Shown one piece after another: positions 1 through 64,000 of a stretch of DNA of 64,000 bases (position 1 is its first letter; every line of letters starts with the position of its first letter). The DNA is from Thiobacter sp. AK1 (GTDB lineage Bacteria > Pseudomonadota > Gammaproteobacteria > Burkholderiales > Thiobacteraceae): the NCBI RefSeq assembly GCF_039822265.1, contig NZ_JBAJEX010000003.1:124001-188000 (forward strand), read 5' to 3'. The notes beneath the pieces were generated by a model. The model was not told where the DNA came from. It saw only the letters and a program-made list of their open reading frames with translations, and made no database searches. Position numbers and translations under genes: made by a program.

Positions 1-320
1 GGGCGGCAAGCCAAAGTCTGCGCGGCTTCGCCGTGGATTATCGGCTAGCGGCCCAGCAACCGGCCCGCCTTTTGGCCGCGCCGGCGGGCGTGGTGGTGCA
101 TGAAAGCCTGATGGAACTCAACCTCAAGCTGCTGCACGAAGGCGACCTGCTCGCCTTCCTCTCGGCCCTGGACAACCAGCACGCGGGCCTGGCGCTCCCC
201 CGCTCCTGCACCATCCAGCGGCTCGCAAGTGGCCCGTTCAGCGCCCGCTTCGAGCCCAAGCTCGTCGCCGAGTGCAGCCTGGTCTGGATCACCTTGAGCC
301 CGGTGGAGCGCCAACCATGA
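1..320 (+). CDS. 3' part of an unidentified protein in a pilus-like gene set
   Basis: This reading frame is open from the first bases of the window (codons from position 3) and ends at a TGA overlapping the next start codon, so it is the C-terminal ~105 residues of a gene that begins outside. A GTG at 33 lies in frame but has no clear ribosome site and is probably internal. The visible part is soluble and has no motif I recognise; it contains a predicted strand-helix-strand stretch near 'VVHESLMELNLKLLHEGDLLAF'-like sequence and ends in a short hydrophobic strand. Its job can only be guessed from context: the gene two places downstream encodes a pilin-like protein, so this may be an inner-membrane assembly protein of a type II secretion or type IV pilus-like system. 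Confidence 0.55.
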   Translation, partial: AASQSLRGFAVDYRLAAQQPARLLAAPAGVVVHESLMELNLKLLHEGDLLAFLSALDNQHAGLALPRSCTIQRLASGPFSARFEPKLVAECSLVWITLSPVERQP

Positions 321-802
321 AGCGCCTCGCCCTGCTGGCGCTGGCCGTCTTCCTCGCGCCTGCGTGGGCAGACGATCTGGGACGCCTCTTTTTCACGCCC
401 GATGAGCGCGCCCTCCTGGATTTGGCGCGGCGTACCCAGGCGACAGCAGGGGCGGGTCAGGACCCAGGCGTAGGCATCACCCTCAATGGCGTGGTCATCC
501 GCAGCGACGGCCGACAGACGGTGTGGATAAACGGTCGCCCCCAGGCGAATGCCCGTGCGCGCGCCCCCGGCACCGCCTTCATTCCCCTCGATGGCAAACA
601 GGTGCGGCTGCGGGTCGGACAGACCCTGGACCCCCTCACCGGCCAGGTGCGGGAAGGCACGCCCCGTGCCGCAGCCCCGGCGGCGAGCGACGCCCCACCG
701 GTGGCCCCGCCCAAGGGCGCAACTAAGCCCCGCCACCGCGGCGAAACCACGGCCACTTCCAACCCCGAGAATCATGAAGCCAGCGACTGGGCGTCGCCGT
801 GA
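317..802 (+). CDS. Exported hypothetical protein, pilus/secretion context
   Basis: A 161-residue protein with a Sec signal peptide (positively charged start, hydrophobic core, cleavage expected after 'APAWA' near residue 19). The ATG overlaps the TGA of the preceding gene (ATGA), which fixes the start. The mature part has a conserved-looking segment around 'ITLNGVVIRSDGRQTVWING' followed by 'VRLRVGQTL', a pattern of small periplasmic proteins that carry a short beta domain and accompany pilus or type II secretion genes (GspC/PilP/MshK-like). The C-terminal ~50 residues are Ala/Pro-rich and low complexity. The family assignment is inference; export and the two-part architecture are visible. 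It overlaps the following gene by 29 bases. Confidence 0.7.
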   Translation: MKRLALLALAVFLAPAWADDLGRLFFTPDERALLDLARRTQATAGAGQDPGVGITLNGVVIRSDGRQTVWINGRPQANARARAPGTAFIPLDGKQVRLRVGQTLDPLTGQVREGTPRAAAPAASDAPPVAPPKGATKPRHRGETTATSNPENHEASDWASP

Positions 803-1664
803 CACGGGTGAACAGGGCGCCGCCTTGTTCCTGGTGCTCCTCCTGCTGCTGGTGGGAGGCGGCCTCGTCTTCGTCAGTCGGATCAAAAGTGCCCAGGTGG
901 AGTTGGAAGCGCAGCGCAAAACCAGCGCGGCCCTCGCCGTGGCCAAGCAGGCCCTGTTGGGTTACGCCGTGCTGGATCCCGGAAGCGCAAAGCTCAACCC
1001 GGGCCGTCTGCCCTGTCCGGACCAGGACAACGATGGCAATGCCCAAGGGGCAGCCTGTGCCACCCCCTATGTGGGGTGGTTTCCCTGGCGCACCCTGGAC
1101 ACAGGCGACCTCCGCGACGGCACTGGGCAACGCCTCTGGCTCCTGGTGGATGGCGCCTTCCGCAGCGGCGGTGGGCCGCTCAACACCAACACACAACCCA
1201 GCCTCACCCTGGATGGGCAGCCGGTGGTGGCCGTGCTATTCGCCCCGGGGCCCGTGCTTGACCGCCTCGGCCAGGTGCGGCCAGGCAGCGGGCCATTCTC
1301 GGCACCCAGCGCCTACCCCAACTACCTGGAAGGCGTCACCCGAAGCCCGCCGGCCGTCCACACCGCGCCCTCCTCCGACACCTACAACGACAGCGTGCTC
1401 GCCCTCACGCCCCAGACCCTCTTCACCCTCGTGACCCAGCGCATGGCGCGGGAACTCGCCGCAGTCAACCCCCCGCCCTACAGCGCAACCACCGTCGCCG
1501 ACCTGAACAAACCCTCGCTTTGGATTGCCAACCAGTGGGATGACGCCCTCGATCCCAGCTCCACCGTCAGCCCCACCGCCATCACCCTCAAGTTCAGAAA
1601 CTGCGCCATCGTCTACACCATCACGGGCAAAGACGCGGTGACCCGCGACCGACCGTCCTGCTAA
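774..1664 (+). CDS. Pilin-like membrane-anchored protein
   Basis: A 296-residue protein starting at ATG 774, inside the end of the preceding gene; a longer frame upstream is low-complexity overlap and was not used. Residues about 13-35 form 'GEQGAALFLVLLLLLVGGG', a short basic leader, a Gly and a long hydrophobic helix, the layout of class III signal peptides of pilins. The Glu at position +5 after the Gly is absent, as in some minor pilins. After the helix come a coiled segment and a 'GRLPCPDQDNDG' motif followed by 'GWFPWRTLDTGDLRDGTGQ', a pattern I associate with large pilin-like hypothetical proteins of Proteobacteria. Four Cys (two near 120-130, two near the C-terminus) may form disulfides. 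It is probably a minor pilin or pseudopilin-like component. Confidence 0.7.
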   Translation: MKPATGRRRDTGEQGAALFLVLLLLLVGGGLVFVSRIKSAQVELEAQRKTSAALAVAKQALLGYAVLDPGSAKLNPGRLPCPDQDNDGNAQGAACATPYVGWFPWRTLDTGDLRDGTGQRLWLLVDGAFRSGGGPLNTNTQPSLTLDGQPVVAVLFAPGPVLDRLGQVRPGSGPFSAPSAYPNYLEGVTRSPPAVHTAPSSDTYNDSVLALTPQTLFTLVTQRMARELAAVNPPPYSATTVADLNKPSLWIANQWDDALDPSSTVSPTAITLKFRNCAIVYTITGKDAVTRDRPSC

Positions 1665-1713
1665 GCCCAGCGATCCCAGCACCCCGCAGGGCAGCCCATC
1701 CGTAGGCCGCGTT

Positions 1714-1730
1714 TGTCGGAAAAATTTACA
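1714..1730. promoter_or_regulatory. Imperfect TGT-N11-ACA palindrome, possible activator site
   Basis: A 17-base AT-rich imperfect palindrome with TGT and ACA ends in otherwise GC-rich sequence. Its centre lies about 75 bases upstream of the -24 element at 1797, a usual distance for a sigma-54 enhancer-binding protein. PEP-CTERM genes in related bacteria are controlled by the PrsK/PrsR two-component system with RpoN, so this could be a PrsR-type site. Only the palindrome and spacing are seen; the regulator is inferred. Confidence 0.35.
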
Positions 1731-1794
1731 CTTGCAGCCGAGGCAGTTGGGCCCGCTCGATGCAACAGATTGATTAAAAGAGACAATCACGCAG

Positions 1795-1811
1795 TTGGCA
1801 CGGATGGTGCT
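1795..1811 (+). promoter_or_regulatory. Sigma-54 (-24/-12) promoter of the PEP-CTERM gene
   Basis: The sequence TTGGCACGGATGGTGCT matches the sigma-54 consensus TGGCACG-N4-TTGC with one mismatch. The invariant GG is at 1797-1798 and GC at 1809-1810, with exactly ten bases between. It sits about 80 bases upstream of the PEP-CTERM start codon, giving a leader of roughly 70 bases. RpoN-dependent expression of PEP-CTERM genes is established in other betaproteobacteria. Confidence 0.7.
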
Positions 1812-1890
1812 TAGCGATGGCTGCAGGAACCCATTCGGCCCGTCTCCAATGCAAGGGGCGGGTAACACTGAAGTTGATCAGGAGGTAACC

Positions 1891-2703
1891 ATGAATATCG
1901 GACTAAAGCCTTCGTCGTGGACAAGGCGGCTTAACCTAATTGGCGTGATGGTTGGTTTGGGATGGGCAGGCGCTTCGTTGGCTGCCCCCCTTCCTGCGGG
2001 CTGGACGTGTGTCGGCAACTGCGGCACCAACACCAGTGCCGACGGCGTAGTGAGCCTACCGCCGGGCTTCGGCTCTTATCAGTGGATTTCCACAAATGGA
2101 GGCCCTGGTGGTGTAGGGACATTGCCAGTGGGCGCCACCGGCCAGGAAACCAACGGTTCGTTTGCGCAGACGCCCGCTTTCAGCGCCAACTCTGGGGACA
2201 CGCTTACCTTCTACTTCAACTACATCACCAGTGATGGCGCCGAATACACGGAGTACGCGTGGGCGGGGTTGTATCAGGGCACCAACACGTTCGATTCCTT
2301 ACTCTTTACCGCCCGGACCACGCCCAGCGGCAATACAGTTCCTGGTTTTGGGCTGCCTGGGCTGGGAGCGGGGGTTACGCTGACCCCCCCCAGCACTCCC
2401 ATTATTGCAGGTGCACCAACCTTCTCGCCCCTTGGCGGCTCCTCGGGCACGTGCTATGACGTGGGATGCGGATATACAGACTGGATCAAAATGACCTACA
2501 CTTTCCCAACGTCAGGCACTTATTCCATTGGATTCGGCGTGACAAACGCGCTTGACCAAGCTTTCCAGTCGGCTTTTGCATTTGCGGGTCTTTCGCTCAA
2601 CGAAAAACCCATTGGTCAAAGTGTCCCCGAGCCCGCCTCCCTGGCTCTCATGGGCCTGGGGCTTGCGGGACTGGCCGCCCTCCGGCGCCGCAAGCCCGCG
2701 TGA
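1891..2703 (+). CDS. PEP-CTERM sorting domain protein
   Basis: A 270-residue secreted protein. The start at 1891 is preceded by a near-perfect ribosome site (AGGAGG at 1880-1885). Residues 1-33 are a signal peptide ending 'GASLAA'. The body is Gly/Thr/Ser-rich with four Cys, including 'GWTCVGNCGT' near the N-terminus and 'GTCYDVGCGYT' late, and a beta-rich central region ('LTFYFNYITSDGAEYTEYAW'); the layout resembles the NF038132-type PEP-CTERM family. The last ~25 residues are a textbook sorting signal: 'VPEPASLALMGLGLAGLAAL' followed by RRRKPA. Exosortase A (42782-44299) is expected to cut after the PEP motif and pass the protein to a surface acceptor. It is monocistronic, with its own sigma-54 promoter and terminator. 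Its exact surface function is unknown. Confidence 0.93.
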   Translation: MNIGLKPSSWTRRLNLIGVMVGLGWAGASLAAPLPAGWTCVGNCGTNTSADGVVSLPPGFGSYQWISTNGGPGGVGTLPVGATGQETNGSFAQTPAFSANSGDTLTFYFNYITSDGAEYTEYAWAGLYQGTNTFDSLLFTARTTPSGNTVPGFGLPGLGAGVTLTPPSTPIIAGAPTFSPLGGSSGTCYDVGCGYTDWIKMTYTFPTSGTYSIGFGVTNALDQAFQSAFAFAGLSLNEKPIGQSVPEPASLALMGLGLAGLAALRRRKPA

Positions 2704-2723
2704 AGGGAAAAGAGCGCAATCAC

Positions 2724-2752
2724 AGCCCGGCAGACAACTGTCGGGCTTTTTT
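2724..2752 (+). terminator. Rho-independent terminator after the PEP-CTERM gene
   Basis: A 10-base-pair stem (one G-T wobble) formed by AGCCCGGCAG and CTGTCGGGCT with an ACAA loop, followed by a run of T. It starts 21 bases after the stop codon. Read from the other strand there is no T run, so it serves the plus-strand gene only. Confidence 0.85.
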
Positions 2753-2766
2753 ACGCCCTATTTTGG

Positions 2767-4434
2767 TCAGCGCAGGTAGCCTTCCTGCTCCAACTTGATG
2801 AGCACGCGCTGCACTGCCTCGTCCACGGTGAGCTCACTGGTATCCAGCGCAAGCTCCGGCTGCTCCGGCGCCTCGTAGGGGTCGGACACGCCGGTGAAAG
2901 CCTGAATGAGCCCAGCGCGGGCCTTGGCGTAGAGGCCCTTGCGGTCGCGCGCCTCGCACACTTCGATGGGCGTTGCCACATACACTTCGAAGAAACCGCC
3001 GTATTGCCGGATCATCTGGCGCACGGCGCGGCGGCTTTCCCGATAGGGGGCGATGGGCGCACAGATAGCAATGCCGCGATGCTTGACGATCTCGCTCGCC
3101 ACGTAGCCTATGCGGCGCACGTTGATCTCGCGATGTTCCCGGGAGAATCCCAGCTCGCTGGACAAATGCTTGCGCACGATGTCGCCGTCGAGCAGGGTCA
3201 CCTGCCGACCGGTGATTTCCAAGAGCCGAATCTGCAGCGCCTTGGCCAGGGTGGACTTGCCCGCGCCGGACAGCCCGGTGCAAAACACGCAGAAGCCCTG
3301 CTGATGCCGCGGTGGATAGGCACGCTGCAGGGCGGCCACCACCTCGGGCCAGGCATACCAGGCGGGGATGTTGAGGCCCCAGTCCAGTCGCCGTTCGAAT
3401 TCCTGGGCGGTGAAAGCCAGCCTCCGCGCGCCCGCCACCACGTCCTCCTCCGGCAGAAACTGAGCACGATCCTCCACGTACACCATGCGCCGGAAGGGCA
3501 CCAGTTCCACACCCACCGCCTGCACGGCCTCCGGCAGCGTGGCTTGCACTTCCGCGAGGATGTCCGCGCCACGCCGCTGTTCGCCTGCTGACGTTTGCTC
3601 GCCACCGACGATGAGGTGGGCGCAGCCGTGATTGCGCGCGAGGATGGCCCGCAGCATCACGCCACGCGGGCCGGGGGGCAGCTGTGCGAGAGGGAGCAGG
3701 GCGAGCACGCTTAAGGCCGGTGGCAAGTGTTTCACCGCCGCCTGCCAGGCCCGCACCCGGCTGAAATATTCCGCCTCGTTGGCCGGCAGCACGCCCGCCA
3801 CGCCGTGTAGCAGCAGATTCGCCTCACGGTCGAGGGAGGCCTTGACTACAAAGGCTTCGTGCATGCGCTGCAGGGGATGGGCCGTCTGGTAGGCGATCAC
3901 GCGCTTGAAGCCGCGCCGCTCAAACTGGGCGCGCAAGGCCGCAGGCGTGAAGCGCCACTCCAGAAAGTCATGGCGCGGCGGCAGCGCCACGCCTTCCACG
4001 GTGCCGCCAACACAGATGCCGCCGGGCGAGGTGCCCAGCGCCGCGCGTTCGAGGCGCTCATCAGCCGGCCAGACGTCGGCAACGGTGAGCACCGCGGGCA
4101 TGAAACCCTCCGGATCGCGTAGGGCGTAGCGTCGGCCCGGTGTCATGCCTGTGGCCTGTTTTTCCGTGAGGCGCAACACCAATGGCCAGGGCCACCAGGT
4201 GCCATCCGAAAGATGTCCCGTTGCCAGCACCGCCCGGTAGTCCGCCTCGCCAAGATAGCCGGTCAGGGGTGAAAAGCCGCCGTTGAGCAGAAGCTCCAGC
4301 TCGCAAAGCTGCTCGCGCGTGAGGTCGAGATCCGGCAGATCGCGTGCTTCCTCACGCAGCGCCGCCGCGCGTTTTTCATCCACGAGGAGATTCACCAGGC
4401 GGCCGCCGTAGGGCGCAGGAAGCGTATCCGTCAC
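2767..4434 (-). CDS. Bifunctional ATP sulfurylase-like / APS kinase
   Basis: A 555-residue fusion. Residues 1-370 align by pattern with ATP sulfurylase (PUA-like start, then the nucleotidylyltransferase fold). Residues 380-555 are an APS kinase with an intact P-loop GLSGAGKST (387-395), 'LLDGD', the 'GFSREHREINVRR' APS-binding segment and 'APYRESRR'. The kinase should phosphorylate APS to PAPS, the donor for sulfotransferases. The sulfurylase half is unusual: the catalytic QTRNPxHRAH reads QTAHPLQRMH (183-192) and the GRDH motif reads GGEQ (277-280), so key Arg, Asn, His and Asp residues are gone. ATP sulfurylase activity is therefore doubtful while kinase activity is likely. The start overlaps the DHH phosphoesterase stop by 4 bases, so the two are co-translated. 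A PAPS consumer is at 31821-32744. Confidence 0.88.
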   Translation of the reverse strand: MTDTLPAPYGGRLVNLLVDEKRAAALREEARDLPDLDLTREQLCELELLLNGGFSPLTGYLGEADYRAVLATGHLSDGTWWPWPLVLRLTEKQATGMTPGRRYALRDPEGFMPAVLTVADVWPADERLERAALGTSPGGICVGGTVEGVALPPRHDFLEWRFTPAALRAQFERRGFKRVIAYQTAHPLQRMHEAFVVKASLDREANLLLHGVAGVLPANEAEYFSRVRAWQAAVKHLPPALSVLALLPLAQLPPGPRGVMLRAILARNHGCAHLIVGGEQTSAGEQRRGADILAEVQATLPEAVQAVGVELVPFRRMVYVEDRAQFLPEEDVVAGARRLAFTAQEFERRLDWGLNIPAWYAWPEVVAALQRAYPPRHQQGFCVFCTGLSGAGKSTLAKALQIRLLEITGRQVTLLDGDIVRKHLSSELGFSREHREINVRRIGYVASEIVKHRGIAICAPIAPYRESRRAVRQMIRQYGGFFEVYVATPIEVCEARDRKGLYAKARAGLIQAFTGVSDPYEAPEQPELALDTSELTVDEAVQRVLIKLEQEGYLR

Positions 4435-5399
4435 GCTGCGCGCCCCGCTGTAAATGCCGCATCGAAGGCGGCGAAAAAGCGCTCAAGCTCGCCCTCCGGC
4501 AAATGGTTGATGCCCGCCGCCGCCTTGCGTCCGCCGCCCGTCGCGAACTGGCTGGCGAGCCCGTCGGCACCGCTTGGGCTGGCAAGCGGAGCGCGGATGC
4601 TCACCAGGTAGCCGCCTGGTTTGCACGTGAGCACGGCGTGGGCCTCCTGCGGAGCCTGGCGCGCAAGCAGGTTTCCAAACAGGCCGGATACGCGGCGCGC
4701 CCAGGCTTCGTTGGGCAACAGGTAGATCGCCCCGGCGGCGCAACGGTGCACCGGACGCACAGCTTGCGCCCGCGCCAGATCCTGGGCGCAGCCTTCCTTG
4801 AGGATGACGAAAGCACGCTCTGCCGCGATGAACTCGAAGGGATCGCGGTAGGCGTGCAGCAGGCGGTAAAGCGCCGCGGGATGGAAATACAAATCGTCCG
4901 TGGTTTCCCCATAGGCGTTGTAGTTTAAGCACTCACCCAGCTCGCGCAGGGCGTCGAGCTGCGCCTCGGTGAGAGCCAAATCCCGGGCCGCCCGCCGTGC
5001 CGCAGCGTGCAGGTTATCGCCGAAGGCGCCCACCACCGCCCACGGACGATGCCGACCGGAAAGATAGCGATCCACGAGCAGGCTGGTACACCACTCCGGC
5101 CCGGTCTCGATGTGCGCCGCCAGGCGCACATGTCGCGGAATCTCGCCCGCCTGATGATGATCGAAATAGGTCACCTCCGCGCCCGCATCGAGCATGCGCA
5201 TGAGCGCCGCGCGGTTCTTGTCCAGGGAAATGTCCAGCACCGTCACGCGGTCGCCGGCACCCGCCGCGACCCGCTTAAGCAGGCCAATGTCCCGCTTCAC
5301 GCCGGTGACCAGCTCACTTTCGCGCGGCACTTCCAGCCGCAGCATGTGCAGGGCGCAGATGCCGTCGGCATCGCCGTTGAAGACGTCATAGTCGGTCAT
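4431..5399 (-). CDS. DHH/DHHA1 family phosphoesterase
   Basis: A 322-residue DHH-superfamily phosphoesterase. Metal-binding motifs are visible: FNGDADG (7-13), 'VLDIS' with Asp56, and FDHH (79-82). The C-terminal DHHA1 substrate-binding part has 'GGGRKAAAG' (288-296). Family members hydrolyse short oligonucleotides, cyclic dinucleotide products or 3'-phosphoadenosine 5'-phosphate (pAp; NrnA type). Here the gene is first in an operon with an APS kinase gene (ATGA overlap), which favours, by inference, a role in removing pAp left over from sulfotransfer. It has no transmembrane segment. A role in tRNA/RNA turnover remains possible. Confidence 0.85.
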   Translation of the reverse strand: MTDYDVFNGDADGICALHMLRLEVPRESELVTGVKRDIGLLKRVAAGAGDRVTVLDISLDKNRAALMRMLDAGAEVTYFDHHQAGEIPRHVRLAAHIETGPEWCTSLLVDRYLSGRHRPWAVVGAFGDNLHAAARRAARDLALTEAQLDALRELGECLNYNAYGETTDDLYFHPAALYRLLHAYRDPFEFIAAERAFVILKEGCAQDLARAQAVRPVHRCAAGAIYLLPNEAWARRVSGLFGNLLARQAPQEAHAVLTCKPGGYLVSIRAPLASPSGADGLASQFATGGGRKAAAGINHLPEGELERFFAAFDAAFTAGRAA

Positions 5400-5418
5400 G
5401 GAACCACCCTTGAAACCA

Positions 5419-5511
5419 GATTATCCATTACGACGCGGCTGTCCCACCAAGACGACGATGGATCTCATATGCCCTGCAGTTTAGGGGCACGCGCCGGTGT
5501 GATGGATAATC
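5419..5511. repeat. Spaced 10-base inverted repeat
   Basis: GATTATCCAT (5419-5428) and its perfect complement ATGGATAATC (5502-5511) are separated by 73 bases; similarity continues a few bases outward with mismatches. It lies just upstream of the DHH phosphoesterase start. It could be the ends of a miniature mobile element or a regulator site; neither is shown. Confidence 0.45.
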
Positions 5512-5869
5512 CGGGTTGAGGGGTAGCGGCTTTGGCCACGCCGCGCTCACCGCGCGCAAGCCAGCCCGCCACACCCCTGAAGGCCCTTCGCTGCCACCGT
5601 GGCAAGCCAGCGACCCAGAGCGATTCTAGCCGGAATCGGCGCCGGCCTATACACTTGGCCCATGGTTGTGCTGCCTTTCCGTCACATCATCGGCCTGCGC
5701 CCGAGCGGCGAGGGAATGACAGAGAGCGAACGACATCGACACGGGCGCATCACCCACGGCAGGCTGCGAGCGGAAGTGAAAGGCATCGATTGAGCATCAC
5801 GTTAGTACGTGACACCTGTTTGTCGTCCGCGCAAAAGCGGACCGGGGAAAATGACCAACAATACTCTGG

Positions 5870-5889
5870 ATTCCCGCCTTCGCGGGAAT
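5870..5889. repeat. REP-like palindrome (dRS3-like)
   Basis: ATTCCCGCCTTCGCGGGAAT is a 20-base palindrome with ATTCCC/GGGAAT ends, the same layout as the dispersed dRS3-type repeat known from Neisseria and other betaproteobacteria. It lies in intergenic DNA, as expected for such repeats. Confidence 0.6.
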
Positions 5890-6016
5890 GACAGGTTACT
5901 TACGCAGCTGGCAACTACTTCGGTAGAGGTCAATAAAATGGTGGAGCGATTCATCGTAGAAACCATGGGCGCGTGCCCAAGAGTGCAGCGCCTGCCGAAG
6001 CGGGCGAAGGGGTGAC

Positions 6017-6994
6017 ATGCCCATTTCCGTGCTGGTAGTCGGCGGCGCGGGCTACATCGGCTCGCACATGGTGGCCGCGCTCCTGGCGGGTGGATGCCGG
6101 GTCACCATCTTCGACAATCTCAGCACCGGACATCGCGATGCGGTGCTGGGTGGGGAATTCGTGCAGGGCGATCTGGCCGACCGCGCCACCCTCGATGCGC
6201 TGTTGAACGCTCGTCATTTCGATGCGGTGATGCATTTCGCCTCCTTTATCCAAGTGGGTGAGTCGGTACGCGAACCTGCGAAGTACTACGCCAACAACCT
6301 CGCCCACACGCTGAATCTGCTGGATGCCATGGTGGCCCACGGCGTACACCGCTTCATCTTCTCCTCCAGCGCCGCGGTGTATGGCAACCCCGCGCAGGTG
6401 CCCATTCCCGAAACGCACCCGAAACAGCCCATCAATCCCTACGGCCGCACGAAGTGGATGGTGGAGCAGATTCTCGAAGACTACGATCGCGCCTATGGGC
6501 TGAAGTCGGTTTGCCTGCGCTACTTCAATGCCGCCGGCGCCGATCCCGAAGGCCGACTCGGGGAACGCCACGAACCGGAGACCCATCTCATTCCCCTGGT
6601 GCTGCGTGCCGCTCGCGGGCGGCTGCCCCATGTCTCGGTGTTTGGGCGCGACTACGACACGCCGGATGGCACTTGCATCCGCGACTACGTACACGTGACC
6701 GATCTGGCTGAGGCCCACTGGCTCGCCCTGGAATACCTGCTCGCGGGCAGCGCCTCTACCGCCTTGAATCTGGGCAATGGCGCAGGCTTTTCGGTGGCGG
6801 AGGTGATCGCCACGGCCGGGCGCGTCACCGGCCGGCGCATTCCGGTGCGGGATGCGCCCCGGCGCGCTGGGGATCCGCCGCGTTTGGTGGCGGACGCAGC
6901 ACGCGCGCGTGACCTGCTCGGCTGGCGTCCCCGTTTCGATGCCCTCGCCACCATCATCGCCCACGCCTGGCAGTGGGAATGCCGTGCGCCATGA
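6017..6994 (+). CDS. galE: UDP-glucose 4-epimerase
   Basis: A 325-residue short-chain dehydrogenase-type epimerase that interconverts UDP-glucose and UDP-galactose in the cytoplasm and so supplies precursors to the glycan clusters of this window. The NAD-binding GGAGYIG (9-15) is at the N-terminus, the Ser motif 'SSSAAVYG' at 116-123 and the catalytic YxxxK at 142-146 ('PYGRTKW'). Downstream 'RYFNAAGA' and 'CIRDYVHV' are characteristic of GalE rather than other epimerases. Length is close to the usual ~338. The start at 6017 follows an AGGGG-type ribosome site. The stop overlaps the ATG of the VanZ-family gene, so the two are co-translated. UDP-GlcNAc 4-epimerase activity cannot be excluded. 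Confidence 0.93.
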   Translation: MPISVLVVGGAGYIGSHMVAALLAGGCRVTIFDNLSTGHRDAVLGGEFVQGDLADRATLDALLNARHFDAVMHFASFIQVGESVREPAKYYANNLAHTLNLLDAMVAHGVHRFIFSSSAAVYGNPAQVPIPETHPKQPINPYGRTKWMVEQILEDYDRAYGLKSVCLRYFNAAGADPEGRLGERHEPETHLIPLVLRAARGRLPHVSVFGRDYDTPDGTCIRDYVHVTDLAEAHWLALEYLLAGSASTALNLGNGAGFSVAEVIATAGRVTGRRIPVRDAPRRAGDPPRLVADAARARDLLGWRPRFDALATIIAHAWQWECRAP

Positions 6995-8049
6995 GCGCGC
7001 CCCGTCCGAGCCCGCCGCTCGCGCTCTTTTTCTACGCCGCGCTCTTGGTGTATGGCAGTCTCTATCCCCTGTATGGCTGGCGCGTACCGGAACCGGCCGC
7101 CTGGGGGTTCCTCATCGCGCCCGTGCCGCCGGTGGTCACCCGCACCGACCTGGCAACCAACGTGCTCGTGTATGTCCCCTTCGGCTGGCTCATGGCGCGC
7201 GCCTTGACGGCCTCGCGCCGGTTGCGCGTGGCCCTGCCCATGACCTGTGCCGCTGCGGCCCTGTTCTCCACCGCCATGGAGACCGGCCAGCTGTTCATCC
7301 CGGGACGGATCGCCTCCAACCTGGACATCGCGGCCAACAGCCTCGGCGCGCTCCTGGGCGGCCTTCTCTACGGATTGGCGCGGTGGGACCGGCTGCCGGG
7401 ACGGCTGGTGATGGGGCTGCGCCATCGCCTCCTCGCACCTGGCCGCCTGTCCGAGGCCGCTTTGCTGCTGCTCGCCCTGTGGGCCCTGCTACAGCTCTCC
7501 CTGGAACCGCCTTCCCTGCTGGCCGGCCACCTGAATCGGGGCTTTCTGCCCTTCTGGGAAGTGCCCAGCCATCTTGACAGGCTGGAGCCCCTGCTTGCCG
7601 CCATCTACGCTGGCGAACTGGTGGTAGTGGGGCTAATGCTTGCCACGGTACTGCGGCAACCTCCGCGCCCAATGGGAATGACGGTGGCGGCGACCACGTT
7701 TGTCCTCGCCTGCAAATTCGCCGCCGCGGCGGTGCTGCTCAAATGGACCGTGCTGGAACGGCTGCTTTCTGTGGAACTCATAAGTGGGCTTGCGGCGGGC
7801 GCGTTGTCCCTCAACCGCCTGCTTGGGGTATGGCCGCAGCGGCCAGCACGGTGGAGCGGGGTGGCCATTGCCCTGCTGCTGGGAGCCGCCCTGGTCTATC
7901 TCATCTGGCCGGGCATGGTGGAGCCTTCCCCCCGTCGGCTCAACGTCACGGGACTGGCCGCGGCTGGGGCGCTGGCCTGGCCTTGGCTTTCCGCCCTGTA
8001 CCTGGCTGTGGCGCGGGGAGAACCGCCGTCACCGCGGCCGTCACGCTGA
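6991..8049 (+). CDS. VanZ family membrane protein (one VanZ module)
   Basis: A 352-residue polytopic membrane protein beginning at ATG 6991, whose ATGA overlaps the galE stop; a GTG 18 bases earlier is less likely. Residues 1-130 form a VanZ-like module: 'YGSLYPL' in the first helix, 'LATNVLVYVPFGWL' and 'ETGQLFIPGRIASNLDIAANSLGALLG'. About five more hydrophobic helices follow. VanZ-like proteins are poorly understood; the founder raises teicoplanin tolerance and others sit in cell-envelope clusters. The last 104 bases are antisense to the end of the next gene, another VanZ-family member. Confidence 0.85.
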   Translation: MSAPRPSPPLALFFYAALLVYGSLYPLYGWRVPEPAAWGFLIAPVPPVVTRTDLATNVLVYVPFGWLMARALTASRRLRVALPMTCAAAALFSTAMETGQLFIPGRIASNLDIAANSLGALLGGLLYGLARWDRLPGRLVMGLRHRLLAPGRLSEAALLLLALWALLQLSLEPPSLLAGHLNRGFLPFWEVPSHLDRLEPLLAAIYAGELVVVGLMLATVLRQPPRPMGMTVAATTFVLACKFAAAAVLLKWTVLERLLSVELISGLAAGALSLNRLLGVWPQRPARWSGVAIALLLGAALVYLIWPGMVEPSPRRLNVTGLAAAGALAWPWLSALYLAVARGEPPSPRPSR

Positions 8050-10171
8050 CGGCAAGCCACCACGCGAGGCCAAAGCGCAGAACGAGTTCGCCGTCTGAGG
8101 CGTAGTGGGCGCGATCGGTCGAGAGCAAGAACTGCAGCGCGGAAAACACCCGGCCATATTTCACCAGTGTGGGCTCAAGCCCGAAAGCGAGCAGAACCCA
8201 GGCCACCGGCCCTGCGCCAAGCACCGCCCAGGGCAGCCAGCGCACGCGGCGCCCGTCGATCCAGGCTGCCAGGCCGTAGCCCGCGAGCGCCGTGACAAAG
8301 CCTGCCAGCCAGACCCAGAGAAAGGCGTCCCAGCGCGCCGAATGGGCGAGAAGCTCCGTGAGGTTGTCGGTATTGGCGGCCAGCACCACCACGGCATAGG
8401 AGGTCACCACAAGCGGACAAGCCAGCGCAATGGCCAGCCACCGCACCGGCCGCGGCGCGCCCAGGGCGAGGCTCGCGGCGGGAAAGGCGGCTGCCGAAAC
8501 GGCGGCGAACAAGCCCAGAAAACGCGCCACGATTTCCGACTCCCCGGGCCAATCCAAGGTCGGGCTGCCCACCACGTCGTAAAGACTCTCGATCGGCACC
8601 GCCAGCCGCAGTAGGGCAAAAGCAAACACCCCGTGCAGCAGAATACCGGCGGGCAGCCAAGCCAGGCCTCGCCGCCCATCGCCGGCCCGCGCCAGCCAGG
8701 CGGGGAAACCGACGATCCACAGCATGGCCAGGGAAAGCGCCAACGAAGATAATAGCGCGTGCTCGCCCAAGAGTTCACGCACGTTGTACGGCACGGAGGG
8801 AAGACGCGTGCCGACCAAGGCAAAGGCGGCAAGTCCCCACCACACCGCGATCAAGCGCAGGCCGCGCCGCGGGCGCTGAGAGGCGCGCGCTGGGAGCACG
8901 GTGGGACTCAGCGTGCCCTTTGCCAGCCAGCCGCTCAGCCACACCCCGATCCCGCCGCCACAGCCCTCGATCAGCCAGTCGGTGAGGTCGGCATGCTTGC
9001 CCGGCAGGAAAAACTGCCCGCCCTCCAGGAGCGCAGCCACCGCCAGGCTCAACACCAGCGCCGCACCCCGTTTACATCCCGCCCGCGCGGCGAGCCAGCC
9101 CAGGGGAACAAAAAACAGCAGCTTGTGCAGCACCTCGGTGGCCGCCCGATATTCGGTGCCAAAGTAGTAGGCCGCGAAAGGCACGCGCGGAAGCCCCGCG
9201 AGCCGCTGCGACAGGAATGGCCCGTCGGCGCGGAAGTCGAAGGGATACCAGAACAGCCCGACGAGCACGACTACCCACGCGCCCAGCAGCGCCGCTGCCG
9301 CGGCCCGCGGGAAGATGGCCTCCCCCCGGCGTGGAAGGATCGCACCCATGAAGCCGCCTAGCGCGGCGGTGAGCACATCCGTCACGTCGGTCACGCGGCT
9401 ATACACCCAGAGTTGCAGGAATTCGAGCAGGGCGGCGGCTGCCACCGTGTTGCCCACGGCCCGCGCCCGGCTCGCGCCGCCGGCCCGCCACAGCCAGGCG
9501 GCCGGGATCCACAGCGCCACGTCGGTGATGAGGTCGTAGAGGGCCTGCGACGGGTCGGCCGGTAAGCCGGCAAAGGGCAGCATCACCACCCGCCCAGCGC
9601 GAAACTTGTGGTATAGCTCTACCGGGCTGATGGTGAGATCCAAGGGCAGCACGTTGTAGAAAAACAAGCCGCAAAGCCACAGGGCGAGCAGGCGTTCGTG
9701 GCGCGCCAGCGGCCCGTGCGCCTCGCGCCAGCCCCCCACCCAGGCCACCAGTCGCTCTCCCGCCACCCACCAGAGGGCCACGCCCCCGACCGCCCCGAGG
9801 CTCTCTGCCAGGATGTCGTTCAAGGAAACGGTGCGTGGCGGGAAGTAGAGCTGGGCAAACTCGATGGCCACGGAGAGCAAAACCGACGCCGCCCCCACCG
9901 CCAGCGTGGCGGCCAGTCGCCACGGTCGGCTCGAGTGGTGCCACACCACGCCCAGCCAGAGAAAGGCGAGGGGGATGAATAGCAGAATGTTGGCGACCCA
10001 GTCGGCGCGGGAGCCGATGCCCAAGGTGAGATAGGGCATGGCTTGGAAACGCGCCAGCGCCTCGGCAAGGGGCAGCGGCCGGAAATCCAGCGGCACCAAG
10101 CTGCCGTAGATCACGAAGACCGTGTAGGCCAGGGCAGTCCCCAGCAGAAGGCGGCGGGAAGATGGGTTCAC
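7946..10171 (-). CDS. VanZ family protein with three VanZ-like modules
   Basis: A 741-residue polytopic membrane protein with a GTG start at 10171. Three successive VanZ-like modules can be read. The first (about 10-150) has 'YGSLVPLDF', 'WVANILLFIPLAFLWLG' and 'EFAQLYFPPRTVSLNDILAES'. The second (about 175-300) has 'YNVLPLDL' and 'EFLQLWVYSRVTDVTDVLTAA'. The third (about 315-440) has 'FWYPFDF', 'HKLLFFVPLGWLAA' and 'GGQFFLPGKHADLTDWLIE'. A further ~300 residues hold seven or eight hydrophobic helices of no recognised family. Most VanZ proteins carry one module, so the triplication is notable. It converges with the preceding gene and overlaps it by 104 bases at the 3' ends. Its envelope role is not defined. 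Confidence 0.85.
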   Translation of the reverse strand: MNPSSRRLLLGTALAYTVFVIYGSLVPLDFRPLPLAEALARFQAMPYLTLGIGSRADWVANILLFIPLAFLWLGVVWHHSSRPWRLAATLAVGAASVLLSVAIEFAQLYFPPRTVSLNDILAESLGAVGGVALWWVAGERLVAWVGGWREAHGPLARHERLLALWLCGLFFYNVLPLDLTISPVELYHKFRAGRVVMLPFAGLPADPSQALYDLITDVALWIPAAWLWRAGGASRARAVGNTVAAAALLEFLQLWVYSRVTDVTDVLTAALGGFMGAILPRRGEAIFPRAAAAALLGAWVVVLVGLFWYPFDFRADGPFLSQRLAGLPRVPFAAYYFGTEYRAATEVLHKLLFFVPLGWLAARAGCKRGAALVLSLAVAALLEGGQFFLPGKHADLTDWLIEGCGGGIGVWLSGWLAKGTLSPTVLPARASQRPRRGLRLIAVWWGLAAFALVGTRLPSVPYNVRELLGEHALLSSLALSLAMLWIVGFPAWLARAGDGRRGLAWLPAGILLHGVFAFALLRLAVPIESLYDVVGSPTLDWPGESEIVARFLGLFAAVSAAAFPAASLALGAPRPVRWLAIALACPLVVTSYAVVVLAANTDNLTELLAHSARWDAFLWVWLAGFVTALAGYGLAAWIDGRRVRWLPWAVLGAGPVAWVLLAFGLEPTLVKYGRVFSALQFLLSTDRAHYASDGELVLRFGLAWWLAVSVTAAVTAVLPAPQPGTGRKAKARPAPQPRPVP

Positions 10172-10457
10172 GGCGGACGCACCTGTCTTGCACCTACCTT
10201 AGCGCGAAAGCGGCCACCGCACCAGGCGCGGGCCGGCGTAGGCGTAACGGTACACCGGGCAGCACTTGTGCACAGGGAGACGATGGGCCTGGGGCACGCT
10301 CATCCCCGGGCCAGCGGGGGCGAAAAATTCCCGAGCCGTTCCTAGCGTGCCCCGCCAGCCGTGCCGCTTCGCCTGGCCAGCGCGCCTCGAGGTCCGCTGA
10401 GGGGGATTGCGATATACTTTTGCGATCCAGGATTTGACTAAACAGAGGAGGGGTCTG

Positions 10458-11618
10458 GTGAAATCCCGTCTACTCACGTCGCTAATGGTGGCAACCGGCC
10501 TTGCCCTCACGCTTGCTGGGTGCAACAAAAAGCCCGAAACGGCGGCCGGGGACGAATTGGTGATCAAGATCGGTTCGGTCTCCCCGCTGACGGGCCCCCA
10601 GGCCCACCTGGGCAAGGACAACGAAAACGGCGCCCGCCTGGCGGTGGAGGAACTCAACGCCAAGGGCCTGAGCATCGCCGGCAAGAAAGCCCGCATCGAG
10701 CTCATCGCCGAGGACGACGCGGCGGATCCCAAGACCGCCACCATCGTCGCCCAGCGATTGATCGACGCGCACGTGGCCGGCGTCATCGGGCATCTCAATT
10801 CCGGCACCTCGATTCCCGCCTCCAAGCTCTATAGCGATGCCGGAATCGTCCAGATTTCTCCCTCCGCCACCGCTGTGAAATACACGGCCCAGGGGTTCAA
10901 GACCGCTTTTCGCGTCATGACCAACGACGAGCAACAAGGTCGGGTGCTGGGCCAGTACGCGGCCAAGCTCGGCAAGAGGGTCGCCATCATCGACGATCGC
11001 ACCGCTTATGGGCAGGGCTTGGCGGACGAGGTGGAAAAGGCCGCCAAGGCCGCCGGCGCCGAAATCGTCGCGCGGGAATACACCTCGGACAAGGCCACCG
11101 ATTTCACTGCCATTCTCACCGCCATCAAGGGCAAGCAACCCGACGTAATCTTCTTTGGGGGCATGGATCCGCAGGCGGCGCCCATGGTGCGGCAAATGAA
11201 GCGATTGGGCATCACCGCCCAGTTCCTCGGCGGAGATGGCATGCAAACTGCCGAATTCCTGCAACTGGCAGGGGCCGACGCGGAGGGCGTGATCGCATCC
11301 AGCCCCGGCTTGCCGCTGTCCCTGATGCCAGGTGGCAAAGCGTTCGAAGAAAAATTCACCGCCAAGTACGGCAAGATCCAAAACTACGCACCGTACGCCT
11401 ACGACGCGGTGATGGTCATGGTGGAAGCCATGCGGCGCGCCAACTCGACCGATCCCAAGCAATACCTGGCTGAGCTGGCGAAGATCAACTACGACGGCGT
11501 CACCGGCAACATTCAGTTCGACCAGAAAGGCGACCTGGCCAGCGGTGTCGTGACGCTCTATCAGGTCAAGGGCGGCAAGTGGGAGCCGCTCGAAACGGTG
11601 CGAAGCGGCGGCAAGTAA
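10458..11618 (+). CDS. livK: Branched-chain amino acid ABC transporter substrate-binding lipoprotein
   Basis: A 386-residue periplasmic binding protein of the Leu/Ile/Val (HAAT) type. I chose the GTG at 10458: it is preceded by GAGGAGGGG and begins a lipoprotein signal peptide with lipobox LAGC at about residue 22; the longer frame from 10407 would put charged residues ahead of it. The mature part opens with 'IGSVSPLTGPQAHLGKDNENG' and has the family's two Rossmann-like lobes ('VAIIDDRTAYGQGLADEV', 'DVIFFGGMDPQAAPMVRQM'). It delivers ligand to LivHM-LivGF encoded downstream. True ligands (branched-chain or other amino acids, amides or urea relatives) cannot be told from sequence. The 286-base upstream region is shared with the divergent VanZ gene; TATACT at 10413-10418 is a possible -10 box without a good -35. 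Confidence 0.92.
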   Translation: MKSRLLTSLMVATGLALTLAGCNKKPETAAGDELVIKIGSVSPLTGPQAHLGKDNENGARLAVEELNAKGLSIAGKKARIELIAEDDAADPKTATIVAQRLIDAHVAGVIGHLNSGTSIPASKLYSDAGIVQISPSATAVKYTAQGFKTAFRVMTNDEQQGRVLGQYAAKLGKRVAIIDDRTAYGQGLADEVEKAAKAAGAEIVAREYTSDKATDFTAILTAIKGKQPDVIFFGGMDPQAAPMVRQMKRLGITAQFLGGDGMQTAEFLQLAGADAEGVIASSPGLPLSLMPGGKAFEEKFTAKYGKIQNYAPYAYDAVMVMVEAMRRANSTDPKQYLAELAKINYDGVTGNIQFDQKGDLASGVVTLYQVKGGKWEPLETVRSGGK

Positions 11619-11639
11619 TCGGCGCACGGTGCCCCTTCC

Positions 11640-11662
11640 GCGGGCAGGCCGCCCGCCGTTTT
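11640..11662 (+). terminator. Hairpin with short T run between livK and livH
   Basis: GCGGGC and GCCCGC pair over a five-base loop and are followed by CGTTTT. The T run is short, so it is more likely a partial terminator or mRNA-stabilising hairpin that keeps binding-protein levels above those of the membrane subunits, a common pattern in such operons. Confidence 0.4.
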
Positions 11663-11729
11663 GCCAACCAAAGGCGCGCCCAGAGCGTTCGTGAAATGCC
11701 CTTCCATGCTTTTTCCCTGTTAGGCCATC

Positions 11730-12659
11730 TTGGACATCTTCCTGCAACAGCTCATTAACGGCCTGGTCCTCGGCAGCGTCTATGCGCTGGTCGCGCTGGG
11801 CTACACCATGGTCTATGGCATCCTCGAACTCATCAACTTCGCCCATGGCGAAGTGACCATGATGGGCGCCATGGTGGCCCTCACCGTGATCGGCGCCCTG
11901 GTCGGCGCCCACGTGGATCTGCCCGGCATCCTCATCGTTGCCACCGGCGTGCTGGTGGCCATCCCGACGTGCATGTTGCTTGGCTTTACCATCGAGCGGG
12001 TGGCCTATCGTCCGCTGCGCCATGCGCCGCGGCTGGCGCCTTTGATCACCGCCATCGGCGTCTCCATTCTGCTGCAGAACATCGCGATGATCGTCTGGGG
12101 GCGGCAATACGTGAAATTCCCGGCCATCCTGCCCTCGGGCAGCCATCAGATCGGGGGCGCGACCATCAGCGACTTGCAGATTTTCATTCTCGTGCTGTCG
12201 CTGGGAATCATGGCCGGCCTCGTGCTGCTGGTGCAGAAAACCAAGCTCGGCCGCGCCATGCGCGCCACCGCCCAATCGCTGCAGGTGGCCTCTCTGATGG
12301 GCGTGAACGTGAACACCGTGATCGCGCTCACCTTCATCATCGGCTCGGCGCTGGCCGCCGTCGCCGGTGTGATGGTGGCGGCCTACTATGGTCTTGCCCA
12401 CTATTACATGGGCTTTTTGCTCGGGCTGAAAGCTTTCACCGCCGCGGTGCTGGGGGGCATCGGCAACATCGCCGGCGCCATGCTGGGCGGGCTTTTGCTG
12501 GGCGTGATCGAAAGCCTGGGGGCAGGCTACATCGGCGATCTCACCGGGGGTTTCATGGGCAGCAATTACCAGGACGTGTTCGCCTTCTTGGTGCTGATCC
12601 TGGTGTTGGTGCTGCGACCGTCCGGCTTGCTGGGCGAACACGTGGGGGAACGCGCGTGA
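11730..12659 (+). CDS. livH: Branched-chain amino acid ABC transporter permease LivH
   Basis: A 309-residue inner-membrane permease of the HAAT family with about eight hydrophobic helices. The N-terminal 'LINGLVLGSVYALVALGYTMVYGILELINFAHGEVTMMGA' stretch is the LivH hallmark, and the EAA-like loop 'LGLKAFTAAVLGGIGNIAGAMLGGLLLGVIE' near residues 225-260 contacts the ATPases. The start is a TTG (11730); no ATG or GTG in frame gives a better fit to LivH N-termini. It pairs with LivM to form the channel. It lies 111 bases after livK and 85 bases before livM in one operon. Confidence 0.93.
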   Translation: MDIFLQQLINGLVLGSVYALVALGYTMVYGILELINFAHGEVTMMGAMVALTVIGALVGAHVDLPGILIVATGVLVAIPTCMLLGFTIERVAYRPLRHAPRLAPLITAIGVSILLQNIAMIVWGRQYVKFPAILPSGSHQIGGATISDLQIFILVLSLGIMAGLVLLVQKTKLGRAMRATAQSLQVASLMGVNVNTVIALTFIIGSALAAVAGVMVAAYYGLAHYYMGFLLGLKAFTAAVLGGIGNIAGAMLGGLLLGVIESLGAGYIGDLTGGFMGSNYQDVFAFLVLILVLVLRPSGLLGEHVGERA

Positions 12660-12744
12660 GCCGGGTCATGAAGCTTCCAGCTGGAAACGAATCGGCCCGG
12701 CGCGCGACTGCGTGCTTGGTGCGTTTTGAGGCAGGTTTTCCCGC

Positions 12745-13848
12745 ATGAGGCTCGTTGCCCCCACCCGCCGCAACGCCTGGCTGAGCTTCGTCCTGCTCGG
12801 GTTGCTGCTCGGCTGCCTGCCGTTCCTGGTGGATGCGGGTTTGGGCCGCAGCTGGGTGCGCATCCTCGATTTCGCCCTGCTCTACATGATGCTGGCGCTG
12901 GGGCTTAACATCGTGGTCGGTTACGCCGGGCTTTTGGACCTGGGTTACATCGCCTTCTATGCCGTGGGGGCCTATCTCTACGCGCTACTGGCTTCGCCCC
13001 AGTTCGGGCTGCACCTGCCTTTCTGGGTGCTGCTGCCTCTGGGGGCTTGCGTGGCCGCCGTGTTTGGCATGCTGCTTGGCGCGCCCACGCTAAGACTACG
13101 CGGCGATTATCTGGCCATCGTCACCCTGGGCTTCGGCGAGATCATCCGCATCTTCATGAACAATCTCGATGCGCCGGTCAACATCACCAACGGCCCGCAG
13201 GGCATCACCCTCATCGACCCGATCGTCATCGGTGGCCTGTCCTTTGGCCAGACCCACGAGTTCGCGGGCATCCGTTTCTCCAGCGCGCACAGCTATTACT
13301 ATCTCTTCCTCGCGGCCACCCTGCTGGTGATCTTCCTCAGCATGCGCCTACAGGATTCGCGTATCGGCCGCGCCTGGGCGGCCATCCGCGAGGACGAAAC
13401 TGCCGCCGCGGCCATGGGCATCAACACCCGCAACCTGAAGCTGCTCGCCTTTGCCATGGGCGCCTCCTTCGGTGGTGTGGCGGGTGGCCTGTTTGCCGCC
13501 TTCCAGGGCTTCATCAGCCCGGAAAGTTTCAACCTGCTCGAGTCCATCATGATTCTGTGCATGGTCGTGCTGGGCGGCATGGGCAACATCGCCGGCGTGA
13601 TGCTGGGCGCGTTTCTGCTCACGGTATTGCCCGAGGCGCTACGCTATGTCGGCGATGTCCAACGTTGGTATTTCGGCCGCATCCTGGTCGATCCGGCCGA
13701 CTTGCGCATGCTGCTATTCGGTCTGGCGCTGGTGGGTATGATGCTCTTCCGCCCCGAGGGCATGATTCCCTCCGCCCAGCGCCGGCGCGAATTCCAGCAC
13801 CAAGACGCGCCCGACGAGCCGCCTCCCCTCTATGACCAGCAGAAATGA
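12745..13848 (+). CDS. livM: Branched-chain amino acid ABC transporter permease LivM
   Basis: A 367-residue permease with about nine hydrophobic helices. The core motifs 'LGLNIVVGYAGLLDLGYIAFYAVGAY' (about 52-77) and 'RNLKLLAFAMGASFGGVAGGLFAAFQGFISPESF' identify LivM. The ATPase-contact loop is 'LLESIMILCMVVLGGMGNIAGVMLGA'. The C-terminal ~25 residues are charged and cytoplasmic. The ATG at 12745 is the first plausible start. Its 3' end overlaps livG by 17 bases, indicating translational coupling. Confidence 0.93.
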   Translation: MRLVAPTRRNAWLSFVLLGLLLGCLPFLVDAGLGRSWVRILDFALLYMMLALGLNIVVGYAGLLDLGYIAFYAVGAYLYALLASPQFGLHLPFWVLLPLGACVAAVFGMLLGAPTLRLRGDYLAIVTLGFGEIIRIFMNNLDAPVNITNGPQGITLIDPIVIGGLSFGQTHEFAGIRFSSAHSYYYLFLAATLLVIFLSMRLQDSRIGRAWAAIREDETAAAAMGINTRNLKLLAFAMGASFGGVAGGLFAAFQGFISPESFNLLESIMILCMVVLGGMGNIAGVMLGAFLLTVLPEALRYVGDVQRWYFGRILVDPADLRMLLFGLALVGMMLFRPEGMIPSAQRRREFQHQDAPDEPPPLYDQQK

Positions 13849-14626
13849 TCGGCCCATGCTGCTTCAGACGCGGGGACTATCCAAACGCTTCGGTGGTCTG
13901 GCCGCGCTGCAGGACGTGAGCCTAGGCATCCACCAAGGGGAAATCTTCGGCCTCATCGGCCCCAACGGCGCGGGCAAGACCACGCTGTTCAATTGTCTCA
14001 CCGGCCTGTACACCCCCAGCGCGGGCGAGATACGTCTGGACGGCCATCTGCTCAATGGGCTGAAGCCCCACGCGGTGGCCAAGCTGGGCCTGGCCCGCAC
14101 CTTCCAGAACATTCGTCTGTTCGCCCACATGACGGCGCTGGAGAACGTGATGGTAGGCTGCCACGTGCGCACCCGTGCCAATGTCCTCGACGCCATCCTG
14201 CGCACCAATAACACGCGCGCGGAGGAAGCCGCGATACGCGCCAAGGCCCATGAGTTGCTGAAGCTTGTGGGTATAGACAGACACGCCCGGGCGCTCGCCA
14301 AGCACCTGCCCTATGGCGACCAGCGCCGGCTGGAAATCGCCCGGGCGCTGGCCACCGACCCCAAGCTGCTCGCCCTGGACGAACCCGCCGCCGGCATGAA
14401 CCCGGCCGAGCGGCGAGAACTCGTGGAGCTCATAGAAAAACTGCGCGCCGCCGGCACCACCATTTTGCTCATCGAGCACGACGTGAAGCTGGTGATGGGC
14501 CTGTGCGATCGGGTCGCGGTGCTCAATTATGGCGAGAAGATCGCAGAAGGCGCACCCGAAGACGTCAAGCGGGATCCGCGCGTGATCGAGGCCTATCTGG
14601 GAGGCGCCGTTGGCCAGCCTGCTTGA
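13832..14626 (+). CDS. livG: Branched-chain amino acid ABC transporter ATP-binding protein LivG
   Basis: A 264-residue ATPase. Walker A is 'GPNGAGKTT' (near residue 42), the signature region reads 'LPYGDQRRLEIARAL', with YGDQR replacing LSGGQ as is usual for LivG, and Walker B is 'LLALDEPAAGMNP' followed by 'IEHDVKLVMGLCDRV'. The LivG-specific insert 'ARTFQNIRLFAHMTALENVMVG' is present. The start at ATG 13832 lies within livM; ATG 13856 is an alternative that would remove eight residues. It works with LivF to power uptake and overlaps livF by 17 bases. Confidence 0.93.
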   Translation: MTSRNDRPMLLQTRGLSKRFGGLAALQDVSLGIHQGEIFGLIGPNGAGKTTLFNCLTGLYTPSAGEIRLDGHLLNGLKPHAVAKLGLARTFQNIRLFAHMTALENVMVGCHVRTRANVLDAILRTNNTRAEEAAIRAKAHELLKLVGIDRHARALAKHLPYGDQRRLEIARALATDPKLLALDEPAAGMNPAERRELVELIEKLRAAGTTILLIEHDVKLVMGLCDRVAVLNYGEKIAEGAPEDVKRDPRVIEAYLGGAVGQPA

Positions 14627-15323
14627 ACTCCGCAAGCTTGCCGTCGCCTACGGGGGCGTGAAGGCGGTCAAAGGGGTGGACCTCGTCGTCGAAGAAGGGG
14701 AACTGGTCTGCCTGGTCGGCGCCAACGGAGCCGGCAAGACCTCGCTATTGAAGGCGCTGTGTGGCCTGGTGCCGGCCTCGGGCGGCGCCGTGCACTTTCG
14801 CGGCGCTTCCCTCACCCACCAGCCCAGTCATGAAATCGTGCGTCGCGGCATCGCCCTAGTACCCGAAGGGCGCGGTGTCTTCAGCCGCATGACGGTGAAA
14901 GAGAATCTCGAAATGGGCGCCTATGTCCGCCGCGATCGCGCCCAGATCCGTCGCGACCTGGAAGCCGTGTTCGCCCGCTTTCCGCGCTTACAGGAACGCG
15001 CCGACCAAAAGGCCGGCACCCTTTCCGGCGGCGAACAGCAAATGCTCGCCATGGGTCGCGCCCTCATGAGCCGGCCGCAATTGCTCTTGCTGGACGAACC
15101 GAGCATGGGGCTCGCGCCCCTCATGGTGCACAAAATCTTCGAGATCATCCGCGAAATCTCGCAGCAGGGCGTCACCATTCTGCTGGTGGAACAAAATGCC
15201 AATCTCGCGCTGCAAGTCAGCCACCGGGGCTATGTCATGGAAAACGGGCTCATCACCCTGGCCGATGAGGCCAGCGCACTGGCGGCCAACCCGGAGGTGC
15301 GGCGCGCCTATTTGGGCGAATAG
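14610..15323 (+). CDS. livF: Branched-chain amino acid ABC transporter ATP-binding protein LivF
   Basis: A 237-residue ATPase with Walker A 'GANGAGKTSLLKAL', signature 'LSGGEQQMLAMGRALM', Walker B 'LLLLDEPSMGLAP' and the LivF-type 'ALVPEGRGVFSRMTVKENLEMGAY' segment. The start is a TTG at 14610 inside the end of livG; alignment to family N-termini ('LLELRKLAVAYGGVKAVKGV') supports it. It is the last gene of the livKHMGF operon; no clear terminator follows. Confidence 0.93.
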   Translation: MASLLELRKLAVAYGGVKAVKGVDLVVEEGELVCLVGANGAGKTSLLKALCGLVPASGGAVHFRGASLTHQPSHEIVRRGIALVPEGRGVFSRMTVKENLEMGAYVRRDRAQIRRDLEAVFARFPRLQERADQKAGTLSGGEQQMLAMGRALMSRPQLLLLDEPSMGLAPLMVHKIFEIIREISQQGVTILLVEQNANLALQVSHRGYVMENGLITLADEASALAANPEVRRAYLGE

Positions 15324-15621
15324 CTCACCACAGGTAAGCCGGGCGGGACGCTATCGGAGCGGGCCTTTGCATCGCCACAGCGTTCCCGCTGCATCAATTC
15401 GCTGGCAATGACACTTGCACGTTGAGCCTACCATGGCTATTGAACGGGACGCCCATGATTGACACCTTGCCGCCTGCCCTGCGTAAGCGGGAGCCGAGGA
15501 AACGGGCCAGGAACATGAAATGGTCGGCGCCCGCCACACGGGAGCAACCCAGCTCGGCCCTTCCGGCCAAGCAAGGCGAGAGCCGGATTTAGGCAACCGC
15601 GCCACCATGGTCACCTGGGCC
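15324..15621 (+). other. Intergenic region without a gene
   Basis: About 300 bases between livF and the broken deacetylase gene, converging from the two strands. Short open frames on the minus strand have no coding character. No strong terminator is visible; the only clear structure is the REP-like palindrome at 15625-15644 at its edge. Confidence 0.5.
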
Positions 15622-16926
15622 TTACTTCCCGTCTGCGCGGGAAGGGCGATCGCCGGCTGTCGGGTCACATACTTTCGAAAGTCTCAATGATCGCGACCGG
15701 GGAAAGAAATATCGCCCGCTCTTCGCGCCGGCAGCCAACCAACCCAGGGCCACGAGCAAGACGGCCAACTTCGAGAAATAAAACCCTTGCGCAAATCCGA
15801 GGGCGGCAACGCCCAGCACCAGGAGGAGCAGCATGGTCTGCTGTAAGCGCACCGTGTGCTGGAACGGCGCGAGTCGCAGCAGCCGAAGTGTGAGCAAGTA
15901 GCTCGCCGCAAACAGGGCAAGCGCTAGACCGACCACCCGCGCGATAAGCCACAGGCGTCGAGCTTCCGCTCGGTCCGTTTCCAGGTAGATGCCATCTGGC
16001 GATGGCGGTGCAAGCCAGGCGGGCAACAACGGGCCCCAGCTGCGCAGCGCGCTCACGAGGGCATGGTTGGCCGCAACTCGACGCGGCGACAGGTCCTCCC
16101 GTTCCAGCGCCTCGCTCACCGAAATCAACCGCACACCGGCTTGGTTGCGCGCCCACTACACATCGTCCAGAAAGGTCTGCACCTTCATCTGGTCACGATA
16201 GCGGGTCCGGAAACCAGGCATAGCCTCGCCACTGTCCACGAAGTCGTAAGGATGCATCACGACCACCACGAGGGCAGGCTCCTTCAACTGCCGAGCCCGC
16301 GCCACCGCGGCGCGCAAACCCTGGGGATAGACCGTGCCAGGCAAAAGACGTAAGGGCCCCGCCTCTTGCGCGGGCGTGGTCCCGGCGGAGAGCACGGAAA
16401 AGCCCGTCTCACGCAGGGCCCGCACGGTTTTTGCGTCGAACGCGTTGAAAGGGGGCGTGAACACCCGCACCGGCGCATCCAGCGTGCTTTCCAGCGCGCG
16501 TCGGCCCAGCAGGAGAAATTGCCGCTGGCGCTCGAAAGGCAGCCCTGCAAATTCGGTGACGACATCGCCAGCCGATCCATTGTTACGATGGCTGTAGCCG
16601 TGCAGACCAATTTCCCCGATGCCGCTCCTTAGCAGTGCCTTGAGCAGCGTCACCTTCTCTTCGCTGAGGTCTGGGGCAATAGGCGTCAGGTCAGTCACCG
16701 ACTGGGGATAAGCGCGCCCCGGGAAAGGCACGACAGCCACCAGCACCGGCACACGCTGGGCGGCAAACGCCGTGAACAGGCGCTGCTCGAGGGCTGTGGA
16801 ACTGGTCGCCGCATAGTCGTCATAGCGCAGCACGATGCTCACCGTCGGGAAAGCCGCACCCCAGACGCCCCCAGAGAACACGACCATGGTCATTGCGACT
16901 AATGTCATCATCAGAGGCGTTCGCAT
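15622..16926 (-). pseudogene. Polysaccharide deacetylase (DUF2334-like) interrupted by an in-frame amber codon
   Basis: One reading frame runs from ATG 16926 to the TAA at 15622-15624 but is cut by a single TAG at 16156-16158. The first part (about 256 residues) has a signal peptide and a deacetylase-type domain: 'VSIVLRYDDYAA', 'EIGLHGYSHRNNGSAGD', 'FTPPFNAFDAKTV' and 'VVVMHPYDF'. The part after the TAG continues in the same frame with 'WARNQAGVRLISVSEALER', exactly what should follow 'QMKVQTFLDDV', and then three or four hydrophobic helices. The whole would be a secreted or membrane-tethered glycan deacetylase-like protein of about 434 residues. The stop may be a real nonsense mutation, a read error or a suppressible codon; the first part still ends after the conserved domain. 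The last residues are encoded within a REP-like palindrome. ATG 16941 is an alternative start, but GGGGA precedes 16926. Confidence 0.75.
15625..15644. repeat. REP-like palindrome
   Basis: CTTCCCG and CGGGAAG form a seven-base-pair stem around a six-base loop. The layout resembles the palindrome at 5870-5889. It encodes the last residues of the broken deacetylase, suggesting that a dispersed repeat replaced the original 3' end. Confidence 0.5.
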
Positions 16927-16941
16927 GCATAAAGTCCCCAT

Positions 16942-17379
16942 GACAGTTTTCGCTTTCTCACCCGCCTTTACGCCAGCACGCGGCCCGACGGTGCAGGGTT
17001 CATGCCAAGGGCAGGGCCGCGCTTCTCAAGGAGCGCATGCCACGGTATGGACCAGCGAAAACACGGCTTTCCGCCCACACGGCAGGGCACACAGGTGCCC
17101 GTCGCCACCGGCCTTTTGGCGAAAGCTCGACGGACTTGACGGAAGGCCCACCGAAGCAAAGACTGCGGACCTTGAGCGGACGTCCACGGCAAAGGCCCAG
17201 CGCCGGGGTGCCCAGGGTGCGCGGCACAATCCCCCTTGGGAGGGCGTTGCTCGAACAGGAGAGGGTCGCAACTCCACCCCATACCTGCCATGGGATGCGA
17301 ACGGCATGGCTTTTGCTACGATGTCGCGCGCATTTCTGCTGCTTCCTCTCTTGGCCAGCATTTATTGAGTCCTTAACGC
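16942..17379 (+). other. 438-base block without a recognised gene
   Basis: It lies between two divergently transcribed genes: the broken deacetylase (minus) and the flippase (plus). Several frames stay open for about 100 codons on the minus strand, but none has a ribosome site, domain or plausible composition (very rich in Arg, Pro, Gly, Cys and Trp). No tRNA, terminator or clear promoter was found. It may be a decayed element; nothing more can be supported. Confidence 0.45.
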
Positions 17380-18846
17380 ATGACGCTCGGTGAACGCATT
17401 CGGCACGGCACCAAGTGGCTGGTTCTCGGCGGCTTAAGCAGCCAGGTGCTGCAGTTCGCCTTCGGCGTGGTGTTGGCGCGCCTGCTGCTGCCGGAGGATT
17501 TCGGTTTGTTGGTCACCGTGCAGATCTTCACCGGCTTCGTAGGCATGATCGCCAGCGCCGGCATGGGGGAGGCCACCGTGCAGGCCAAGGAGGTGAGCGA
17601 AAGGGACTATGAGACCCTGTTCGCAGTGCAGCTCGCCATAGGCGTGGTGATCTACGCCGGATTTTTTCTCATCGCGCCCTGGTTCGCCCGCTGGTTTGGT
17701 CATCCCATCTATGAGCCCCTGCTGCGGGTATCGGCGCTTTCCTTCCTCATCCGGCCTTTCAGCGCCAACCCTGGGGTGCGCCTGCGGCGCGCCATGCGCT
17801 TCAAGGAAACGGCGGTAATCGGCTTCATGAGCATGATTTTCACCGGTGTCTTGAGCATCTTCTGGGCGTGGCAGGGCTGGGGGGTGTGGAGCCTGGTGCT
17901 ATCGGGCCTAGCGGGGGCCGTGCTGTCGGCCTTGCTCCTATCCTGGCGCGCGCCCTGGCGCCCCATTCCCCGTTACCACCCACAAAGCGCACGCCGCCTC
18001 GGCGCCTATGGGGCGAAGAACGTCCTCAACGAGCTTTTGGTTTATTTCCGCGCCCAGACACCGAACTTCCTCATCACCAAGACGCTGGGCCCCGCAGCGG
18101 TCGGCCTGTACAACAAGGCCGATAGTCTGTCCGACATGCCCTTGCGTCTGTTGGGCGGCTCCACTTACCAGACAGTGTTCCGGGCGATGTCGCAGGTGCA
18201 GGATGATGTCAATCAGTCCCGTTACCTATACGTTCGCACCCTCACCCTGCTTGCGTTCTACACCTTTCCTGCCTTTCTCGCCCTAGGTTTCGCCGCGGAG
18301 CCCTTCGTGGTTGCGCTTTATGGGGAAAAGTGGCAGGCAGCCGCCTGGCCCTTGGCCCTGTTCTGCCTTGCCGGGCCTTTTCGGCTTCTGGAAATCGTCT
18401 CCGGTGCCTTGATCGCAGCCCAGAACCGTCTAGGGCGCGAGAGCATCTTGCAAGGCCAGGCCTGGATGTTGCTCACCGTCGCGTGCCTCGTCGTGGCATC
18501 TTACGGCATTCATGTGATCGCCATCGCCGTGCTTGCGGTGGCTGTGGTCCACGGCCTGCGCATGTGTGCACTGGCACTCTCGACCATTGGCTCGTCCTGG
18601 CAGGCCGTATGGCAGGCCCTTGCCGCCGTATTACGCCTATGCGCCGTAGAAGCGTGCGTGCTACTCGCGGTCTCCCAGCTCACCCGCGAGTTGGGCCTCA
18701 CCTCACCTTTTCTGCAACTGCCTCTGATCGCGGGCACGGGACTCGCAGCCTATGCCATGCTCGCCTTGTTGAAGCCACCCGCGCCCCTACGCAGCGAAGC
18801 CAATCGCTGGCGCAAACTCGTGGGGCTTTCGCCCTTACCGGCATGA
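17380..18846 (+). CDS. Lipopolysaccharide/oligosaccharide flippase (Wzx-like, MOP superfamily)
   Basis: A 488-residue polytopic protein with 12-14 hydrophobic helices, first gene of an eight-gene glycan operon. The N-terminal 'GTKWLVLGGLSSQVLQFAFGVVLARLLLPEDFGLL' is characteristic of the WzxC/polysaccharide-synthase branch of the MOP flippases, and 'LGPAAVGLYNKADSLSDMPL' is the conserved mid-protein segment. It should move lipid-linked glycan units across the inner membrane. The start at ATG 17380 follows a weak ribosome site. The stop overlaps the ATG of the deacetylase gene. Confidence 0.9.
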   Translation: MTLGERIRHGTKWLVLGGLSSQVLQFAFGVVLARLLLPEDFGLLVTVQIFTGFVGMIASAGMGEATVQAKEVSERDYETLFAVQLAIGVVIYAGFFLIAPWFARWFGHPIYEPLLRVSALSFLIRPFSANPGVRLRRAMRFKETAVIGFMSMIFTGVLSIFWAWQGWGVWSLVLSGLAGAVLSALLLSWRAPWRPIPRYHPQSARRLGAYGAKNVLNELLVYFRAQTPNFLITKTLGPAAVGLYNKADSLSDMPLRLLGGSTYQTVFRAMSQVQDDVNQSRYLYVRTLTLLAFYTFPAFLALGFAAEPFVVALYGEKWQAAAWPLALFCLAGPFRLLEIVSGALIAAQNRLGRESILQGQAWMLLTVACLVVASYGIHVIAIAVLAVAVVHGLRMCALALSTIGSSWQAVWQALAAVLRLCAVEACVLLAVSQLTRELGLTSPFLQLPLIAGTGLAAYAMLALLKPPAPLRSEANRWRKLVGLSPLPA

Positions 18847-19655
18847 GATACGCGATGACCAGGATCGATCCCATCAGCCGTTGGCTCCACGCCCGCCAGG
18901 TTACGCACCCGCCGGTGATCCTCATGTATCACGCGGTTACTGCCGGTAGAGGCACGCCGAGCTGGCCTTGGGCCGTGTCGCTTGCGCGCTTTCGTGCCCA
19001 GCTCGATTTTCTCCAAGACGCGGGCTACGACACGCCCACGGTGAGCGAGCTGTTGCGCGAAGCACCGCAGGCCAGCCCGCGCATTGCGGTCATCACCTTC
19101 GATGATGGCTACGTGGACAATCTGGCTGCCTGGGAAGAATTGAACCGCCGCGGGATGAAGGCCACCTGGTATGTGACCACCGGCTACTTGAACCAGGCCC
19201 ACCCCTGGCAAACGGATGCCCGTCCTCGAAGTCGGTTGCTCTCACCTGCGGAACTCAGGGCCATGGCCGAGTCCGGAATGGAAATCGGCTCCCACACCAT
19301 CACACACCCGCGACTGCCAGAGCTCGGGGATGAGGACTTAAGGCGCGAGCTCATGGACTCGAAATCGCGGCTGGAAGACCTCCTCGGCCGGCAGGTGCCC
19401 AGCTTCGCCTACCCTTATGGCAAATGGGATGAGCGTTGCGAGGCCGCGGTCAAAGCGGCAGGCTATGCCTCGGCCTGCCATACCCGCACGGGCTGGGCGC
19501 TGCGGGATGGCAACCCCTATCGCCTGCGGCGGCTGACTGTCTTCAACAAGGACTCGACTTCCGTGCTTGCCCGCAAGCTGGCGTGGGGCTCCCACGACGT
19601 GGCCTGGCAGCAAGTGGCGCGCCATGCCCTATCACAGATCGCGGCGAGAATCTGA
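18843..19655 (+). CDS. Polysaccharide deacetylase (NodB-like, CE4)
   Basis: A 270-residue NodB-homology protein. Motif 1 'ITFDDGYVDN' supplies the catalytic Asp and metal Asp; motif 2 'GSHTITHPRL' has the metal-binding His pair; 'FAYPYGKWDERC' is motif 3. No clear signal peptide is seen, so it may act in the cytoplasm or be exported by another route. It should remove N-acetyl groups from a glycan or glycolipid. The ATG at 18843 overlaps the flippase stop (ATGA); ATG 18855 is an alternative. The next gene starts two bases after its stop. Confidence 0.9.
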   Translation: MRYAMTRIDPISRWLHARQVTHPPVILMYHAVTAGRGTPSWPWAVSLARFRAQLDFLQDAGYDTPTVSELLREAPQASPRIAVITFDDGYVDNLAAWEELNRRGMKATWYVTTGYLNQAHPWQTDARPRSRLLSPAELRAMAESGMEIGSHTITHPRLPELGDEDLRRELMDSKSRLEDLLGRQVPSFAYPYGKWDERCEAAVKAAGYASACHTRTGWALRDGNPYRLRRLTVFNKDSTSVLARKLAWGSHDVAWQQVARHALSQIAARI

Positions 19656-19657
19656 CG

Positions 19658-20599
19658 ATGCCTGCCATCTCCGTCATCATGCCCTGCTACAACGCCGCCC
19701 GCTTCCTGCCGATGAGCGTGGGCAGCGTGTTGGCCCAAACATTTTCCGACTGGGAACTGATCGCCGTGGATGACGGGTCCACCGATGACACGGCAGAGGT
19801 GCTTGCAACGCTCCCAGACCCGCGGATCCAGATCATTCGCCAACGCAATCGCGGCCTGCCCGCATCGCGAAACGCTGGGCTAGAGCACGCCACGGGACAA
19901 TTCGTGGCCTTTCTCGATGCCGATGACACTTGGCACCCGGAGTTTATGGAGGCGATGGTGCGGGCCCTGGAAACCACCGACCGGTCTGCGATTGCCTATT
20001 GTGGCTGGCAAAACGTAGGGTTGGCCGAAGGGCGTGGCCAACCTTTCGTCCCGCCTGACTACGAAACGCCGGACAAACCAGTGAACTTGCTCAAAGGCTG
20101 TCGCTGGCCGGTGCACGCGGCGATGCTGCCCACTGGCTTGGCCAAGGCGGTACGCGGCTTCGACGAGCAACAGAAGGCGGCCGAGGACTTCGATTTCTGG
20201 CTGCGAACGGCGATAGACGTGCCATTGGTTCGCGTCGCGCGCGTGCTGGCTTATTACCACCATCATGGCTCGGGTCAAATGACCCGCGATCGCGCCAAGA
20301 TCGCCCGCTACCAGGTGAGAGCCCAGCAAAAATTCCTTGCCACTCATCCGGAGATCCGACGACAACTGGGGCGGCAAACCGTTCGCCACGTGCTGTGGGG
20401 CCCCGTGTTGCGCATGGGCTACGAAAGTTACTGGCAGCGGGATTTGCCGGCCGCCCGCAGAATCTTTCGGGAGGTCATGAAACACGGCTATGGGGGCCTG
20501 AAAGACTGGCTCTACATGCTGCCCGCGTGGCTGCCAGAATCCTGGCATGCAGGGTTATTGCGTGTGCGCGAAGATACACCCCGTGAGGGAACATCATGA
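19658..20599 (+). CDS. Family 2 glycosyltransferase
   Basis: A 313-residue cytoplasmic GT-A fold transferase. 'ISVIMPCYNAARFLPMSVGSVLAQTF' and 'LIAVDDGSTDDTAEVL' open the nucleotide-binding domain; 'VAFLDADDTW' carries the metal-binding DxD; 'AAEDFDFWLR' is the acceptor-site ED motif. The C-terminal ~80 residues are helical and basic. It presumably adds one sugar to the lipid-linked unit moved by the flippase; donor and linkage cannot be read. The ATG at 19658 lies two bases after the preceding stop and the end overlaps the next start. Confidence 0.9.
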   Translation: MPAISVIMPCYNAARFLPMSVGSVLAQTFSDWELIAVDDGSTDDTAEVLATLPDPRIQIIRQRNRGLPASRNAGLEHATGQFVAFLDADDTWHPEFMEAMVRALETTDRSAIAYCGWQNVGLAEGRGQPFVPPDYETPDKPVNLLKGCRWPVHAAMLPTGLAKAVRGFDEQQKAAEDFDFWLRTAIDVPLVRVARVLAYYHHHGSGQMTRDRAKIARYQVRAQQKFLATHPEIRRQLGRQTVRHVLWGPVLRMGYESYWQRDLPAARRIFREVMKHGYGGLKDWLYMLPAWLPESWHAGLLRVREDTPREGTS

Positions 20600-21561
20600 C
20601 CGTGGCTCCAGTGGCTTACCTTGTCATGGCTCATCACAAGCCGCAGCAGTTGCTTCGTCTGCTGGAGCGCCTGCGGAGAGACAGCCCCAACGCCTTGATC
20701 GCGCTTCATTTCGATGGCAAGCAGCCGGTACCGGAACCGGCGCGCCTGGCGGCATTGGATGTGGGCCTCATCATCCCTCGCATCACCGTGCAGTGGGGTG
20801 ACTATTCTATGGTCGAGGCCGTGCTCGCGGGATACCGACGACTGCTCACGGAAAATGGCTGGCGTTACGTGCAACTCATCAGCGGCCAGGACTATCCTTT
20901 GCGTCCCTTGGCCCAGAGCGAGCGAGCGCTTCTTAAAGAGGCCCAGGATGCCTATCTCGATGCCTCGCCGGAGCATGAGTATCTTTACCGGTATTGCTAT
21001 CGCTACTGGGTTCTACCGAAGTTTCGCCACGCCTACCTCCTGCCGCCCTGGGTGAAAGCTTTCGCTGGCATTGTGCGCACGCGACTCAACCAATCTCAGC
21101 GTTTCATTCGGCTCGAACGGCGGCCCCGCGGCCTGCCTCAACTGCTCGGTGTCAGGCGTCATCGCTTGCCGTTTAGCGAGTCTTGGCCCTGCTGGTTTGG
21201 CAGCGACTGGTTCGTGCTGTCTCGCCAGGCCGTCGAATATCTCCTGGAAACGCTAGACCAGAGACCCGGTCTGGTCGCCTTGTATCGCACCAGCTTGATC
21301 CCTTCTGAATCACTCTTCGCCACCGTGTTGTGCAACAGCCCCTTGCGCGTGCACTGCGGTGACAACAGACGCTTCATTTTGTGGGCGAGTGACACGGCCG
21401 CTCATCCGGTCACACTCACCATGGAACATTTACCGGCCATGATCGCATCCGGCAAGGATTTCGGCCGCAAGTTCGACGCGGATCGAGATAGCGCCGTGCT
21501 GGACGCATTGGATCGCATACTCGATGCGGGCCACACCTTGGGAGCACATGATGGAGCCTGA
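20596..21561 (+). CDS. Core-2/I-branching family glycosyltransferase (GT14-like)
   Basis: A 321-residue protein of the Branch family, best known from animal beta-1,6-N-acetylglucosaminyltransferases and plant relatives, with scattered bacterial members. Diagnostic stretches are 'VAYLVMAHHKPQQLLRLLERL', 'VQWGDYSMVEA', 'YVQLISGQDYPLRP', 'WFGSDWFVLSRQAVEYL' and 'PSESLFATVL', with 'SGKDFGRKFD' near the C-terminus. It likely introduces a side branch in the glycan; xylosyl transfer is also known in the family. The ATG overlaps the previous stop and the 3' end overlaps the next gene by about a dozen bases. Confidence 0.85.
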   Translation: MTVAPVAYLVMAHHKPQQLLRLLERLRRDSPNALIALHFDGKQPVPEPARLAALDVGLIIPRITVQWGDYSMVEAVLAGYRRLLTENGWRYVQLISGQDYPLRPLAQSERALLKEAQDAYLDASPEHEYLYRYCYRYWVLPKFRHAYLLPPWVKAFAGIVRTRLNQSQRFIRLERRPRGLPQLLGVRRHRLPFSESWPCWFGSDWFVLSRQAVEYLLETLDQRPGLVALYRTSLIPSESLFATVLCNSPLRVHCGDNRRFILWASDTAAHPVTLTMEHLPAMIASGKDFGRKFDADRDSAVLDALDRILDAGHTLGAHDGA

Positions 21562-22483
21562 GCGCCTCCATGCCACAGTGATCGTCTGCACTTACAATCG
21601 CGCCCAGTCTCTCGCGGAAACGTTGCAGTGCCTGCGCAATCAACAAGTCATGGCCGGTCGCACCTGGGAAGTGATCGTCGTGGACAACAACTCCCGCGAC
21701 GACACGCGTGCCGTAGTGGCACGCTTCCAGGCACAGTGGCCGATCCTTCGCTATGTCTTCCATCCAACCCAGGGACTATCCCACGCCCGTAACCGAGGTA
21801 TTGCCGAAGCACGGGGCGAGATTCTTCTGTTCACGGACGATGACGTGCATCCAGAGCCGGACTGGCTGGAACAAGTTTTGAGCGGCATGGCGCAGCATGG
21901 GGCTGATGCATGTGGCGGTTTTATCGCGCCCATGTTCGAAATCGCGCCTCCAGCCTGGTTCACGCCGCGTTTCTATGGCTTCGTCGCGGTGCGCACCGAA
22001 CGCACCGATGACTATCCCATCACCGACCCCAGCCAGGCACCCTTCGGCGCGAACATGGCCTTCTGCCGCTGGGTTTTCGACCGCGTTGGGCTCTTCGACA
22101 CGCGTCGTGGCCGCACCGGCCAGGTGCTGGCCAGCGGTGAGGACGGGGAGATGTTCGAGCGTATCCTCGCCGCGGGGCTCAAGGTAGTGTTTCTCGGCCG
22201 GGCCCGTGTGCATCACAAGGTGGAAACCTTCCGGCTTACGCGGCGCTACCTTCTGCGGTGGCGTTATCAGACCAGCCGTAACATTGCCGAGAGCCGCGAT
22301 GTACCCGGCACGCGACGGCTGCTCAACGTCCCCCTGTATCTTCTCCCCCAAACTTTGCGTGCCGTGGGCCGTGCCGTGGCGGGCAGCGTGTTCGCTACGC
22401 CAGACGAAGCGGTTCATCGACAAATCATCGTCGCCCATTTTCTGGGCACGTTGCACGGCCTGTTGCGGCGTCGTCGGTCATGA
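21548..22483 (+). CDS. Family 2 glycosyltransferase
   Basis: A GT-A transferase of about 311 residues. 'ATVIVCTYNRAQSLAETLQCL' and 'VIVVDNNSRDDT' form the nucleotide-binding half, 'LLFTDDDVHPEPDW' holds the metal-binding triad and 'FGANMAFCRWVF ... GEDGEMFER' the acceptor half. Two adjacent ATG codons (21548, 21551) can serve; the GGGAG at 21539-21543 fits 21551 slightly better. The gene overlaps the branching enzyme upstream and the fusion gene downstream. Its N-terminal half resembles the GT2 half of the next gene, suggesting related origin. Confidence 0.9.
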   Translation: MMEPERLHATVIVCTYNRAQSLAETLQCLRNQQVMAGRTWEVIVVDNNSRDDTRAVVARFQAQWPILRYVFHPTQGLSHARNRGIAEARGEILLFTDDDVHPEPDWLEQVLSGMAQHGADACGGFIAPMFEIAPPAWFTPRFYGFVAVRTERTDDYPITDPSQAPFGANMAFCRWVFDRVGLFDTRRGRTGQVLASGEDGEMFERILAAGLKVVFLGRARVHHKVETFRLTRRYLLRWRYQTSRNIAESRDVPGTRRLLNVPLYLLPQTLRAVGRAVAGSVFATPDEAVHRQIIVAHFLGTLHGLLRRRRS

Positions 22484-25400
22484 GCGATTCCATGCCGGGC
22501 AACGGTGTCAAGCAACTGACCATTCTCATCTGCACCCACAACCGCGCCACACTCTTGGCGCGCGCTCTCGAATCTCTGAACGCGGCCAAGCGGCCTACAG
22601 GATGGCGCGTGGATATTTTGGTCGTGGCCAACGCCTGCACCGATGACACACACGCATTGCTGGAACGGGAGGCCACGCGCAGCATCCAAGATGCCTCCGT
22701 GCTGCCGCTGTCCTGGTTCAGCGAAGCGCAGCCCGGCAAGGTGCACGCCTTGAACGCCGCCATCCCGCGGCTGCGCACCGCAGACCTGGTGGCCTTCGTG
22801 GATGACGATCAGCGGGTCGCGCAGGACTATCTGCTGGCGGCCTGTCGAGCCGCGGACGCATGGCCGCAGTTCAGCCTGTTCTGTGGCCGCATCGTCCCGG
22901 ACTGGGATGGCAGTGAGCCCCCCTGGGTGCATACCGAAGGGCGTTACGCGATTCGGCCGCGCCCCGTGCCCCAGAGTGGCTGGGGCAGCGAGCCTCGGGA
23001 ACTCACACCCGCCGATGGTTTACCCGGTGGGGGCGTTCTCGCGCTGCGCGGCGATGTATTCGATCGCGTGGGTGCGTTTTCGGTCAAGCTGGGTCCTCGT
23101 GGGCACGACCTGGGCGGCAGCGAGGACGCAGATTTTCTGGAGAGGGCGTTCGCCCTGGGTGAACGCTGCCGCTATGTGCCAGACATGCTGCAGTACCACC
23201 ATGTGGACCCCAAGCGGCTAAGCATCGCCTATGTGCTCCGGAAGGCATTCGCCCGCTCCAAAACGGAAATCATTCGCCGCCGGGTGCGCACCGGTATCGC
23301 GCCCTACCATTGGAAGAAGCTATCGATTTACGTTCTGTCAGCTCTGTGGCCTCCGACGCCTGCGCGCATGCGCTACTACCTGGTGCGCCTCGCCGCCACC
23401 CTTGGGGAAATGGCGGGCGCTCATGCTAACCGCTGGCGACCCGCCTGGCGCGACGGAGAAATCCGGCGCACGCGGATGTTTCTTGTGCTGATGATCCTCT
23501 CCGCCGCCTCGGCCCTCGCTGCGGGCTGGCAGGCCGCCCCCCGGGGCATGACGCAGGGTATCCTGGCCGTTTCGCTGGTTGCCGCCGGCGCCGCGCTCGG
23601 ATTGTCCCTGTGGTCGCTGCGCGCCTTCGTGATGGCTGGGCCACGGCTGCCTGCCGAGATCATCCGCCGCTACCGCGTCCAGGCCTTGCTGGCCCAGCTG
23701 CGACTCACGGCCTGGGCCTTCGTGATTGCCAGCCTGTTGGCGATTCCTGGTGTGGCCATGCAGCACGCCGTCGCCCGCTGGCTGGGCCAAGGCGCTTCCT
23801 TGGGCGGACAACTCGTCGCGGCCTTCACCTCTCTGGTGTTACTTACGGGTCTGCAGTTTCTCCGCCAGTTGCTTTGGCTGCCCGCCAATATCGCCGCCTC
23901 GTACCGCTACCGGATCAGCCGCCTCTACCCCATCTGGTTTCGACTCACGCCAACGCGCCTCAAAGGAGCGACCATGCTCGCGGTCGGGGTGCCGACCGCC
24001 GCCGCGCTCGCCATGGCACTAGGCGATGCGCTTGAGGGCCGTCTTACGGCTGCGTTGGCCTGGCTCGCGGGGCTGTCCTTCTATGGCCTTCTGGCCTTAT
24101 GGCTGCGACCTGTGGAGGCGCGCCCGGTCACGGCAGTTCGCCGTGAAGGACCACCCAATCTGCTGCTGCTCGGTTGCGACACGCTGCGCGCGGACCGGCT
24201 GGATGGCAGTCACACGCGCAATGCGGCGCCTTTCTTGCTGGAGCTTTCCCGACGCGGGGTGCGGTTTGATGGGTGCTTCACGCCCTGCGCGCGCACGGCA
24301 CCCTCGCTGCTTGCCCTGCTCACTGGTTGCTGGCCCGCGCGGCTAGGTGTTGGGGACAATTTCGTCCCCGATGAGGCCACCCAGCTGGCCAGCCCTGCGC
24401 TGCCGCACATGTTGCGGCGCTGCGGTTATCGGACGCTTGCCTTGTCGGACTGGTGTGGTGCCGATCTGGGCAAGTTCGAGCTCGGATTCGAGCGGGTGGA
24501 CACGCCTGAGGATCAGTGGAACATTTCATTGTTCATCCGGCAGGGTCCGAAGGACCTGCGGCTATTCCTCGCGCTCTTCACCCACAATGCCTTCGGGCGC
24601 CGCTTCCTGCCAGAAATCTTTTATCTGGCCGGCGTGCCCAACACCGACTTCCTGGGACGGGAAGCGCGCCACCTTCTCAGCGAGTGTGCGGCGGACGAGC
24701 GTCCTTTTCTGCTCAATGTGTTTTTCTCCACCACCCATGGACCGTTCGGCTCCGAGTATCCCTACTACCTGCGGTACGCGCCCCGCGACTACACGGGCGA
24801 GTCCAAGTTCGCCTTGTCCCGCGTGACCGACCCCTGGGAGATCATACGGCGCCAGGCCGAGCCTCGCACCGCCTTCGACTTGGACCAGATCATCGCGCTC
24901 TACGATGGCTGCGTGGCGCGCTTCGATGAGGAGGTGCGGGCCATTCTGGCTCACCTGGAAGCGTGTGGGCTCGCGCACAACACCATCATCGTGCTCTACT
25001 CGGACCACGGCATGGAGTTCTTCGAGCATGGCACCTGGGGGCAGGGCAACTCGGTGGTGAGTGATGCATCCAACCGCATTCCCCTGGTGATCTGCGGGCC
25101 TGGGATCGCACCCAGGGTGGTGACGGAACCCGTGCGCGCCATCGACCTCGCGCCCACCTTGCTCGATCTGTGTGGAATGGCCAAGCGTGAGCAAGCAGCC
25201 ATGGACGGATGCTCCCTTGTGCGCCTCATGCGGGGCCAGGCGGGCGGCGCGCCGCGGGAGGTTCTCACCGAGACGGGCATCTGGCTTTCGCGCCTGCCCG
25301 ACATGCATCCCCAGCACAGACTGTACCCACCCCTGACCGAACTTCTCACCGTGCGCGACTTCGCCACCGGCACCATCTCGGTCAAACCCGAGTGGGAATC

Positions 25401-25650
25401 GGCGGTGCGCCTGGCGAAAGATCGCGCATTGCGTGTTGGTCGCTGGAAGCTGGTCTGCCAGCCCCTGGAAGAAGGGTTGCTGCTGCGACTCTTCGACATG
25501 GAAGCCGATCCGGAATGCCGGTTCGACTGCGCCGCCGAGCATCCGGAGCTTTTGCGTAGCCTGTGGCATCGGTTGACCACGCTCGCCGGTCAAGAGCTGG
25601 CCGGCAATCCCATTCCCAGTTGCATGACGGGGGAGGCCGCGCGCGGATGA
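22480..25650 (+). CDS. Fusion of a GT2 glycosyltransferase, six-helix membrane domain and sulfatase-like domain
   Basis: A 1056-residue protein joining two enzymes. Residues 1-300 are a GT2 domain ('LTILICTHNRATLLARALESL', DDD at 108-110, 'GSEDADFLERA' near 213-223). Six hydrophobic segments follow (about 333-350, 360-382, 408-427, 440-461, 497-514, 522-542), with strongly basic loops after the second and fourth. Residues 558-1030 are an alkaline-phosphatase-superfamily domain of the sulfatase/phosphoethanolamine-transferase type: metal Asp567 in 'LLGCDTLRADRL', nucleophile region 'TAPSLLALLTG' (606-616) and metal pair Asp842-His843 in 'YSDHGMEFFEHG'. Classical sulfatases have CxPSR or SxPSR there; here Thr606 replaces the Cys and Leu610 the Arg, so formylglycine cannot form, and phosphotransferase chemistry with a Thr nucleophile is more likely. 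Its ATG overlaps the previous stop and its TGA the next start. I know no standard function for the fusion. Confidence 0.88.
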   Translation: MSDSMPGNGVKQLTILICTHNRATLLARALESLNAAKRPTGWRVDILVVANACTDDTHALLEREATRSIQDASVLPLSWFSEAQPGKVHALNAAIPRLRTADLVAFVDDDQRVAQDYLLAACRAADAWPQFSLFCGRIVPDWDGSEPPWVHTEGRYAIRPRPVPQSGWGSEPRELTPADGLPGGGVLALRGDVFDRVGAFSVKLGPRGHDLGGSEDADFLERAFALGERCRYVPDMLQYHHVDPKRLSIAYVLRKAFARSKTEIIRRRVRTGIAPYHWKKLSIYVLSALWPPTPARMRYYLVRLAATLGEMAGAHANRWRPAWRDGEIRRTRMFLVLMILSAASALAAGWQAAPRGMTQGILAVSLVAAGAALGLSLWSLRAFVMAGPRLPAEIIRRYRVQALLAQLRLTAWAFVIASLLAIPGVAMQHAVARWLGQGASLGGQLVAAFTSLVLLTGLQFLRQLLWLPANIAASYRYRISRLYPIWFRLTPTRLKGATMLAVGVPTAAALAMALGDALEGRLTAALAWLAGLSFYGLLALWLRPVEARPVTAVRREGPPNLLLLGCDTLRADRLDGSHTRNAAPFLLELSRRGVRFDGCFTPCARTAPSLLALLTGCWPARLGVGDNFVPDEATQLASPALPHMLRRCGYRTLALSDWCGADLGKFELGFERVDTPEDQWNISLFIRQGPKDLRLFLALFTHNAFGRRFLPEIFYLAGVPNTDFLGREARHLLSECAADERPFLLNVFFSTTHGPFGSEYPYYLRYAPRDYTGESKFALSRVTDPWEIIRRQAEPRTAFDLDQIIALYDGCVARFDEEVRAILAHLEACGLAHNTIIVLYSDHGMEFFEHGTWGQGNSVVSDASNRIPLVICGPGIAPRVVTEPVRAIDLAPTLLDLCGMAKREQAAMDGCSLVRLMRGQAGGAPREVLTETGIWLSRLPDMHPQHRLYPPLTELLTVRDFATGTISVKPEWESAVRLAKDRALRVGRWKLVCQPLEEGLLLRLFDMEADPECRFDCAAEHPELLRSLWHRLTTLAGQELAGNPIPSCMTGEAARG

Positions 25651-26579
25651 AGCTGACGGAGAAAACCGCCATTCTCGCCGCGGCTGCCTGGCTGCGCCAC
25701 AGTCCGGTGACTCGTGGCCGCTGGCGCATCATCGCCGCCACATTGCCCCTGCTGCGCCGACAGGGCGATAGGCTAGGGACACGGCTGGTCAAGACGCGCC
25801 ACGGATTTCGCTTCCATGCCGATCTCGGGGATTGGCTCGGTCAATACGTCTATCTCACGGGGGACTATGAGCCCGCGACCGCTCGCGTCATCGCCAGTCT
25901 GCTACGCCCCGGGGACCACTTCGCCGATGTCGGCGCCAATGCCGGCTTCTTCACGCTGCTGGCCGCGCAAGCAGTGGGACTCGAAGGACGCGTGTTCAGC
26001 TTCGAGCCTCTGCCCGCGCTGCGCGACCGGCTAGAAGCCGACCTGAAGCTCAACGGCTATCGGAACGTGACGCTATACGATTTCGCGCTGTCGGACCGCG
26101 AGGACACCGTGACCTTCCATGAGGGCCCCGCGGGCCACAAGGGCGTTTCCAGTCTGCGCGCGATCGCGGATGCCGCGGCGCGATTCGAGGTTAAGACCCG
26201 GCCGATGGACGCATTGATCGAAGAAGTCACGCCGCTGCGGCTGGTCAAGATCGACGTGGAAGGCGCGGAACACCGCGTCGTGCGCGGCATGGCGCGGATC
26301 ATCGAAACGGACCGTCTTTATCTACTGATGGAAATCACGGACGGGTTTCTGCGTGCGCTGGGAAGCAATGCCGTCGAACTGGCCTGCGACGTGGTCGCCC
26401 GCGGCTACTACATGTATGCCATCACCGAGAAGGGCTTGCGCCCAATGAAGCCGAAGCAAGCCGCGCAGGAGAATCAGTACAACGCCCTATTCGCGCCCGA
26501 AACGATCGAGCCCGGCTGGATCGGTCTCGATGCCGTCCGTTACCGCGCGCGGCGCGCGAAACGGTCCTTTAGCGCGTGA
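25647..26579 (+). CDS. FkbM family methyltransferase
   Basis: A 310-residue SAM-dependent methyltransferase. The SAM-binding motif is 'FADVGANAGFFTLLAA' (92-107), followed by 'VFSFEPLPALRDRLEADL', and the FkbM signature 'LVKIDVEGAEHRVVRGM' is at 199-215. Members O-methylate sugars or small molecules; within this operon a methyl decoration of a glycan residue is the natural inference. The N-terminal ~50 residues are basic and may bind the membrane surface or a partner. It starts within the stop of the fusion gene (ATGA) and its own stop overlaps the GTG of the next gene. Confidence 0.9.
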   Translation: MKLTEKTAILAAAAWLRHSPVTRGRWRIIAATLPLLRRQGDRLGTRLVKTRHGFRFHADLGDWLGQYVYLTGDYEPATARVIASLLRPGDHFADVGANAGFFTLLAAQAVGLEGRVFSFEPLPALRDRLEADLKLNGYRNVTLYDFALSDREDTVTFHEGPAGHKGVSSLRAIADAAARFEVKTRPMDALIEEVTPLRLVKIDVEGAEHRVVRGMARIIETDRLYLLMEITDGFLRALGSNAVELACDVVARGYYMYAITEKGLRPMKPKQAAQENQYNALFAPETIEPGWIGLDAVRYRARRAKRSFSA

Positions 26580-27715
26580 GCGCCATGCGAACCTGCCTCC
26601 TCATCAACAACAGCCCTCAGCCGGGACGGGCTCGTCTCGCCAAGCTGGGCGGCGGCGGCATGAGTCTGCTGGGCCTTATGTCGAAACTGCCGGAATATGG
26701 CTGGCAGCCCCACGTCGTGGTGCCCGGCGAAGGACAGTTTACCGAACACGCGCGCGCCTTGGGCTTGCCCGTTGAGGTATACCCTTTTCAACCCTTGACC
26801 GCCAGCCGCCCCTTGGCTTGCGCCCTGGGCACGCTGCATTGGTATCGCCTCTTTCGCCGGGTGCGTCCGGCCATCATCCATGGCAACGGTTTCGATCTCA
26901 GCCGATCCTTCGCGCTGGCGGCGGGGCTTGCGGGTATTCCCTATGTGACCCACGTGCGCTTTCCCGTGGATGAAGCGGGCGCGCGCTGGACTTTGCATGG
27001 CCTGCCCAAGCCTGCCGCATTCATTTTCAACAGCCAGGCCATGCGCGATGCGCTCTGGCCCCTGTTGCAACGGATGACGCCCCGCAGCCGGCCGTACGTA
27101 GTGCACAACGCAGTGGACCTGGAACGCTTCCCGCACGCGCCGCTGCCCGCGACGCCGCCGTTTCGAGTGGGTATTGTCGCGAACTTTGCCCCCTTCAAGC
27201 GGCACGAAGATTTTCTGCGCATGGCAGCCATTTTGCTTGGCCACCGTACCGACCTGGCGTTCTGGATCGTGGGTGAAGACACGGAGGGTACCGGAAGGCG
27301 CGCTCAGTTGGAACAGTTGACACGCAGTCTTGGAATCGAAGCTCACGTGCAGTTTCTCGGGCATCGCACCGACATCCCGGACATCTTGCGGCAACTGTTC
27401 GTCCTGATCGTACCTTCCCAGTTCGAGCCCTTTGGCCGGGTCGTGGTGGAAGCCATGGCCTGCGGCCGGCCCGTCATCGGCAGCAGGAGCGGAGGCATTC
27501 CCGAAATCATCGAAGATGGCAAAACGGGCTTCCTCAGGAACGTCGGTGACGTCCACGGCTTTGCTGAGGCGGTTCTCACTCTCCTTTCCAACCCGACCCT
27601 CTGGGCGCAAATGAGCCTCAACGCCGCCCAGTGCGCGCACCAACGCTTTGCGCTACCGGCACACACCCAGGCCATCACGGCCATATATGACGAGGTGTTG
27701 CAGGCGCGGAGCTGA
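26576..27715 (+). CDS. Family 4 glycosyltransferase
   Basis: A 379-residue GT-B transferase, last gene of the plus-strand glycan operon. The Gly-rich acceptor loop 'LGGGGMSLLGLMSKL' is near residue 25; the donor domain has 'VGIVANFAPFKRHEDFL' and the EX7E motif in 'PSQFEPFGRVVVEAMACGRPVIGS'. The GTG start overlaps the FkbM stop; ATG 26585 is an alternative. The stop codon abuts the stop of the convergent TPR gene, forming TGATCA, with no room for a terminator between them. Confidence 0.92.
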   Translation: MSAMRTCLLINNSPQPGRARLAKLGGGGMSLLGLMSKLPEYGWQPHVVVPGEGQFTEHARALGLPVEVYPFQPLTASRPLACALGTLHWYRLFRRVRPAIIHGNGFDLSRSFALAAGLAGIPYVTHVRFPVDEAGARWTLHGLPKPAAFIFNSQAMRDALWPLLQRMTPRSRPYVVHNAVDLERFPHAPLPATPPFRVGIVANFAPFKRHEDFLRMAAILLGHRTDLAFWIVGEDTEGTGRRAQLEQLTRSLGIEAHVQFLGHRTDIPDILRQLFVLIVPSQFEPFGRVVVEAMACGRPVIGSRSGGIPEIIEDGKTGFLRNVGDVHGFAEAVLTLLSNPTLWAQMSLNAAQCAHQRFALPAHTQAITAIYDEVLQARS

Positions 27716-28498
27716 TCAGGGTTCGTCGGGACAGAAACGACAATAGGGTTTGTCTGGGTTCGCGCCTGCCGCGTTTGGCTGCGGCGGCGCGGCGCGCAAA
27801 GCCGGGGAGGTGCCTGAGTCGGCAGGTTTTGGATCGCCATTAGAAGGGGATGGCCCGTTGGGTTGCGCATCAGCGGGCGCACTCGCCTTGCCCTGGGCCA
27901 CCACCGGCTCCGGGTAGGGCAGCTTGCCGCCGAGTTTTTCGTAGCGGTTTTGCAAGTCGCGACTGCCGGGGTTCCAGCGCAGACCTTCGGTCACGACCTT
28001 GAGCGCGTCTTGGGGAAGCTTTCTTTCCGCAAGTAAATCCGCCCACGCGATGTAAGCCCTGACGAGACGGGGATCATGGCGAACCGCTGCCTGGTAATCT
28101 TGCATCGCTTCCCCATCCCGCCCCCAAAGGGCATAGGCCGTTGCCCTGCCCAAATAGCTCGCGCCAGCCAGGGTGCTACTGGGCACGAGATGCTCCACCA
28201 TGTAGGTGAATTCATTGACCGCCTCGTGGAGGAAGGATTTCGCGCCCGGAGAGCCGACGGCACGATAATAGCGGTTGATGTGGTTCAAACCAGCACAATA
28301 GTGGTGGGCGTTTTTGAACTGTTCCCCAAGCAGGGCGAAGCCACGATCCAGATCTGCTTTTCCACCGCGCAGCTTCCAGGTGCAAAAAGGTGGCAGGGTT
28401 CTGAGTTCCTCATCCGTTGGATAGCTGCCCGCGGAAGCGACGGGCATGCCTTCAACCAGCACCACGAGGATGGCTACGGCTGCCAGAATCGTTTTCAT
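27716..28498 (-). CDS. Secreted TPR-like protein of glycan clusters
   Basis: A 260-residue exported protein: signal peptide 1-23, then a segment with 'LPPFCTWKLRG' and 'NAHHYCAGLNHINRYYRA', a Cys/His pattern I associate with small TPR proteins next to exopolysaccharide genes. Helical repeats at about 100-195 ('ASYLGRATAYALWGRDGEAMQDYQAAVRHDPRLVRAYIAWADLL') are two or three TPRs. The C-terminal 60 residues are Pro/Ala/Gly-rich and end in 'YCRFCPDEP', where a CxxC could bind metal or form a disulfide. It is the last gene of a five-gene minus-strand operon and overlaps the GT4 gene by 4 bases. A scaffold role in glycan assembly is inferred. Confidence 0.75.
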   Translation of the reverse strand: MKTILAAVAILVVLVEGMPVASAGSYPTDEELRTLPPFCTWKLRGGKADLDRGFALLGEQFKNAHHYCAGLNHINRYYRAVGSPGAKSFLHEAVNEFTYMVEHLVPSSTLAGASYLGRATAYALWGRDGEAMQDYQAAVRHDPRLVRAYIAWADLLAERKLPQDALKVVTEGLRWNPGSRDLQNRYEKLGGKLPYPEPVVAQGKASAPADAQPNGPSPSNGDPKPADSGTSPALRAAPPQPNAAGANPDKPYCRFCPDEP

Positions 28499-29643
28499 CG
28501 TTTCGCCTCCTTAACAAGCCGTCGTGTCCGGTCCGCGACGACCGCCCAGTCGAACTCGTGGTGGGCGCGAGCTCGCGCTTGGTCGGCCATCGTTTGTGCG
28601 CCGCTGTCGTCGGCAAGCAGCTGGGCCAGCGCCGAAGAGACGGGGCGCACATCGTTCGCGTCGATGCGTAGCCCGGTGACCCCGTGCACGACCGCCGCCC
28701 CCGTCCCGCCTGCGTTTCCGGCAAGGGCGGGTTTGCCGCAGGCCGCAGCTTCCAAGAACACCATACCGAACCCCTCCGTGTCGCCGTTGATTTCCCGATT
28801 GGGCATCGCGAACACGTCACACGCATTGTACCAACGGGGTAGGTCTTCGCTCGGGACGTGGCCCAAGAAGTGCACACGGTCGGCCACGCCGCAATCTCGC
28901 GCCAGGCTATGCAGGTAGTCCCAATCCTCGCCGATGCCGATCAACGCGTAACGCACGGGTCGCCCCTGCTTCAAGAGTTCCGGCAGGCTGCGGATCACCA
29001 TATCGAAACCCTTACGCCGGGAGAGGCGGCCTACGGACAAGATGAGTTTCTCGTGGGCCGCCAGGCCGATGGAAGCCTTGAGGTCATCGCACGGCAAGCC
29101 GGGGCGGAAATGCTCGGTATCGACACCGGGGTGAATCAGAACGATGCGCTGCGGCGCGACCCCCAGCTTGGTCAGCTCGTCGCGCGTAAATTCGCTGTTG
29201 GCGATCACCCAGTCCGCATGGCGATACACGAAGCCCATGACGCGGAATTTGGCGGGCTGGCGCCAGGTGGTGATTTCCTCGCCATGGGCATAGACCACCA
29301 CCGGGATGCGGGCGATGCGCGCCACCAGCCACGCCACCAGCCCTTCCGGCAACACGCGGCCGGCGTGCACGGCCTGGAATCGATGGCGCAGGGCGAGGCC
29401 CAGACTCTTGAAGAAAAACTTCCCATACATGGCCAGCGACTCGGGCCTGAGCCACCAATGACGTCGCAGCGAGAGCCGGTGCACCGTGTTGGGATGGGCC
29501 GCGTCGTGCTGCGCCGCGCCCGGCACATCCGCCGTTACCACGTGGATGTCCTTGCCGCCCAGACGGCGGTAGACCTGGTCGAACCAGACGGCAGTGCCGC
29601 CCTTGGTAGGTAGGTAAAGTTCGGTGATCACGATGAGTCGCAC
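28495..29643 (-). CDS. Family 4 glycosyltransferase
   Basis: A 382-residue GT-B enzyme. The N-terminus 'ITELYLPTKGGTAVWFDQVYRRL' gives the acceptor-side Gly loop, 'VVYAHGEEITTW' and 'ILSVGRLSRRKGFDMVIRSL' lead into the donor domain, and the EX7E region is 'NGDTEGFGMVFLEAAACGKPALAG'. The start is a GTG at 29643. About 205 bases without a gene separate it from the GT2 gene upstream; that spacer has no clear promoter. Its 3' end overlaps the TPR gene by 4 bases. Confidence 0.92.
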   Translation of the reverse strand: MRLIVITELYLPTKGGTAVWFDQVYRRLGGKDIHVVTADVPGAAQHDAAHPNTVHRLSLRRHWWLRPESLAMYGKFFFKSLGLALRHRFQAVHAGRVLPEGLVAWLVARIARIPVVVYAHGEEITTWRQPAKFRVMGFVYRHADWVIANSEFTRDELTKLGVAPQRIVLIHPGVDTEHFRPGLPCDDLKASIGLAAHEKLILSVGRLSRRKGFDMVIRSLPELLKQGRPVRYALIGIGEDWDYLHSLARDCGVADRVHFLGHVPSEDLPRWYNACDVFAMPNREINGDTEGFGMVFLEAAACGKPALAGNAGGTGAAVVHGVTGLRIDANDVRPVSSALAQLLADDSGAQTMADQARARAHHEFDWAVVADRTRRLVKEAKR

Positions 29644-29848
29644 AGCCTAGGCTCTCCGTGGATGATCAGCCTCTATCGGCCACGCGCACCCAGACGGGTG
29701 GGCTGCACATCCGGGCCGATGTTGCCATCGCCTGGAAAACTGCTGCACGACCGTGCTTGCGATTGCGCCATCGCGATGCGGGTTTGACAAGGATGAACGC
29801 CATGGACAGCCACGCCATTGCTGCTGCCTGGCAAGACAGCCGTTGCCC

Positions 29849-30772
29849 TCATCCGCGCACCATGGAAAGCACATCCCGGAGCCCTCGGGCAGATTGCCAC
29901 AGGTTGGGCAACACCGCGCGCACGGCCGCCCAGCGCCGGCCCGTGCGCGCCAGGGCATAGCCCAGGTTCAGGCGCCCCCGCCGCAGCCGCGCCAGCACAC
30001 CCCGGCGCACCTGCGCGGGATAGGCCACGGACTCGCGCGCCATGGCTTCCAGGGTACGCACGTTCTCCTGCTGCGCCCGCAGCGGATCCCGCCGCGTGGC
30101 GCTGGCTTCGTGGATGACATAGGCCGCCATGGGCCGACACACCACGCCCACGCGACGACTCGCCGCACACAGCCGCACCAGGAAAAACACGTCCTCGCAC
30201 ACGCGATAGCCTTCGGGATAACCGCCCAGACGCAGGAAGGTGGCCCGCGGCACCGATAGCGTATGGGTATCGCCGAAATGGTCGGCAACGAAGATCTCGA
30301 ATTCGTCCGACTCCATCACCACGTGCGGCAAGCCCTTAGCCTTGCGCAGCATTGCCTGGCCGGATTCGTGCTGGTCCATGGAGTGGGAAATGAGGCTACC
30401 GTCCGTGCGCACGTAGTCATAGTCGCCGGTGAAGAAATCCAGCCCCGGCCGGGCGGCGATCCATTCTGCGTGCCAGCGCAGCCGGTCTGGGTAATACCAG
30501 TCGTCCGCGTCGAGGAAGGCGAGCCAGTCACCAGTGGCCTGGCGCGCGCCGCGGTTGCGCGCCGCAGATACCCCAGCGTTGTCCTGACGCAGATAAAGGA
30601 TGCGATCCCCATAGCGCCGCGCGACTTCCGGCGTGGCGTCGGTGGAACCATCGTCCACGACGATGATCTCGTGGGCCGTCCAGCTCTGCGCCAGCACCGA
30701 GTCTATGGCCCGGGCCAGGCAGGCCGCGCCGTTGAAGACGGGAATGATCACCGAGAAGCGGGGGCCACTCAT
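29849..30772 (-). CDS. Family 2 glycosyltransferase
   Basis: A 307-residue GT-A enzyme ('FSVIIPVFNGAACLARAIDSVL', 'IIVVDDGSTDATPEV', 'WLAFLDADDWYYPDRL', and 'GYRVCEDVFFLVRL' in the acceptor half). The ATG at 30772 overlaps the TGA of the upstream gene, so it is preferred to an upstream ATG at 30793. The C-terminal ~70 residues are very Arg-rich helices. It belongs to the sulfotransferase-led operon. Confidence 0.9.
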   Translation of the reverse strand: MSGPRFSVIIPVFNGAACLARAIDSVLAQSWTAHEIIVVDDGSTDATPEVARRYGDRILYLRQDNAGVSAARNRGARQATGDWLAFLDADDWYYPDRLRWHAEWIAARPGLDFFTGDYDYVRTDGSLISHSMDQHESGQAMLRKAKGLPHVVMESDEFEIFVADHFGDTHTLSVPRATFLRLGGYPEGYRVCEDVFFLVRLCAASRRVGVVCRPMAAYVIHEASATRRDPLRAQQENVRTLEAMARESVAYPAQVRRGVLARLRRGRLNLGYALARTGRRWAAVRAVLPNLWQSARGLRDVLSMVRG

Positions 30773-31824
30773 GTCACGCCTAGTCTCGTCCAACAGTGTG
30801 CAAGCCTGGGCGGCCTGACCCAGTCGGCGTCCCTATCGAGGAGTTTTGCGCCCAGTTCCTCGCTCGCGGCGAAACGTAGCTTCGCGTAACGCGCCAAGGC
30901 CATTTCCAGGGCGCACCGCAGCGCCTCCCGAGCCTGCGCACCCCTTTGCCCCAGGTAGTTGAAGCGATGGGTTTCCACCAAGCAGGGCCGGCCCGCGCGT
31001 ACTTGGCGGTCGAGTCCGCTCACCAGCCGCTGGGGGTCATGGCCGCGGGCGGGCTCGAAATAGACGTCACGCACCAGGTAGCGCACACCGGTGGCAGAGG
31101 GCGCGCCGTTGTAGAGCCACCGGCGATCTGTGAGTAAACGACCTTGAGCATCACGGCCCGTGTGGCGAGCGCCAGGCGTCACCACCCACTCGACGCCGGC
31201 ACGCCGCCAAGCGGCTTCCACGTCGTCGTTCCACACGAAGGTATTGGGTACGGCCACGGTCGGTACGCGCCCGAAGCATCGTCGCAAGCACGCCGCCTCT
31301 TCGGCAATGGCTTGTTCGATGAGCGCTCCGGCAATGGCTTGGGTGGGCAAGACCGACCCATCCACCCAGCGACTTTGCAGCGCATCCGGCAAGGCTTCCG
31401 TGGGTGCCTCCTGCTCGAGCCACCGCCTGACCGCCGGCTGCGCGCGGCTCGCAAGCAGGGCGGGCGGCCAGTAGTGCTCCAGCCCGTGCCACTGGATGGC
31501 AAACACGCCCGCCGCAATACCGCTTTCTAAGGCCTCCCGCACCGCGGCCTGGGATGGGTGATCGAGGGTCAGCCGGACGTAGCGCGCCGTCTTGCGCCAG
31601 ACTTCGCGATCGATGATGCCGCTCACCAGCCCAATGGTCATCACGGCGCTGCGCCCGGTAGCATCGCGAATACTTCTTAGCACTTGTATGAGAGCGTAGA
31701 GCGCCCGCGCTTGCTCAGCCACCCGGCCGGGCGCATCCGCCCCCCAGTCGTCGCTCTCCAGGACCAGGACGGGATGGGTGAGGGCCGGCTCGCGCCAGAC
31801 GGAGAGCAGGCGAGCTGCGTTCAC
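30769..31824 (-). CDS. Polysaccharide deacetylase-like protein
   Basis: A 351-residue protein. The GTG at 31824 overlaps the sulfotransferase stop (GTGA); the much longer upstream frame is shadow sequence. The opening 'HPVLVLESDDWGAD' with two adjacent Asp resembles the metal/catalytic start of deacetylase-like (beta/alpha)7 barrels, and later 'FAIQWHGLEHYWPP' and 'VETHRFNYLG' hold His residues that could complete a metal site. Canonical NodB motifs are otherwise weak, so it is a divergent member or a relative with another activity. It has no signal peptide. Its neighbours, a sulfotransferase and a GT2, suggest modification of a glycan before sulfation. Confidence 0.7.
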   Translation of the reverse strand: MNAARLLSVWREPALTHPVLVLESDDWGADAPGRVAEQARALYALIQVLRSIRDATGRSAVMTIGLVSGIIDREVWRKTARYVRLTLDHPSQAAVREALESGIAAGVFAIQWHGLEHYWPPALLASRAQPAVRRWLEQEAPTEALPDALQSRWVDGSVLPTQAIAGALIEQAIAEEAACLRRCFGRVPTVAVPNTFVWNDDVEAAWRRAGVEWVVTPGARHTGRDAQGRLLTDRRWLYNGAPSATGVRYLVRDVYFEPARGHDPQRLVSGLDRQVRAGRPCLVETHRFNYLGQRGAQAREALRCALEMALARYAKLRFAASEELGAKLLDRDADWVRPPRLAHCWTRLGVT

Positions 31825-32744
31825 GGCTCGTATCCCATGCGGCGTGCCACCGGTTCGACCATGGGCAGGATACGCTCGATGCGCGCCCGGTTGCAGCCAT
31901 CTTTCCATTTGTCCAGGCGAATGGCGGAAAAGGCGTTGTAAGGCGTATCCAGCACACGCGCGCAATGCTTTTCCAGGGCGGGCGTGAAACTTAGCTCCGC
32001 TTCGCTGAATAGACGCCTGAATTCGTTCACCGGATCGCGCACCAGATCCTCGTAAAACACCTCGGACCACTGGTTGGGCGAGAGAAGGGCCCTGGCTTCG
32101 AGGATGGCCTGGTTGATGGCCACATACTGAAAGGCGCACACCTCCTCGATCGAGGCGCGGCTATAAGCACGCCAGCCCTCGGCGAGAAAGAAGCACCAGC
32201 GAGTATAGCGGCCGCCATCGATGGCCACCTGCTCCGGCAGCTCCGCCGACCAGGTGGCGAACTCCTCCGGCTTGCCCCACCCTTCGATCAGACTGTTCAC
32301 GTTGTCGCCGGGGCTACGCTTGACGTAAACGAAATGCGCATCCGGAAAAAGCGCATGCAGATAGGGCACGCACAGGCCGTTCTGGTTGTTCTTATCCACC
32401 CAGCGCGAGCGGCCGGTCCAGGCGTAGAAATAGCGGGTGACGTAATCCCGGTCTGCCGGCGAGGCATGACGCGCGTCGAGGGCATGCGTGTCCCAGTTGC
32501 GGGCGCGCGGATGGTGCAGCGCCATCCAGAAATCGTGGGTCTCCCGCTGCAAGCTGCCCAGTTCAAGGGACTCGGAGAAGGTTTTGTACACCAGGGTGGT
32601 GCCAGCGCGGCTGCAACCGAGGATGATTACGGGACGGCTGGCTGCCGGCCGCAGCAGATCCCAGATCACACCGCGCAGGACACGCCTGCCAGCCTGCGCG
32701 TGGTGGCGTAGGGTTTTATCGACTTTCACCCAGAATTCACTCAA
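31821..32744 (-). CDS. PAPS-dependent sulfotransferase
   Basis: A 307-residue sulfotransferase-fold protein. The 5'-phosphosulfate loop is 'GCSRAGTT' (43-50) and the 3'-phosphate-binding motif 'YVKRSPGDNVNSL' lies at 140-152, both expected for transfer of sulfate from PAPS to a carbohydrate hydroxyl or amine. The start is a TTG at 32744 supported by AGGAG seven bases upstream; a GTG at 32729 is the alternative. It heads a five-gene minus-strand operon and is divergent from the asparagine-synthase-like gene (95 bases apart). The only PAPS-making kinase seen is at 2767-4434. Sulfation of the exopolysaccharide is the likely role. Confidence 0.88.
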   Translation of the reverse strand: MSEFWVKVDKTLRHHAQAGRRVLRGVIWDLLRPAASRPVIILGCSRAGTTLVYKTFSESLELGSLQRETHDFWMALHHPRARNWDTHALDARHASPADRDYVTRYFYAWTGRSRWVDKNNQNGLCVPYLHALFPDAHFVYVKRSPGDNVNSLIEGWGKPEEFATWSAELPEQVAIDGGRYTRWCFFLAEGWRAYSRASIEEVCAFQYVAINQAILEARALLSPNQWSEVFYEDLVRDPVNEFRRLFSEAELSFTPALEKHCARVLDTPYNAFSAIRLDKWKDGCNRARIERILPMVEPVARRMGYEP

Positions 32745-32839
32745 AATCGACTCCTTCGATCAGGGGAGCGGCGCACGGTCCGCGCACACTGCCCGCGTGC
32801 CAGTGGACGCCGCGCACGCTCCGCCACGAGGGAGGTTTC

Positions 32840-34648
32840 ATGCTTTGCGGCTGGCTGGGTATTCGCACCGATGATGCGGCCGACGTGCTCCATGGGATGG
32901 GGCAAGGCGCATCGCCCATCGTGCTGCAGCCGGACGCGGGTCTTGCCGTCCATTCGCCCTTCGGCCGCGCTTCGGGCCATTTCCAGGCGGGCCTGGCCGT
33001 CGCGCTTCACGGCCGGGTGCGATTCGCCGATGACGCGCTGGCGGCGATCGCAGCCGAGCACGGTCCGGCGGCAGCGGTGGCTCAAGGCTTTCGCCGTCAC
33101 GGCCTGGATGTGCTTAACGCCTTGCGCGGTGGCTTCGCCCTGGCCCTGATGGAACCCGCCACACGCACCCTGCTTTTGGCCCTCGACCGCATGGGCATCG
33201 AAAAACTGGGCTTTGCCGCGTCGCCCCAAGGCGTGGTGTTCGGTCGCAATCTCGACAGTGTGACGCAGCATCCGGCGGTGGGCGCCCGGCTGTCGGCCCA
33301 GGGGCTGTTCGATTATCTCCACGCGCACATGGTGCCCTCGCCCGACAGCATCTACCGTGGCGTGGAAAAGCTCCTGCCGGCGCAGTATCTGCTCTGGCGC
33401 GATGGCCGGAGCGAGCGCGGCTTCTACTGGGAAGCCATCTGGGAAGACGCAGAGACGAATGCTTTCGACGCGCGCGCTAGCCAACTGCATTCCTTGCTGG
33501 AGGAGGCTGTGCGCGCCGCGCTGGAGAAAGATCGCGCCGGCGCCTTTCTCTCGGGTGGACTGGATAGCTCCACCGTTTGCGGCATGCTGGCGCGGGTAGC
33601 AGGCCATGCCGACAGTTTTTCCATCGGCTTTGCCGCCGAGGGCTACGATGAGATGGGCTACGCCCGCATCGCGGTACGCCATTTCGGGCTCACGCCCCAC
33701 GAATACTACGTCACACCCGCCGACGTGGCCGCAGCCATTCCTCTCATCGCTCAGGCCTACGACGAACCCTTTGGCAACGCCTCGGCCGTGCCCACCTACT
33801 ACTGTGCCCTGCGCGCGCGGGAGGCGGGCCTGCCGCTGCTGCTGGCGGGCGACGGCGGTGATGAAATTTTTGGTGGCAATGCCCGTTACGCGAAGCAGAT
33901 GATGTTCGAGCACTACCAGAGACTGCCATCCAGCTTGCGCAGCGCAGTGATCGAACCTCTCGCCCGTCGGCTGCCCGATGGCCGCGCAGTTTTGCGCAAG
34001 GCCAAACGCTATGTGGAACAGGCGCGCATTCCCTTGCCCGATCGCCTGGAGACCTACAACTTCCTGCACCGGGATCCCCTGCCAGAAATTTTCGATCGTG
34101 CATTTCTCGAGGCCGTGGACACGGAACGACCGCTCGCCATCCAGCGCGAGGCGTATTTCCGCACACGGGCGCGCCATCCCATTAACCGCATGCTGCACCT
34201 GGACTGGAAACAGACCCTGGCGGACAACGACCTGCGCAAGGTGGAGCGCATGGCGGAACTCGCCGGTATCGAGGTGCGTTACCCCATGCTGGACGAGCGC
34301 TTGGTGGATTTCGCCAGCGCGCTGCCGCCCTCCTTCAAGGTCCGCGGAGCAAGCCTGCGTTGGTTCTACAAAGAAGCGCTGCAGGATTTTCTGCCGCGCG
34401 AGATCCTCACCAAGCGCAAGCACGGCTTCGGGCTGCCCTTCGGCGTCTGGATGAAGGCAGATGCAACTCTCAATGCGCTCGCCCTGGACAGCCTGCACGC
34501 CTTCCGCGGCCGCGGCATTTTGCGCAAGGCCTATCTCGACCGCCTGATCGCCGCCCACGAAGCCGAGCATAGCAGCTACTACGGCGTCATGATCTGGGTG
34601 GTCATGATGCTTGAACAGTGGCTGGCCGCCCATTCCCTTTCCCTCTGA
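32840..34648 (+). CDS. Asparagine synthase-like amidotransferase with degenerate glutaminase domain
   Basis: A 602-residue class II amidotransferase relative. The synthetase half is intact, with the ATP-pyrophosphatase motif 'FLSGGLDSS' (236-244), 'LLLAGDGGDEIFGGN' and 'EVRYPMLDERLVDFA'. The N-terminal half is abnormal: it begins Met-Leu-Cys-Gly, so the nucleophilic Cys is residue 3 and cannot be the free N-terminal residue after Met removal, and the usual RGPD and FNGEIYN motifs are missing. The start is fixed by GGGAGG just upstream. It may use free ammonia or ammonia from a partner, or carry out another acyl-adenylate reaction on the glycan. Its last 47 bases overlap the convergent O-antigen-ligase-like gene. 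Confidence 0.88.
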   Translation: MLCGWLGIRTDDAADVLHGMGQGASPIVLQPDAGLAVHSPFGRASGHFQAGLAVALHGRVRFADDALAAIAAEHGPAAAVAQGFRRHGLDVLNALRGGFALALMEPATRTLLLALDRMGIEKLGFAASPQGVVFGRNLDSVTQHPAVGARLSAQGLFDYLHAHMVPSPDSIYRGVEKLLPAQYLLWRDGRSERGFYWEAIWEDAETNAFDARASQLHSLLEEAVRAALEKDRAGAFLSGGLDSSTVCGMLARVAGHADSFSIGFAAEGYDEMGYARIAVRHFGLTPHEYYVTPADVAAAIPLIAQAYDEPFGNASAVPTYYCALRAREAGLPLLLAGDGGDEIFGGNARYAKQMMFEHYQRLPSSLRSAVIEPLARRLPDGRAVLRKAKRYVEQARIPLPDRLETYNFLHRDPLPEIFDRAFLEAVDTERPLAIQREAYFRTRARHPINRMLHLDWKQTLADNDLRKVERMAELAGIEVRYPMLDERLVDFASALPPSFKVRGASLRWFYKEALQDFLPREILTKRKHGFGLPFGVWMKADATLNALALDSLHAFRGRGILRKAYLDRLIAAHEAEHSSYYGVMIWVVMMLEQWLAAHSLSL

Positions 34649-35903
34649 CTGCTGCTACCGCCTGCGTGGCTCTTTCCTCCTGGAGCAGGACCACCTTGGC
34701 GAGGATGACCAGCATGAGCACGTGGTAGTAGAGGTCGAAGTAGCTCAACCCCAGAAAAGCGCCGGCGGCGTAGTAGGCCATCATGGTCACCTGGCCCATG
34801 GCCGCCAGGTCTGCCGCCCATTTCTTGTCCGGATCCTTTCTCACCCGGCGCAGCACCCAGGAACCCGTGCGCCAGGTGAGAACCCCCAATAACAGCCACA
34901 GGGCCAGAGCGGGAAAACCGTGCTCGCCCAATTGTTCGAAATAGACGGAGTGCACGTCGTGTACCCGATCCGGCTCCGGTGCGTAAACCTGGAAAGTCGG
35001 TTCCTGGAACATCTCGAAGCCGCCGCCCGTGATGCGTGCCTTGGCCACGTTGTAAGCGGTCCACCAGGCGTTGATGCGGCCCAGCGCGGAGGCGTCTTCT
35101 TCGTAACTTTCGATGGTCTGCATGCGCTCATACCACTGGGCCGGCATGATGAGATAAATCAGACCCGCAGCCATCACCACCAGGATGGCCGTAACAAACT
35201 TGTTGCGACTCTTCCACCAGAACATGGTGGCCATCACCGCCGCTCCCACCAAGGCGCCCCGCGACTGGCTGCCGATGGCGGCGAGCGCGGTGAGCACGAT
35301 TGCGGCCGTCAGCCCCAGCCGGATGAGGCGGTGCTTTTCCGTGAGCTGGAGATAGCGCATGAGAGGAATGGTCATCAGCAGGGCCAGCGCGATCTCATTG
35401 TTGCCACCGATGAAGGATCCCATTGGCCCTTGCACGCGATACACGCCGCCATGGACGATGGTGAAGATGCCACCCTTGATGCCGTAGAAGCCGAGGGAGA
35501 GCACGATCACCCACACCAATAGACGTAGCTTGTGCCGGTCGTTGATCACTAGGGGCGTGATGAAGATCATGGCCATGATCTTCATCACCTTTTCCCATTG
35601 GCTCCAAGCGAGTTCGGGATAGAAGGCGAAGAAAGTGGTGAAGGTCCACCATAGCGCGAGCAGCAGAAGCACCGTCATCTCCCGCGTCCAGGGCATGCGT
35701 TTCGGTTCCTTGGAAAACAGCACGCCCACCAGCGTGGCGAGCGCGGCGAGATAAGCCCAGGGAAAGGAATAGGCGAAGCCATAGGCCAGCCGATGGGGGT
35801 TCATGTAACTGATCCAGGAATACAGATACAGTCCCCAATGGGGTCGCGCCAGTGCAAAAGGCAGGACGCCGAAGAACACCACTGCCAGCAGCAAATCCCT
35901 CAT
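34602..35903 (-). CDS. Exosortase A-associated O-antigen ligase-like protein
   Basis: A 433-residue polytopic membrane protein with 10-12 helices, last gene of the XrtA operon. The N-terminal 'GLYLYSWISYMNPHRLAYGFAYSFPWAY', the central 'GPMGSFIGGNNEIALALLMTIPLMRYLQ' and the periplasmic loop 'HDVHSVYFEQLGEHGFPALALWLLLG' match the putative O-glycosylation ligase family that co-occurs with exosortase A (TIGR03097 type, Wzy/WaaL superfamily). Its proposed role is glycan polymerisation or attachment of the finished glycan to an acceptor such as processed PEP-CTERM proteins. It overlaps the CoA-ligase-like gene by 4 bases. Confidence 0.92.
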   Translation of the reverse strand: MRDLLLAVVFFGVLPFALARPHWGLYLYSWISYMNPHRLAYGFAYSFPWAYLAALATLVGVLFSKEPKRMPWTREMTVLLLLALWWTFTTFFAFYPELAWSQWEKVMKIMAMIFITPLVINDRHKLRLLVWVIVLSLGFYGIKGGIFTIVHGGVYRVQGPMGSFIGGNNEIALALLMTIPLMRYLQLTEKHRLIRLGLTAAIVLTALAAIGSQSRGALVGAAVMATMFWWKSRNKFVTAILVVMAAGLIYLIMPAQWYERMQTIESYEEDASALGRINAWWTAYNVAKARITGGGFEMFQEPTFQVYAPEPDRVHDVHSVYFEQLGEHGFPALALWLLLGVLTWRTGSWVLRRVRKDPDKKWAADLAAMGQVTMMAYYAAGAFLGLSYFDLYYHVLMLVILAKVVLLQEERATQAVAAVRGKGNGRPATVQAS

Positions 35904-37252
35904 GGCGCCACCTTGCTGACGATATAACGGTATTTGCCGGAAGCCTCGCGGGGAATCTCGGCCACCCGCTCGATTTCGATCTTCACACCACTGCCAAGGC
36001 GACGGGCAAGGCCGGTGCGGATCGCGGCCAGTGACGTTTCCTGGAATTCGGGGCCAGTCACCAAAAGCACGCGGGTGAATTCCGCGCTTTCCTGCACGAT
36101 CTTGAACTGGGCGACACCCGGCACGTCACGCACCACGTAGATGAGCGCTAGGCCATGCATCACCGTGCCGTCCTGCGCCACGACGAAGTCCGTGTTGCGG
36201 CCCTGGATCTCCTTGAGCAGCGGTAGCCCGCGACCACAGGCACAGGATCGATCGTCCAGCACCCCCACGTCGCCCGTGCGATAGCGGATGAACGGGAAAT
36301 CGCCAGTGGCGAGATGGGTGACCACGATCTCGCCCGCTTCCCCCGGCGGTAGCACGCGGCCGGCCTCATCCACGATTTCCACGAGGATGTCTTCCGCCGT
36401 AATGTGCATGCCGCCGGCTGGACACTCATGGGCGATGAAACCCGCATCGCGGCCCCCGTAGCCATTGGCCACCGGGCAGCCGAAGGTGCGGGATATTGTC
36501 TCCCGCTGGTGATCGTAGAGCCGCTCCGAGGTGACGAAGGCGACCCGGATGCCCAGATCGTGCATCACCACCCCTCGTTTCTCGGCGTGCTGCGCGATCA
36601 GCGCAAGGGAGGATGGGTAACCGAACAACATGTGCGGCCGCATGCGGCGGATCGTTGCCAGATAGCCATCCAACCGGGCTTGCGACATCTCGAAGGCGGG
36701 AAGCAAATGGCTGCGCAGCACGCGGTCGCGCCAGGCCCGCAAACGGTCCTGGCGGGAAAGTTCGATGGGCGAACCCCAGACCACGATTTCCGGATCACCG
36801 ATGTCCACACCCCACCAGCGGGTGGCGCGCCATTTCGCCGCCACGTCGTGGGAAACACGCTGTTTGCCGATGAAAAAGATCAAGGGCTCGCCGCTGGAGC
36901 CCCCCGTGTTGGATCGCGCCAGACCCTGGGCATCGTCCGCTTTCAACGCTTCCAGATTGGCGCGAATGTCGGCCTTGGTGAGAAACGGCAGGCTGCCAAG
37001 ATCGGCAACACGCTCGACTCGCCCGGGATCGAACCCGACGCGCGCGAACAACGCCCGATAATAGGGCACGTGCACCTGGGCGCGGGCAAGAAGGCGTCGC
37101 AGGCGAAGGAGCTGGATGGCCTCGATCTTTTCCCGTGGCCACCATTGGCTTTCCTCCAAGCGCCGGCGCAGCTTGACCGTGTCGTGCCCCTTGAGCCGCT
37201 CATGCAGAGGAAACAGCACGTGAGCGACCAGCCAAGTGTAAGCGCCACTCAT
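35900..37252 (-). CDS. PaaK-like adenylate-forming ligase of the glycan locus
   Basis: A 450-residue member of the phenylacetate-CoA ligase-like (CapK) group. 'SNTGGSSGEPLIFFIG' is the phosphate-binding loop, 'NGYGGRDAGFIAHEC' the adenylate-binding region with four nearby Cys that may bind metal, and 'IRYRTGDVGVL' the hinge. CapK-type proteins in capsule and exopolysaccharide loci activate a carboxylic acid, perhaps for acyl decoration of sugars. The ATG at 37252 overlaps the upstream stop (ATGA); the longer frame before it is shadow sequence. Substrate is unknown. Confidence 0.88.
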   Translation of the reverse strand: MSGAYTWLVAHVLFPLHERLKGHDTVKLRRRLEESQWWPREKIEAIQLLRLRRLLARAQVHVPYYRALFARVGFDPGRVERVADLGSLPFLTKADIRANLEALKADDAQGLARSNTGGSSGEPLIFFIGKQRVSHDVAAKWRATRWWGVDIGDPEIVVWGSPIELSRQDRLRAWRDRVLRSHLLPAFEMSQARLDGYLATIRRMRPHMLFGYPSSLALIAQHAEKRGVVMHDLGIRVAFVTSERLYDHQRETISRTFGCPVANGYGGRDAGFIAHECPAGGMHITAEDILVEIVDEAGRVLPPGEAGEIVVTHLATGDFPFIRYRTGDVGVLDDRSCACGRGLPLLKEIQGRNTDFVVAQDGTVMHGLALIYVVRDVPGVAQFKIVQESAEFTRVLLVTGPEFQETSLAAIRTGLARRLGSGVKIEIERVAEIPREASGKYRYIVSKVAP

Positions 37253-38475
37253 ATCGCTGCCAGCTCCCGGAAACGGGTGACCAGGGTTGCGATGCGGGTA
37301 TCCCAGGAATTCTCGGCCGCGTAGGCGCGGATGTGCTCGCGATCCCACTGCCGGCGCAGCGACTTGGCGAGTGCCTCGCATAGCGCGCTTTCATCACCGA
37401 AGGGCACCACATAGCCGAGGTTCTCGTCGCGCACCACTTCGCGGTTGCCGCCCACGTCGGTGGTTACCACGGGCAGTCCGCAGGCCATGGCTTCCAGGAA
37501 GACGTTGGCCCAGCCTTCGTTGCGGGTAGCCAGCACGAACACGTCGGCCGCGGACAGGGGCCAGCGCAGTTGTTGCGGCGGGACCACGCCCAAAAACCGC
37601 ACGTGGCGCGCAAGCCCCAGCTGCGCCACCTGCTGTTCGAGCTGGGCGCGCATGTCTCCTTCCGGCGAGGCGCCGCCGACGATGAGATAAAGGAGGTCAG
37701 GAAACTCGCGCAGCAAGTGCGGCAGCAGCGCGATCACGCGATGAAAACCCTTGCGTTCCACCAGCCCGCCCACGGAGACCAGTATCTTGGCTTCAGGAGG
37801 AAGAGACAGCCGCGCCCTTGCCTCCGCCCGGTCTTCCGGGTGGAAGACGTGGGTATCGACACCATTGCCCACGACCTGGATTTTGCTCGGATCCGCGCCC
37901 AGGCTCACCACATGGCGCGCGAGGGCCTCCGCCACGGCGAACACGCGGGCCGCCCGCTCAAGCGCCACCAGCATGCGACGGCGCTTGCCCGGGTGGAGGG
38001 CATGGGGCACTTCCGTGCCGCGCAGGGTGATGGTGACCGGCACGTGAAGCCAGTGCCCGAGCCAGGTGGCAGCGTAGCCGTCGGGGTAGGCGAAATGGGC
38101 GTCGATCACATCAAACCCGAATTCCCTCTTAAGCCGCCTGAGCAGGGGCAGACAAAAGACCGCCATGAGCAAGCCGTCCCAGCTACGGAACAGGCCGGGC
38201 ACCGAGAGGAAGCGGGGATGCCAGACGACGATGCCTTGTTGCACTTCCTTGAGCGGCGGCATGGGACGATAGCCCGCGCGGAACAAACGGATGAGGCCCT
38301 GGAGAGGAAACCAGGGCACGGGTGCCACCACCAGCAGGGGCAGGTGGCGCGCGACACGGAACATGCGCTCGCGGATGAACAGCCCTGCCGCGGGCTGGAC
38401 GCTGCTCGGAAACAAAGAGGAAAAAACCACCAGGCGCGGGCTTTCAGCCACAGTGCCGTCTCCGTGCATCTTCAT
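37249..38475 (-). CDS. Family 4 glycosyltransferase (XrtA operon)
   Basis: A GT-B enzyme of about 408 residues. The acceptor domain starts at 'LVVFSSLFPSSVQPAAGLFIRERMF' and the donor domain has 'ILVSVGGLVERKGFHRVIALL' with EX7E in 'ATRNEGWANVFLEAMACGLPVVTT'. Two near starts (38475, 38469) are possible; both overlap the upstream gene. It resembles the WcaC-like transferases common in XrtA loci. Donor and acceptor are not readable. Confidence 0.9.
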   Translation of the reverse strand: MKMHGDGTVAESPRLVVFSSLFPSSVQPAAGLFIRERMFRVARHLPLLVVAPVPWFPLQGLIRLFRAGYRPMPPLKEVQQGIVVWHPRFLSVPGLFRSWDGLLMAVFCLPLLRRLKREFGFDVIDAHFAYPDGYAATWLGHWLHVPVTITLRGTEVPHALHPGKRRRMLVALERAARVFAVAEALARHVVSLGADPSKIQVVGNGVDTHVFHPEDRAEARARLSLPPEAKILVSVGGLVERKGFHRVIALLPHLLREFPDLLYLIVGGASPEGDMRAQLEQQVAQLGLARHVRFLGVVPPQQLRWPLSAADVFVLATRNEGWANVFLEAMACGLPVVTTDVGGNREVVRDENLGYVVPFGDESALCEALAKSLRRQWDREHIRAYAAENSWDTRIATLVTRFRELAAI

Positions 38476-39658
38476 AGACCTGGTGGTAGCGGGCCACGCT
38501 CGCCTTCCAGTTGCGTTCCGTTTCCACGAAGCGGCGGGCGCGCGCACGCATCTCCTCCCAGCGGTGACGGTTGGCGAAAGCCTGCAGCACGGCCCGCGCC
38601 AGGGCCGCGGTGTCGTCCGCGGGAAACAGCCAGCCGGTTTCGCCGTGGCAGATCAGTTCCCGGTGGCCACCCACGTCGGAGGCGACGAACAGGTGGCCTT
38701 GGGCCATGGCCTCCAGGGGCTTGAGGGGCGTGACCAGTTCGGTAAGACGCATGCGATGGCGTGCATAGACCAACAGATCGATCAGATCGTAGTAGCGGTT
38801 GACCTCGGCATGGGGCACGCGACCGGTGAAAACCACCTTGTCGGCGATGCCCAGCGCCTCCGCCTGGCGCTGCAGCAGGCCCTCCTGCGGCCCGCCGCCC
38901 ACCAGCAGCACGCGCACGTCGGGCGCCTGCTGCAGAATCTTCGGCAAGGCGGCGAGCAATAGATCGAGCCCCTCGTAGGCATAGAAGGAGCCGATGAAGC
39001 CCAGCACCCGCGCGCCAGTCAGCCCGAACCGCGCCTTGAGCGTCTCATCCGGCGGATTGCCGAGGGGAAATTTCTCGATGTCCACCCCGTTGGGTATCAC
39101 GGTCACCTTCTCCGGGGCGATGCCGCGCGCGACAATGTCGGAACGCAGCCCCTCGCAGATGCAGGTGACGGCATCCGCGCGCCTGAAGGCGTAAGTATCC
39201 AGGTGCTTGGACAGACGATAGCGCAGACTGCCCTCGGTGGTGGTGCCGTGGTCCACCGCGGCGTCCTCCCAGAAGGCGCGCACCTCGTACACCACCGGAA
39301 TGCCGCGCCGATGAGCGGCGCGCAGGGCTGGAATGGCGTTCAACTGCGGTGAGTGGGCGTGCACGATGTCTGGGCGGACGGTGTCGATGACTTCGGCAAG
39401 ACGCCGCTTCAGGGCCAGCATGTCGGCCAGCTGGTTGACCGCCGGCAGCCGGCTCATCAGACCAGTAGGCGGCGCGGTACGGTAGAAATGCAGGCCGTCC
39501 ACCTCTTCCTCCGCCACTTCGCATTTAACCTGGCGCGGGCCGGTGAGGTGGAAGGTTTCCCAGCCCAGCGCCCGCTGCTCGCGCAGGATGGCCGCACTCC
39601 GAAACGTGTAACCCGAGTGCAGGGGCAGGGAATGGTCGAAGACGTGGAGGATGCGCAT
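38444..39658 (-). CDS. Exosortase A-associated family 4 glycosyltransferase (TIGR04063 type)
   Basis: A 404-residue GT-B enzyme. The opening 'MRILHVFDHSLPLHSGYTFR' is the recognisable signature of the PEP-CTERM/exosortase A-associated transferase family (TIGR04063 type). The donor half contains 'LGFIGSFYAYEGLDLLLAAL' and the ELVTPLKPLEAMA segment with the EX7E-type Glu residues. It starts at the base where the amidotransferase gene ends, so the two are coupled, and overlaps the next GT4 gene by about 30 bases. It is one of the marker genes that identify the locus. Confidence 0.93.
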   Translation of the reverse strand: MRILHVFDHSLPLHSGYTFRSAAILREQRALGWETFHLTGPRQVKCEVAEEEVDGLHFYRTAPPTGLMSRLPAVNQLADMLALKRRLAEVIDTVRPDIVHAHSPQLNAIPALRAAHRRGIPVVYEVRAFWEDAAVDHGTTTEGSLRYRLSKHLDTYAFRRADAVTCICEGLRSDIVARGIAPEKVTVIPNGVDIEKFPLGNPPDETLKARFGLTGARVLGFIGSFYAYEGLDLLLAALPKILQQAPDVRVLLVGGGPQEGLLQRQAEALGIADKVVFTGRVPHAEVNRYYDLIDLLVYARHRMRLTELVTPLKPLEAMAQGHLFVASDVGGHRELICHGETGWLFPADDTAALARAVLQAFANRHRWEEMRARARRFVETERNWKASVARYHQVYEDARRRHCG

Positions 39659-41607
39659 CAGCGACCTCCCGCCGACGCGGTGGCAAGTCTCCCATCGCGC
39701 TCGAAGGCGTCAACGCCAGCTTCCTTGAGGCGCAGGAACGCTTCGAACATGAGGACGCTCCACAAGGCCGCGCTATGGTCACGCCGGCCACTCATGTGCT
39801 CATCCACCATCTCGCAAAGAAAGGCCATGTCGAACCAGCCCGTGTCGCCCAGACGTTCGCCCAGCACGGCCTCGCGCACGCGCTCTTTCAGCGGCCCGCG
39901 GAACCAGCGCGCCAGGGGAACGGCGAAGCCCATCTTGGGGCGATAGAGTACTTCGTGCGGCAGATAGGGTTCCATCGCCTTCTTGAACACGTACTTGCCC
40001 TGGCGACCATGTAGTTTCAGTGAGCGCGGCAGGCCCGACACCCATTCCATGAAGACGTGATCCAGCAGAGGCTCGCGCACCTCCAGCGCATGGGCCATGC
40101 TCGCGCGATCGACCTTGGTGTTGATATCGCCCACCAGGTAAGTTTTCATGTCCAGATATTGCACGCGCGAGACCGGATCGTCCTGGGGCGCGCGAGCGTC
40201 GTGGCGGCGCAGGACTTCCACCGCCTGGTAGCCCTGCAGTTCGCGCTTGAAGCGGGTGCTAAATAGCCTGTTGCGCAGGGGATCACCCAGGACGGACACG
40301 CCGTGGAAATAGCCGGCCACCGTATCCCGCGCCAGGGCCTCGAAGGTGGACTTGGCGCGCAACACTTTCGGCGCCCAGTCGAGCTTGGGATAAAACCGGC
40401 TAAGCAGGCCGAACAGGGGTTGCCGCAGACCAGCTGGCATGAGGCTGCGCAGCCGCTCTTCGTAGAGGTGCCAGCGATAGCGCCGATAGCCGGCGAAGCT
40501 CTCGTCCCCACCGTCGCCGGAAAGGGCAACGGTGACGTGACGCTTGGCGAGTTCGCACACCCGATAGGTCGGCAGCGCCGAGGAGTCGGCGAAGGGTTCG
40601 TCATAGAGCGCGGCCAGCGTGTCGATGAGGCTAAAGTCATCCGTGTCCACCGTTTCCACGTGGTGGCGCGTGCCGTAGCGCTGCGCCACTTGCTGGGCGA
40701 AGCTGGCTTCGTCGAAAGCCGGATCCCTGAAGGCGATGGAGCAGGTGTTGACCGGCTCAGGCGACAGGCTCGCCATCATCGCCACCACGGCGCTGGAGTC
40801 CACGCCGCCGGAGAGAAAAGCCCCCAGGGGTACTTCCGCCATGAGGCGGATGCCGACCGCTTCGCGCAAGCGGTGCACCAATTCCTGCTGCGCGTCTGCC
40901 AGGGACAGTCGCCCCACCGGACGGAAGGGAATGTCCCAGTACTGGCGCGGCCCAGGCAGCGGCTCGCCGCGGCGCAGGGTGAGGGTGTGGCCGGGCGGCA
41001 GCTTGAAAGCGTCGCGATAGATGGTGCGTGGCTCGGGAATGTAGCCATAGGCGAAATACTCCTCCACCGCCAAGGGATCCAGGACACGTGGCAACCGTGG
41101 ATGGGCGGTGAGGACCTTGAGTTCCGAGCCGAACAGAAACTGGCCGTCCGGCAATAGCGCATAAAAGAGCGGCTTGACGCCAAAACGGTCGCGAGCGAGG
41201 AACAGGGTGCGGCGGTTGCGGTCCCACAGGGCAAAGGCGAACATCCCCCGCAGACGCTCGACACAAGCTTCGCCCCATTCCTCCCAAGCATGGACGATGA
41301 CCTCGGTATCGCAATGGGTGCGAAACACGTGACCGCGCGCGGTAAGCTCAGGCACGAGTTGCTGGAAGTTGTAGATCTCGCCGTTGAACACAACCACCAC
41401 GCTGCCGTCTTCGTTGAACAGGGGTTGCTGGCCGGCAGCAAGATCGATGATGGACAGGCGCTTGTGGGCAAGCCCCAGACCAGGCTCCAGGTGCAGCCCC
41501 GTTTCGTCCGGACCACGGTGGTGCTGGCGCTCGTTCATGTGCGCAAGCAAGATCCGGTTGATGGAACGTTCGCCGTGGAGGTCGAAAATGCCTGCGATGC
41601 CGCACAT
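39658..41607 (-). CDS. XrtA/PEP-CTERM system amidotransferase (asparagine synthase family)
   Basis: A 649-residue class II glutamine amidotransferase with all expected parts: nucleophile Cys2 in 'MCGIAGIFDL', RGPD (31-34), 'LAHKRLSIID', 'FNGEIYN' (74-80) and the PPi-loop SGGVDS (266-271). This is the TIGR03108-type enzyme found in nearly all exosortase A loci, thought to amidate an uronic acid or similar carboxylate of the exopolysaccharide using glutamine. It contrasts with the degenerate homologue at 32840-34648. It lies 17 bases after the preceding gene. Confidence 0.94.
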   Translation of the reverse strand: MCGIAGIFDLHGERSINRILLAHMNERQHHRGPDETGLHLEPGLGLAHKRLSIIDLAAGQQPLFNEDGSVVVVFNGEIYNFQQLVPELTARGHVFRTHCDTEVIVHAWEEWGEACVERLRGMFAFALWDRNRRTLFLARDRFGVKPLFYALLPDGQFLFGSELKVLTAHPRLPRVLDPLAVEEYFAYGYIPEPRTIYRDAFKLPPGHTLTLRRGEPLPGPRQYWDIPFRPVGRLSLADAQQELVHRLREAVGIRLMAEVPLGAFLSGGVDSSAVVAMMASLSPEPVNTCSIAFRDPAFDEASFAQQVAQRYGTRHHVETVDTDDFSLIDTLAALYDEPFADSSALPTYRVCELAKRHVTVALSGDGGDESFAGYRRYRWHLYEERLRSLMPAGLRQPLFGLLSRFYPKLDWAPKVLRAKSTFEALARDTVAGYFHGVSVLGDPLRNRLFSTRFKRELQGYQAVEVLRRHDARAPQDDPVSRVQYLDMKTYLVGDINTKVDRASMAHALEVREPLLDHVFMEWVSGLPRSLKLHGRQGKYVFKKAMEPYLPHEVLYRPKMGFAVPLARWFRGPLKERVREAVLGERLGDTGWFDMAFLCEMVDEHMSGRRDHSAALWSVLMFEAFLRLKEAGVDAFERDGRLATASAGGR

Positions 41608-41624
41608 GGTTGAAGGTTTTCGTC

Positions 41625-42785
41625 TCAGCCCCGGCCCGTGGCGCGGGCCGGGCAGCGCGCCAGGACCTCGTCATAAACGCCAAGATATCCGCGCACCATG
41701 GCATCCAGACTGAAGCGCGCATCCACGCGGGCCCGCGCGGCGTCGCCCGCGCGTGCGCGCTTTGCCGCGTCGTCCACGTATTCAAGCAACGCCCGTGCCA
41801 GTTCATCGGGCCGCCCCGGTGGCACCAGGCGGCCGGTGACGCCCTCCTCCACCAGCTCGGGATTGCCGCCGACGTGGGTCGCCACCACCGGCAGACCACT
41901 CGCCATCGCCTCCAGGATGGTGTTGGAAATGCCCTCGCCCAGCGAAGGCAGAACGAACACATCCATGGCTCGCATCAGGGTGGGAATGTCGGTCCGCTCC
42001 CCTGGCAGCCAGACCCGGTCCACGATGCCCGCTGCCTCGGCCATGGCCTGGCAGTGGCCACGGCTCACTCCCTCGCCGATGATTACCAAGCGTGCCTGGG
42101 GTCGCAGGCTGGCCACCCGCACGAAGGCTTGCATGAGGGTGGGGAAGTCCTTCACCGCGGCCATGCGACCCACGCTACCAATCACCACGCTGGCTGCCTC
42201 CACGAAACCAGCCGGACCGATGGCGGGGCGGGGGCCCACGCGGGGATGGAAGCGTTCCCCATCTACGCCGTTGTAGATCTGGGTCACCCGCGTTGGCGCC
42301 ACGCCCACGGTGTGCACCAGCCAGCGCGCGAGATCCTGCGACACGGCGATGTAGCGCGTCACCAGGGGTCGCGCCAGGCGGCGCAGCAGATTGTATTTGC
42401 GGCTTTTGCCTTCCAGGTCGAACACGTCGCGCCCATGCTCGCCGTGAATCCGCGCGCGCACGCCACAGGCCGCGGCAACGAATTGGCCTTCCAGCGCGGA
42501 GAGATTGCGCGTATGCACGAGGTCCGGCGCAAGCTGCTTAAAGAGGCGCGCCAGCCGCAGGTAGCAACCCGGGTCCTTGCCCGGCCGCTTGTTCAGGGCA
42601 TGGAAGCTCACCGCGGGATTGGTGATGCGCAGCCGGTAATCGCCAAAGCCCGTGAGGCAGACGACGGCATGACGATAGCGTTCGGGCGGGATGCGGTTCA
42701 ACAGATTCACCATCCCGTTTTCCAACCCGCCCGTGTCGAACTGGTGCACCAGGTGGGCAATGAGAGGAACACTGGGCGTGCTCAC
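41625..42785 (-). CDS. XrtA-associated sugar transferase (TIGR03088 type)
   Basis: A 386-residue GT-B enzyme. The GTG at 42785 overlaps the xrtA stop (GTGA); the long frame upstream is antisense to nothing real and lies over xrtA. 'IAHLVHQFDTGGLENGMVNLLNRI' at the N-terminus is the family signature, 'VIGSVGRMAAVKDFPTLMQAF' begins the donor domain and 'LPSLGEGISNTILEAMASGLPVVAT' holds the EX7E motif. The family (stp2 type) sits directly beside exosortase A in many genomes. Confidence 0.93.
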   Translation of the reverse strand: MSTPSVPLIAHLVHQFDTGGLENGMVNLLNRIPPERYRHAVVCLTGFGDYRLRITNPAVSFHALNKRPGKDPGCYLRLARLFKQLAPDLVHTRNLSALEGQFVAAACGVRARIHGEHGRDVFDLEGKSRKYNLLRRLARPLVTRYIAVSQDLARWLVHTVGVAPTRVTQIYNGVDGERFHPRVGPRPAIGPAGFVEAASVVIGSVGRMAAVKDFPTLMQAFVRVASLRPQARLVIIGEGVSRGHCQAMAEAAGIVDRVWLPGERTDIPTLMRAMDVFVLPSLGEGISNTILEAMASGLPVVATHVGGNPELVEEGVTGRLVPPGRPDELARALLEYVDDAAKRARAGDAARARVDARFSLDAMVRGYLGVYDEVLARCPARATGRG

Positions 42786-44299
42786 GTCTCCGCCGCCTGC
42801 TCCAACTTGGCCGTGAGCGCAGGCAGCATGTCCCGCAGGAAGTCCTGTAGTGTCCGCGCCGCGTTCTCCGGCCGTTCTTCGTAGGGCGTATAGACGATGA
42901 TGGCCGCGGCATCGTCCCAGTGGCCCAAAAGACGCGCCCGCGCCTCGTAGAACTTGGCCCAGTAGGGGTTGACGGTGAAGGGGCCGTTGAGCCAGTTCCA
43001 ATGCCAGACTAGCAGGCGCTGGTGCGGGGATCTGAGTCGGGTCTCGATCACGGTGACCGGGCGACCGGCCAACTCGACCACTTGCGCGGCTTCGCCCACG
43101 TTGCTCCACACGGGATGCTTTTGGCGCACCATCACGTTCTGACTGTTGATGAGCTCCGCATCCTGGCGCTGGTAGCGGTAGTAGGCGAGGAAGACGCCCA
43201 CCACGCGCCCGTCCTTGCCGTAGGTCTGGTGCAGGCTTGCGTCCATGCCCTTGTACTCGGGCCGCCAGTCGGTGACCGGGGCCACCAGGCGCCAGCCATT
43301 GCGCCCAGCGGGGGCTTGCAGGCGCACTGCCAGGTTGTTCGGGGCAAGGCCTTCCACGTAGGCCGCATAGGCAGGCCAGAATCCGGCGATGATAAGGCTA
43401 GCAGCGAGCATGGGCTTGAGTCCTCCCGGCAGTCCCCACCCATACTCCACCACGGGCGGCGCGGGCTTGACCCGCTCGTCTTCACGCCAGAAGGAACCGA
43501 TCCAGAACAAAAGCAGCATGACAACGCCGAAGAACACCCAGCCGTAGATGTAATGGTCCACCCCCAGCGCCAGCCGCATGTCCGACAGGTGGGCGATCAT
43601 CACGATCATGTAGGCGCGCAGGCCATTGGCGATGATGGGCACGACAATGGAAGCCAAGGCAAACAGCAAGCGCTTTTTCAGACTGCGATAGGTGAGGTAG
43701 CCATAGAGGGTGCCGAGGGTGAAGGAAGCGATGAGGTAGCGCAGGCCACTACAACCTTCCACCACCGACCAGTTGCCACTGGGAATGGTAAAGAAGGTGC
43801 CCTCGCGATAGACGGGAATACCGGTGAGGCGCAGCGCGGCCACGGTAAAGTCGGCGGTGAACTCCATCATGGGCGGAATCAGGAATTCGCCCATGGGTAC
43901 GGCCAACAGGAGGAAGGCCAGGGGAAAGGCCATGGCCCAGGTGATGCGCCAACCCAGCAAGGTGAACACCAGCGCAGGAACCATGGCCACCAGGGCGAGC
44001 TGCTGGATCACCAGCACCCGCGCCACCTCCGCGGCGAGCCAGGCGAGCCCCAGCACCGCGAGCAGGATCAGGCCGCGCCAGTCCGGTACCGGAGTCAAGG
44101 CGGCGATCTCCCGGCGGCGCTGCCAAATGAGCCAGGCAGAGATGGGAAAGATGAGAAAGCCATGGGCGAAGGTCTCGGAACGCCGCCAGATGGCCACAGT
44201 AGAGGCCACCGTGGACCAGTAGATGAAGAACAGCACCACCACACCCGCCAGGGTGAGCCAGGCGGCGCGAGGCCAGGGTCGGTTGCTGGGGACATTCAT
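42782..44299 (-). CDS. xrtA: Exosortase A with fused EpsI domain
   Basis: A 505-residue inner-membrane cysteine transpeptidase-like protein that recognises PEP-CTERM tails. Residues 1-275 carry about eight helices and the catalytic triad: Cys183 in 'VVEGCSGLRYL', Arg228 in 'NGLRAYMIVM' and His249 in 'GVDHYIYGWVFF'. Residues from about 300 form a periplasmic EpsI-like domain ('NGWRLVAPVTDWRPEYKG', 'VGVFLAYYRYQRQDAELINS'), a fusion typical of XrtA. The ATG at 44299 overlaps the upstream stop (ATGA); the far longer open frame ahead of it is shadow. Its expected substrate in this window is the PEP-CTERM protein at 1891-2703. Confidence 0.96.
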   Translation of the reverse strand: MNVPSNRPWPRAAWLTLAGVVVLFFIYWSTVASTVAIWRRSETFAHGFLIFPISAWLIWQRRREIAALTPVPDWRGLILLAVLGLAWLAAEVARVLVIQQLALVAMVPALVFTLLGWRITWAMAFPLAFLLLAVPMGEFLIPPMMEFTADFTVAALRLTGIPVYREGTFFTIPSGNWSVVEGCSGLRYLIASFTLGTLYGYLTYRSLKKRLLFALASIVVPIIANGLRAYMIVMIAHLSDMRLALGVDHYIYGWVFFGVVMLLLFWIGSFWREDERVKPAPPVVEYGWGLPGGLKPMLAASLIIAGFWPAYAAYVEGLAPNNLAVRLQAPAGRNGWRLVAPVTDWRPEYKGMDASLHQTYGKDGRVVGVFLAYYRYQRQDAELINSQNVMVRQKHPVWSNVGEAAQVVELAGRPVTVIETRLRSPHQRLLVWHWNWLNGPFTVNPYWAKFYEARARLLGHWDDAAAIIVYTPYEERPENAARTLQDFLRDMLPALTAKLEQAAET

Positions 44300-45534
44300 A
44301 CCTGGGCCTCGCACTTCTGGTGAGAAGAGTCTGTCTGCGCGCCGGTGAGCAGAGCATCCACGCGCGCGAGATGAACGTCCCAGCCGTAATCGGTGAGCAC
44401 CCGGGCGCGGGCGCGCTGGCCGATGGCGGTGGCGCGTGCCGGATCGTCGAGCAATTCGCCCAAGCGGGCGAGAAACTCGGCCGCACCCTCTGCCACCACG
44501 ACCTCTTCGTCCGGTCGCGCGCGGATGCCTTCCAGCGCCTGGGGCGAGACCACCGTGGCGCGTGCCATGGCCATGGCCTCCAGCACCTTGTTCTGGATGC
44601 CGCGCGCGATGCGCAAGGGTGCGACGGCGGCCTGGGCGTGAGCGAGCCAGGGCCGCACGTCGGGCACGCTGCCAGTGACCACCACCCCCGGCTGTCGGGC
44701 CAGGGCCTGCACCGCAGGAGTGGGCCGCGCGCCAACGATGTAGAAGACAACCGCAGGATGACGGGCATGTAGGGAGGGCCAGACTTGGGACGCGAACCAG
44801 CAGACCGCATCCACGTTGGCCCAGTAGTCCATGGCACCCGTGAACACCAGCGCCTGGGTGCCAGCGGGGTACGGATTCGCGCCCGCTTCTGCCGGCGAGA
44901 AGTAATCCGTGTCCACGCCGTTGCTGAAGGCGGACACGTGGGCGGCGACCTCCGGCGCGAGGCGACAAAACAGCGCCGCCTCCGTCTCGGAAACGAAGGT
45001 GGCGGCATCGAAGCTAAGCGCCACTTGCCGCTCGAAGGCAAACAGACGATAAGCCTCGCGCCGATAAAGCACACTCAGCGGCCAGGGGCGGCGCGCCGCG
45101 TACTGGCGCCACTTGTCCGAATCGATGTCCACGAAATCGATCACCCGCCGCAGCCCATCGTGCGCCAGCACATAGGGCGCCATCGAGGACGAATAGACCA
45201 GCACCTGGCCGACACCGGCGGCGAGGCGCGCCTCGACCCAGCGCTGCATGGGGCCATCGCGATAATAGGGGAGGGAAAGGGGCTCGCCGGTCACAAAGCC
45301 GGTGAGGCTTCGCAATAGGGCACGCGGTCGGGTCAGTGGCCGCAGGCAGAGCTCACCCCGCACCCATTCGCGCAGAGCCGGTGCCTGCGCCCAGTCGGCA
45401 GGATCGTCCACGAACGCGCCCAAGTGTACCCGATGCCGCCGCGCCAGATGGCGCAGCAGGTGAAAGGAGCGGATTTTATCCCCCTTGTTGGGTGGGTAAG
45501 GAATGCGGTGCACCAGGTAGAGCAGGTCGTTCAT
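44296..45534 (-). CDS. XrtA-associated sugar transferase (TIGR03087 type)
   Basis: A 412-residue GT-B enzyme. 'LLYLVHRIPYPPNKGDKIRSFHLLRHL' at the N-terminus and 'ALVFTGAMDYWANVDAVCWF' at the start of the donor domain are diagnostic of the stp1 family (TIGR03087), always near exosortase A. 'RGIQNKVLEAMAMARATVVS' contains the donor-site Glu. The ATG at 45534 is preferred to an upstream in-frame codon that lacks a ribosome site. Confidence 0.93.
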   Translation of the reverse strand: MNDLLYLVHRIPYPPNKGDKIRSFHLLRHLARRHRVHLGAFVDDPADWAQAPALREWVRGELCLRPLTRPRALLRSLTGFVTGEPLSLPYYRDGPMQRWVEARLAAGVGQVLVYSSSMAPYVLAHDGLRRVIDFVDIDSDKWRQYAARRPWPLSVLYRREAYRLFAFERQVALSFDAATFVSETEAALFCRLAPEVAAHVSAFSNGVDTDYFSPAEAGANPYPAGTQALVFTGAMDYWANVDAVCWFASQVWPSLHARHPAVVFYIVGARPTPAVQALARQPGVVVTGSVPDVRPWLAHAQAAVAPLRIARGIQNKVLEAMAMARATVVSPQALEGIRARPDEEVVVAEGAAEFLARLGELLDDPARATAIGQRARARVLTDYGWDVHLARVDALLTGAQTDSSHQKCEAQV

Positions 45535-45572
45535 GCGGCCTTCGTTCCGGATCCGTCTGGCGTGGCAGAGCC

Positions 45573-46640
45573 TCATCCCAGGTTCTTGACGATGGCAGGA
45601 CCCAAAGCATTGGCCACGGGCAAGGGCAAGCGCTTCCACAAGGCAATGAACAGCCGGTACTTGGGATTGGCAGGGTTGTGCTGGGGAATGGCGGGCAAGC
45701 GCACGAGGTCGTACTCGTAATGCAGGGGCTGGGGTTCGAAGCCCCAGTTCTTCTTGAAATCGAATTGGCCGGTGCCGCGCTTGCTGCGTCCGTAGTCGAA
45801 CACGCGGTAGCCGCGCTCGCAGGCATGACGCATCAGCGCCCAGTACTTGAAATCGTTGGCCGCCAATTCGCGCGCAACTGGTACGTCGCCCGCGTAATAG
45901 GGGAGCACCTCATCGCGAAACCAGAAGGTGAGGACACCCGATACCGGCCGCCCGGCGTGGGTCACGATGAGCACGTCGCAATCTGCACCAAACACTTCTT
46001 TGAGGAGCGCGAAATAGCGACGCGGCAGCGCAGGCGTGCCGTGGCGGTGCACGTTATCGGCGAACAGGGCGTAGAAGCGCTCCACGTCGCCATCGAACTC
46101 GGCCTTGAGGCCATGCTTCATGCCCTTGCGCACCATGGCGCGCTGCTTGCGGGGGATGGCCTTGAGGTTGGTCTCCACGTCGGGCGCGATTTCCTTACGA
46201 AAGGTGTAGTAGAGGTCTTGGGTCGGCCAGTCGCGGTGGAAGGGGCGCAAATTCCGGTATTCCAGATGGCCGACGCAAAGTTGCCGCGCCAGCGCCCTGG
46301 CATGCGTATCCAGGGCCTGGCGCGCGTCTTCGTCCGTGGCGGCGATTCCGCCATAGACGCAGAACGCGTTGGAAATCAGCGCGTGGCCGAACAGGCGGCT
46401 CTTGATTTCCGTGAGAGGCAGCACGCCCACGATGGTCCCATCACGCTCGGCGAACAGGTAATGGGTGCGGTGACCGAAGGCGCGCTCGATCACGGTTTTC
46501 CAGCCCGCGCGGTGGAAAAAGGTGGCCTCCGGGCAGGCCGCAACGAAGGCGTCCCAGCGCGCGGTGTCGGCGGCCGTGAGGGTGCGTACCGCAAGCCTCA
46601 GTGCGTCGCGTTCAAGAAGATGCGGTCCATCCGGTCCCAT
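45573..46640 (-). CDS. FemAB-related protein of the XrtA locus (GNAT-like fold)
   Basis: A 355-residue protein of the FemAB/peptidoglycan-bridge aminoacyltransferase superfamily (TIGR03019 type). The two GNAT-like lobes are recognisable ('WDAFVAACPEATFFHRAGWKTVIERAF', 'GVLPLTEIKSRLFGHALIS', 'VSGVLTFWFRDEVLPYYAGDV', 'YRVFDYGRSKRGTGQFDFKKNWGFEP'). Related enzymes add amino acids from aminoacyl-tRNA to cell-wall precursors, so an aminoacyl or acyl decoration of the exopolysaccharide is inferred. The ATG at 46640 overlaps the deacetylase gene by 43 bases. Confidence 0.92.
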   Translation of the reverse strand: MGPDGPHLLERDALRLAVRTLTAADTARWDAFVAACPEATFFHRAGWKTVIERAFGHRTHYLFAERDGTIVGVLPLTEIKSRLFGHALISNAFCVYGGIAATDEDARQALDTHARALARQLCVGHLEYRNLRPFHRDWPTQDLYYTFRKEIAPDVETNLKAIPRKQRAMVRKGMKHGLKAEFDGDVERFYALFADNVHRHGTPALPRRYFALLKEVFGADCDVLIVTHAGRPVSGVLTFWFRDEVLPYYAGDVPVARELAANDFKYWALMRHACERGYRVFDYGRSKRGTGQFDFKKNWGFEPQPLHYEYDLVRLPAIPQHNPANPKYRLFIALWKRLPLPVANALGPAIVKNLG

Positions 46641-47434
46641 TGGAAATCCTCGAGCAGACGGTTGAGGCGACCTTCCATGCGCGATAGGTTGACGTAGTGC
46701 CGGAAGCGGGTCTTGGCGCCCACGCCGCGCTGACGCGGTTGGTCCGGGTCGATTTCCCACGGATGAAAGTAGAAGATGCCGGGCTGGCCATCACGCCGGT
46801 TCACGCGGTTGAGCATCCAGCGCGAAATGGGATAGGGCAACAAGCGGAACCAGCCGCCACCGGCAGCGGGCAGATTGCGTCCGAAAAGTTGCACCGTGGT
46901 AGCGGGCAGTTCCATCACGCCATCCTGGCCGCGTGGATGGTGGGCGAAGCGCGGCGCATCCGGCATGCCGTAGTGGTCGTGGCGCACGGGGTAAATGCTG
47001 GAGCTGTAGCGGTAACCGGCCTGCGCCAGCTCATCCAAAGCCCATAGGTTGTGATGGTTGATGGAAAAGCTCGGCGCCCGATAACCCAGCACCGGTACCC
47101 CCGCGGTGTCTTCCAGGATGCACTTGGCGCGCGTAATGTCGGTGCGGAACTGCGCGCGACTTTGCTCACTGGCGCGCCGGTGGGCATAACCGTGGCTGGC
47201 AAGCTCATGCCCCGCCGCGACGATGCGACGCACGAGCCCCGGATAGCGCTCCGCCACCCAGCCCAGGGTGAAGAAGGTGGCATGGGTGCCGTGCTCGGCG
47301 AGCAGAACTAGGATACGCTCCACGTTGCGCTCCACGCGGCAGGGGAGATGCTCCCAGTGCTCGCGGGGAATGTGGCGAGCGAAGGCGGAGACGTGGAAGT
47401 AATCCTCCACGTCGATGGTCATGGCGTTTTTCAT
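46598..47434 (-). CDS. XrtA-associated polysaccharide deacetylase (TIGR03006 type)
   Basis: A 278-residue NodB-like deacetylase. 'NAMTIDVEDYFHVSAF' contains the catalytic Asp pair in the DVEDYF form specific to this family, 'ELASHGYAHRRASEQS' the metal-binding His pair and 'GYRAPSFSINHHNLWALDEL' motif 3; 'IFYFHPWEIDPDQPR' supplies the late His. It should remove N-acetyl groups from GlcNAc-type residues, consistent with WecB encoded immediately upstream. The ATG at 47434 overlaps the wecB stop. Confidence 0.94.
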   Translation of the reverse strand: MKNAMTIDVEDYFHVSAFARHIPREHWEHLPCRVERNVERILVLLAEHGTHATFFTLGWVAERYPGLVRRIVAAGHELASHGYAHRRASEQSRAQFRTDITRAKCILEDTAGVPVLGYRAPSFSINHHNLWALDELAQAGYRYSSSIYPVRHDHYGMPDAPRFAHHPRGQDGVMELPATTVQLFGRNLPAAGGGWFRLLPYPISRWMLNRVNRRDGQPGIFYFHPWEIDPDQPRQRGVGAKTRFRHYVNLSRMEGRLNRLLEDFQWDRMDRIFLNATH

Positions 47435-48588
47435 GCCGCTTTCGTCCTTGCGCATGGAAGCTTGAGCCAGCCCGACAGGTGCGCGGCGATGCGCCGTGCC
47501 GCCTGACCGTCCCAGTATTCCGGCAGCCGCCCCGCCTTGCCGCCGGTGGCGAGGATATCGGCAACCGTGGCCAGAATGGCCTCACGCGAAGATCCCACCA
47601 GCGTGTTGGTGCCTTCCTCCACCGTGATGGGCCGCTCGGTGTTCTCGCGCAGCGTGAGGCAGGGCACGCCCAGTGCGGTGGTTTCCTCTTGGATGCCGCC
47701 GGAATCGGTGAGCACCAGGCGGGCATCGCGCATAAGGCCCAGCATTTCCAAGTAGCCTTGGGGCGGCAGGAGATGGATGCGGGAATCGCTGATCAGCTTC
47801 TCCAGGCCAAACTCTCGGATGCGCGCTCGCGTGCGCGGGTGCAAGGGAAACAGCAAGGGCAGCTGTAGCGCGATCTCCTTCATGGTGGCAAGCAGGCGGG
47901 TGAGGGTAGGCGCGTGGTCCACGTTGGAGGGACGATGCAGGGTGAGCACGCCATAGCCGCCGGGGGCAAGCGAATCCGTGACACCGGCAGTGGCCAGAGT
48001 GACCGCCACGGGCACCGCCCGCGGCAGGTTGTGGCGCAGGGTGTCGATCATCACGTTGCCGACGAAATGGATGTGCGACGGGTCGATGCCTTCCCGCGCC
48101 AGATTGGTAGCCGCCGATCGTTCGGTGGTGTAGAGCAGGTCCGAGAGCTGGTCGGTGAGCACCCGGTTGATCTCTTCCGGCATGCTGCGGTCGAAGCTGC
48201 GCAAACCGGCCTCTACGTGGATCACCGCCACGCCTTTTTTTGCCGCCACCAGGGCGCAGGCGATGGTGGAATTGACATCGCCCACCACCAGTACCGCGCG
48301 CGGCCGCAGTGCGTCCAACACGGGCTCGAAGCGGCGCATGATCTCGGCAGTCTGCTGGGCGTGACTGCCCGAGCCCACTTCCAGGTTGATGTCCGGCTCA
48401 GGGATGCCCAAATCGGCGAAGAAGCGCTGATTCATGGCTTCGTCGTAGTGCTGACCGGTGTGCAGCAGCCGCGCAGGAATGCCGGATTCGGCGAACGCCG
48501 CCATGATCGGCGCGATCTTCATGAAATTGGGACGTGCGCCCACCACGCACAGCACGCCACCTTGCAGCGCGTCGGGATGCTCAGCCAT
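47431..48588 (-). CDS. wecB: UDP-N-acetylglucosamine 2-epimerase (non-hydrolysing)
   Basis: A 385-residue cytoplasmic epimerase forming UDP-ManNAc from UDP-GlcNAc. 'VVGARPNFMKIAPIM' at the N-terminus, 'VVGDVNSTIACALVAAKKGVAVIHVEAGLRSFDRSMPEE' in the middle and 'LTDSGGIQEETTALGVPCLTLRENTERP' in the C-terminal lobe are the family's active-site stretches. It supplies an aminosugar donor to the transferases of this operon. It overlaps the AAA ATPase gene by 8 bases and the deacetylase by 4. Confidence 0.95.
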   Translation of the reverse strand: MAEHPDALQGGVLCVVGARPNFMKIAPIMAAFAESGIPARLLHTGQHYDEAMNQRFFADLGIPEPDINLEVGSGSHAQQTAEIMRRFEPVLDALRPRAVLVVGDVNSTIACALVAAKKGVAVIHVEAGLRSFDRSMPEEINRVLTDQLSDLLYTTERSAATNLAREGIDPSHIHFVGNVMIDTLRHNLPRAVPVAVTLATAGVTDSLAPGGYGVLTLHRPSNVDHAPTLTRLLATMKEIALQLPLLFPLHPRTRARIREFGLEKLISDSRIHLLPPQGYLEMLGLMRDARLVLTDSGGIQEETTALGVPCLTLRENTERPITVEEGTNTLVGSSREAILATVADILATGGKAGRLPEYWDGQAARRIAAHLSGWLKLPCARTKAA

Positions 48589-49579
48589 GGGAAATGCGCT
48601 CCCCGGCCTTGTCCTCGCCCAGGGTATGCAGCAGTTTGCGCATCATGGCCAACAGGCGGTTCAACGACCGTTCGATGCCTTCGATCCGTTCCTCCAGGCC
48701 CGGCGCGCCCTGCGCCGCCGGCACGGCGGCAAGCCCCGGTTTGGGCTTAACGGGCGCCGTGCTGTAGACCACCTCCTGGGAGAGATCGTCGATCACCTCC
48801 TGCACTTCCGCCCGGTCGAAATGATGCTTCTCCGCCAGGAAACCCAACAGCATGAGCCGGTCGCAGAGGGTGTTGATGCGACGCGGAATGCCTCCCGTGA
48901 ACTCATGGATCAGCTGGTAGGCGGCGTCGCTGATGGAAGGGTCGCCCTGCCAGCCGACCAGGTCGAGGCGATGCTGGATGTAGGCGCGGGTCTCCGCCGC
49001 ATCCATGGCAGAGAGGTGATAGGAGGCGATCACCCGCTGCTTGAGCTGCTGCAATTCCTCGCTCTGCAAAGTGGCGCGGAATTCCGGCTGGCCGAGAAGG
49101 AAGCTTTGCAGCAATGGCTCGTTGCCGTGCTGGAAATTGGACAGCATGCGTAGCTCCTCCACCGCCCGCGGCGAGAGGTTCTGCGCCTCATCCACCACCA
49201 AGAGCGCCCGCTTGCCCTGGCGGTGCACGGAAAGCAGGTAGCTCTCCAGCTTCTTGAGCAGCGAAGCCTTGTTCAGACCCTCTTGCTCCAGCCCGAAAGC
49301 GCCCGCCACGGAACGCAGCATATCGTCGGCGTCGAGCTGGGTAGAGACGATCTGCGCAGCCACCACGTCCTCGTGCTCCAGCTTCTTGAACAGGTTGCGC
49401 ACCAGCATGGTCTTGCCGGCACCGATCTCGCCGGTGATGACGATGAAGCCCTCCTTCAAGCTCAGGCCGTATTCCAGATAGGCCATGGCCCGTTTGTGGC
49501 CCTTGCTGCCGAAGAAGAAGCGCGGGTCCGGATTGAGGGAAAAAGGCTTGGCCCGTAGGCGATAAAACGCTTCGTACAC
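48581..49579 (-). CDS. XrtA-associated AAA ATPase (ExeA/GspA-like, TIGR03015 type)
   Basis: A 332-residue ATPase. 'MYEAFYRLRAKPFSLNPDP' is the ExeA/GspA-type start; Walker A is GEIGAGKT (50-57), Walker B 'ALLVVDEAQNLS' has Asp130-Glu131, and 'GGIPRRINTLCDRLMLLGF' is the sensor-2 region. The C-terminal ~70 residues include a coiled segment ('LEERIEGIERSLNRLLAMMRKLL') for partner binding. ExeA-like proteins help assemble secretion channels; in XrtA loci the exact role is unproven. The start is a GTG at 49579. Confidence 0.93.
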   Translation of the reverse strand: MYEAFYRLRAKPFSLNPDPRFFFGSKGHKRAMAYLEYGLSLKEGFIVITGEIGAGKTMLVRNLFKKLEHEDVVAAQIVSTQLDADDMLRSVAGAFGLEQEGLNKASLLKKLESYLLSVHRQGKRALLVVDEAQNLSPRAVEELRMLSNFQHGNEPLLQSFLLGQPEFRATLQSEELQQLKQRVIASYHLSAMDAAETRAYIQHRLDLVGWQGDPSISDAAYQLIHEFTGGIPRRINTLCDRLMLLGFLAEKHHFDRAEVQEVIDDLSQEVVYSTAPVKPKPGLAAVPAAQGAPGLEERIEGIERSLNRLLAMMRKLLHTLGEDKAGERISHG

Positions 49580-49592
49580 GGCGGCGTCCTGC

Positions 49593-51119
49593 TCAGAACT
49601 GGTAGTTGAGGGTGCCGATCACGGCGTTCTCCCGGAAGTCTGCACCGGCGACGTCGCTATCCCGTTGCTGGTGTCGCAGGTTGAGGCTGCCGGTGAGCTG
49701 CGGATTGAAGCTGCGCGCAAGACCCAGATTGAACACCTTGAGGTTGTCAGTGCGGTTGAGCACGGTGAAGCGGTTACGGGTGAAACTCGCGGAGCCGGTG
49801 GCCGTGAGCCGCGGCGACAGACGCCAGGAGACACCGAAATTCACGCCCCGCTGCTTGATGGTGTTGGTGCTGGCGAAGGGCCCGCCGGCGATGAGGCTAC
49901 CCGCCGTGGTGCCGGATTCCAGCGCCTCGCGGGAGAGATCGTAATAAGACAACACGGTGGTGGTCTTGGCGGTGGAAAAAGCCACCGAGGCATCGAAGCG
50001 CTTTTGCAGATAGACCAGCTGCGACAAGATGTGGAGGGGGTCGCTCAGCGTGGCGGGCAGGTTGAGCAGACTAATCAGGGTCGCCACGAACTGCGCTCGG
50101 GCGGTGGGATCCGGGATGCTTGCCTGATACAGCGCATCCAAAAAGGCCGCAGTGGAGAGCGTGGCCGGCACGGTGAACTGGCTGGTGAAGGTCGTCACGT
50201 CCCGGCTGTAGCCGGCATGCCAGTTGGTGCGGCGCATGCGGTGATCGAGCTTCAGGCCATAGGTCTTGCCGAAATAACGCTCGCCGGTGAAGGCCGACAG
50301 CTCGCTGCGCGAGGTGGGATTCCAGGTCGCCCCCACCTGCCAGAAGCTGCCGGCCGCTTTCTTGCCCGCCAGGGGCACGTAGTTGTTGTCGTCGTAGCCG
50401 GCCGTGGCCGTGAGCTGCAGGCGGGGTTGGATGCGGTAGCCAAGCGTGCCGTAGGTGGTGGAAAAACGCACATCCGGGCGGCTTCGGTAGTCGATGCTCT
50501 GGCTGCTGTGGTGCAGGCCCCAGGAAACGCCCCGGAACGCGCTGCCGCTGGTCAAGGCCACCTGCACGCCATCGACGGTGGAATCGGACACGCCGTTTCC
50601 GGAACGCACTTCACTGTGGGTGTAGCGCAGAAGGCCGTTCGCGGTGGGGCCAAAGCGGTGCTGCCAATAGGGGCTCAACGTGATCTGGCTTACGTTGGTG
50701 ACGTTGCCGGCGGTGGTGGCAGTGTCGGCGCCGATGGGCCCCAGCAGGGACGTGATCTGCTGGCTGATGGTGGCCGTGGCATCCAAGAACAGTTCCTCTT
50801 GGTAGAGCTCCGCCTTCGCGCGCGCCGCGAGCTGGTGGAAAGTACGGCTGCGGCTCGACTCATCGGCATAGAATAGGTTTCGCATGCGGTAGGAGAAGTC
50901 TGCTTCCAGCCGCGCGCCCTTCTTCGAAAGGGTGACGTAGGGCGCAAGCTCGGTGATGAAATCGCTGTTGCGATTGGCCGCGGACAAGTCCACGTTGTCG
51001 GTGTAGGTCTCCTTCGCCGTGAGGCCCGCTTCCAGCTTCCAGTCGGCGCCGTAGGTCGCGGGCAGGGCCGGCAACGCCGCCAGCAGCAGCGCGAGACGCA
51101 GGTGGTGGCTCTTCTCCAT
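49593..51119 (-). CDS. XrtA-associated outer-membrane beta-barrel protein (TIGR03016 type)
   Basis: A 508-residue exported protein. The signal peptide covers residues 1-25 ('MEKSHHLRLALLLAALPALP' then Ala-rich cleavage site). The rest alternates polar and hydrophobic residues in long strands and ends in 'ENAVIGTLNYQF', with the C-terminal Phe required for outer-membrane insertion. 'AGLTAKETYTDNVDLSAANRNSDFITELAPYVTL' is the characteristic N-terminal strand pair of this family. It may form the pore or anchor for exopolysaccharide. The ATG at 51119 was chosen because it begins the signal peptide; an upstream in-frame codon at 51152 would not. Confidence 0.93.
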   Translation of the reverse strand: MEKSHHLRLALLLAALPALPATYGADWKLEAGLTAKETYTDNVDLSAANRNSDFITELAPYVTLSKKGARLEADFSYRMRNLFYADESSRSRTFHQLAARAKAELYQEELFLDATATISQQITSLLGPIGADTATTAGNVTNVSQITLSPYWQHRFGPTANGLLRYTHSEVRSGNGVSDSTVDGVQVALTSGSAFRGVSWGLHHSSQSIDYRSRPDVRFSTTYGTLGYRIQPRLQLTATAGYDDNNYVPLAGKKAAGSFWQVGATWNPTSRSELSAFTGERYFGKTYGLKLDHRMRRTNWHAGYSRDVTTFTSQFTVPATLSTAAFLDALYQASIPDPTARAQFVATLISLLNLPATLSDPLHILSQLVYLQKRFDASVAFSTAKTTTVLSYYDLSREALESGTTAGSLIAGGPFASTNTIKQRGVNFGVSWRLSPRLTATGSASFTRNRFTVLNRTDNLKVFNLGLARSFNPQLTGSLNLRHQQRDSDVAGADFRENAVIGTLNYQF

Positions 51120-51155
51120 CTTGGTCCTGATCCTCCCCGTGTCTTCCGTCACCGT

Positions 51156-52094
51156 TCAGGTGCCATATTTGCCGTAACCATAGCCATAGCCGTAGTAGCC
51201 ACCGGCACTCTGGGGGCCGGTCGTCTTGTTGAGCAGGAGGCTGATGGCGGCGCCCGAATCCTCGATCAGCTCCAACGCTTCGCGCAAGGCGCTTTGGGGC
51301 GTGTGGTCCGCCTCCACCACCATCACGATCTGGCCCATGTGGGAAGCCAGCACGCTCGCCTCCGAGGTGGCCAGCAGCGGCGGCGAATCGAAGATGACGA
51401 TGCGGTCGGAATAGCGATTGGCCATGTCATCCACCAAGCGGTTCATTGCCTCGCTGGCCAGAAGCTCGGTGGCATGCTTGTAGGGCTTGCCCGCGGGCAG
51501 GAGGGTGAGTTTCTCGATGTTGGTCTTAAGCAACACGTCTGGCAGCGCGAGCCCGTCGCTGCGCAAGACGTCGAGCAGTCCATCCTTCTCGCCCGGCACG
51601 CCCAGGTATTGCATTAGCTTGGGCTTGGCCACGTCGGCATCCACCAGGAGCACCGTGCGGTCCATCTCCATGGCGATGGAAATGGCGAGGTTGATGGCAC
51701 AGAAGGTCTTGCCTTCGCCCGGCAGGGAACTGGTCACCAGGATCATGTTGCCGCGCGGCACCGCCTCGCCGCCCTGACCGGTAGCATTGATCAGCAGGGG
51801 ACGCTTGATGAGACGGAACTCTTCGGCGATCTCGGTCCGCTCGGCGTCCGGCGTGACGAAGCCAGCGCTTTTCAAGCGCGCCAAGTTGACCATGACGCTC
51901 TGGGCCGTGACCGGCGCGGCGCTGCGCGCCGGCTCGCGGCCGGGCGTGCCGGAGCTGGTCTGCTTCGCCATCGCCTGGGCGATGAGATCCCGTTTTGCTG
52001 CGGGAGCGGCAGTGTGCTGGCTGTCGTCTTCCTGGGAGGCGGCGGGCGCAGTCTCGCCGGCTAGTTTGTTGACGGCTTTTTCGATCAGACTCAT
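51156..52094 (-). CDS. XrtA-associated tyrosine autokinase (BY-kinase)
   Basis: A 312-residue cytoplasmic bacterial tyrosine kinase. Walker A 'SSLPGEGKT' (122-130), Walker A' 'VLLVDADVAKP' (148-158) and Walker B 'IVIFDSPPLL' are intact. The C-terminus is a Tyr cluster with six Tyr between residues 300 and 310, the site of autophosphorylation. Together with the chain-length protein encoded directly downstream in the window (its activator, upstream in the operon) it regulates polymer length and export. The first 70 residues are flexible and Ala/Ser-rich. Confidence 0.95.
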   Translation of the reverse strand: MSLIEKAVNKLAGETAPAASQEDDSQHTAAPAAKRDLIAQAMAKQTSSGTPGREPARSAAPVTAQSVMVNLARLKSAGFVTPDAERTEIAEEFRLIKRPLLINATGQGGEAVPRGNMILVTSSLPGEGKTFCAINLAISIAMEMDRTVLLVDADVAKPKLMQYLGVPGEKDGLLDVLRSDGLALPDVLLKTNIEKLTLLPAGKPYKHATELLASEAMNRLVDDMANRYSDRIVIFDSPPLLATSEASVLASHMGQIVMVVEADHTPQSALREALELIEDSGAAISLLLNKTTGPQSAGGYYGYGYGYGKYGT

Positions 52095-52112
52095 GGTTTG
52101 CTCCCCGCTAGG

Positions 52113-53651
52113 TCAGGCGCGGCCAAGCAGCGCGAGGGCGGAGACAAGCGCGCCCCAAGCACCGATCAGACTGCCCACGGCGGCCGCGAAGGCCGCAAGG
52201 CCCCGCCGCCGCTGCCGTTTCTGGGCGGGACTCCACACCATGGAAACCGAACCCAGGATAGGATAGTCGGCCACCGCGCGCAGCGCCGTACGATCCGGAA
52301 TGACGGGAATGATCTGGCTCACCAGGAAGGCCACCGCGACCCCCGCGCCAAGGGCCACCAAAAGCACCAGCGACAAAAGCAGCGGCCGGTTGGGGAAGGC
52401 GGGCTTGGAGGGCACGCGCGGCGGATCCACCACACGGAAGTCGATGACCTCGGTCTTGGATTCCATTTGTTCGGAGATCTCCGCCGATTCCAGGCGCTTG
52501 AGCAGCTGCTCGTAATTGGCCTTCTGCACCTCATAGTCGCGGGTGAGCTGGGTGAGCTCGGCCTCGACCTGGGGCACCATGTTGACCGCATGCTTGAGCT
52601 GGGCGTGGCGCGCAGCCAACTCGTTCACGCGCGCCTTGAGGGAGGCCACGTTGGCCTCGGCCTCCGCCAGGGCGATGCCGAGCTGCTGGTAGAAGGGATT
52701 GGGTGAGCTCCCCGCGGAGACAGCGGTGGGCTTGCGATTCTTCGCCTCCTCCCGCTTCTGGGCTTCCAGTTGGTCAATGAGGCGTTTGGTGGCGACCACG
52801 TCCGGGTGGCGTTCGGTATAAACCAGTCGCAACTGATCGAGCCGCCGCTGCTGCTCCTGGATGCGGGCATCGAGCTCCGGATTGGCGGCCCCTAGGGGTT
52901 GGGCTTCCTTCTCGATCTCGGGACGCTCATCGGCGAGCTGGCGCTTCAACTGGTCACGCCGCGACTCCGCCTCCCGCAGCGCCAGTTGGGCTTCTGATAG
53001 CGCCTGCTGGGCGGCGGCCAGCTTGGCAAAATAGTCGCCGCCTTCTCCCGGCATCAGGCCCACGTGCTTCTGCTTGAACTCCTTGAGCGCGTTCTCCGAA
53101 GCGACCAGCTTTTCCTCGTAGCTCTTGAGCTGGTCCTGGATGAAGCGTTTGGCGGTGTCCGTGTCCTTGCGCTTGGTGCCCAGGCTGCTTTCCACCAGGA
53201 TGGTGAGCAAAGACTGCACCACTCGCTTGGCCGTTTCCGGATCCCGGTGCTGATAGCGGATGACATAGAGGTTGTCGCCCCGCGCCGCCTCCAGCTTGAT
53301 GTCGTTGGCCAGCCCGTCGAGCAGAGCCTCCATTTCCTTGGGCGTCTTGGCGCTGACGTCCAGGTCGGTCATGCGCGCCACCTTTTCCATGTTGGGCCGG
53401 GAGATCAGGGTGCGCGTCATCATGGTCACGATCTGATCCATGTTGGGTGCCACGGTGAGCCCGGACATGAGCGGCTTGAGGATGGACTGGGTGTCGATGT
53501 ACACGCGCGCCGTCGCCTCGTAACGGTTGGGGGTGAGATACACCCAGGTCCAGCCGACCAGGGCGATCAACCAGGCGACCACCACCGCATACCAGCGGCG
53601 CAGCCACATGGCGCGCAGATAGGACATCAGTTTGGCAAGGACTTCATGCAT
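52113..53651 (-). CDS. XrtA-system polysaccharide chain-length determinant (Wzz-like, TIGR03007 type)
   Basis: A 512-residue polysaccharide co-polymerase. A hydrophobic helix at about 22-40 ('YAVVVAWLIALVGWTWVYL') and another at about 425-450 ('LLLSLVLLVALGAGVAVAFLV') flank a long periplasmic coiled-coil domain (about 150-410, rich in Glu, Gln, Lys and Ala). 'VDPPRVPSKPAFPNRP' just before the second helix is the conserved Wzz proline-rich segment. An extra pair of hydrophobic segments follows at the C-terminus. It controls glycan length and activates the tyrosine kinase encoded next. Confidence 0.94.
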   Translation of the reverse strand: MHEVLAKLMSYLRAMWLRRWYAVVVAWLIALVGWTWVYLTPNRYEATARVYIDTQSILKPLMSGLTVAPNMDQIVTMMTRTLISRPNMEKVARMTDLDVSAKTPKEMEALLDGLANDIKLEAARGDNLYVIRYQHRDPETAKRVVQSLLTILVESSLGTKRKDTDTAKRFIQDQLKSYEEKLVASENALKEFKQKHVGLMPGEGGDYFAKLAAAQQALSEAQLALREAESRRDQLKRQLADERPEIEKEAQPLGAANPELDARIQEQQRRLDQLRLVYTERHPDVVATKRLIDQLEAQKREEAKNRKPTAVSAGSSPNPFYQQLGIALAEAEANVASLKARVNELAARHAQLKHAVNMVPQVEAELTQLTRDYEVQKANYEQLLKRLESAEISEQMESKTEVIDFRVVDPPRVPSKPAFPNRPLLLSLVLLVALGAGVAVAFLVSQIIPVIPDRTALRAVADYPILGSVSMVWSPAQKRQRRRGLAAFAAAVGSLIGAWGALVSALALLGRA

Positions 53652-53693
53652 GGCGCACCCCTCGGTACCGGCGCGTAGCCGGGTCAGGCCTGG

Positions 53694-54314
53694 TCAGAAG
53701 AAGCTTTCCGGAATGATCAGCACATCACCCGGCATCATCTCCACGTTGGCGGAAATGTCGCCGCCACGGATGAGATCGTCCAGGCGCACGGAGAACTGCT
53801 GCTGCTTGCCCCCATAGGTGCGCACGATGGTGGCCTTGTTACCCGCGGCGAAATCGGTGATGCCACCCACCGCGATCATCACGTCCATCAGACTCATCTT
53901 TTCGCGATACTGCAGGGCCTGGGGCTTGGCCGCCTGACCGATGACACGAATCTGCTGACTGTAGGGGCCGTTAAAGCCGGTGACCATCACGGTCACGATG
54001 GGATCCTGGATAAACTTGGCCAGATGCTTTTCCAGATCCCGCTCGAGCTGGGTAGGGGTTTTGTTGGCGGCCACCATGTCATCCACCAGGGGGGTGTTGA
54101 TCTTGCCGTCGGGGCGCACCGTGACGCTCGTGGACACTTCCGGGTTGCGCCACACTTGGATGCTCAGGGAGTCGCCAGGGCCGATCAAGTAATCCGGCGC
54201 ACCCTTGATGTCGGCCTTCGCCGGCGCGGGCGCAAAATCACCCGTGCTGGCACAGCCGGCCGCAAGGAGCGTGGCCGCCAGAAGCGCGAAGACAGGCGTG
54301 ATGACTCGGTTCAT
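53694..54314 (-). CDS. XrtA-associated polysaccharide export lipoprotein (Wza-like, TIGR03027 type)
   Basis: A 206-residue outer-membrane lipoprotein, first gene of the XrtA operon. The ATG at 54314 has a strong AAGGAGGGG six bases upstream; the longer open frame is not used. The lipobox is LAAGC near residue 21. The Poly_export domain begins at 'YLIGPGDSLSIQVWRNPEVSTSVTVRPDGKI' and a SLBB-like region follows ('IRVIGQAAKPQALQYREKMSLMDVMIAVGG'). It is shorter than Wza, as usual for this family, and should form the export channel with the beta-barrel protein. Confidence 0.94.
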   Translation of the reverse strand: MNRVITPVFALLAATLLAAGCASTGDFAPAPAKADIKGAPDYLIGPGDSLSIQVWRNPEVSTSVTVRPDGKINTPLVDDMVAANKTPTQLERDLEKHLAKFIQDPIVTVMVTGFNGPYSQQIRVIGQAAKPQALQYREKMSLMDVMIAVGGITDFAAGNKATIVRTYGGKQQQFSVRLDDLIRGGDISANVEMMPGDVLIIPESFF

Positions 54315-54622
54315 TTTTCCCCTCCTTGAAGATCCCGATGATGAATTCCCGGCACAAGCGTTCTTGCTAAGACACATCAATTGTGGCAAGCAAGTATAAG
54401 ATCTCATGGCATTTTCTTCAGCCGCCGCGCGTTCGGAAGCGTTGCGCTGGAAACCGGGTATGAGAGCATGCAATATTTGGGCCATACAATCGGCCAAAGG
54501 TTATAGGCGGCGCATGACGGGGGTGTTGCGCCCATCATGCGCGGGATCAGGGCCCACAGCAAGCCCGCCCGCGCCACACCTGACGATCTTCTGCCAGAAT
54601 GGCGGCTTTTCAGGAGCTTGAC
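54315..54622. promoter_or_regulatory. Divergent upstream region of the XrtA operon and the MazG-like gene
   Basis: 308 bases with no gene, between divergent start codons. The part at about 54350-54430 is clearly more AT-rich than its surroundings. On the minus strand TATACT (complement of 54394-54399) could be a -10 box for the 16-gene operon, but no good -35 or sigma-54 element is visible. CTTGC and GCAAG near 54364-54390 flank a CACATCAATTGTG near-palindrome that may bind a regulator. Confidence 0.4.
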
Positions 54623-54994
54623 ATGACCGATTCCACTTTACCGGCGCACGACCTCGCCAGCCTGCGCGCCCGGCTCCGGGCTTTCGCGCGGGAACGGGAT
54701 TGGGAGCAGTTCCATAGCCCCAAGAACCTGGCCATGGCCCTGATCGTGGAAGCGGCCGAGTTGTTGGAACCCTTCCAGTGGCTGACGCAAGAACAAAGCC
54801 TGAGCCTCGACCCGGAAACGCGCCGCGCCGTGGCAGAAGAGATTGGCGATGTGCTGATTTATCTCGTGCGTCTGGCGGACGTTTTGGACATCGACCCTCT
54901 CGAGGCGGCCTTCGCCAAGCTGGAAATCAACGCGCGCAAGTATCCGGTGGACAAGGCACGTGGCCACAGCCGCAAATACGACCAACTTCGGTGA
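54623..54994 (+). CDS. MazG-like nucleotide pyrophosphohydrolase
   Basis: A 123-residue all-alpha NTP pyrophosphatase of the MazG/RS21-C6 type. 'NLAMALIVEAAELLEPFQW' holds the ExxE half and 'AVAEEIGDVLIYLVRLADVLDID' the ExxD half of the metal site. Such proteins hydrolyse dCTP or aberrant nucleotides to monophosphates as house-cleaning enzymes. Start 54623 follows AGGAG by six bases. It is divergent from the XrtA operon and 55 bases before the ferredoxin gene. Confidence 0.9.
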   Translation: MTDSTLPAHDLASLRARLRAFARERDWEQFHSPKNLAMALIVEAAELLEPFQWLTQEQSLSLDPETRRAVAEEIGDVLIYLVRLADVLDIDPLEAAFAKLEINARKYPVDKARGHSRKYDQLR

Positions 54995-55049
54995 CCAAGC
55001 CGGCAGCGGATTGGGCCCGGTATAATGACCTTTTGGCTGCCTGACGACG

Positions 55050-55364
55050 ATGTCCCTTTACTACCGCTATCACGTCTTCTTCTGCACCAACCAGCGCGAG
55101 GATGGCGCGGCCTGCTGTGCCGATCATGGTGCGCAGGCCATGCGCGACTACGCCAAGCGGCGCATCAAGGCACTGGATCTCAACGGCCCCGGCAAGTGCC
55201 GCATCAACACCGCGGGCTGCATGGATCGTTGTAGCGAAGGACCGGTGCTGGTGGTCTATCCCGAGGGGGTTTGGTACACCTACGTGGATCACGCGGACAT
55301 CGACGAAATCATCGAAGAACATCTGGTCCATGGCCGCGTGGTCGAGCGGCTCAGAATCAGCTAG
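55050..55364 (+). CDS. Thioredoxin-like [2Fe-2S] ferredoxin
   Basis: A 104-residue protein of the thioredoxin-fold [2Fe-2S] family. The cluster Cys residues are in 'VFFCTNQREDGAACC' and 'GKCRINTAGCMDRCSEGP', the usual C-x(n)-C ... C-x3-C arrangement, followed by 'VVYPEGVWYTYVDHADIDEIIEEHL', which completes the fold. Stand-alone members are electron carriers whose partners are generally unknown. No downstream enzyme in the window is an obvious partner. Confidence 0.92.
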   Translation: MSLYYRYHVFFCTNQREDGAACCADHGAQAMRDYAKRRIKALDLNGPGKCRINTAGCMDRCSEGPVLVVYPEGVWYTYVDHADIDEIIEEHLVHGRVVERLRIS

Positions 55365-55474
55365 CAAGGATGACGCAAGTCCGTGACACCCGCCCACCAG
55401 CTCCGCATAACGGACAACCCAAGGCAATGGCCACGAGGCGCGCCGATGCGCGGGGTGGCGTCCTTACCGCCATT

Positions 55475-55498
55475 CCGGCTAAGCGCAGCGAAAGCCGG
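55475..55498. repeat. Short REP-like hairpin
   Basis: CCGGCT and AGCCGG form a six-base stem around 'AAGCGCAGCGAA'. The intergenic location (55365-55603) and the flanking ATTC suggest a dispersed repeat fragment; no gene is seen in that spacer. Confidence 0.35.
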
Positions 55499-55603
55499 GG
55501 GCCAGGAAGCGGCAGCGCCTGTCGTGACGTCGGCTGGGACCCCCCCATGCGCGACAATGGCGGTGCACACACAGCATGTCAGGTATGTTGGTAAAGTCCG
55601 GTA

Positions 55604-56206
55604 GTGGCCCGGTTTAGGCTGCGCATCGACGGTCCGGCCGGCAAGATCGAGACCGTCATCGACGATCCAGGCGCGACCCGCAAGGGCATCGCGCTCATCG
55701 CCCATCCCCATCCCCTGCATGGCGGTAGCCTGGAAAACAAGGTGGTGAAAACCATCGCCGATACCCTGCATGATCTCGGTCATGTGAGCGTGCGCTTCAA
55801 CTTCCGCGGCGTGGGGGGAAGCGGCGGCGAATACGATGGGGGTCGCGGCGAGGTGGAGGACATGCTGGCGGTGCACGATTTCGTGCGAGCCCGCTATCCG
55901 GCGCTACCGGTGATCCTCGCCGGTTTTTCCTTCGGTGCCTACGTGCAAAGCGTGGTGGCGCAGCGCCTCAAACCACGGCACCTGCTCCTAGTGGGACCGG
56001 CAGTGAACCTGTTCGCCATGGGGGAGGCGCCTTGCGGAACGATCGTCATCCACGGCGAGCATGACCAGCTGGTGCCGGCAGAAGAAGCGCGCCGCTGGGC
56101 GCAGAGCCACGGCTGCACCTTCGCCCTGGTGCGCGGCGCGGATCATTTCTTCCACAAGAAACTGGCCTGCCTGCGGGAGCACATTGAGACCCTATGTCCG
56201 TGCTGA
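55604..56206 (+). CDS. Alpha/beta hydrolase (YhhA/CocE-like small type)
   Basis: A 200-residue alpha/beta-fold hydrolase. '[24 protein letters not shown]' is the oxyanion-region stretch typical of this small family, '[17 protein letters not shown]' has the GxSxG nucleophile Ser, '[12 protein letters not shown]' the acid and '[12 protein letters not shown]' the catalytic His. The natural substrate is unknown; it is usually listed simply as an alpha/beta hydrolase. The start is a GTG at 55604. It overlaps the ABC ATPase gene by 13 bases, so the two are coupled. Confidence 0.9.
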
Positions 56207-57105
56207 AGGCACAGGGCCTGCGTAAAGCTTACGGCGGCCTGGAGGTGGTGGCCGGGGTGGACCTGGCAGTCGAGAAGGGTGAGTGTTTCGGCCTACTCGG
56301 TCCCAATGGCGCGGGCAAGACCACGACCTTGCGTCTTTTGCTCGGGCTGATCGAGCCGGATGGCGGCTCGATCGAGCTATTGGGCGAGCCGGTGCCCAAG
56401 CGGGCGCGGCAAGCCAGACAACGGGTGGGCGTGGTGCCCCAGGTGGACAACCTGGATCCCGACTTCACCGTGGAAGAAAACCTCCTGGTCTATGGTCGCT
56501 ATTTCGGGCTAACGGACCGGGCCATCGTCATGCGCATTCCCGCCCTGTTGGAGTTTGCCGGGCTCGCCCACCGCGCGCAGGCCCCCATCGCCACCCTGTC
56601 CGGTGGCATGAAGCGCCGCCTGACCCTGGCGCGCGCCCTGGTGAACGACCCGGACGTGGTGTTCCTGGACGAACCCACCACCGGCCTCGATCCCCAGGCG
56701 CGGCATCTCCTGTGGCAGGGTTTACGCCGCCTCACCGCCCAAGGTAAGACGCTCATCCTCACCACTCATTTCATGGAGGAAGCAGAAAGGCTGTGCGACC
56801 GGCTCGCCATCCTGGACCAAGGACGGATCATTGCCCACGGCACGCCACGGGCGCTCATCGCAAGCCACATCGAACCCTTCGTGGTGGAAATCTACGGTGA
56901 GCAGGCCGCGCCCTGGGCGGAAGCCTTCGGCAGCCGGCTGTGTGGGCGGCTCGAGCGCGCAGGCGAGAGCGTGTTCTGTTACACCGAGGATGGCGCAGCC
57001 CTGATGGAAAATCTGCGCGGGCAGCCCGGGCTCAAGGTCACCCACCGTCCCGCCAACCTGGAGGACGTGTTCCTCAAGCTCACGGGCCGGGAGCTCAGAG
57101 ACTGA
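56194..57105 (+). CDS. ABC transporter ATP-binding protein (NodI-like)
   Basis: A 303-residue ABC-2 type ATPase. Walker A '[19 protein letters not shown]', signature '[15 protein letters not shown]', Walker B '[13 protein letters not shown]' and the H-loop '[15 protein letters not shown]' are intact. '[29 protein letters not shown]' is characteristic of the NodI/DrrA subfamily. NodI itself helps export lipochitooligosaccharides in rhizobia, but chromosomal homologues like this are widespread and their cargo is unknown. Its TGA overlaps the ATG of the permease gene. Confidence 0.92.
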
Positions 57106-57887
57106 TGCGCCACTTTACTCTGCCTCGGCCGAGCCTACGCTGCGTGCCCGTTTGGCGGCGCAATTTCCTGGTATGGAAGAAACTCGCCATTCCCTCCATG
57201 CTGGGCAACCTGGCCGACCCCATGCTCTACATGCTGGGCCTAGGCTTCGGACTTGGGGCGCTACTGCCGGACGTGGGCGGCGTGCCCTATCTCACCTTCC
57301 TGGCGGGCGGCACGGTCGCCTATTCCACCATGAACAGCGCTACTTTCGAGACCCTCTACTCGGGCTTTTCGCGCATGCACGTGCAAAAGACCTGGGATGC
57401 CATCCTCAACACCCCCCTCACCCTGGACGACATACTGCTGGGAGAATGGCTGTGGGCCACCTCCAAGGCGCTGCTGTCGGGCTTGGCCATCCTCGCCATC
57501 GTTTGGGCGCTGGGACTCAACGCCTCGTTTGCCATGTCCCTGTGGATCATTCCCGTGGTCATCCTCACCGGATTGTGCTTTGCCGGCATGGGACTGGTGA
57601 TGAACGCGGTATCACCCAACTACGACTTTTTCCTCTACTACTTCACCCTGGTGATCACCCCCATGGTCCTGCTGTGTGGGGTGTTCTACCCGGTCTCGCA
57701 GCTGCCAGCGGCCCTACAGAAGCTCTCCGCTTTTCTGCCCCTCACCCACGCCATCGAACTGGTGCGGCCGATCATGCTGGGCGAGGCGCCGCACGCCATC
57801 GCGCTGCATGTGCTGGTGCTGCTTGCCTATGGCGGCGTCGGCTTTTGGCTGGCGTTGGGGCTGACGCGCAAGCGGCTGTTGAGCTGA
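57105..57887 (+). CDS. ABC-2 type transporter permease (NodJ-like)
   Basis: A 260-residue inner-membrane permease with six hydrophobic helices. 'RRNFLVWKKLAIPSMLGNLADPMLYMLGLGFGLG' at the N-terminus and 'PNYDFFLYYFTLVITPMVLLCGVFYPVSQLP' in the ABC-2 consensus region match NodJ-type permeases. It forms a dimer with two copies of the ATPase. It is the last gene of this block; from about 57900 codon choice changes. Confidence 0.92.
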   Translation: MRHFTLPRPSLRCVPVWRRNFLVWKKLAIPSMLGNLADPMLYMLGLGFGLGALLPDVGGVPYLTFLAGGTVAYSTMNSATFETLYSGFSRMHVQKTWDAILNTPLTLDDILLGEWLWATSKALLSGLAILAIVWALGLNASFAMSLWIIPVVILTGLCFAGMGLVMNAVSPNYDFFLYYFTLVITPMVLLCGVFYPVSQLPAALQKLSAFLPLTHAIELVRPIMLGEAPHAIALHVLVLLAYGGVGFWLALGLTRKRLLS

Positions 57888-57955
57888 TCCGGCTTCTGGT
57901 ACCCTCATATGACAAATGGTAGGCTGGCAGCCTTCACTTGTACTGGGGGACCCTC

Positions 57956-59731
57956 ATGACCGCAAACCCGCCTCTCACTGCACGACCGCTGGAAGAACGC
58001 AGCTTCGCAACCCACGATGGCGTGCAACTCTTCTACCGCCACTGGCCGGCGACCGGCGCGACGCCCAGGGGCGCGGTGGTGCTGTTTCATCGCGGTCACG
58101 AACACTCGGCGCGCATGGCGCATGTGGTGGATGAACTGAATCTGCCGGACTTTGCCTTTTTCGCCTGGGATGCGCGCGGACACGGCCGGTCGCCCGGCGA
58201 GCGCGGCTTCAGCCCCAGCTTCGGCACCTCGGTGCGCGATGTGCAGACCTTCATCGAGCACATTCAGTCCGAGTATGGTCTGGCAGAAGAAAATCTGGCC
58301 GTGGTCGCGCAAAGCGTCGGCGCGGTGTTGATTTCCGCCTGGGCGCACGATTACGCGCCGCGCATCCGCTGCATGGTGTTGGCGTCTCCCGCTTTCAAGG
58401 TGAAGCTCTACGTGCCCTTCGCGCGGTCCGGCCTGCGCCTGATGCAGAAATTGCGCGGCCATTTTTTCGTCAACAGCTACGTCAAGGCGAAATTTCTGAC
58501 GCACGATCCGGCGCGCATCGCCAGCTACGACAGCGACCCGCTGATCACGCGCCCGATTTCGGTCAACATTTTGCTGGCGCTGTATGAAACGGCCGAACGC
58601 ATCGTGGCGGACGCCGGCGCCATCACCATCCCGACGCAACTGCTGATTTCGAGCGCGGATTGGGTCGTGCATCACACGCCGCAGCACCGCTTTTTCGAGC
58701 GGCTGGGATCGACAATCAAGGAGAAGCACGTATTCGACGGCTTCTTCCATGACACCCTGGGCGAACAGGATCGCGCGAAGGCTTTGGACAAGGCGCGCGC
58801 CTTCATTCTCGCGCGCTTCGAGGCGCCGTGGCAGCGCCCGGATCTGACGCAAGCCCATGTCGCCGGTTACACCGCCGACGAAGCGGCCCGCCTTGCCGCG
58901 CCCTTGCCCGCCCTCTCGCCGCGTGGCCTGTACTGGGCGCTCACGCGGCTGTCGCTGAAATTTCCGGGCCGCCTGTCGCGCGGCGTGCAGCTCGGCCATG
59001 AAACCGGTTTCGATTCCGGTTCGAGCCTGGACTATGTGTATCGCAATCAGGCGCAAGGCACGACGCCGCTTGGCCGGATGATTGATCGCATTTATCTCGA
59101 CGCCATCGGCTGGCGTGGCATCCGTCAGCGCAAAGTGCATGCCGAAGAATTGATTCAACTGGCCGCCACACGGCTGCGCGAAACAGGCCAGCCGGTGCAT
59201 GTGCTGGACATCGCCGCCGGCCATGGCCGTTACGTGCTGGAAGCATTCGAGCGCGGCGCGATACAGCGACCCGACTCGCTGACCCTGCGCGACTACAGCG
59301 ACATCAATGTCAAAGCCGGCGCGGCGTTGATCGCCGAGAAAAATATGGCGGGCTTCGCGCGCTTCATTCAGGCCGATGCCTTCAACGCCGACAGCATTGC
59401 CGCTGCCGATCCGCGCCCCACGCTCGGTATCGTGTCCGGCCTGTATGAATTGTTTCCGGACAATACGCTGATCCAGCGTTCCTTGAGCGGCTTCGCGCGC
59501 GCGCTGCCCGTGGGCAGCTATCTGGTTTACACTGGCCAGCCCTGGCATCCGCAACTGGAATTCATCGCCCGCGCCCTGACCAGCCACCGCAAGGGCATAG
59601 CCTGGGTGATGCGCCGTCGCACGCAGGAGGAATTGGATCAATTGGTATGCGCGGCGGGCTTTCGCAAGATCACCCAGCGCATTGACGAATGGGGCATTTT
59701 CACCGTGTCGCTGGCGCAGCGGGTGAAATGA
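57956..59731 (+). CDS. Bifunctional alpha/beta hydrolase - SAM-dependent methyltransferase
   Basis: A 591-residue fusion that opens the lipid module. Residues 15-290 are a monoacylglycerol lipase/lysophospholipase-like hydrolase: 'VVLFHRGHEHSARM', 'FFAWDARGHGRSPGERG' and the nucleophile Ser120 in AQSVG (an AxSxG variant), with Asp in 'SSADWVVHHTP' and His in 'FDGFFHDTLGEQ'. Residues 390-591 are a class I methyltransferase with SAM motif 'VLDIAAGHGRYVLEAF' (416-431). The substrate of either half is not known, but context points to a (lyso)phospholipid or its headgroup. Start ATG 57956 follows GGGGGA; GTG 57938 is a weaker option. The stop overlaps the next ATG. Confidence 0.88.
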   Translation: MTANPPLTARPLEERSFATHDGVQLFYRHWPATGATPRGAVVLFHRGHEHSARMAHVVDELNLPDFAFFAWDARGHGRSPGERGFSPSFGTSVRDVQTFIEHIQSEYGLAEENLAVVAQSVGAVLISAWAHDYAPRIRCMVLASPAFKVKLYVPFARSGLRLMQKLRGHFFVNSYVKAKFLTHDPARIASYDSDPLITRPISVNILLALYETAERIVADAGAITIPTQLLISSADWVVHHTPQHRFFERLGSTIKEKHVFDGFFHDTLGEQDRAKALDKARAFILARFEAPWQRPDLTQAHVAGYTADEAARLAAPLPALSPRGLYWALTRLSLKFPGRLSRGVQLGHETGFDSGSSLDYVYRNQAQGTTPLGRMIDRIYLDAIGWRGIRQRKVHAEELIQLAATRLRETGQPVHVLDIAAGHGRYVLEAFERGAIQRPDSLTLRDYSDINVKAGAALIAEKNMAGFARFIQADAFNADSIAAADPRPTLGIVSGLYELFPDNTLIQRSLSGFARALPVGSYLVYTGQPWHPQLEFIARALTSHRKGIAWVMRRRTQEELDQLVCAAGFRKITQRIDEWGIFTVSLAQRVK

Positions 59732-61050
59732 GCGACGCCCGTGCCGCGCGCCCCTGGAAGACGGCCATCGCCTGGCTGATTTTTCTCGGGCCATTTTTCT
59801 TCCTTACCTATGGCACCGCCAACACGCTGGCGGCTGCCCGCGCCAATGTGCCTTCGATCGTGTTCGACTGGGAGCGGCATCTCCCGTTCTGGGATTGGAG
59901 CATCCTGCCTTACTGGTCGATCGATGTGCTGTACGGCGCGTCTCTATTCGTGTGCGCGACGCGGGCGCAACTCAACATCCATGTCAAGCGCCTGATCAGC
60001 GCGCAGTTGATTGCGGTCGCATGCTTTCTACTGTTTCCGCTCACCTTCAGTTTTGAGCGGCCATCGACCAGCGGCTGGGCCGGCGAGCTGTTTACCCTGC
60101 TCGCCGGCTTCGACAAGCCTTTCAATCAGGCGCCGTCGCTGCACATCGCGCTGCTGGTGAGTCTGTGGGTGCTGTATGAGCCATTCGTGCGCGGCGCGGG
60201 CCGCTGGCTGCTGCACGCCTGGTTCGCGCTGATCGGCGTGTCGGTGCTCACCACCTATCAACATCATTTTTTTGACGTGCCGACCGGCATGCTGCTCGGC
60301 TGGCTGTGCGTGTGGGCGTGGCCAGAACATCAAGCCAGCCCATGGGCCGACGCGCATCTCACGGGCGACGCGCGCCGGCGCGCGTTGGCTTTGCGCTATG
60401 GCGCGGGGGCCGCTATCGCCGCGCTGCTGGCGATGCAATTCGGCGGCGGTGCGTTGTGGCTGTTCTGGCCGGCGGTGTCGCTGCTGCTGGTCGCGCTGTG
60501 CTATCTGCTGCTCGGCCCGCGTGGATTTCAGAAGCGGACGGATGGCGCGCTGAGTCCTGCCGCCACGTGGCTTTACGCGCCCTATCTGCTCGGCGCCTGG
60601 ATCAATTCGCGTTGGTGGACGCGCAATCATGAGGCCGCGCACGAGATCGTGCCCGGCGTATGGCTCGGGCGCCTGCCTGGGCCGCGCGATGCCCTGTGGT
60701 CGAAAATTCGCACCGTCATCGACATGAGTGCGGAGGTGCCCTTGAGCACCCCGCGCGGCAGCCAGGTGGAAGTCATTGGCTTTCCCACCCTGGACCTGAC
60801 CATGCCGCGCCGCGAAACCTTGGAGCAAGCCGTGGGGGCCATCGAGGCCGCGCGCCACAAGGGGCCCGTGCTGGTGTGTTGTGCGCTGGGCTATTCGCGC
60901 AGCGCGCTGGCCGTCGCGGCCTGGATGCTGCGCCACGGCGAAGCGCGCGACGTAGCGCATGCCTTGCAAGTCATTGCGCGGGCGCGACCTGCCATCGTTC
61001 TGGGCGCGGAGCATCGGGCCACGCTGGAAGCCTTGTATGCCGGCGCATGA
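59728..61050 (+). CDS. PAP2-superfamily / dual-specificity phosphatase fusion
   Basis: A 440-residue protein combining two unrelated phosphatases. Residues 1-265 have six or more helices and PAP2-like active-site pieces ('APSLHIALL' at 135-143, His180 in 'YQHHFFDVPTG'); the first PAP2 motif is weak. Residues 300-440 are a dual-specificity phosphatase: general acid Asp356 in 'GFPTLDLTMP' and the CX5R loop C385-ALGYS-R391; the residue before the Cys is Cys rather than the usual His. PTPMT1-like enzymes of this fold dephosphorylate phosphatidylglycerophosphate, so this half may process the phospho-intermediate of the CDP-alcohol transferase encoded downstream. The ATG overlaps the preceding stop (ATGA). 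Confidence 0.87.
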   Translation: MSDARAARPWKTAIAWLIFLGPFFFLTYGTANTLAAARANVPSIVFDWERHLPFWDWSILPYWSIDVLYGASLFVCATRAQLNIHVKRLISAQLIAVACFLLFPLTFSFERPSTSGWAGELFTLLAGFDKPFNQAPSLHIALLVSLWVLYEPFVRGAGRWLLHAWFALIGVSVLTTYQHHFFDVPTGMLLGWLCVWAWPEHQASPWADAHLTGDARRRALALRYGAGAAIAALLAMQFGGGALWLFWPAVSLLLVALCYLLLGPRGFQKRTDGALSPAATWLYAPYLLGAWINSRWWTRNHEAAHEIVPGVWLGRLPGPRDALWSKIRTVIDMSAEVPLSTPRGSQVEVIGFPTLDLTMPRRETLEQAVGAIEAARHKGPVLVCCALGYSRSALAVAAWMLRHGEARDVAHALQVIARARPAIVLGAEHRATLEALYAGA

Positions 61051-61447
61051 GACGCCCTGGTCGCTGGAAATTGTCGTCGCCATGTTGCGCGCGGCCCGTC
61101 TGGTCACATGGCTGTCGCTGCTGTTCACCGCCGCCGCGCTTACGCCCTGGCTGGGCGGGGCGCCCGCGCCGCTGCGGGGCATGATCGTCATACTGGGCAT
61201 CGGCGCGATCTGGTACGGCGTGCGCATCGCCATTGACGCGCATTTGTTTCGTCGCCTGCAAGCAGCGGGGCCCGACACCGGATTGGACGCGCTGGATCAA
61301 GCGCTGACCCAATTGGGCTGGATGAAACCCGACAAGCTTGGCCGCTGCATGAACGCACGCATTCAGGGCGCGTTGCGTCTGGTACGCTGGCAGGTGGGGC
61401 TGACGCTGGCGCAAGGCCTTGGGATCGTGACTGTATTCATGTGGTAA
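61037..61447 (+). CDS. Small membrane protein of the lipid module
   Basis: A 136-residue hypothetical protein with two or three hydrophobic helices ('LVTWLSLLFTAAALTPWL', 'GMIVILGIGAIWYGVRIAI' and a C-terminal 'VGLTLAQGLGIVTVFMW') and a soluble loop between the last two. The ATG at 61037 overlaps the 3' end of the phosphatase gene by 14 bases. I recognise no family. Its fixed place between the phosphatase and the CDP-alcohol transferase suggests a subunit or partner of these membrane enzymes. Confidence 0.75.
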   Translation: MPAHETPWSLEIVVAMLRAARLVTWLSLLFTAAALTPWLGGAPAPLRGMIVILGIGAIWYGVRIAIDAHLFRRLQAAGPDTGLDALDQALTQLGWMKPDKLGRCMNARIQGALRLVRWQVGLTLAQGLGIVTVFMW

Positions 61448-61467
61448 CTTCACTATAAAGACCCGAG

Positions 61468-62073
61468 ATGCCCAGCATCTATCAACTCAAACCCGCTTTT
61501 CAACGATTGCTGCGACCGCTGACCCATGCGTTGGCGCGCGCCGGCGTCACTGCGAATCAAGTCACCACCGCCGCGGTGCTGCTCTCCTTTGCTACCGGCT
61601 GGTGCGTGTGGCAATTCCCTGCCGAGCGCTGGCCCTGGCTGCTGGTGCCGGTGTTTCTGTTCGTGCGCATCGCGCTGAATGCCATCGATGGCATGCTGGC
61701 GCGCGAGCATGGGCAAAAAAGCCGACTGGGCGCGCTGCTCAATGAGCTGGGCGATGTGCTCTCGGATGCGGCGCTCTACCTGCCGTTTTCAGTGCTGCCG
61801 GCGATCTCGCCGATGCTGGTGGTGCTCATCGTCCTGTTGGCCACGATCAGCGAAATGACCGGCGTGGTGGCGATTCAAATCGGGGCCAGCCGCCGCTACG
61901 ACGGGCCGATGGGGAAGAGCGATCGCGCATTCGTGTTCGGCGCGCTGGGACTGGCGCTGGGGATGGGGGTCGCGCCGGGCGGATGGATCAATTGGCTGCT
62001 GGGGGTCGTGCTGGCCCTGCTGGTGCTGACCACGCTCAACCGGGCGCGCAAGGCGCTTGTGGAAAACGCGTGA
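61468..62073 (+). CDS. CDP-alcohol phosphatidyltransferase family protein
   Basis: A 201-residue inner-membrane protein with about six helices. The family motif D-x2-DG-x2-AR-x8-G-x3-D-x3-D is present at 71-96 but with Asn at the first and third Asp positions (N71, N92); D74, G75, A78, R79, G88 and D96 are conserved, and an extra Asp lies at 100. The family transfers a phosphatidyl group from CDP-diacylglycerol to an alcohol. Asn at two metal sites suggests a specialised subfamily or altered metal use. The stop overlaps the start of the cdsA-like gene (TGATG). Confidence 0.87.
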   Translation: MPSIYQLKPAFQRLLRPLTHALARAGVTANQVTTAAVLLSFATGWCVWQFPAERWPWLLVPVFLFVRIALNAIDGMLAREHGQKSRLGALLNELGDVLSDAALYLPFSVLPAISPMLVVLIVLLATISEMTGVVAIQIGASRRYDGPMGKSDRAFVFGALGLALGMGVAPGGWINWLLGVVLALLVLTTLNRARKALVENA

Positions 62074-63011
62074 TGTTCGACCATCTGAAACCGAATGTGC
62101 TGTGGGCGCTGGGCGGGGTGATCGCCGTGCTGGTACTGGCCAGTGTGATCGTTGCGGTTCTGGCGGCAGTGCGGCGCGACAAGGACTACGGCGAACTCAA
62201 GCTGCGCATGCGGTCCTGGTGGTGGATGGTCGGCATTTTCGCCGCCGCCATGCTGCTCTCGCCGACGGCGGCGGTGGTGTTCTGGGGTTTTGTCAGCTTT
62301 CTCGCGCTCAAGGAATACCTGTCGCTCATTCCCACCCGCCGCGCGGACCGGCGCGTGCTGTTCTGGGCCTATCTCGCGATTCCGATTCACTACTACTGGG
62401 CGGGCATCGCGTGGTATGGGATGTTCGTGATTTTCATTCCGGTGTTCATGTTTCTGCTGTTGCCGCTGCGCATGGTGACCATCGGCGAGACCCAAGGCTT
62501 TTTGCGCGCGGCGGGCACCTTGCACTGGGGCATGATGGCCATGGTGTTCTCGATCAGTCATCTGGCCTATCTGCTGGTGCTCGATCCGGCGAAAAATGCG
62601 GCGGGTGCCGGCGCGGGCTTGCTCTTGTATCTGGTGTTCCTCACCCAGTTCAACGATGTGGCGCAATACACTTGGGGCAAACTGTTCGGCAAGCACAAGG
62701 TGATCCCGAAAGTGAGCCCAAAAAAAACCTGGGAGGGGTTGATCGGCGGCATCCTGACCACGCTCGCGCTCGCGGTGCTGATCGCGCCCTACCTCACGCC
62801 GCTGCGCTTGTTAGAAGCAATTGGCGCCGGATTGATCATCGGCGTGTTCGGATTCATCGGCGACGTCACCATTTCCGCGGTCAAGCGCGACATCGGGGTG
62901 AAGGACAGCGGCACGCTCATCCCCGGCCACGGCGGCGTGCTGGATCGCGTTGACAGCCTGACCTATACCGCGCCGCTGTTTTTCCACTACGTCTATTACC
63001 TGCACTACTGA
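62073..63011 (+). CDS. Phosphatidate cytidylyltransferase (CdsA-like)
   Basis: A 312-residue polytopic enzyme that makes CDP-diacylglycerol from phosphatidate and CTP. The PROSITE-type CdsA signature is complete at about 268-294 ('SAVKRDIGVKDSGTLIPGHG' then GVLDRVD), and 'SPKKTWEGLIGG' (215-226) is the other conserved site. It is somewhat longer at the N-terminus than housekeeping CdsA. It may be a dedicated paralogue that feeds the adjacent CDP-alcohol transferase. The start overlaps the previous stop and its last base is shared with the plsC-like start. Confidence 0.93.
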   Translation: MFDHLKPNVLWALGGVIAVLVLASVIVAVLAAVRRDKDYGELKLRMRSWWWMVGIFAAAMLLSPTAAVVFWGFVSFLALKEYLSLIPTRRADRRVLFWAYLAIPIHYYWAGIAWYGMFVIFIPVFMFLLLPLRMVTIGETQGFLRAAGTLHWGMMAMVFSISHLAYLLVLDPAKNAAGAGAGLLLYLVFLTQFNDVAQYTWGKLFGKHKVIPKVSPKKTWEGLIGGILTTLALAVLIAPYLTPLRLLEAIGAGLIIGVFGFIGDVTISAVKRDIGVKDSGTLIPGHGGVLDRVDSLTYTAPLFFHYVYYLHY

Positions 63012-63652
63012 TGGGGGTTCGCGTACTGCGTCTGCTGTTTTTCTTGCTGGTGGTACGCCCGCTGGCACTGATTGTCATCGGCCTGAACGTGCGGCATCGC
63101 GAACGCCTACCTGCTTCGGGGCCGGCGATTGTCGTCGCCAATCACAACAGCCATCTCGACACGCTGGTGCTGATGTCGCTTTTCCCGCTGGCGCTTTTGC
63201 CTAAGCTGCACCCGGTGGCGGCGGCGGATTATTTTCTGCGCAATCGTATCGTTGCCTGGTTTGCGCTCAACATTATCGGCATTGTGCCCATCAAGCGGCG
63301 CGCGATGGGCGTGGAAGATCCGTTGGCGGCCGCGAGCCAAGCCATCGCACAGGGCGATATTCTGATTCTGTTTCCTGAGGGTTCGCGCGGCGAACCGGAG
63401 CGGTTGGCCGAGTTCAAATCGGGTGTGGCGCATTTGGCCAAGCGCCATGCTGCCGTGCCTGTCGTACCGGTGTTTCTGCATGGCTTGGGCAAGGCCCTGC
63501 CTAAAGGCGAAGCACTGCTCGTGCCATTCTTTTGCGATGTCTTTTTGGGCCTCCCGCTGTATTGGGGAGGAGACAAGCACAGTTTTCTGTCCACGCTGGA
63601 AGCGCAGATCAACGCACTCTCCGCAGAAGGAAATTTTGCGCCGTGGGAATAA
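63011..63652 (+). CDS. Lysophospholipid acyltransferase (PlsC-like)
   Basis: A 213-residue membrane-associated acyltransferase. The catalytic HX4D motif is in 'NHNSHLDTL' (His45, Asp50) and the substrate-binding motif 'FPEGSRGEPERL' lies at 121-132. It should acylate 1-acylglycerol 3-phosphate or a related lysolipid, giving phosphatidate for the CdsA-like enzyme. One N-terminal hydrophobic helix anchors it. It is the last gene of the module and converges with lipA with a single base between the stop codons. Confidence 0.92.
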   Translation: MGVRVLRLLFFLLVVRPLALIVIGLNVRHRERLPASGPAIVVANHNSHLDTLVLMSLFPLALLPKLHPVAAADYFLRNRIVAWFALNIIGIVPIKRRAMGVEDPLAAASQAIAQGDILILFPEGSRGEPERLAEFKSGVAHLAKRHAAVPVVPVFLHGLGKALPKGEALLVPFFCDVFLGLPLYWGGDKHSFLSTLEAQINALSAEGNFAPWE

Positions 63653-63653
63653 C

Positions 63654-64000
63654 TTAAGCGACGCCGGCCGCTTGCTGATCGGCGTGGTACGAGCTGCGCA
63701 CCATCGGCCCGCAGGCGGCGTTGCTGAAGCCCATCTCCCGCGCGGCGGTCTCGAAGGCCTTGAATGCCTCCGGCGTGACGAAGCGCTTCACCGGCAGGTG
63801 ATGTTTGGAGGGCTGCAAATACTGGCCGAGGGTGAGCATGTCCACGTCGTGATCACGCAGGTCGCGCATGACCTCGAGGATTTCCTCATCCGTCTCACCC
63901 AGCCCGACCATCAATCCCGACTTGGTGGGCACGTCTGGGTGCCGCGTCTTGAAATCCTTGAGCAGACGCAGGGAGTGGGCATAGTCGGCACCGGGGCGGG
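63654..64000 (-). CDS. lipA: Lipoyl synthase, C-terminal part
   Basis: The visible 115 residues are the C-terminal third of lipoyl synthase, a radical-SAM enzyme that inserts two sulfurs into octanoyl-protein. '[19 protein letters not shown]', '[17 protein letters not shown]', '[29 protein letters not shown]' and the terminal '[13 protein letters not shown]' are highly conserved; the RSSYHA segment provides the Ser ligand of the auxiliary cluster. The gene enters from beyond the window end, so the radical-SAM Cys motif is not visible. Confidence 0.96.

Follow-up and report, generated by a model that had tools for sequence, protein, structure and literature searches.

Among the described members of the alkaline phosphatase superfamily, S1 sulfatases bear the closest resemblance to the Thiobacter protein considered here. 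Choline sulfatase (6g5z/7pth), an S1_25 enzyme (6hr5) and an S1_7 enzyme (6hhm) share with it the same whole fold and the positions of Asp567, His753, Asp842 and His843. Nonetheless, relative to these enzymes Cys has become Thr, Arg has become Leu, one Lys is replaced by Asp and another by Gln, a His is absent, and the domain is joined to membrane helices and a family 2 glycosyltransferase (GT2) and is predicted to be cytosolic. In LtaS and EptA/MCR, a Thr nucleophile and an Asp-His metal pair are combined with five membrane helices and a catalytic domain on the outside. An LtaS chain (4uoo) matches the fusion protein at E 1.5e-7, but the latter has six helices and a predicted cytosolic domain, and scores far under the cut-off of the LtaS model (NF053595, 28.9 bits against 970). 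The GPI ethanolamine phosphate transferases PIG-N, PIG-O and PIG-G are eukaryotic Thr-type members with a luminal domain which decorate a lipid-linked glycan; they serve as a working analogy only, drawn by description.

No paper devoted to a glycosyltransferase-sulfatase fusion was found among the literature matches listed. Entries named 'sulfatase [wbbL]' appear in a figure legend and a table, namely mz1t_3253 of Thauera aminoaromatica MZ1T and RGS1_10427 of Rubrivivax gelatinosus, and these parts of the papers place both in floc or biofilm exopolysaccharide clusters with deacetylase, GT2 and asparagine synthase genes (PMC4784049, PMC3684757). From the double label and the cluster type, both genes probably belong to the fusion family. 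The fusion is present in T. aminoaromatica strain S2 (L070), where the short fetched flank does not show the deacetylase group. In the table passage concerned, the Rubrivivax gene does not carry the asterisk of transposon hits, so that this part of the screen gives no evidence of a need for the gene (PMC3684757). According to the abstract of another paper, cyanobacteria are unique among bacteria in making sulfated extracellular polysaccharides (PMC8205485).

A conserved fusion protein

The window, a stretch of 64,000 nucleotides from Thiobacter sp. AK1, encodes a conserved but unstudied bacterial membrane protein (Table 1). The initial annotation had described a single 1056-residue reading frame joining a GT2 domain (DDD at 108-110) to a sulfatase fold; this is borne out by the open reading frame call and by Pfam, which places Glycos_transf_2 (PF00535) at residues 14-150 (E 2.6e-9, 37.7 bits against a cut-off of 23.3) and Sulfatase (PF00884) at residues 559-899 (E 4.8e-34). 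The TAPSL motif at 606-610, Asp567 and Asp842-His843 can likewise be read in the translated protein. In a full-length AlphaFold2 model (mean pLDDT 85.9, pTM 0.79), residues 325-542 form six long helices, and the gene overlaps both of its neighbours, with ATGA on each side. In the search for homologues of the whole architecture, which the annotation had proposed, the 58 relatives that could be aligned along almost their full length show 43-54% identity to the protein and have the same architecture. The fusion is thus real and kept far beyond chance, with Thr606 invariant in 88/88 family members.

Table 1. Features of the window discussed in the text.
Feature	Position	Strand	Remark
Fused GT2 - six-helix - sulfatase-fold (Thr type) protein	22480..25650	+	1056 aa, ATG start
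GT2 domain, about residues 1-320	22480..23439	+	Pfam and kept residues
Six-helix membrane domain, residues 325-542	23452..24105	+	Hydropathy and AlphaFold2 models
Alkaline-phosphatase-superfamily (sulfatase fold) domain, residues 557-1040	24148..25599	+	Pfam and fold matches
Thr606 codon, at the formylglycine Cys/Ser place	24295..24297	+	Thr in 88/88 family members
Upstream GT2 gene	21524..22483	+	ATGA overlap with fusion start
FkbM-type methyltransferase gene	25647..26579	+	ATGA overlap with fusion stop
TPR protein	27716..28498	-	Homologue (E 1e-8 or better) in 18/18 carriers
Sulfotransfer_3 family protein	31821..32744	-	P-loop GCSRAGTT; E 1.1e-20
PEP_O_lig_1, exosortase A-associated ligase	34602..35903	-	TIGR03097, 529 bits, cut-off 188
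XrtA exosortase with EpsI domain	42782..44968	-	TIGR03109, 361.5 bits, cut-off 208
Rest of XrtA exopolysaccharide locus	37249..54497	-	
555-aa ORF, the genome's one strong APS kinase domain	2767..4434	-	E 2.7e-59

The family has 88 members, the window's own copy included, of which 73 are fused, 11 are split and four are cut by contig ends and placed in neither class (L006, L007, L078, L089). The fused members comprise 68 with the usual glycosyltransferase in frame and five with another one. Near-copies inflate these counts (L005 and L031, for instance, share an identical domain sequence), and thinning at 90% identity leaves 65 members: 49 fused to the usual glycosyltransferase, four fused to another, nine split and three cut. 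The annotation had reasoned that homologues consistently divided into two genes would suggest an assembly error. This explanation is rejected, given that fused forms outnumber split ones by 73/88 to 11/88 and include named isolates of Aromatoleum, Thauera, Thiobacillus and Sulfuriferula. In the split forms, the glycosyltransferase is present as a gene in the fetched flank in 9/11 cases. GT2 membership is seen in the D, DxD-type and ED residues: of the 68 members with the usual enzyme, 67 or all 68 retain Asp55, DDD108-110, Glu215-Asp216, Gln238 and His240.

The five members with another glycosyltransferase have an unrelated GT2 in its place, and are scattered on a quick tree (LG+G4, 80 of 88 rows), which implies at least four changes. 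Long branches may meet in this tree, which was used only for that scatter; L005, L006, L007, L022, L059, L064, L068 and L089 stand outside both the tree and the change count, while L078, cut by a contig end, was entered as having another glycosyltransferase in the tree but not in the count. Alignment A1 comprises 58 of the 60 rows prepared and alignment A2 comprises 56 of 75.

The Thr606 site and the predicted sidedness

Aligned with solved and canonical sulfatases, the sequence has Thr606 where their nucleophile lies, and Thr occupies this formylglycine position in every member (65/65 after thinning). Arg605, Asp657, Trp658, Lys665, His753, Asp842, His843, Trp853, Gln855 and Asn857 are equally invariant (88/88), as are Asp567, Arg570 and Asp572 in the 87 members with a residue there. 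The Arg position of the C/S-x-P-S-R motif is Leu in 86 members and Ile and Met in one each. Alignment with four canonical sulfatases shows that a sulfate-binding Lys is replaced by Asp657, the His is missing and the distal Lys is replaced by Gln855, and these replacements are themselves conserved in the family. As judged from the sequences, this pattern suggests that the metal site is conserved, that Thr serves as the nucleophile and that there is no sulfate cradle. An ordinary formylglycine (S1) sulfatase, which the annotation had already considered unlikely, is rejected, since Cys has given way to Thr and the Arg, Lys, His and Lys of the cradle are replaced or missing. His622 is a histidine in 85/88 members and Leu in the window protein, which was counted against the reading that we favour below. 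Five cysteines (Cys599, 603, 659, 811 and 1013) recur in 80-87 of the 88 members, which at the level of sequence carries no information on disulfides and was not taken as a sign of sidedness.

The S1 fold itself is well supported by the Pfam match, by the metal residues and by the AlphaFold2 model, which aligns with 6hr5 at Z 34.4 (358 aligned, 3.1 Å). Among the matches listed (50 of 999), sulfatase-fold chains have Z values of 28.9-34.4. Choline sulfatase is the top Foldseek match. The choline-sulfatase model TIGR03417 scores 119.7 bits, under its cut-off of 433.45. EptA and LtaS do not appear among the matches listed (50 of 999 chains aligned), which excludes neither. Pfam has a model for the EptA N-terminal membrane domain, and no such domain is among the protein's Pfam matches at E up to 0.01.

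By Kyte-Doolittle analysis, six hydrophobic regions fall within 328-545, and one more, at 821-839, lies inside the sulfatase fold. Six segments occur in 59 of the 68 members with the usual glycosyltransferase fused; the other nine have five or four (five in 8/68) and count against the topology, as do 4/11 split proteins that do not give five segments. The alignment shows that the first helix is missing from all 11 split proteins, in which the glycosyltransferase is a separate gene. An excess of Lys and Arg is found on the predicted cytosolic loops in 70/70 and 11/11 members examined (81/81), a count standing without seven of the 88 (L006, L007, L064, L067, L068, L078, L089). Since the charge bias holds throughout and the first helix is lost where the glycosyltransferase is separate, both domains are predicted to face the cytosol, as the annotation had proposed, and probably do so, an unusual arrangement for the superfamily. 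A basic N-terminal tail in the split protein L008 was counted against an outside N-terminus.

A second AlphaFold2 model, of the membrane domain alone (mean pLDDT 90.2), likewise has six long helices. Foldseek found no PDB match to it at E 0.001 or better; the first row, the sulfate permease CysZ (E 0.51, TM-score 0.26), was treated as noise, and the VIA-align scores, at Z 7.2 or less, are no higher than helical bundles reach by chance. For the membrane domain of the window protein Pfam returned nothing at E up to 1, and for those of the members scattered weak matches, at 1 to 3 of 57 members per family. A new fold is not claimed.

The XrtA/PEP-CTERM locus and its associations

The fusion gene belongs to an XrtA/PEP-CTERM exopolysaccharide locus, a context that the annotation had not described, in which TIGR03097, 03108, 04063, 03088, 03019, 03006, 03015, 03016, 03018, 03007 and 03027 are matched over cut-off. 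The stretch at 37249..54497 encodes an amidotransferase, glycosyltransferases, FemAB, a deacetylase, WecB, an ATPase, an outer-membrane protein, a tyrosine kinase, and chain length and export functions. The start of the FkbM-type gene was set by its ATGA overlap, and Pfam was run on 25650-26576. No phospho-donor pathway was seen among the locus genes scanned, which are part of the window's ORFs. The N-terminal part of the APS kinase ORF we take, by eye and from known motifs, to be an ATP sulfurylase, so that the whole is likely a PAPS synthase. A cluster with lipid-type genes lies at 59689-63652 and is not linked to the fusion.

Among 399 genomes, 97 have XrtA over cut-off and 18 carry the fusion family, all 18 of them with XrtA, which lies on the carrier gene's contig 17-27 kb away in 11 and on another contig of a draft in seven. 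A PAPS-type sulfotransferase (E 1e-20 or better) occurs in 15/18 carriers against 2/79 other XrtA genomes, APS kinase in 18/18 against 42/79, and the TPR neighbour in 18/18 against 11/79, with cut-offs that differ by search (E 1e-60, 1e-20, 1e-8, 1e-30). The TPR gene is as strongly tied as the sulfotransferase, which indicates that part of the tie is block inheritance. When the comparison is confined to the 29 XrtA genomes that have the TPR gene, the sulfotransferase continues to set carriers apart from the others (15/18 against 0/11, Fisher p 1.1e-5), and APS kinase does so weakly (18/18 against 8/11, p 0.045), in tests that take genomes as independent, which they are not. Sulfotransferase-like ORFs are found in 65/80 fetched loci (phmmer E 1e-8). 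The genomic association speaks for a shared product at most, rather than for shared chemistry.

Candidate roles of the Thr-type domain

Our preferred reading, held tentatively and with a little under an even chance, is that of a glycan-assembly enzyme at the cytosolic face, belonging to the XrtA/PEP-CTERM locus and using its Thr domain to transfer a charged group, for which a phosphodiester is the likeliest candidate. The mechanism that we infer, from catalysis and the number of metals to the donor, the acceptor and the order of steps, is that of a two-headed inner-membrane enzyme in an exopolysaccharide locus that also carries a sulfotransferase. The GT2 head would add a sugar to the lipid-linked repeat unit at the cytosolic face, and the C-terminal head would be a Thr-nucleophile transferase derived from a remodelled sulfatase fold; as the annotation had suggested, both may act on the same lipid-linked intermediate. 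Asp567, Asp842 and His843 would hold a divalent metal that activates Thr606, which would pick up the charged group from a donor and pass it to the growing glycan before flipping. Inner-leaflet phospholipid would be the likely source of such a phosphodiester, for instance phosphoethanolamine or phosphoglycerol. Against phospho-transfer stands the fact that sulfatases, and not LtaS or EptA, are closest by sequence and fold.

The tie to sulfotransferase and APS kinase argues for sulfate no less than for phosphate, and within an XrtA locus sulfuryl chemistry is therefore a serious competitor. Working with the PAPS sulfotransferase at the cytosolic face, where PAPS is made, the Thr domain might then move a sulfuryl group, via a sulfo-Thr, onto sugars or from one to another, a reading which also draws on the solved sulfatases being the nearest relatives and choline sulfatase leading the Foldseek matches. 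We regard it as unlikely, however, since the residues that bind sulfate in canonical enzymes are substituted or absent, with the substitutions conserved, a PAPS sulfotransferase works without a second enzyme, and the genomic tie reaches no further than a common product. Loss of the sulfate cradle, and the exchange of the glycosyltransferase while the Thr module stays, would also suit a domain that has lost its catalysis and, by binding a sugar that carries sulfate or phosphate, acts as the glycosyltransferase's reader or scaffold; the fold matches include YejM/PbgA (Z 29.2 and 29.1), whose role is mainly regulatory. Invariance of the nucleophile and the metal ligands wherever the residue is present is unexpected for a dead site, and renders this distinctly unlikely.

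Nucleotide pyrophosphatase-like enzymes carry their Thr in a T-x-P-N-[HL] context, and a type I phosphodiesterase model (PF01663) matches residues 561-634 (E 4.5e-9), both of which were counted for a phosphodiesterase or pyrophosphatase in the cytosol, with the task of hydrolysing a by-product or editing the lipid-linked intermediate. This seems improbable, as the model spans part of the domain and sulfatases match the whole of it much better. More doubtful still is a periplasmic C-terminal domain as in LtaS and EptA, with one predicted helix being no real span: known Thr-type membrane relatives have the domain outside, and five segments are seen in the eight fused members mentioned above, whereas the positive-inside pattern of all members examined, the absence of the first helix where the glycosyltransferase is separate and the six long helices of both models speak against it.

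On the boldest reading, the protein could be the first recognised transferase of the alkaline phosphatase superfamily on the cytosolic leaflet, a Thr-rebuilt sulfatase fold with exchangeable glycosyltransferase heads, in which one membrane enzyme also puts a charged group on the sugars that it adds to an exopolysaccharide repeat; the tagged, probably sulfated glycan may supply XrtA's PEP-CTERM attachment site, as a bacterial counterpart of GPI-type anchoring. Taken as a whole, this is a speculative proposal with a small chance of being right. A Thr-type sulfatase-fold domain facing the cytosol would extend the range of places and ways in which the superfamily works. The exchange of glycosyltransferases at a near-constant joint reveals a modular way of arriving at new glycan structures. 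To our knowledge, the attachment partner of XrtA-processed proteins is not known; the fusion gene offers a handle on the glycan, touching what these proteins attach to. The gene cluster probably makes a slime, probably sulfated, that helps the bacteria clump, and the tie of this XrtA locus type to a PAPS sulfotransferase predicts sulfated slime in floc- and biofilm-forming environmental proteobacteria.

The fusion protein and its family

The fusion gene shows ATGA overlaps with both the preceding GT2 gene and the following FkbM methyltransferase gene, an arrangement common between genes of one operon. Two Pfam domains have been detected in its product, a GT2 glycosyltransferase (GT) domain at residues 14-150 (E 2.6e-9) and a Sulfatase domain at 559-899 (E 4.8e-34), and the residues named in the initial annotation, DDD at 108-110, Asp567, TAPSL at 606-610 and Asp842-His843, are all present in the sequence as described. 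An AlphaFold2 model built with 59 sequences (mean pLDDT 85.9, pTM 0.79) has six long helices at 325-542, and its C-terminal part matches sulfatase-fold chains with Z scores of 28.9-34.4 among the 50 matches listed, the top one of these being 6hr5 (Z 34.4, 3.1 A, 358 aligned).

The family examined comprises 88 proteins, namely the best 80 of 130 relatives from a scan of genome contigs and 8 loci, that of the window included, from a search of 60 genomes; it contains near-copies, with 65 proteins left after thinning at 90% identity. The usual GT2 domain, that of the window protein, occurs in the same frame in 68 of the 88, another GT2 domain is fused in 5, separate membrane-sulfatase proteins (split forms) account for 11 and the remaining 4 are truncated at contig ends, the last 20 proteins having been assigned to these classes by our own judgement. 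Of the 11 split loci, 9 have a matching GT gene within the fetched flank; in L008 and L088 this flank is short. Named hosts include Thiobacillus, Thauera, Aromatoleum, Sulfuriferula, Candidatus Nitrotoga, Marichromatium and Seongchinamella, with many of the records coming from metagenome bins.

The other GT2 domains (loci L073, L075, L079, L082 and L083) are 67-89% identical to one another, and away from the joint they resemble the usual domain only in short stretches at about one third identity or less. In four of these loci (not L079), the stretch of 13-19 residues that leads into helix 1 is 53-71% identical to the usual joint. On a tree of the shared membrane-sulfatase part, which carries a long-branch warning, the other GT2 domain requires at least four changes. 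The membrane-sulfatase module is thus the constant element and the sugar-adding head the exchangeable one. The replacement of the usual GT2 domain by an unrelated one close to the same joint is reminiscent of capsule-type switching.

Active site and membrane topology

Alignment of the family to four canonical sulfatases of related genomes places Thr at the sulfatase Cys, Leu at the Arg of C-x-P-S-R, Asp657 at the Lys of G-K-x-H and Gln855 at the distal Lys, with no family counterpart for the His of G-K-x-H. A phmmer alignment to choline sulfatase, uncertain by one residue near Asp657-Trp658, concurs on Thr606, Leu610 and Gln855. This residue pattern indicates that the metal site and a hydroxyl nucleophile are probably preserved and the sulfate cradle, the sulfate-binding residues of true sulfatases, is gone. 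The LtaS and EptA pattern is a metal coordinated by an acid together with a Thr and an Asp-His pair, and the motif T-x-P-S/N-L/H is akin to that of nucleotide pyrophosphatases. Thr606, His753, Asp842 and His843 are each found in 88/88 members and Asp567 in all 87 having a residue there; the replacements are also conserved (Asp657, Trp658 and Gln855 each 88/88, Leu610 86/88). This level of conservation argues for a Thr domain that would be catalytic rather than dead. The window protein is atypical at position 622, with Leu where 85/88 members have His.

Six Kyte-Doolittle segments have been counted in 59 of the 68 fused members with the usual GT, five in 8 and four in 1. Among the 81 of the 88 proteins taken into the loop count, an excess of Lys and Arg on the predicted cytosolic loops was found in 70/70 fused-type and 11/11 split proteins. 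The first helix is missing from split proteins in the family alignment; counted alone, seven of these 11 have five segments, the exceptions being L084 (six), L090 and L092 (four) and L085 (three, in a region shortened by an early match start). If helices 2-6 hold their orientation, the sulfatase domain is predicted to be cytosolic whether or not the GT is present, helix 1 then serving to place the GT on the cytosolic side.

The XrtA locus and genomic co-occurrence

The window contains an XrtA/PEP-CTERM exopolysaccharide locus, with XrtA and eleven companion models over cut-off. Of 399 genomes surveyed within the order, 18 have a family member at E 1e-60 or better and 97 have XrtA over cut-off, all 18 carriers being among the latter; the two genes share a contig in 11 carriers, at a distance of 17-27 kb, and are on different contigs in 7. 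When genomes are counted without correction for relatedness, homologues of the window's Sulfotransfer_3 protein occur in 17 genomes (15/18 carriers, 2/79 other XrtA genomes), a TPR control gene in 18/18 and 11/79, and APS kinase (E 1e-30 or better) in 18/18 and 42/79, respectively. Since the control gene is also tied to carriers, the sulfotransferase association is partly block inheritance; among the 29 XrtA genomes with the TPR gene, the sulfotransferase is present in 15/18 carriers vs 0/11 others. Sulfotransferase-like ORFs occur in 65 of 80 fetched loci. A sulfated exopolysaccharide is suggested by two genes within or close to the XrtA locus, one for a PAPS-type sulfotransferase and one for a probable ATP sulfurylase-APS kinase.

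A second sulfotransferase-like family has been noted 0.3-2.9 kb upstream of the fusion in 25/88 loci.

Features of the window, with two from elsewhere
Feature	Position	Strand	Remarks
PEP-CTERM-like protein	1795-2703	+	C-terminus VPEPASLALMGLGLAGLAALRRRKPA (by eye); likely XrtA substrate
APS kinase ORF	2767-4434	-	555 aa; N-terminal part presumably ATP sulfurylase, by its motifs
Fusion	22480-25650	+	ORF of 1056 residues
TPR protein	27716-28498		control gene
Sulfotransfer_3 protein	31821-32744	-	P-loop GCSRAGTT
DSP/PAP2 phosphatase, CDP-alcohol phosphatidyltransferase, CdsA-like cytidylyltransferase and acyltransferase genes	59689-63652	+	cluster beside the locus; putative second phospholipid-type pathway
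Second sulfotransferase-like ORF (example)	L049:7094-8083		fetched locus
Other PF00884 match	C3:102881-103705	+	outside window, the genome's only other; 150.6 bits, 664-aa frame

Proposed function and earlier reports

Both heads would be held at the cytosolic face, the site of lipid-linked repeat unit assembly, where the Thr head may act as a transferase placing a charged group on the glycan. The Thr nucleophile and the loss of the sulfate cradle favour a phosphodiester taken from a phospholipid as this group; the statement as a whole is tentative, its chances falling a little short of even. A sulfuryl role, kept alive by the sulfotransferase association, is less likely. The Thr domain might instead be a hydrolase or a reader domain, its conservation speaking against the latter. 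A periplasmic sulfatase-fold domain is the rival to the cytosolic placement, to which the charge distribution of the loops points. The basic N-terminal tail of the split protein L008 is harder to reconcile with the cytosolic placement, and for several split ORFs the true start is uncertain.

A 'sulfatase [wbbL]' gene has been reported in exopolysaccharide clusters as mz1t_3253 (PMC4784049) and as RGS1_10427 of Rubrivivax, the counterpart of Tmz1t_3253 (PMC3684757). In the available parts of both papers, flocculation and biofilm formation are attributed to the clusters and the gene itself was not put to test, RGS1_10427 standing without a transposon asterisk (PMC4784049; PMC3684757). The double label suggests that both genes are the same fusion. 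In T. aminoaromatica S2 (L070) the fusion is present, and no deacetylase was found in the short flank fetched. Among the literature matches listed, no paper is devoted to the GT-sulfatase fusion. Its parts, a GT2 domain, a sulfatase fold and a Thr-type superfamily enzyme, are known; their arrangement is unusual, and by prediction they are placed on the unusual side of the membrane.
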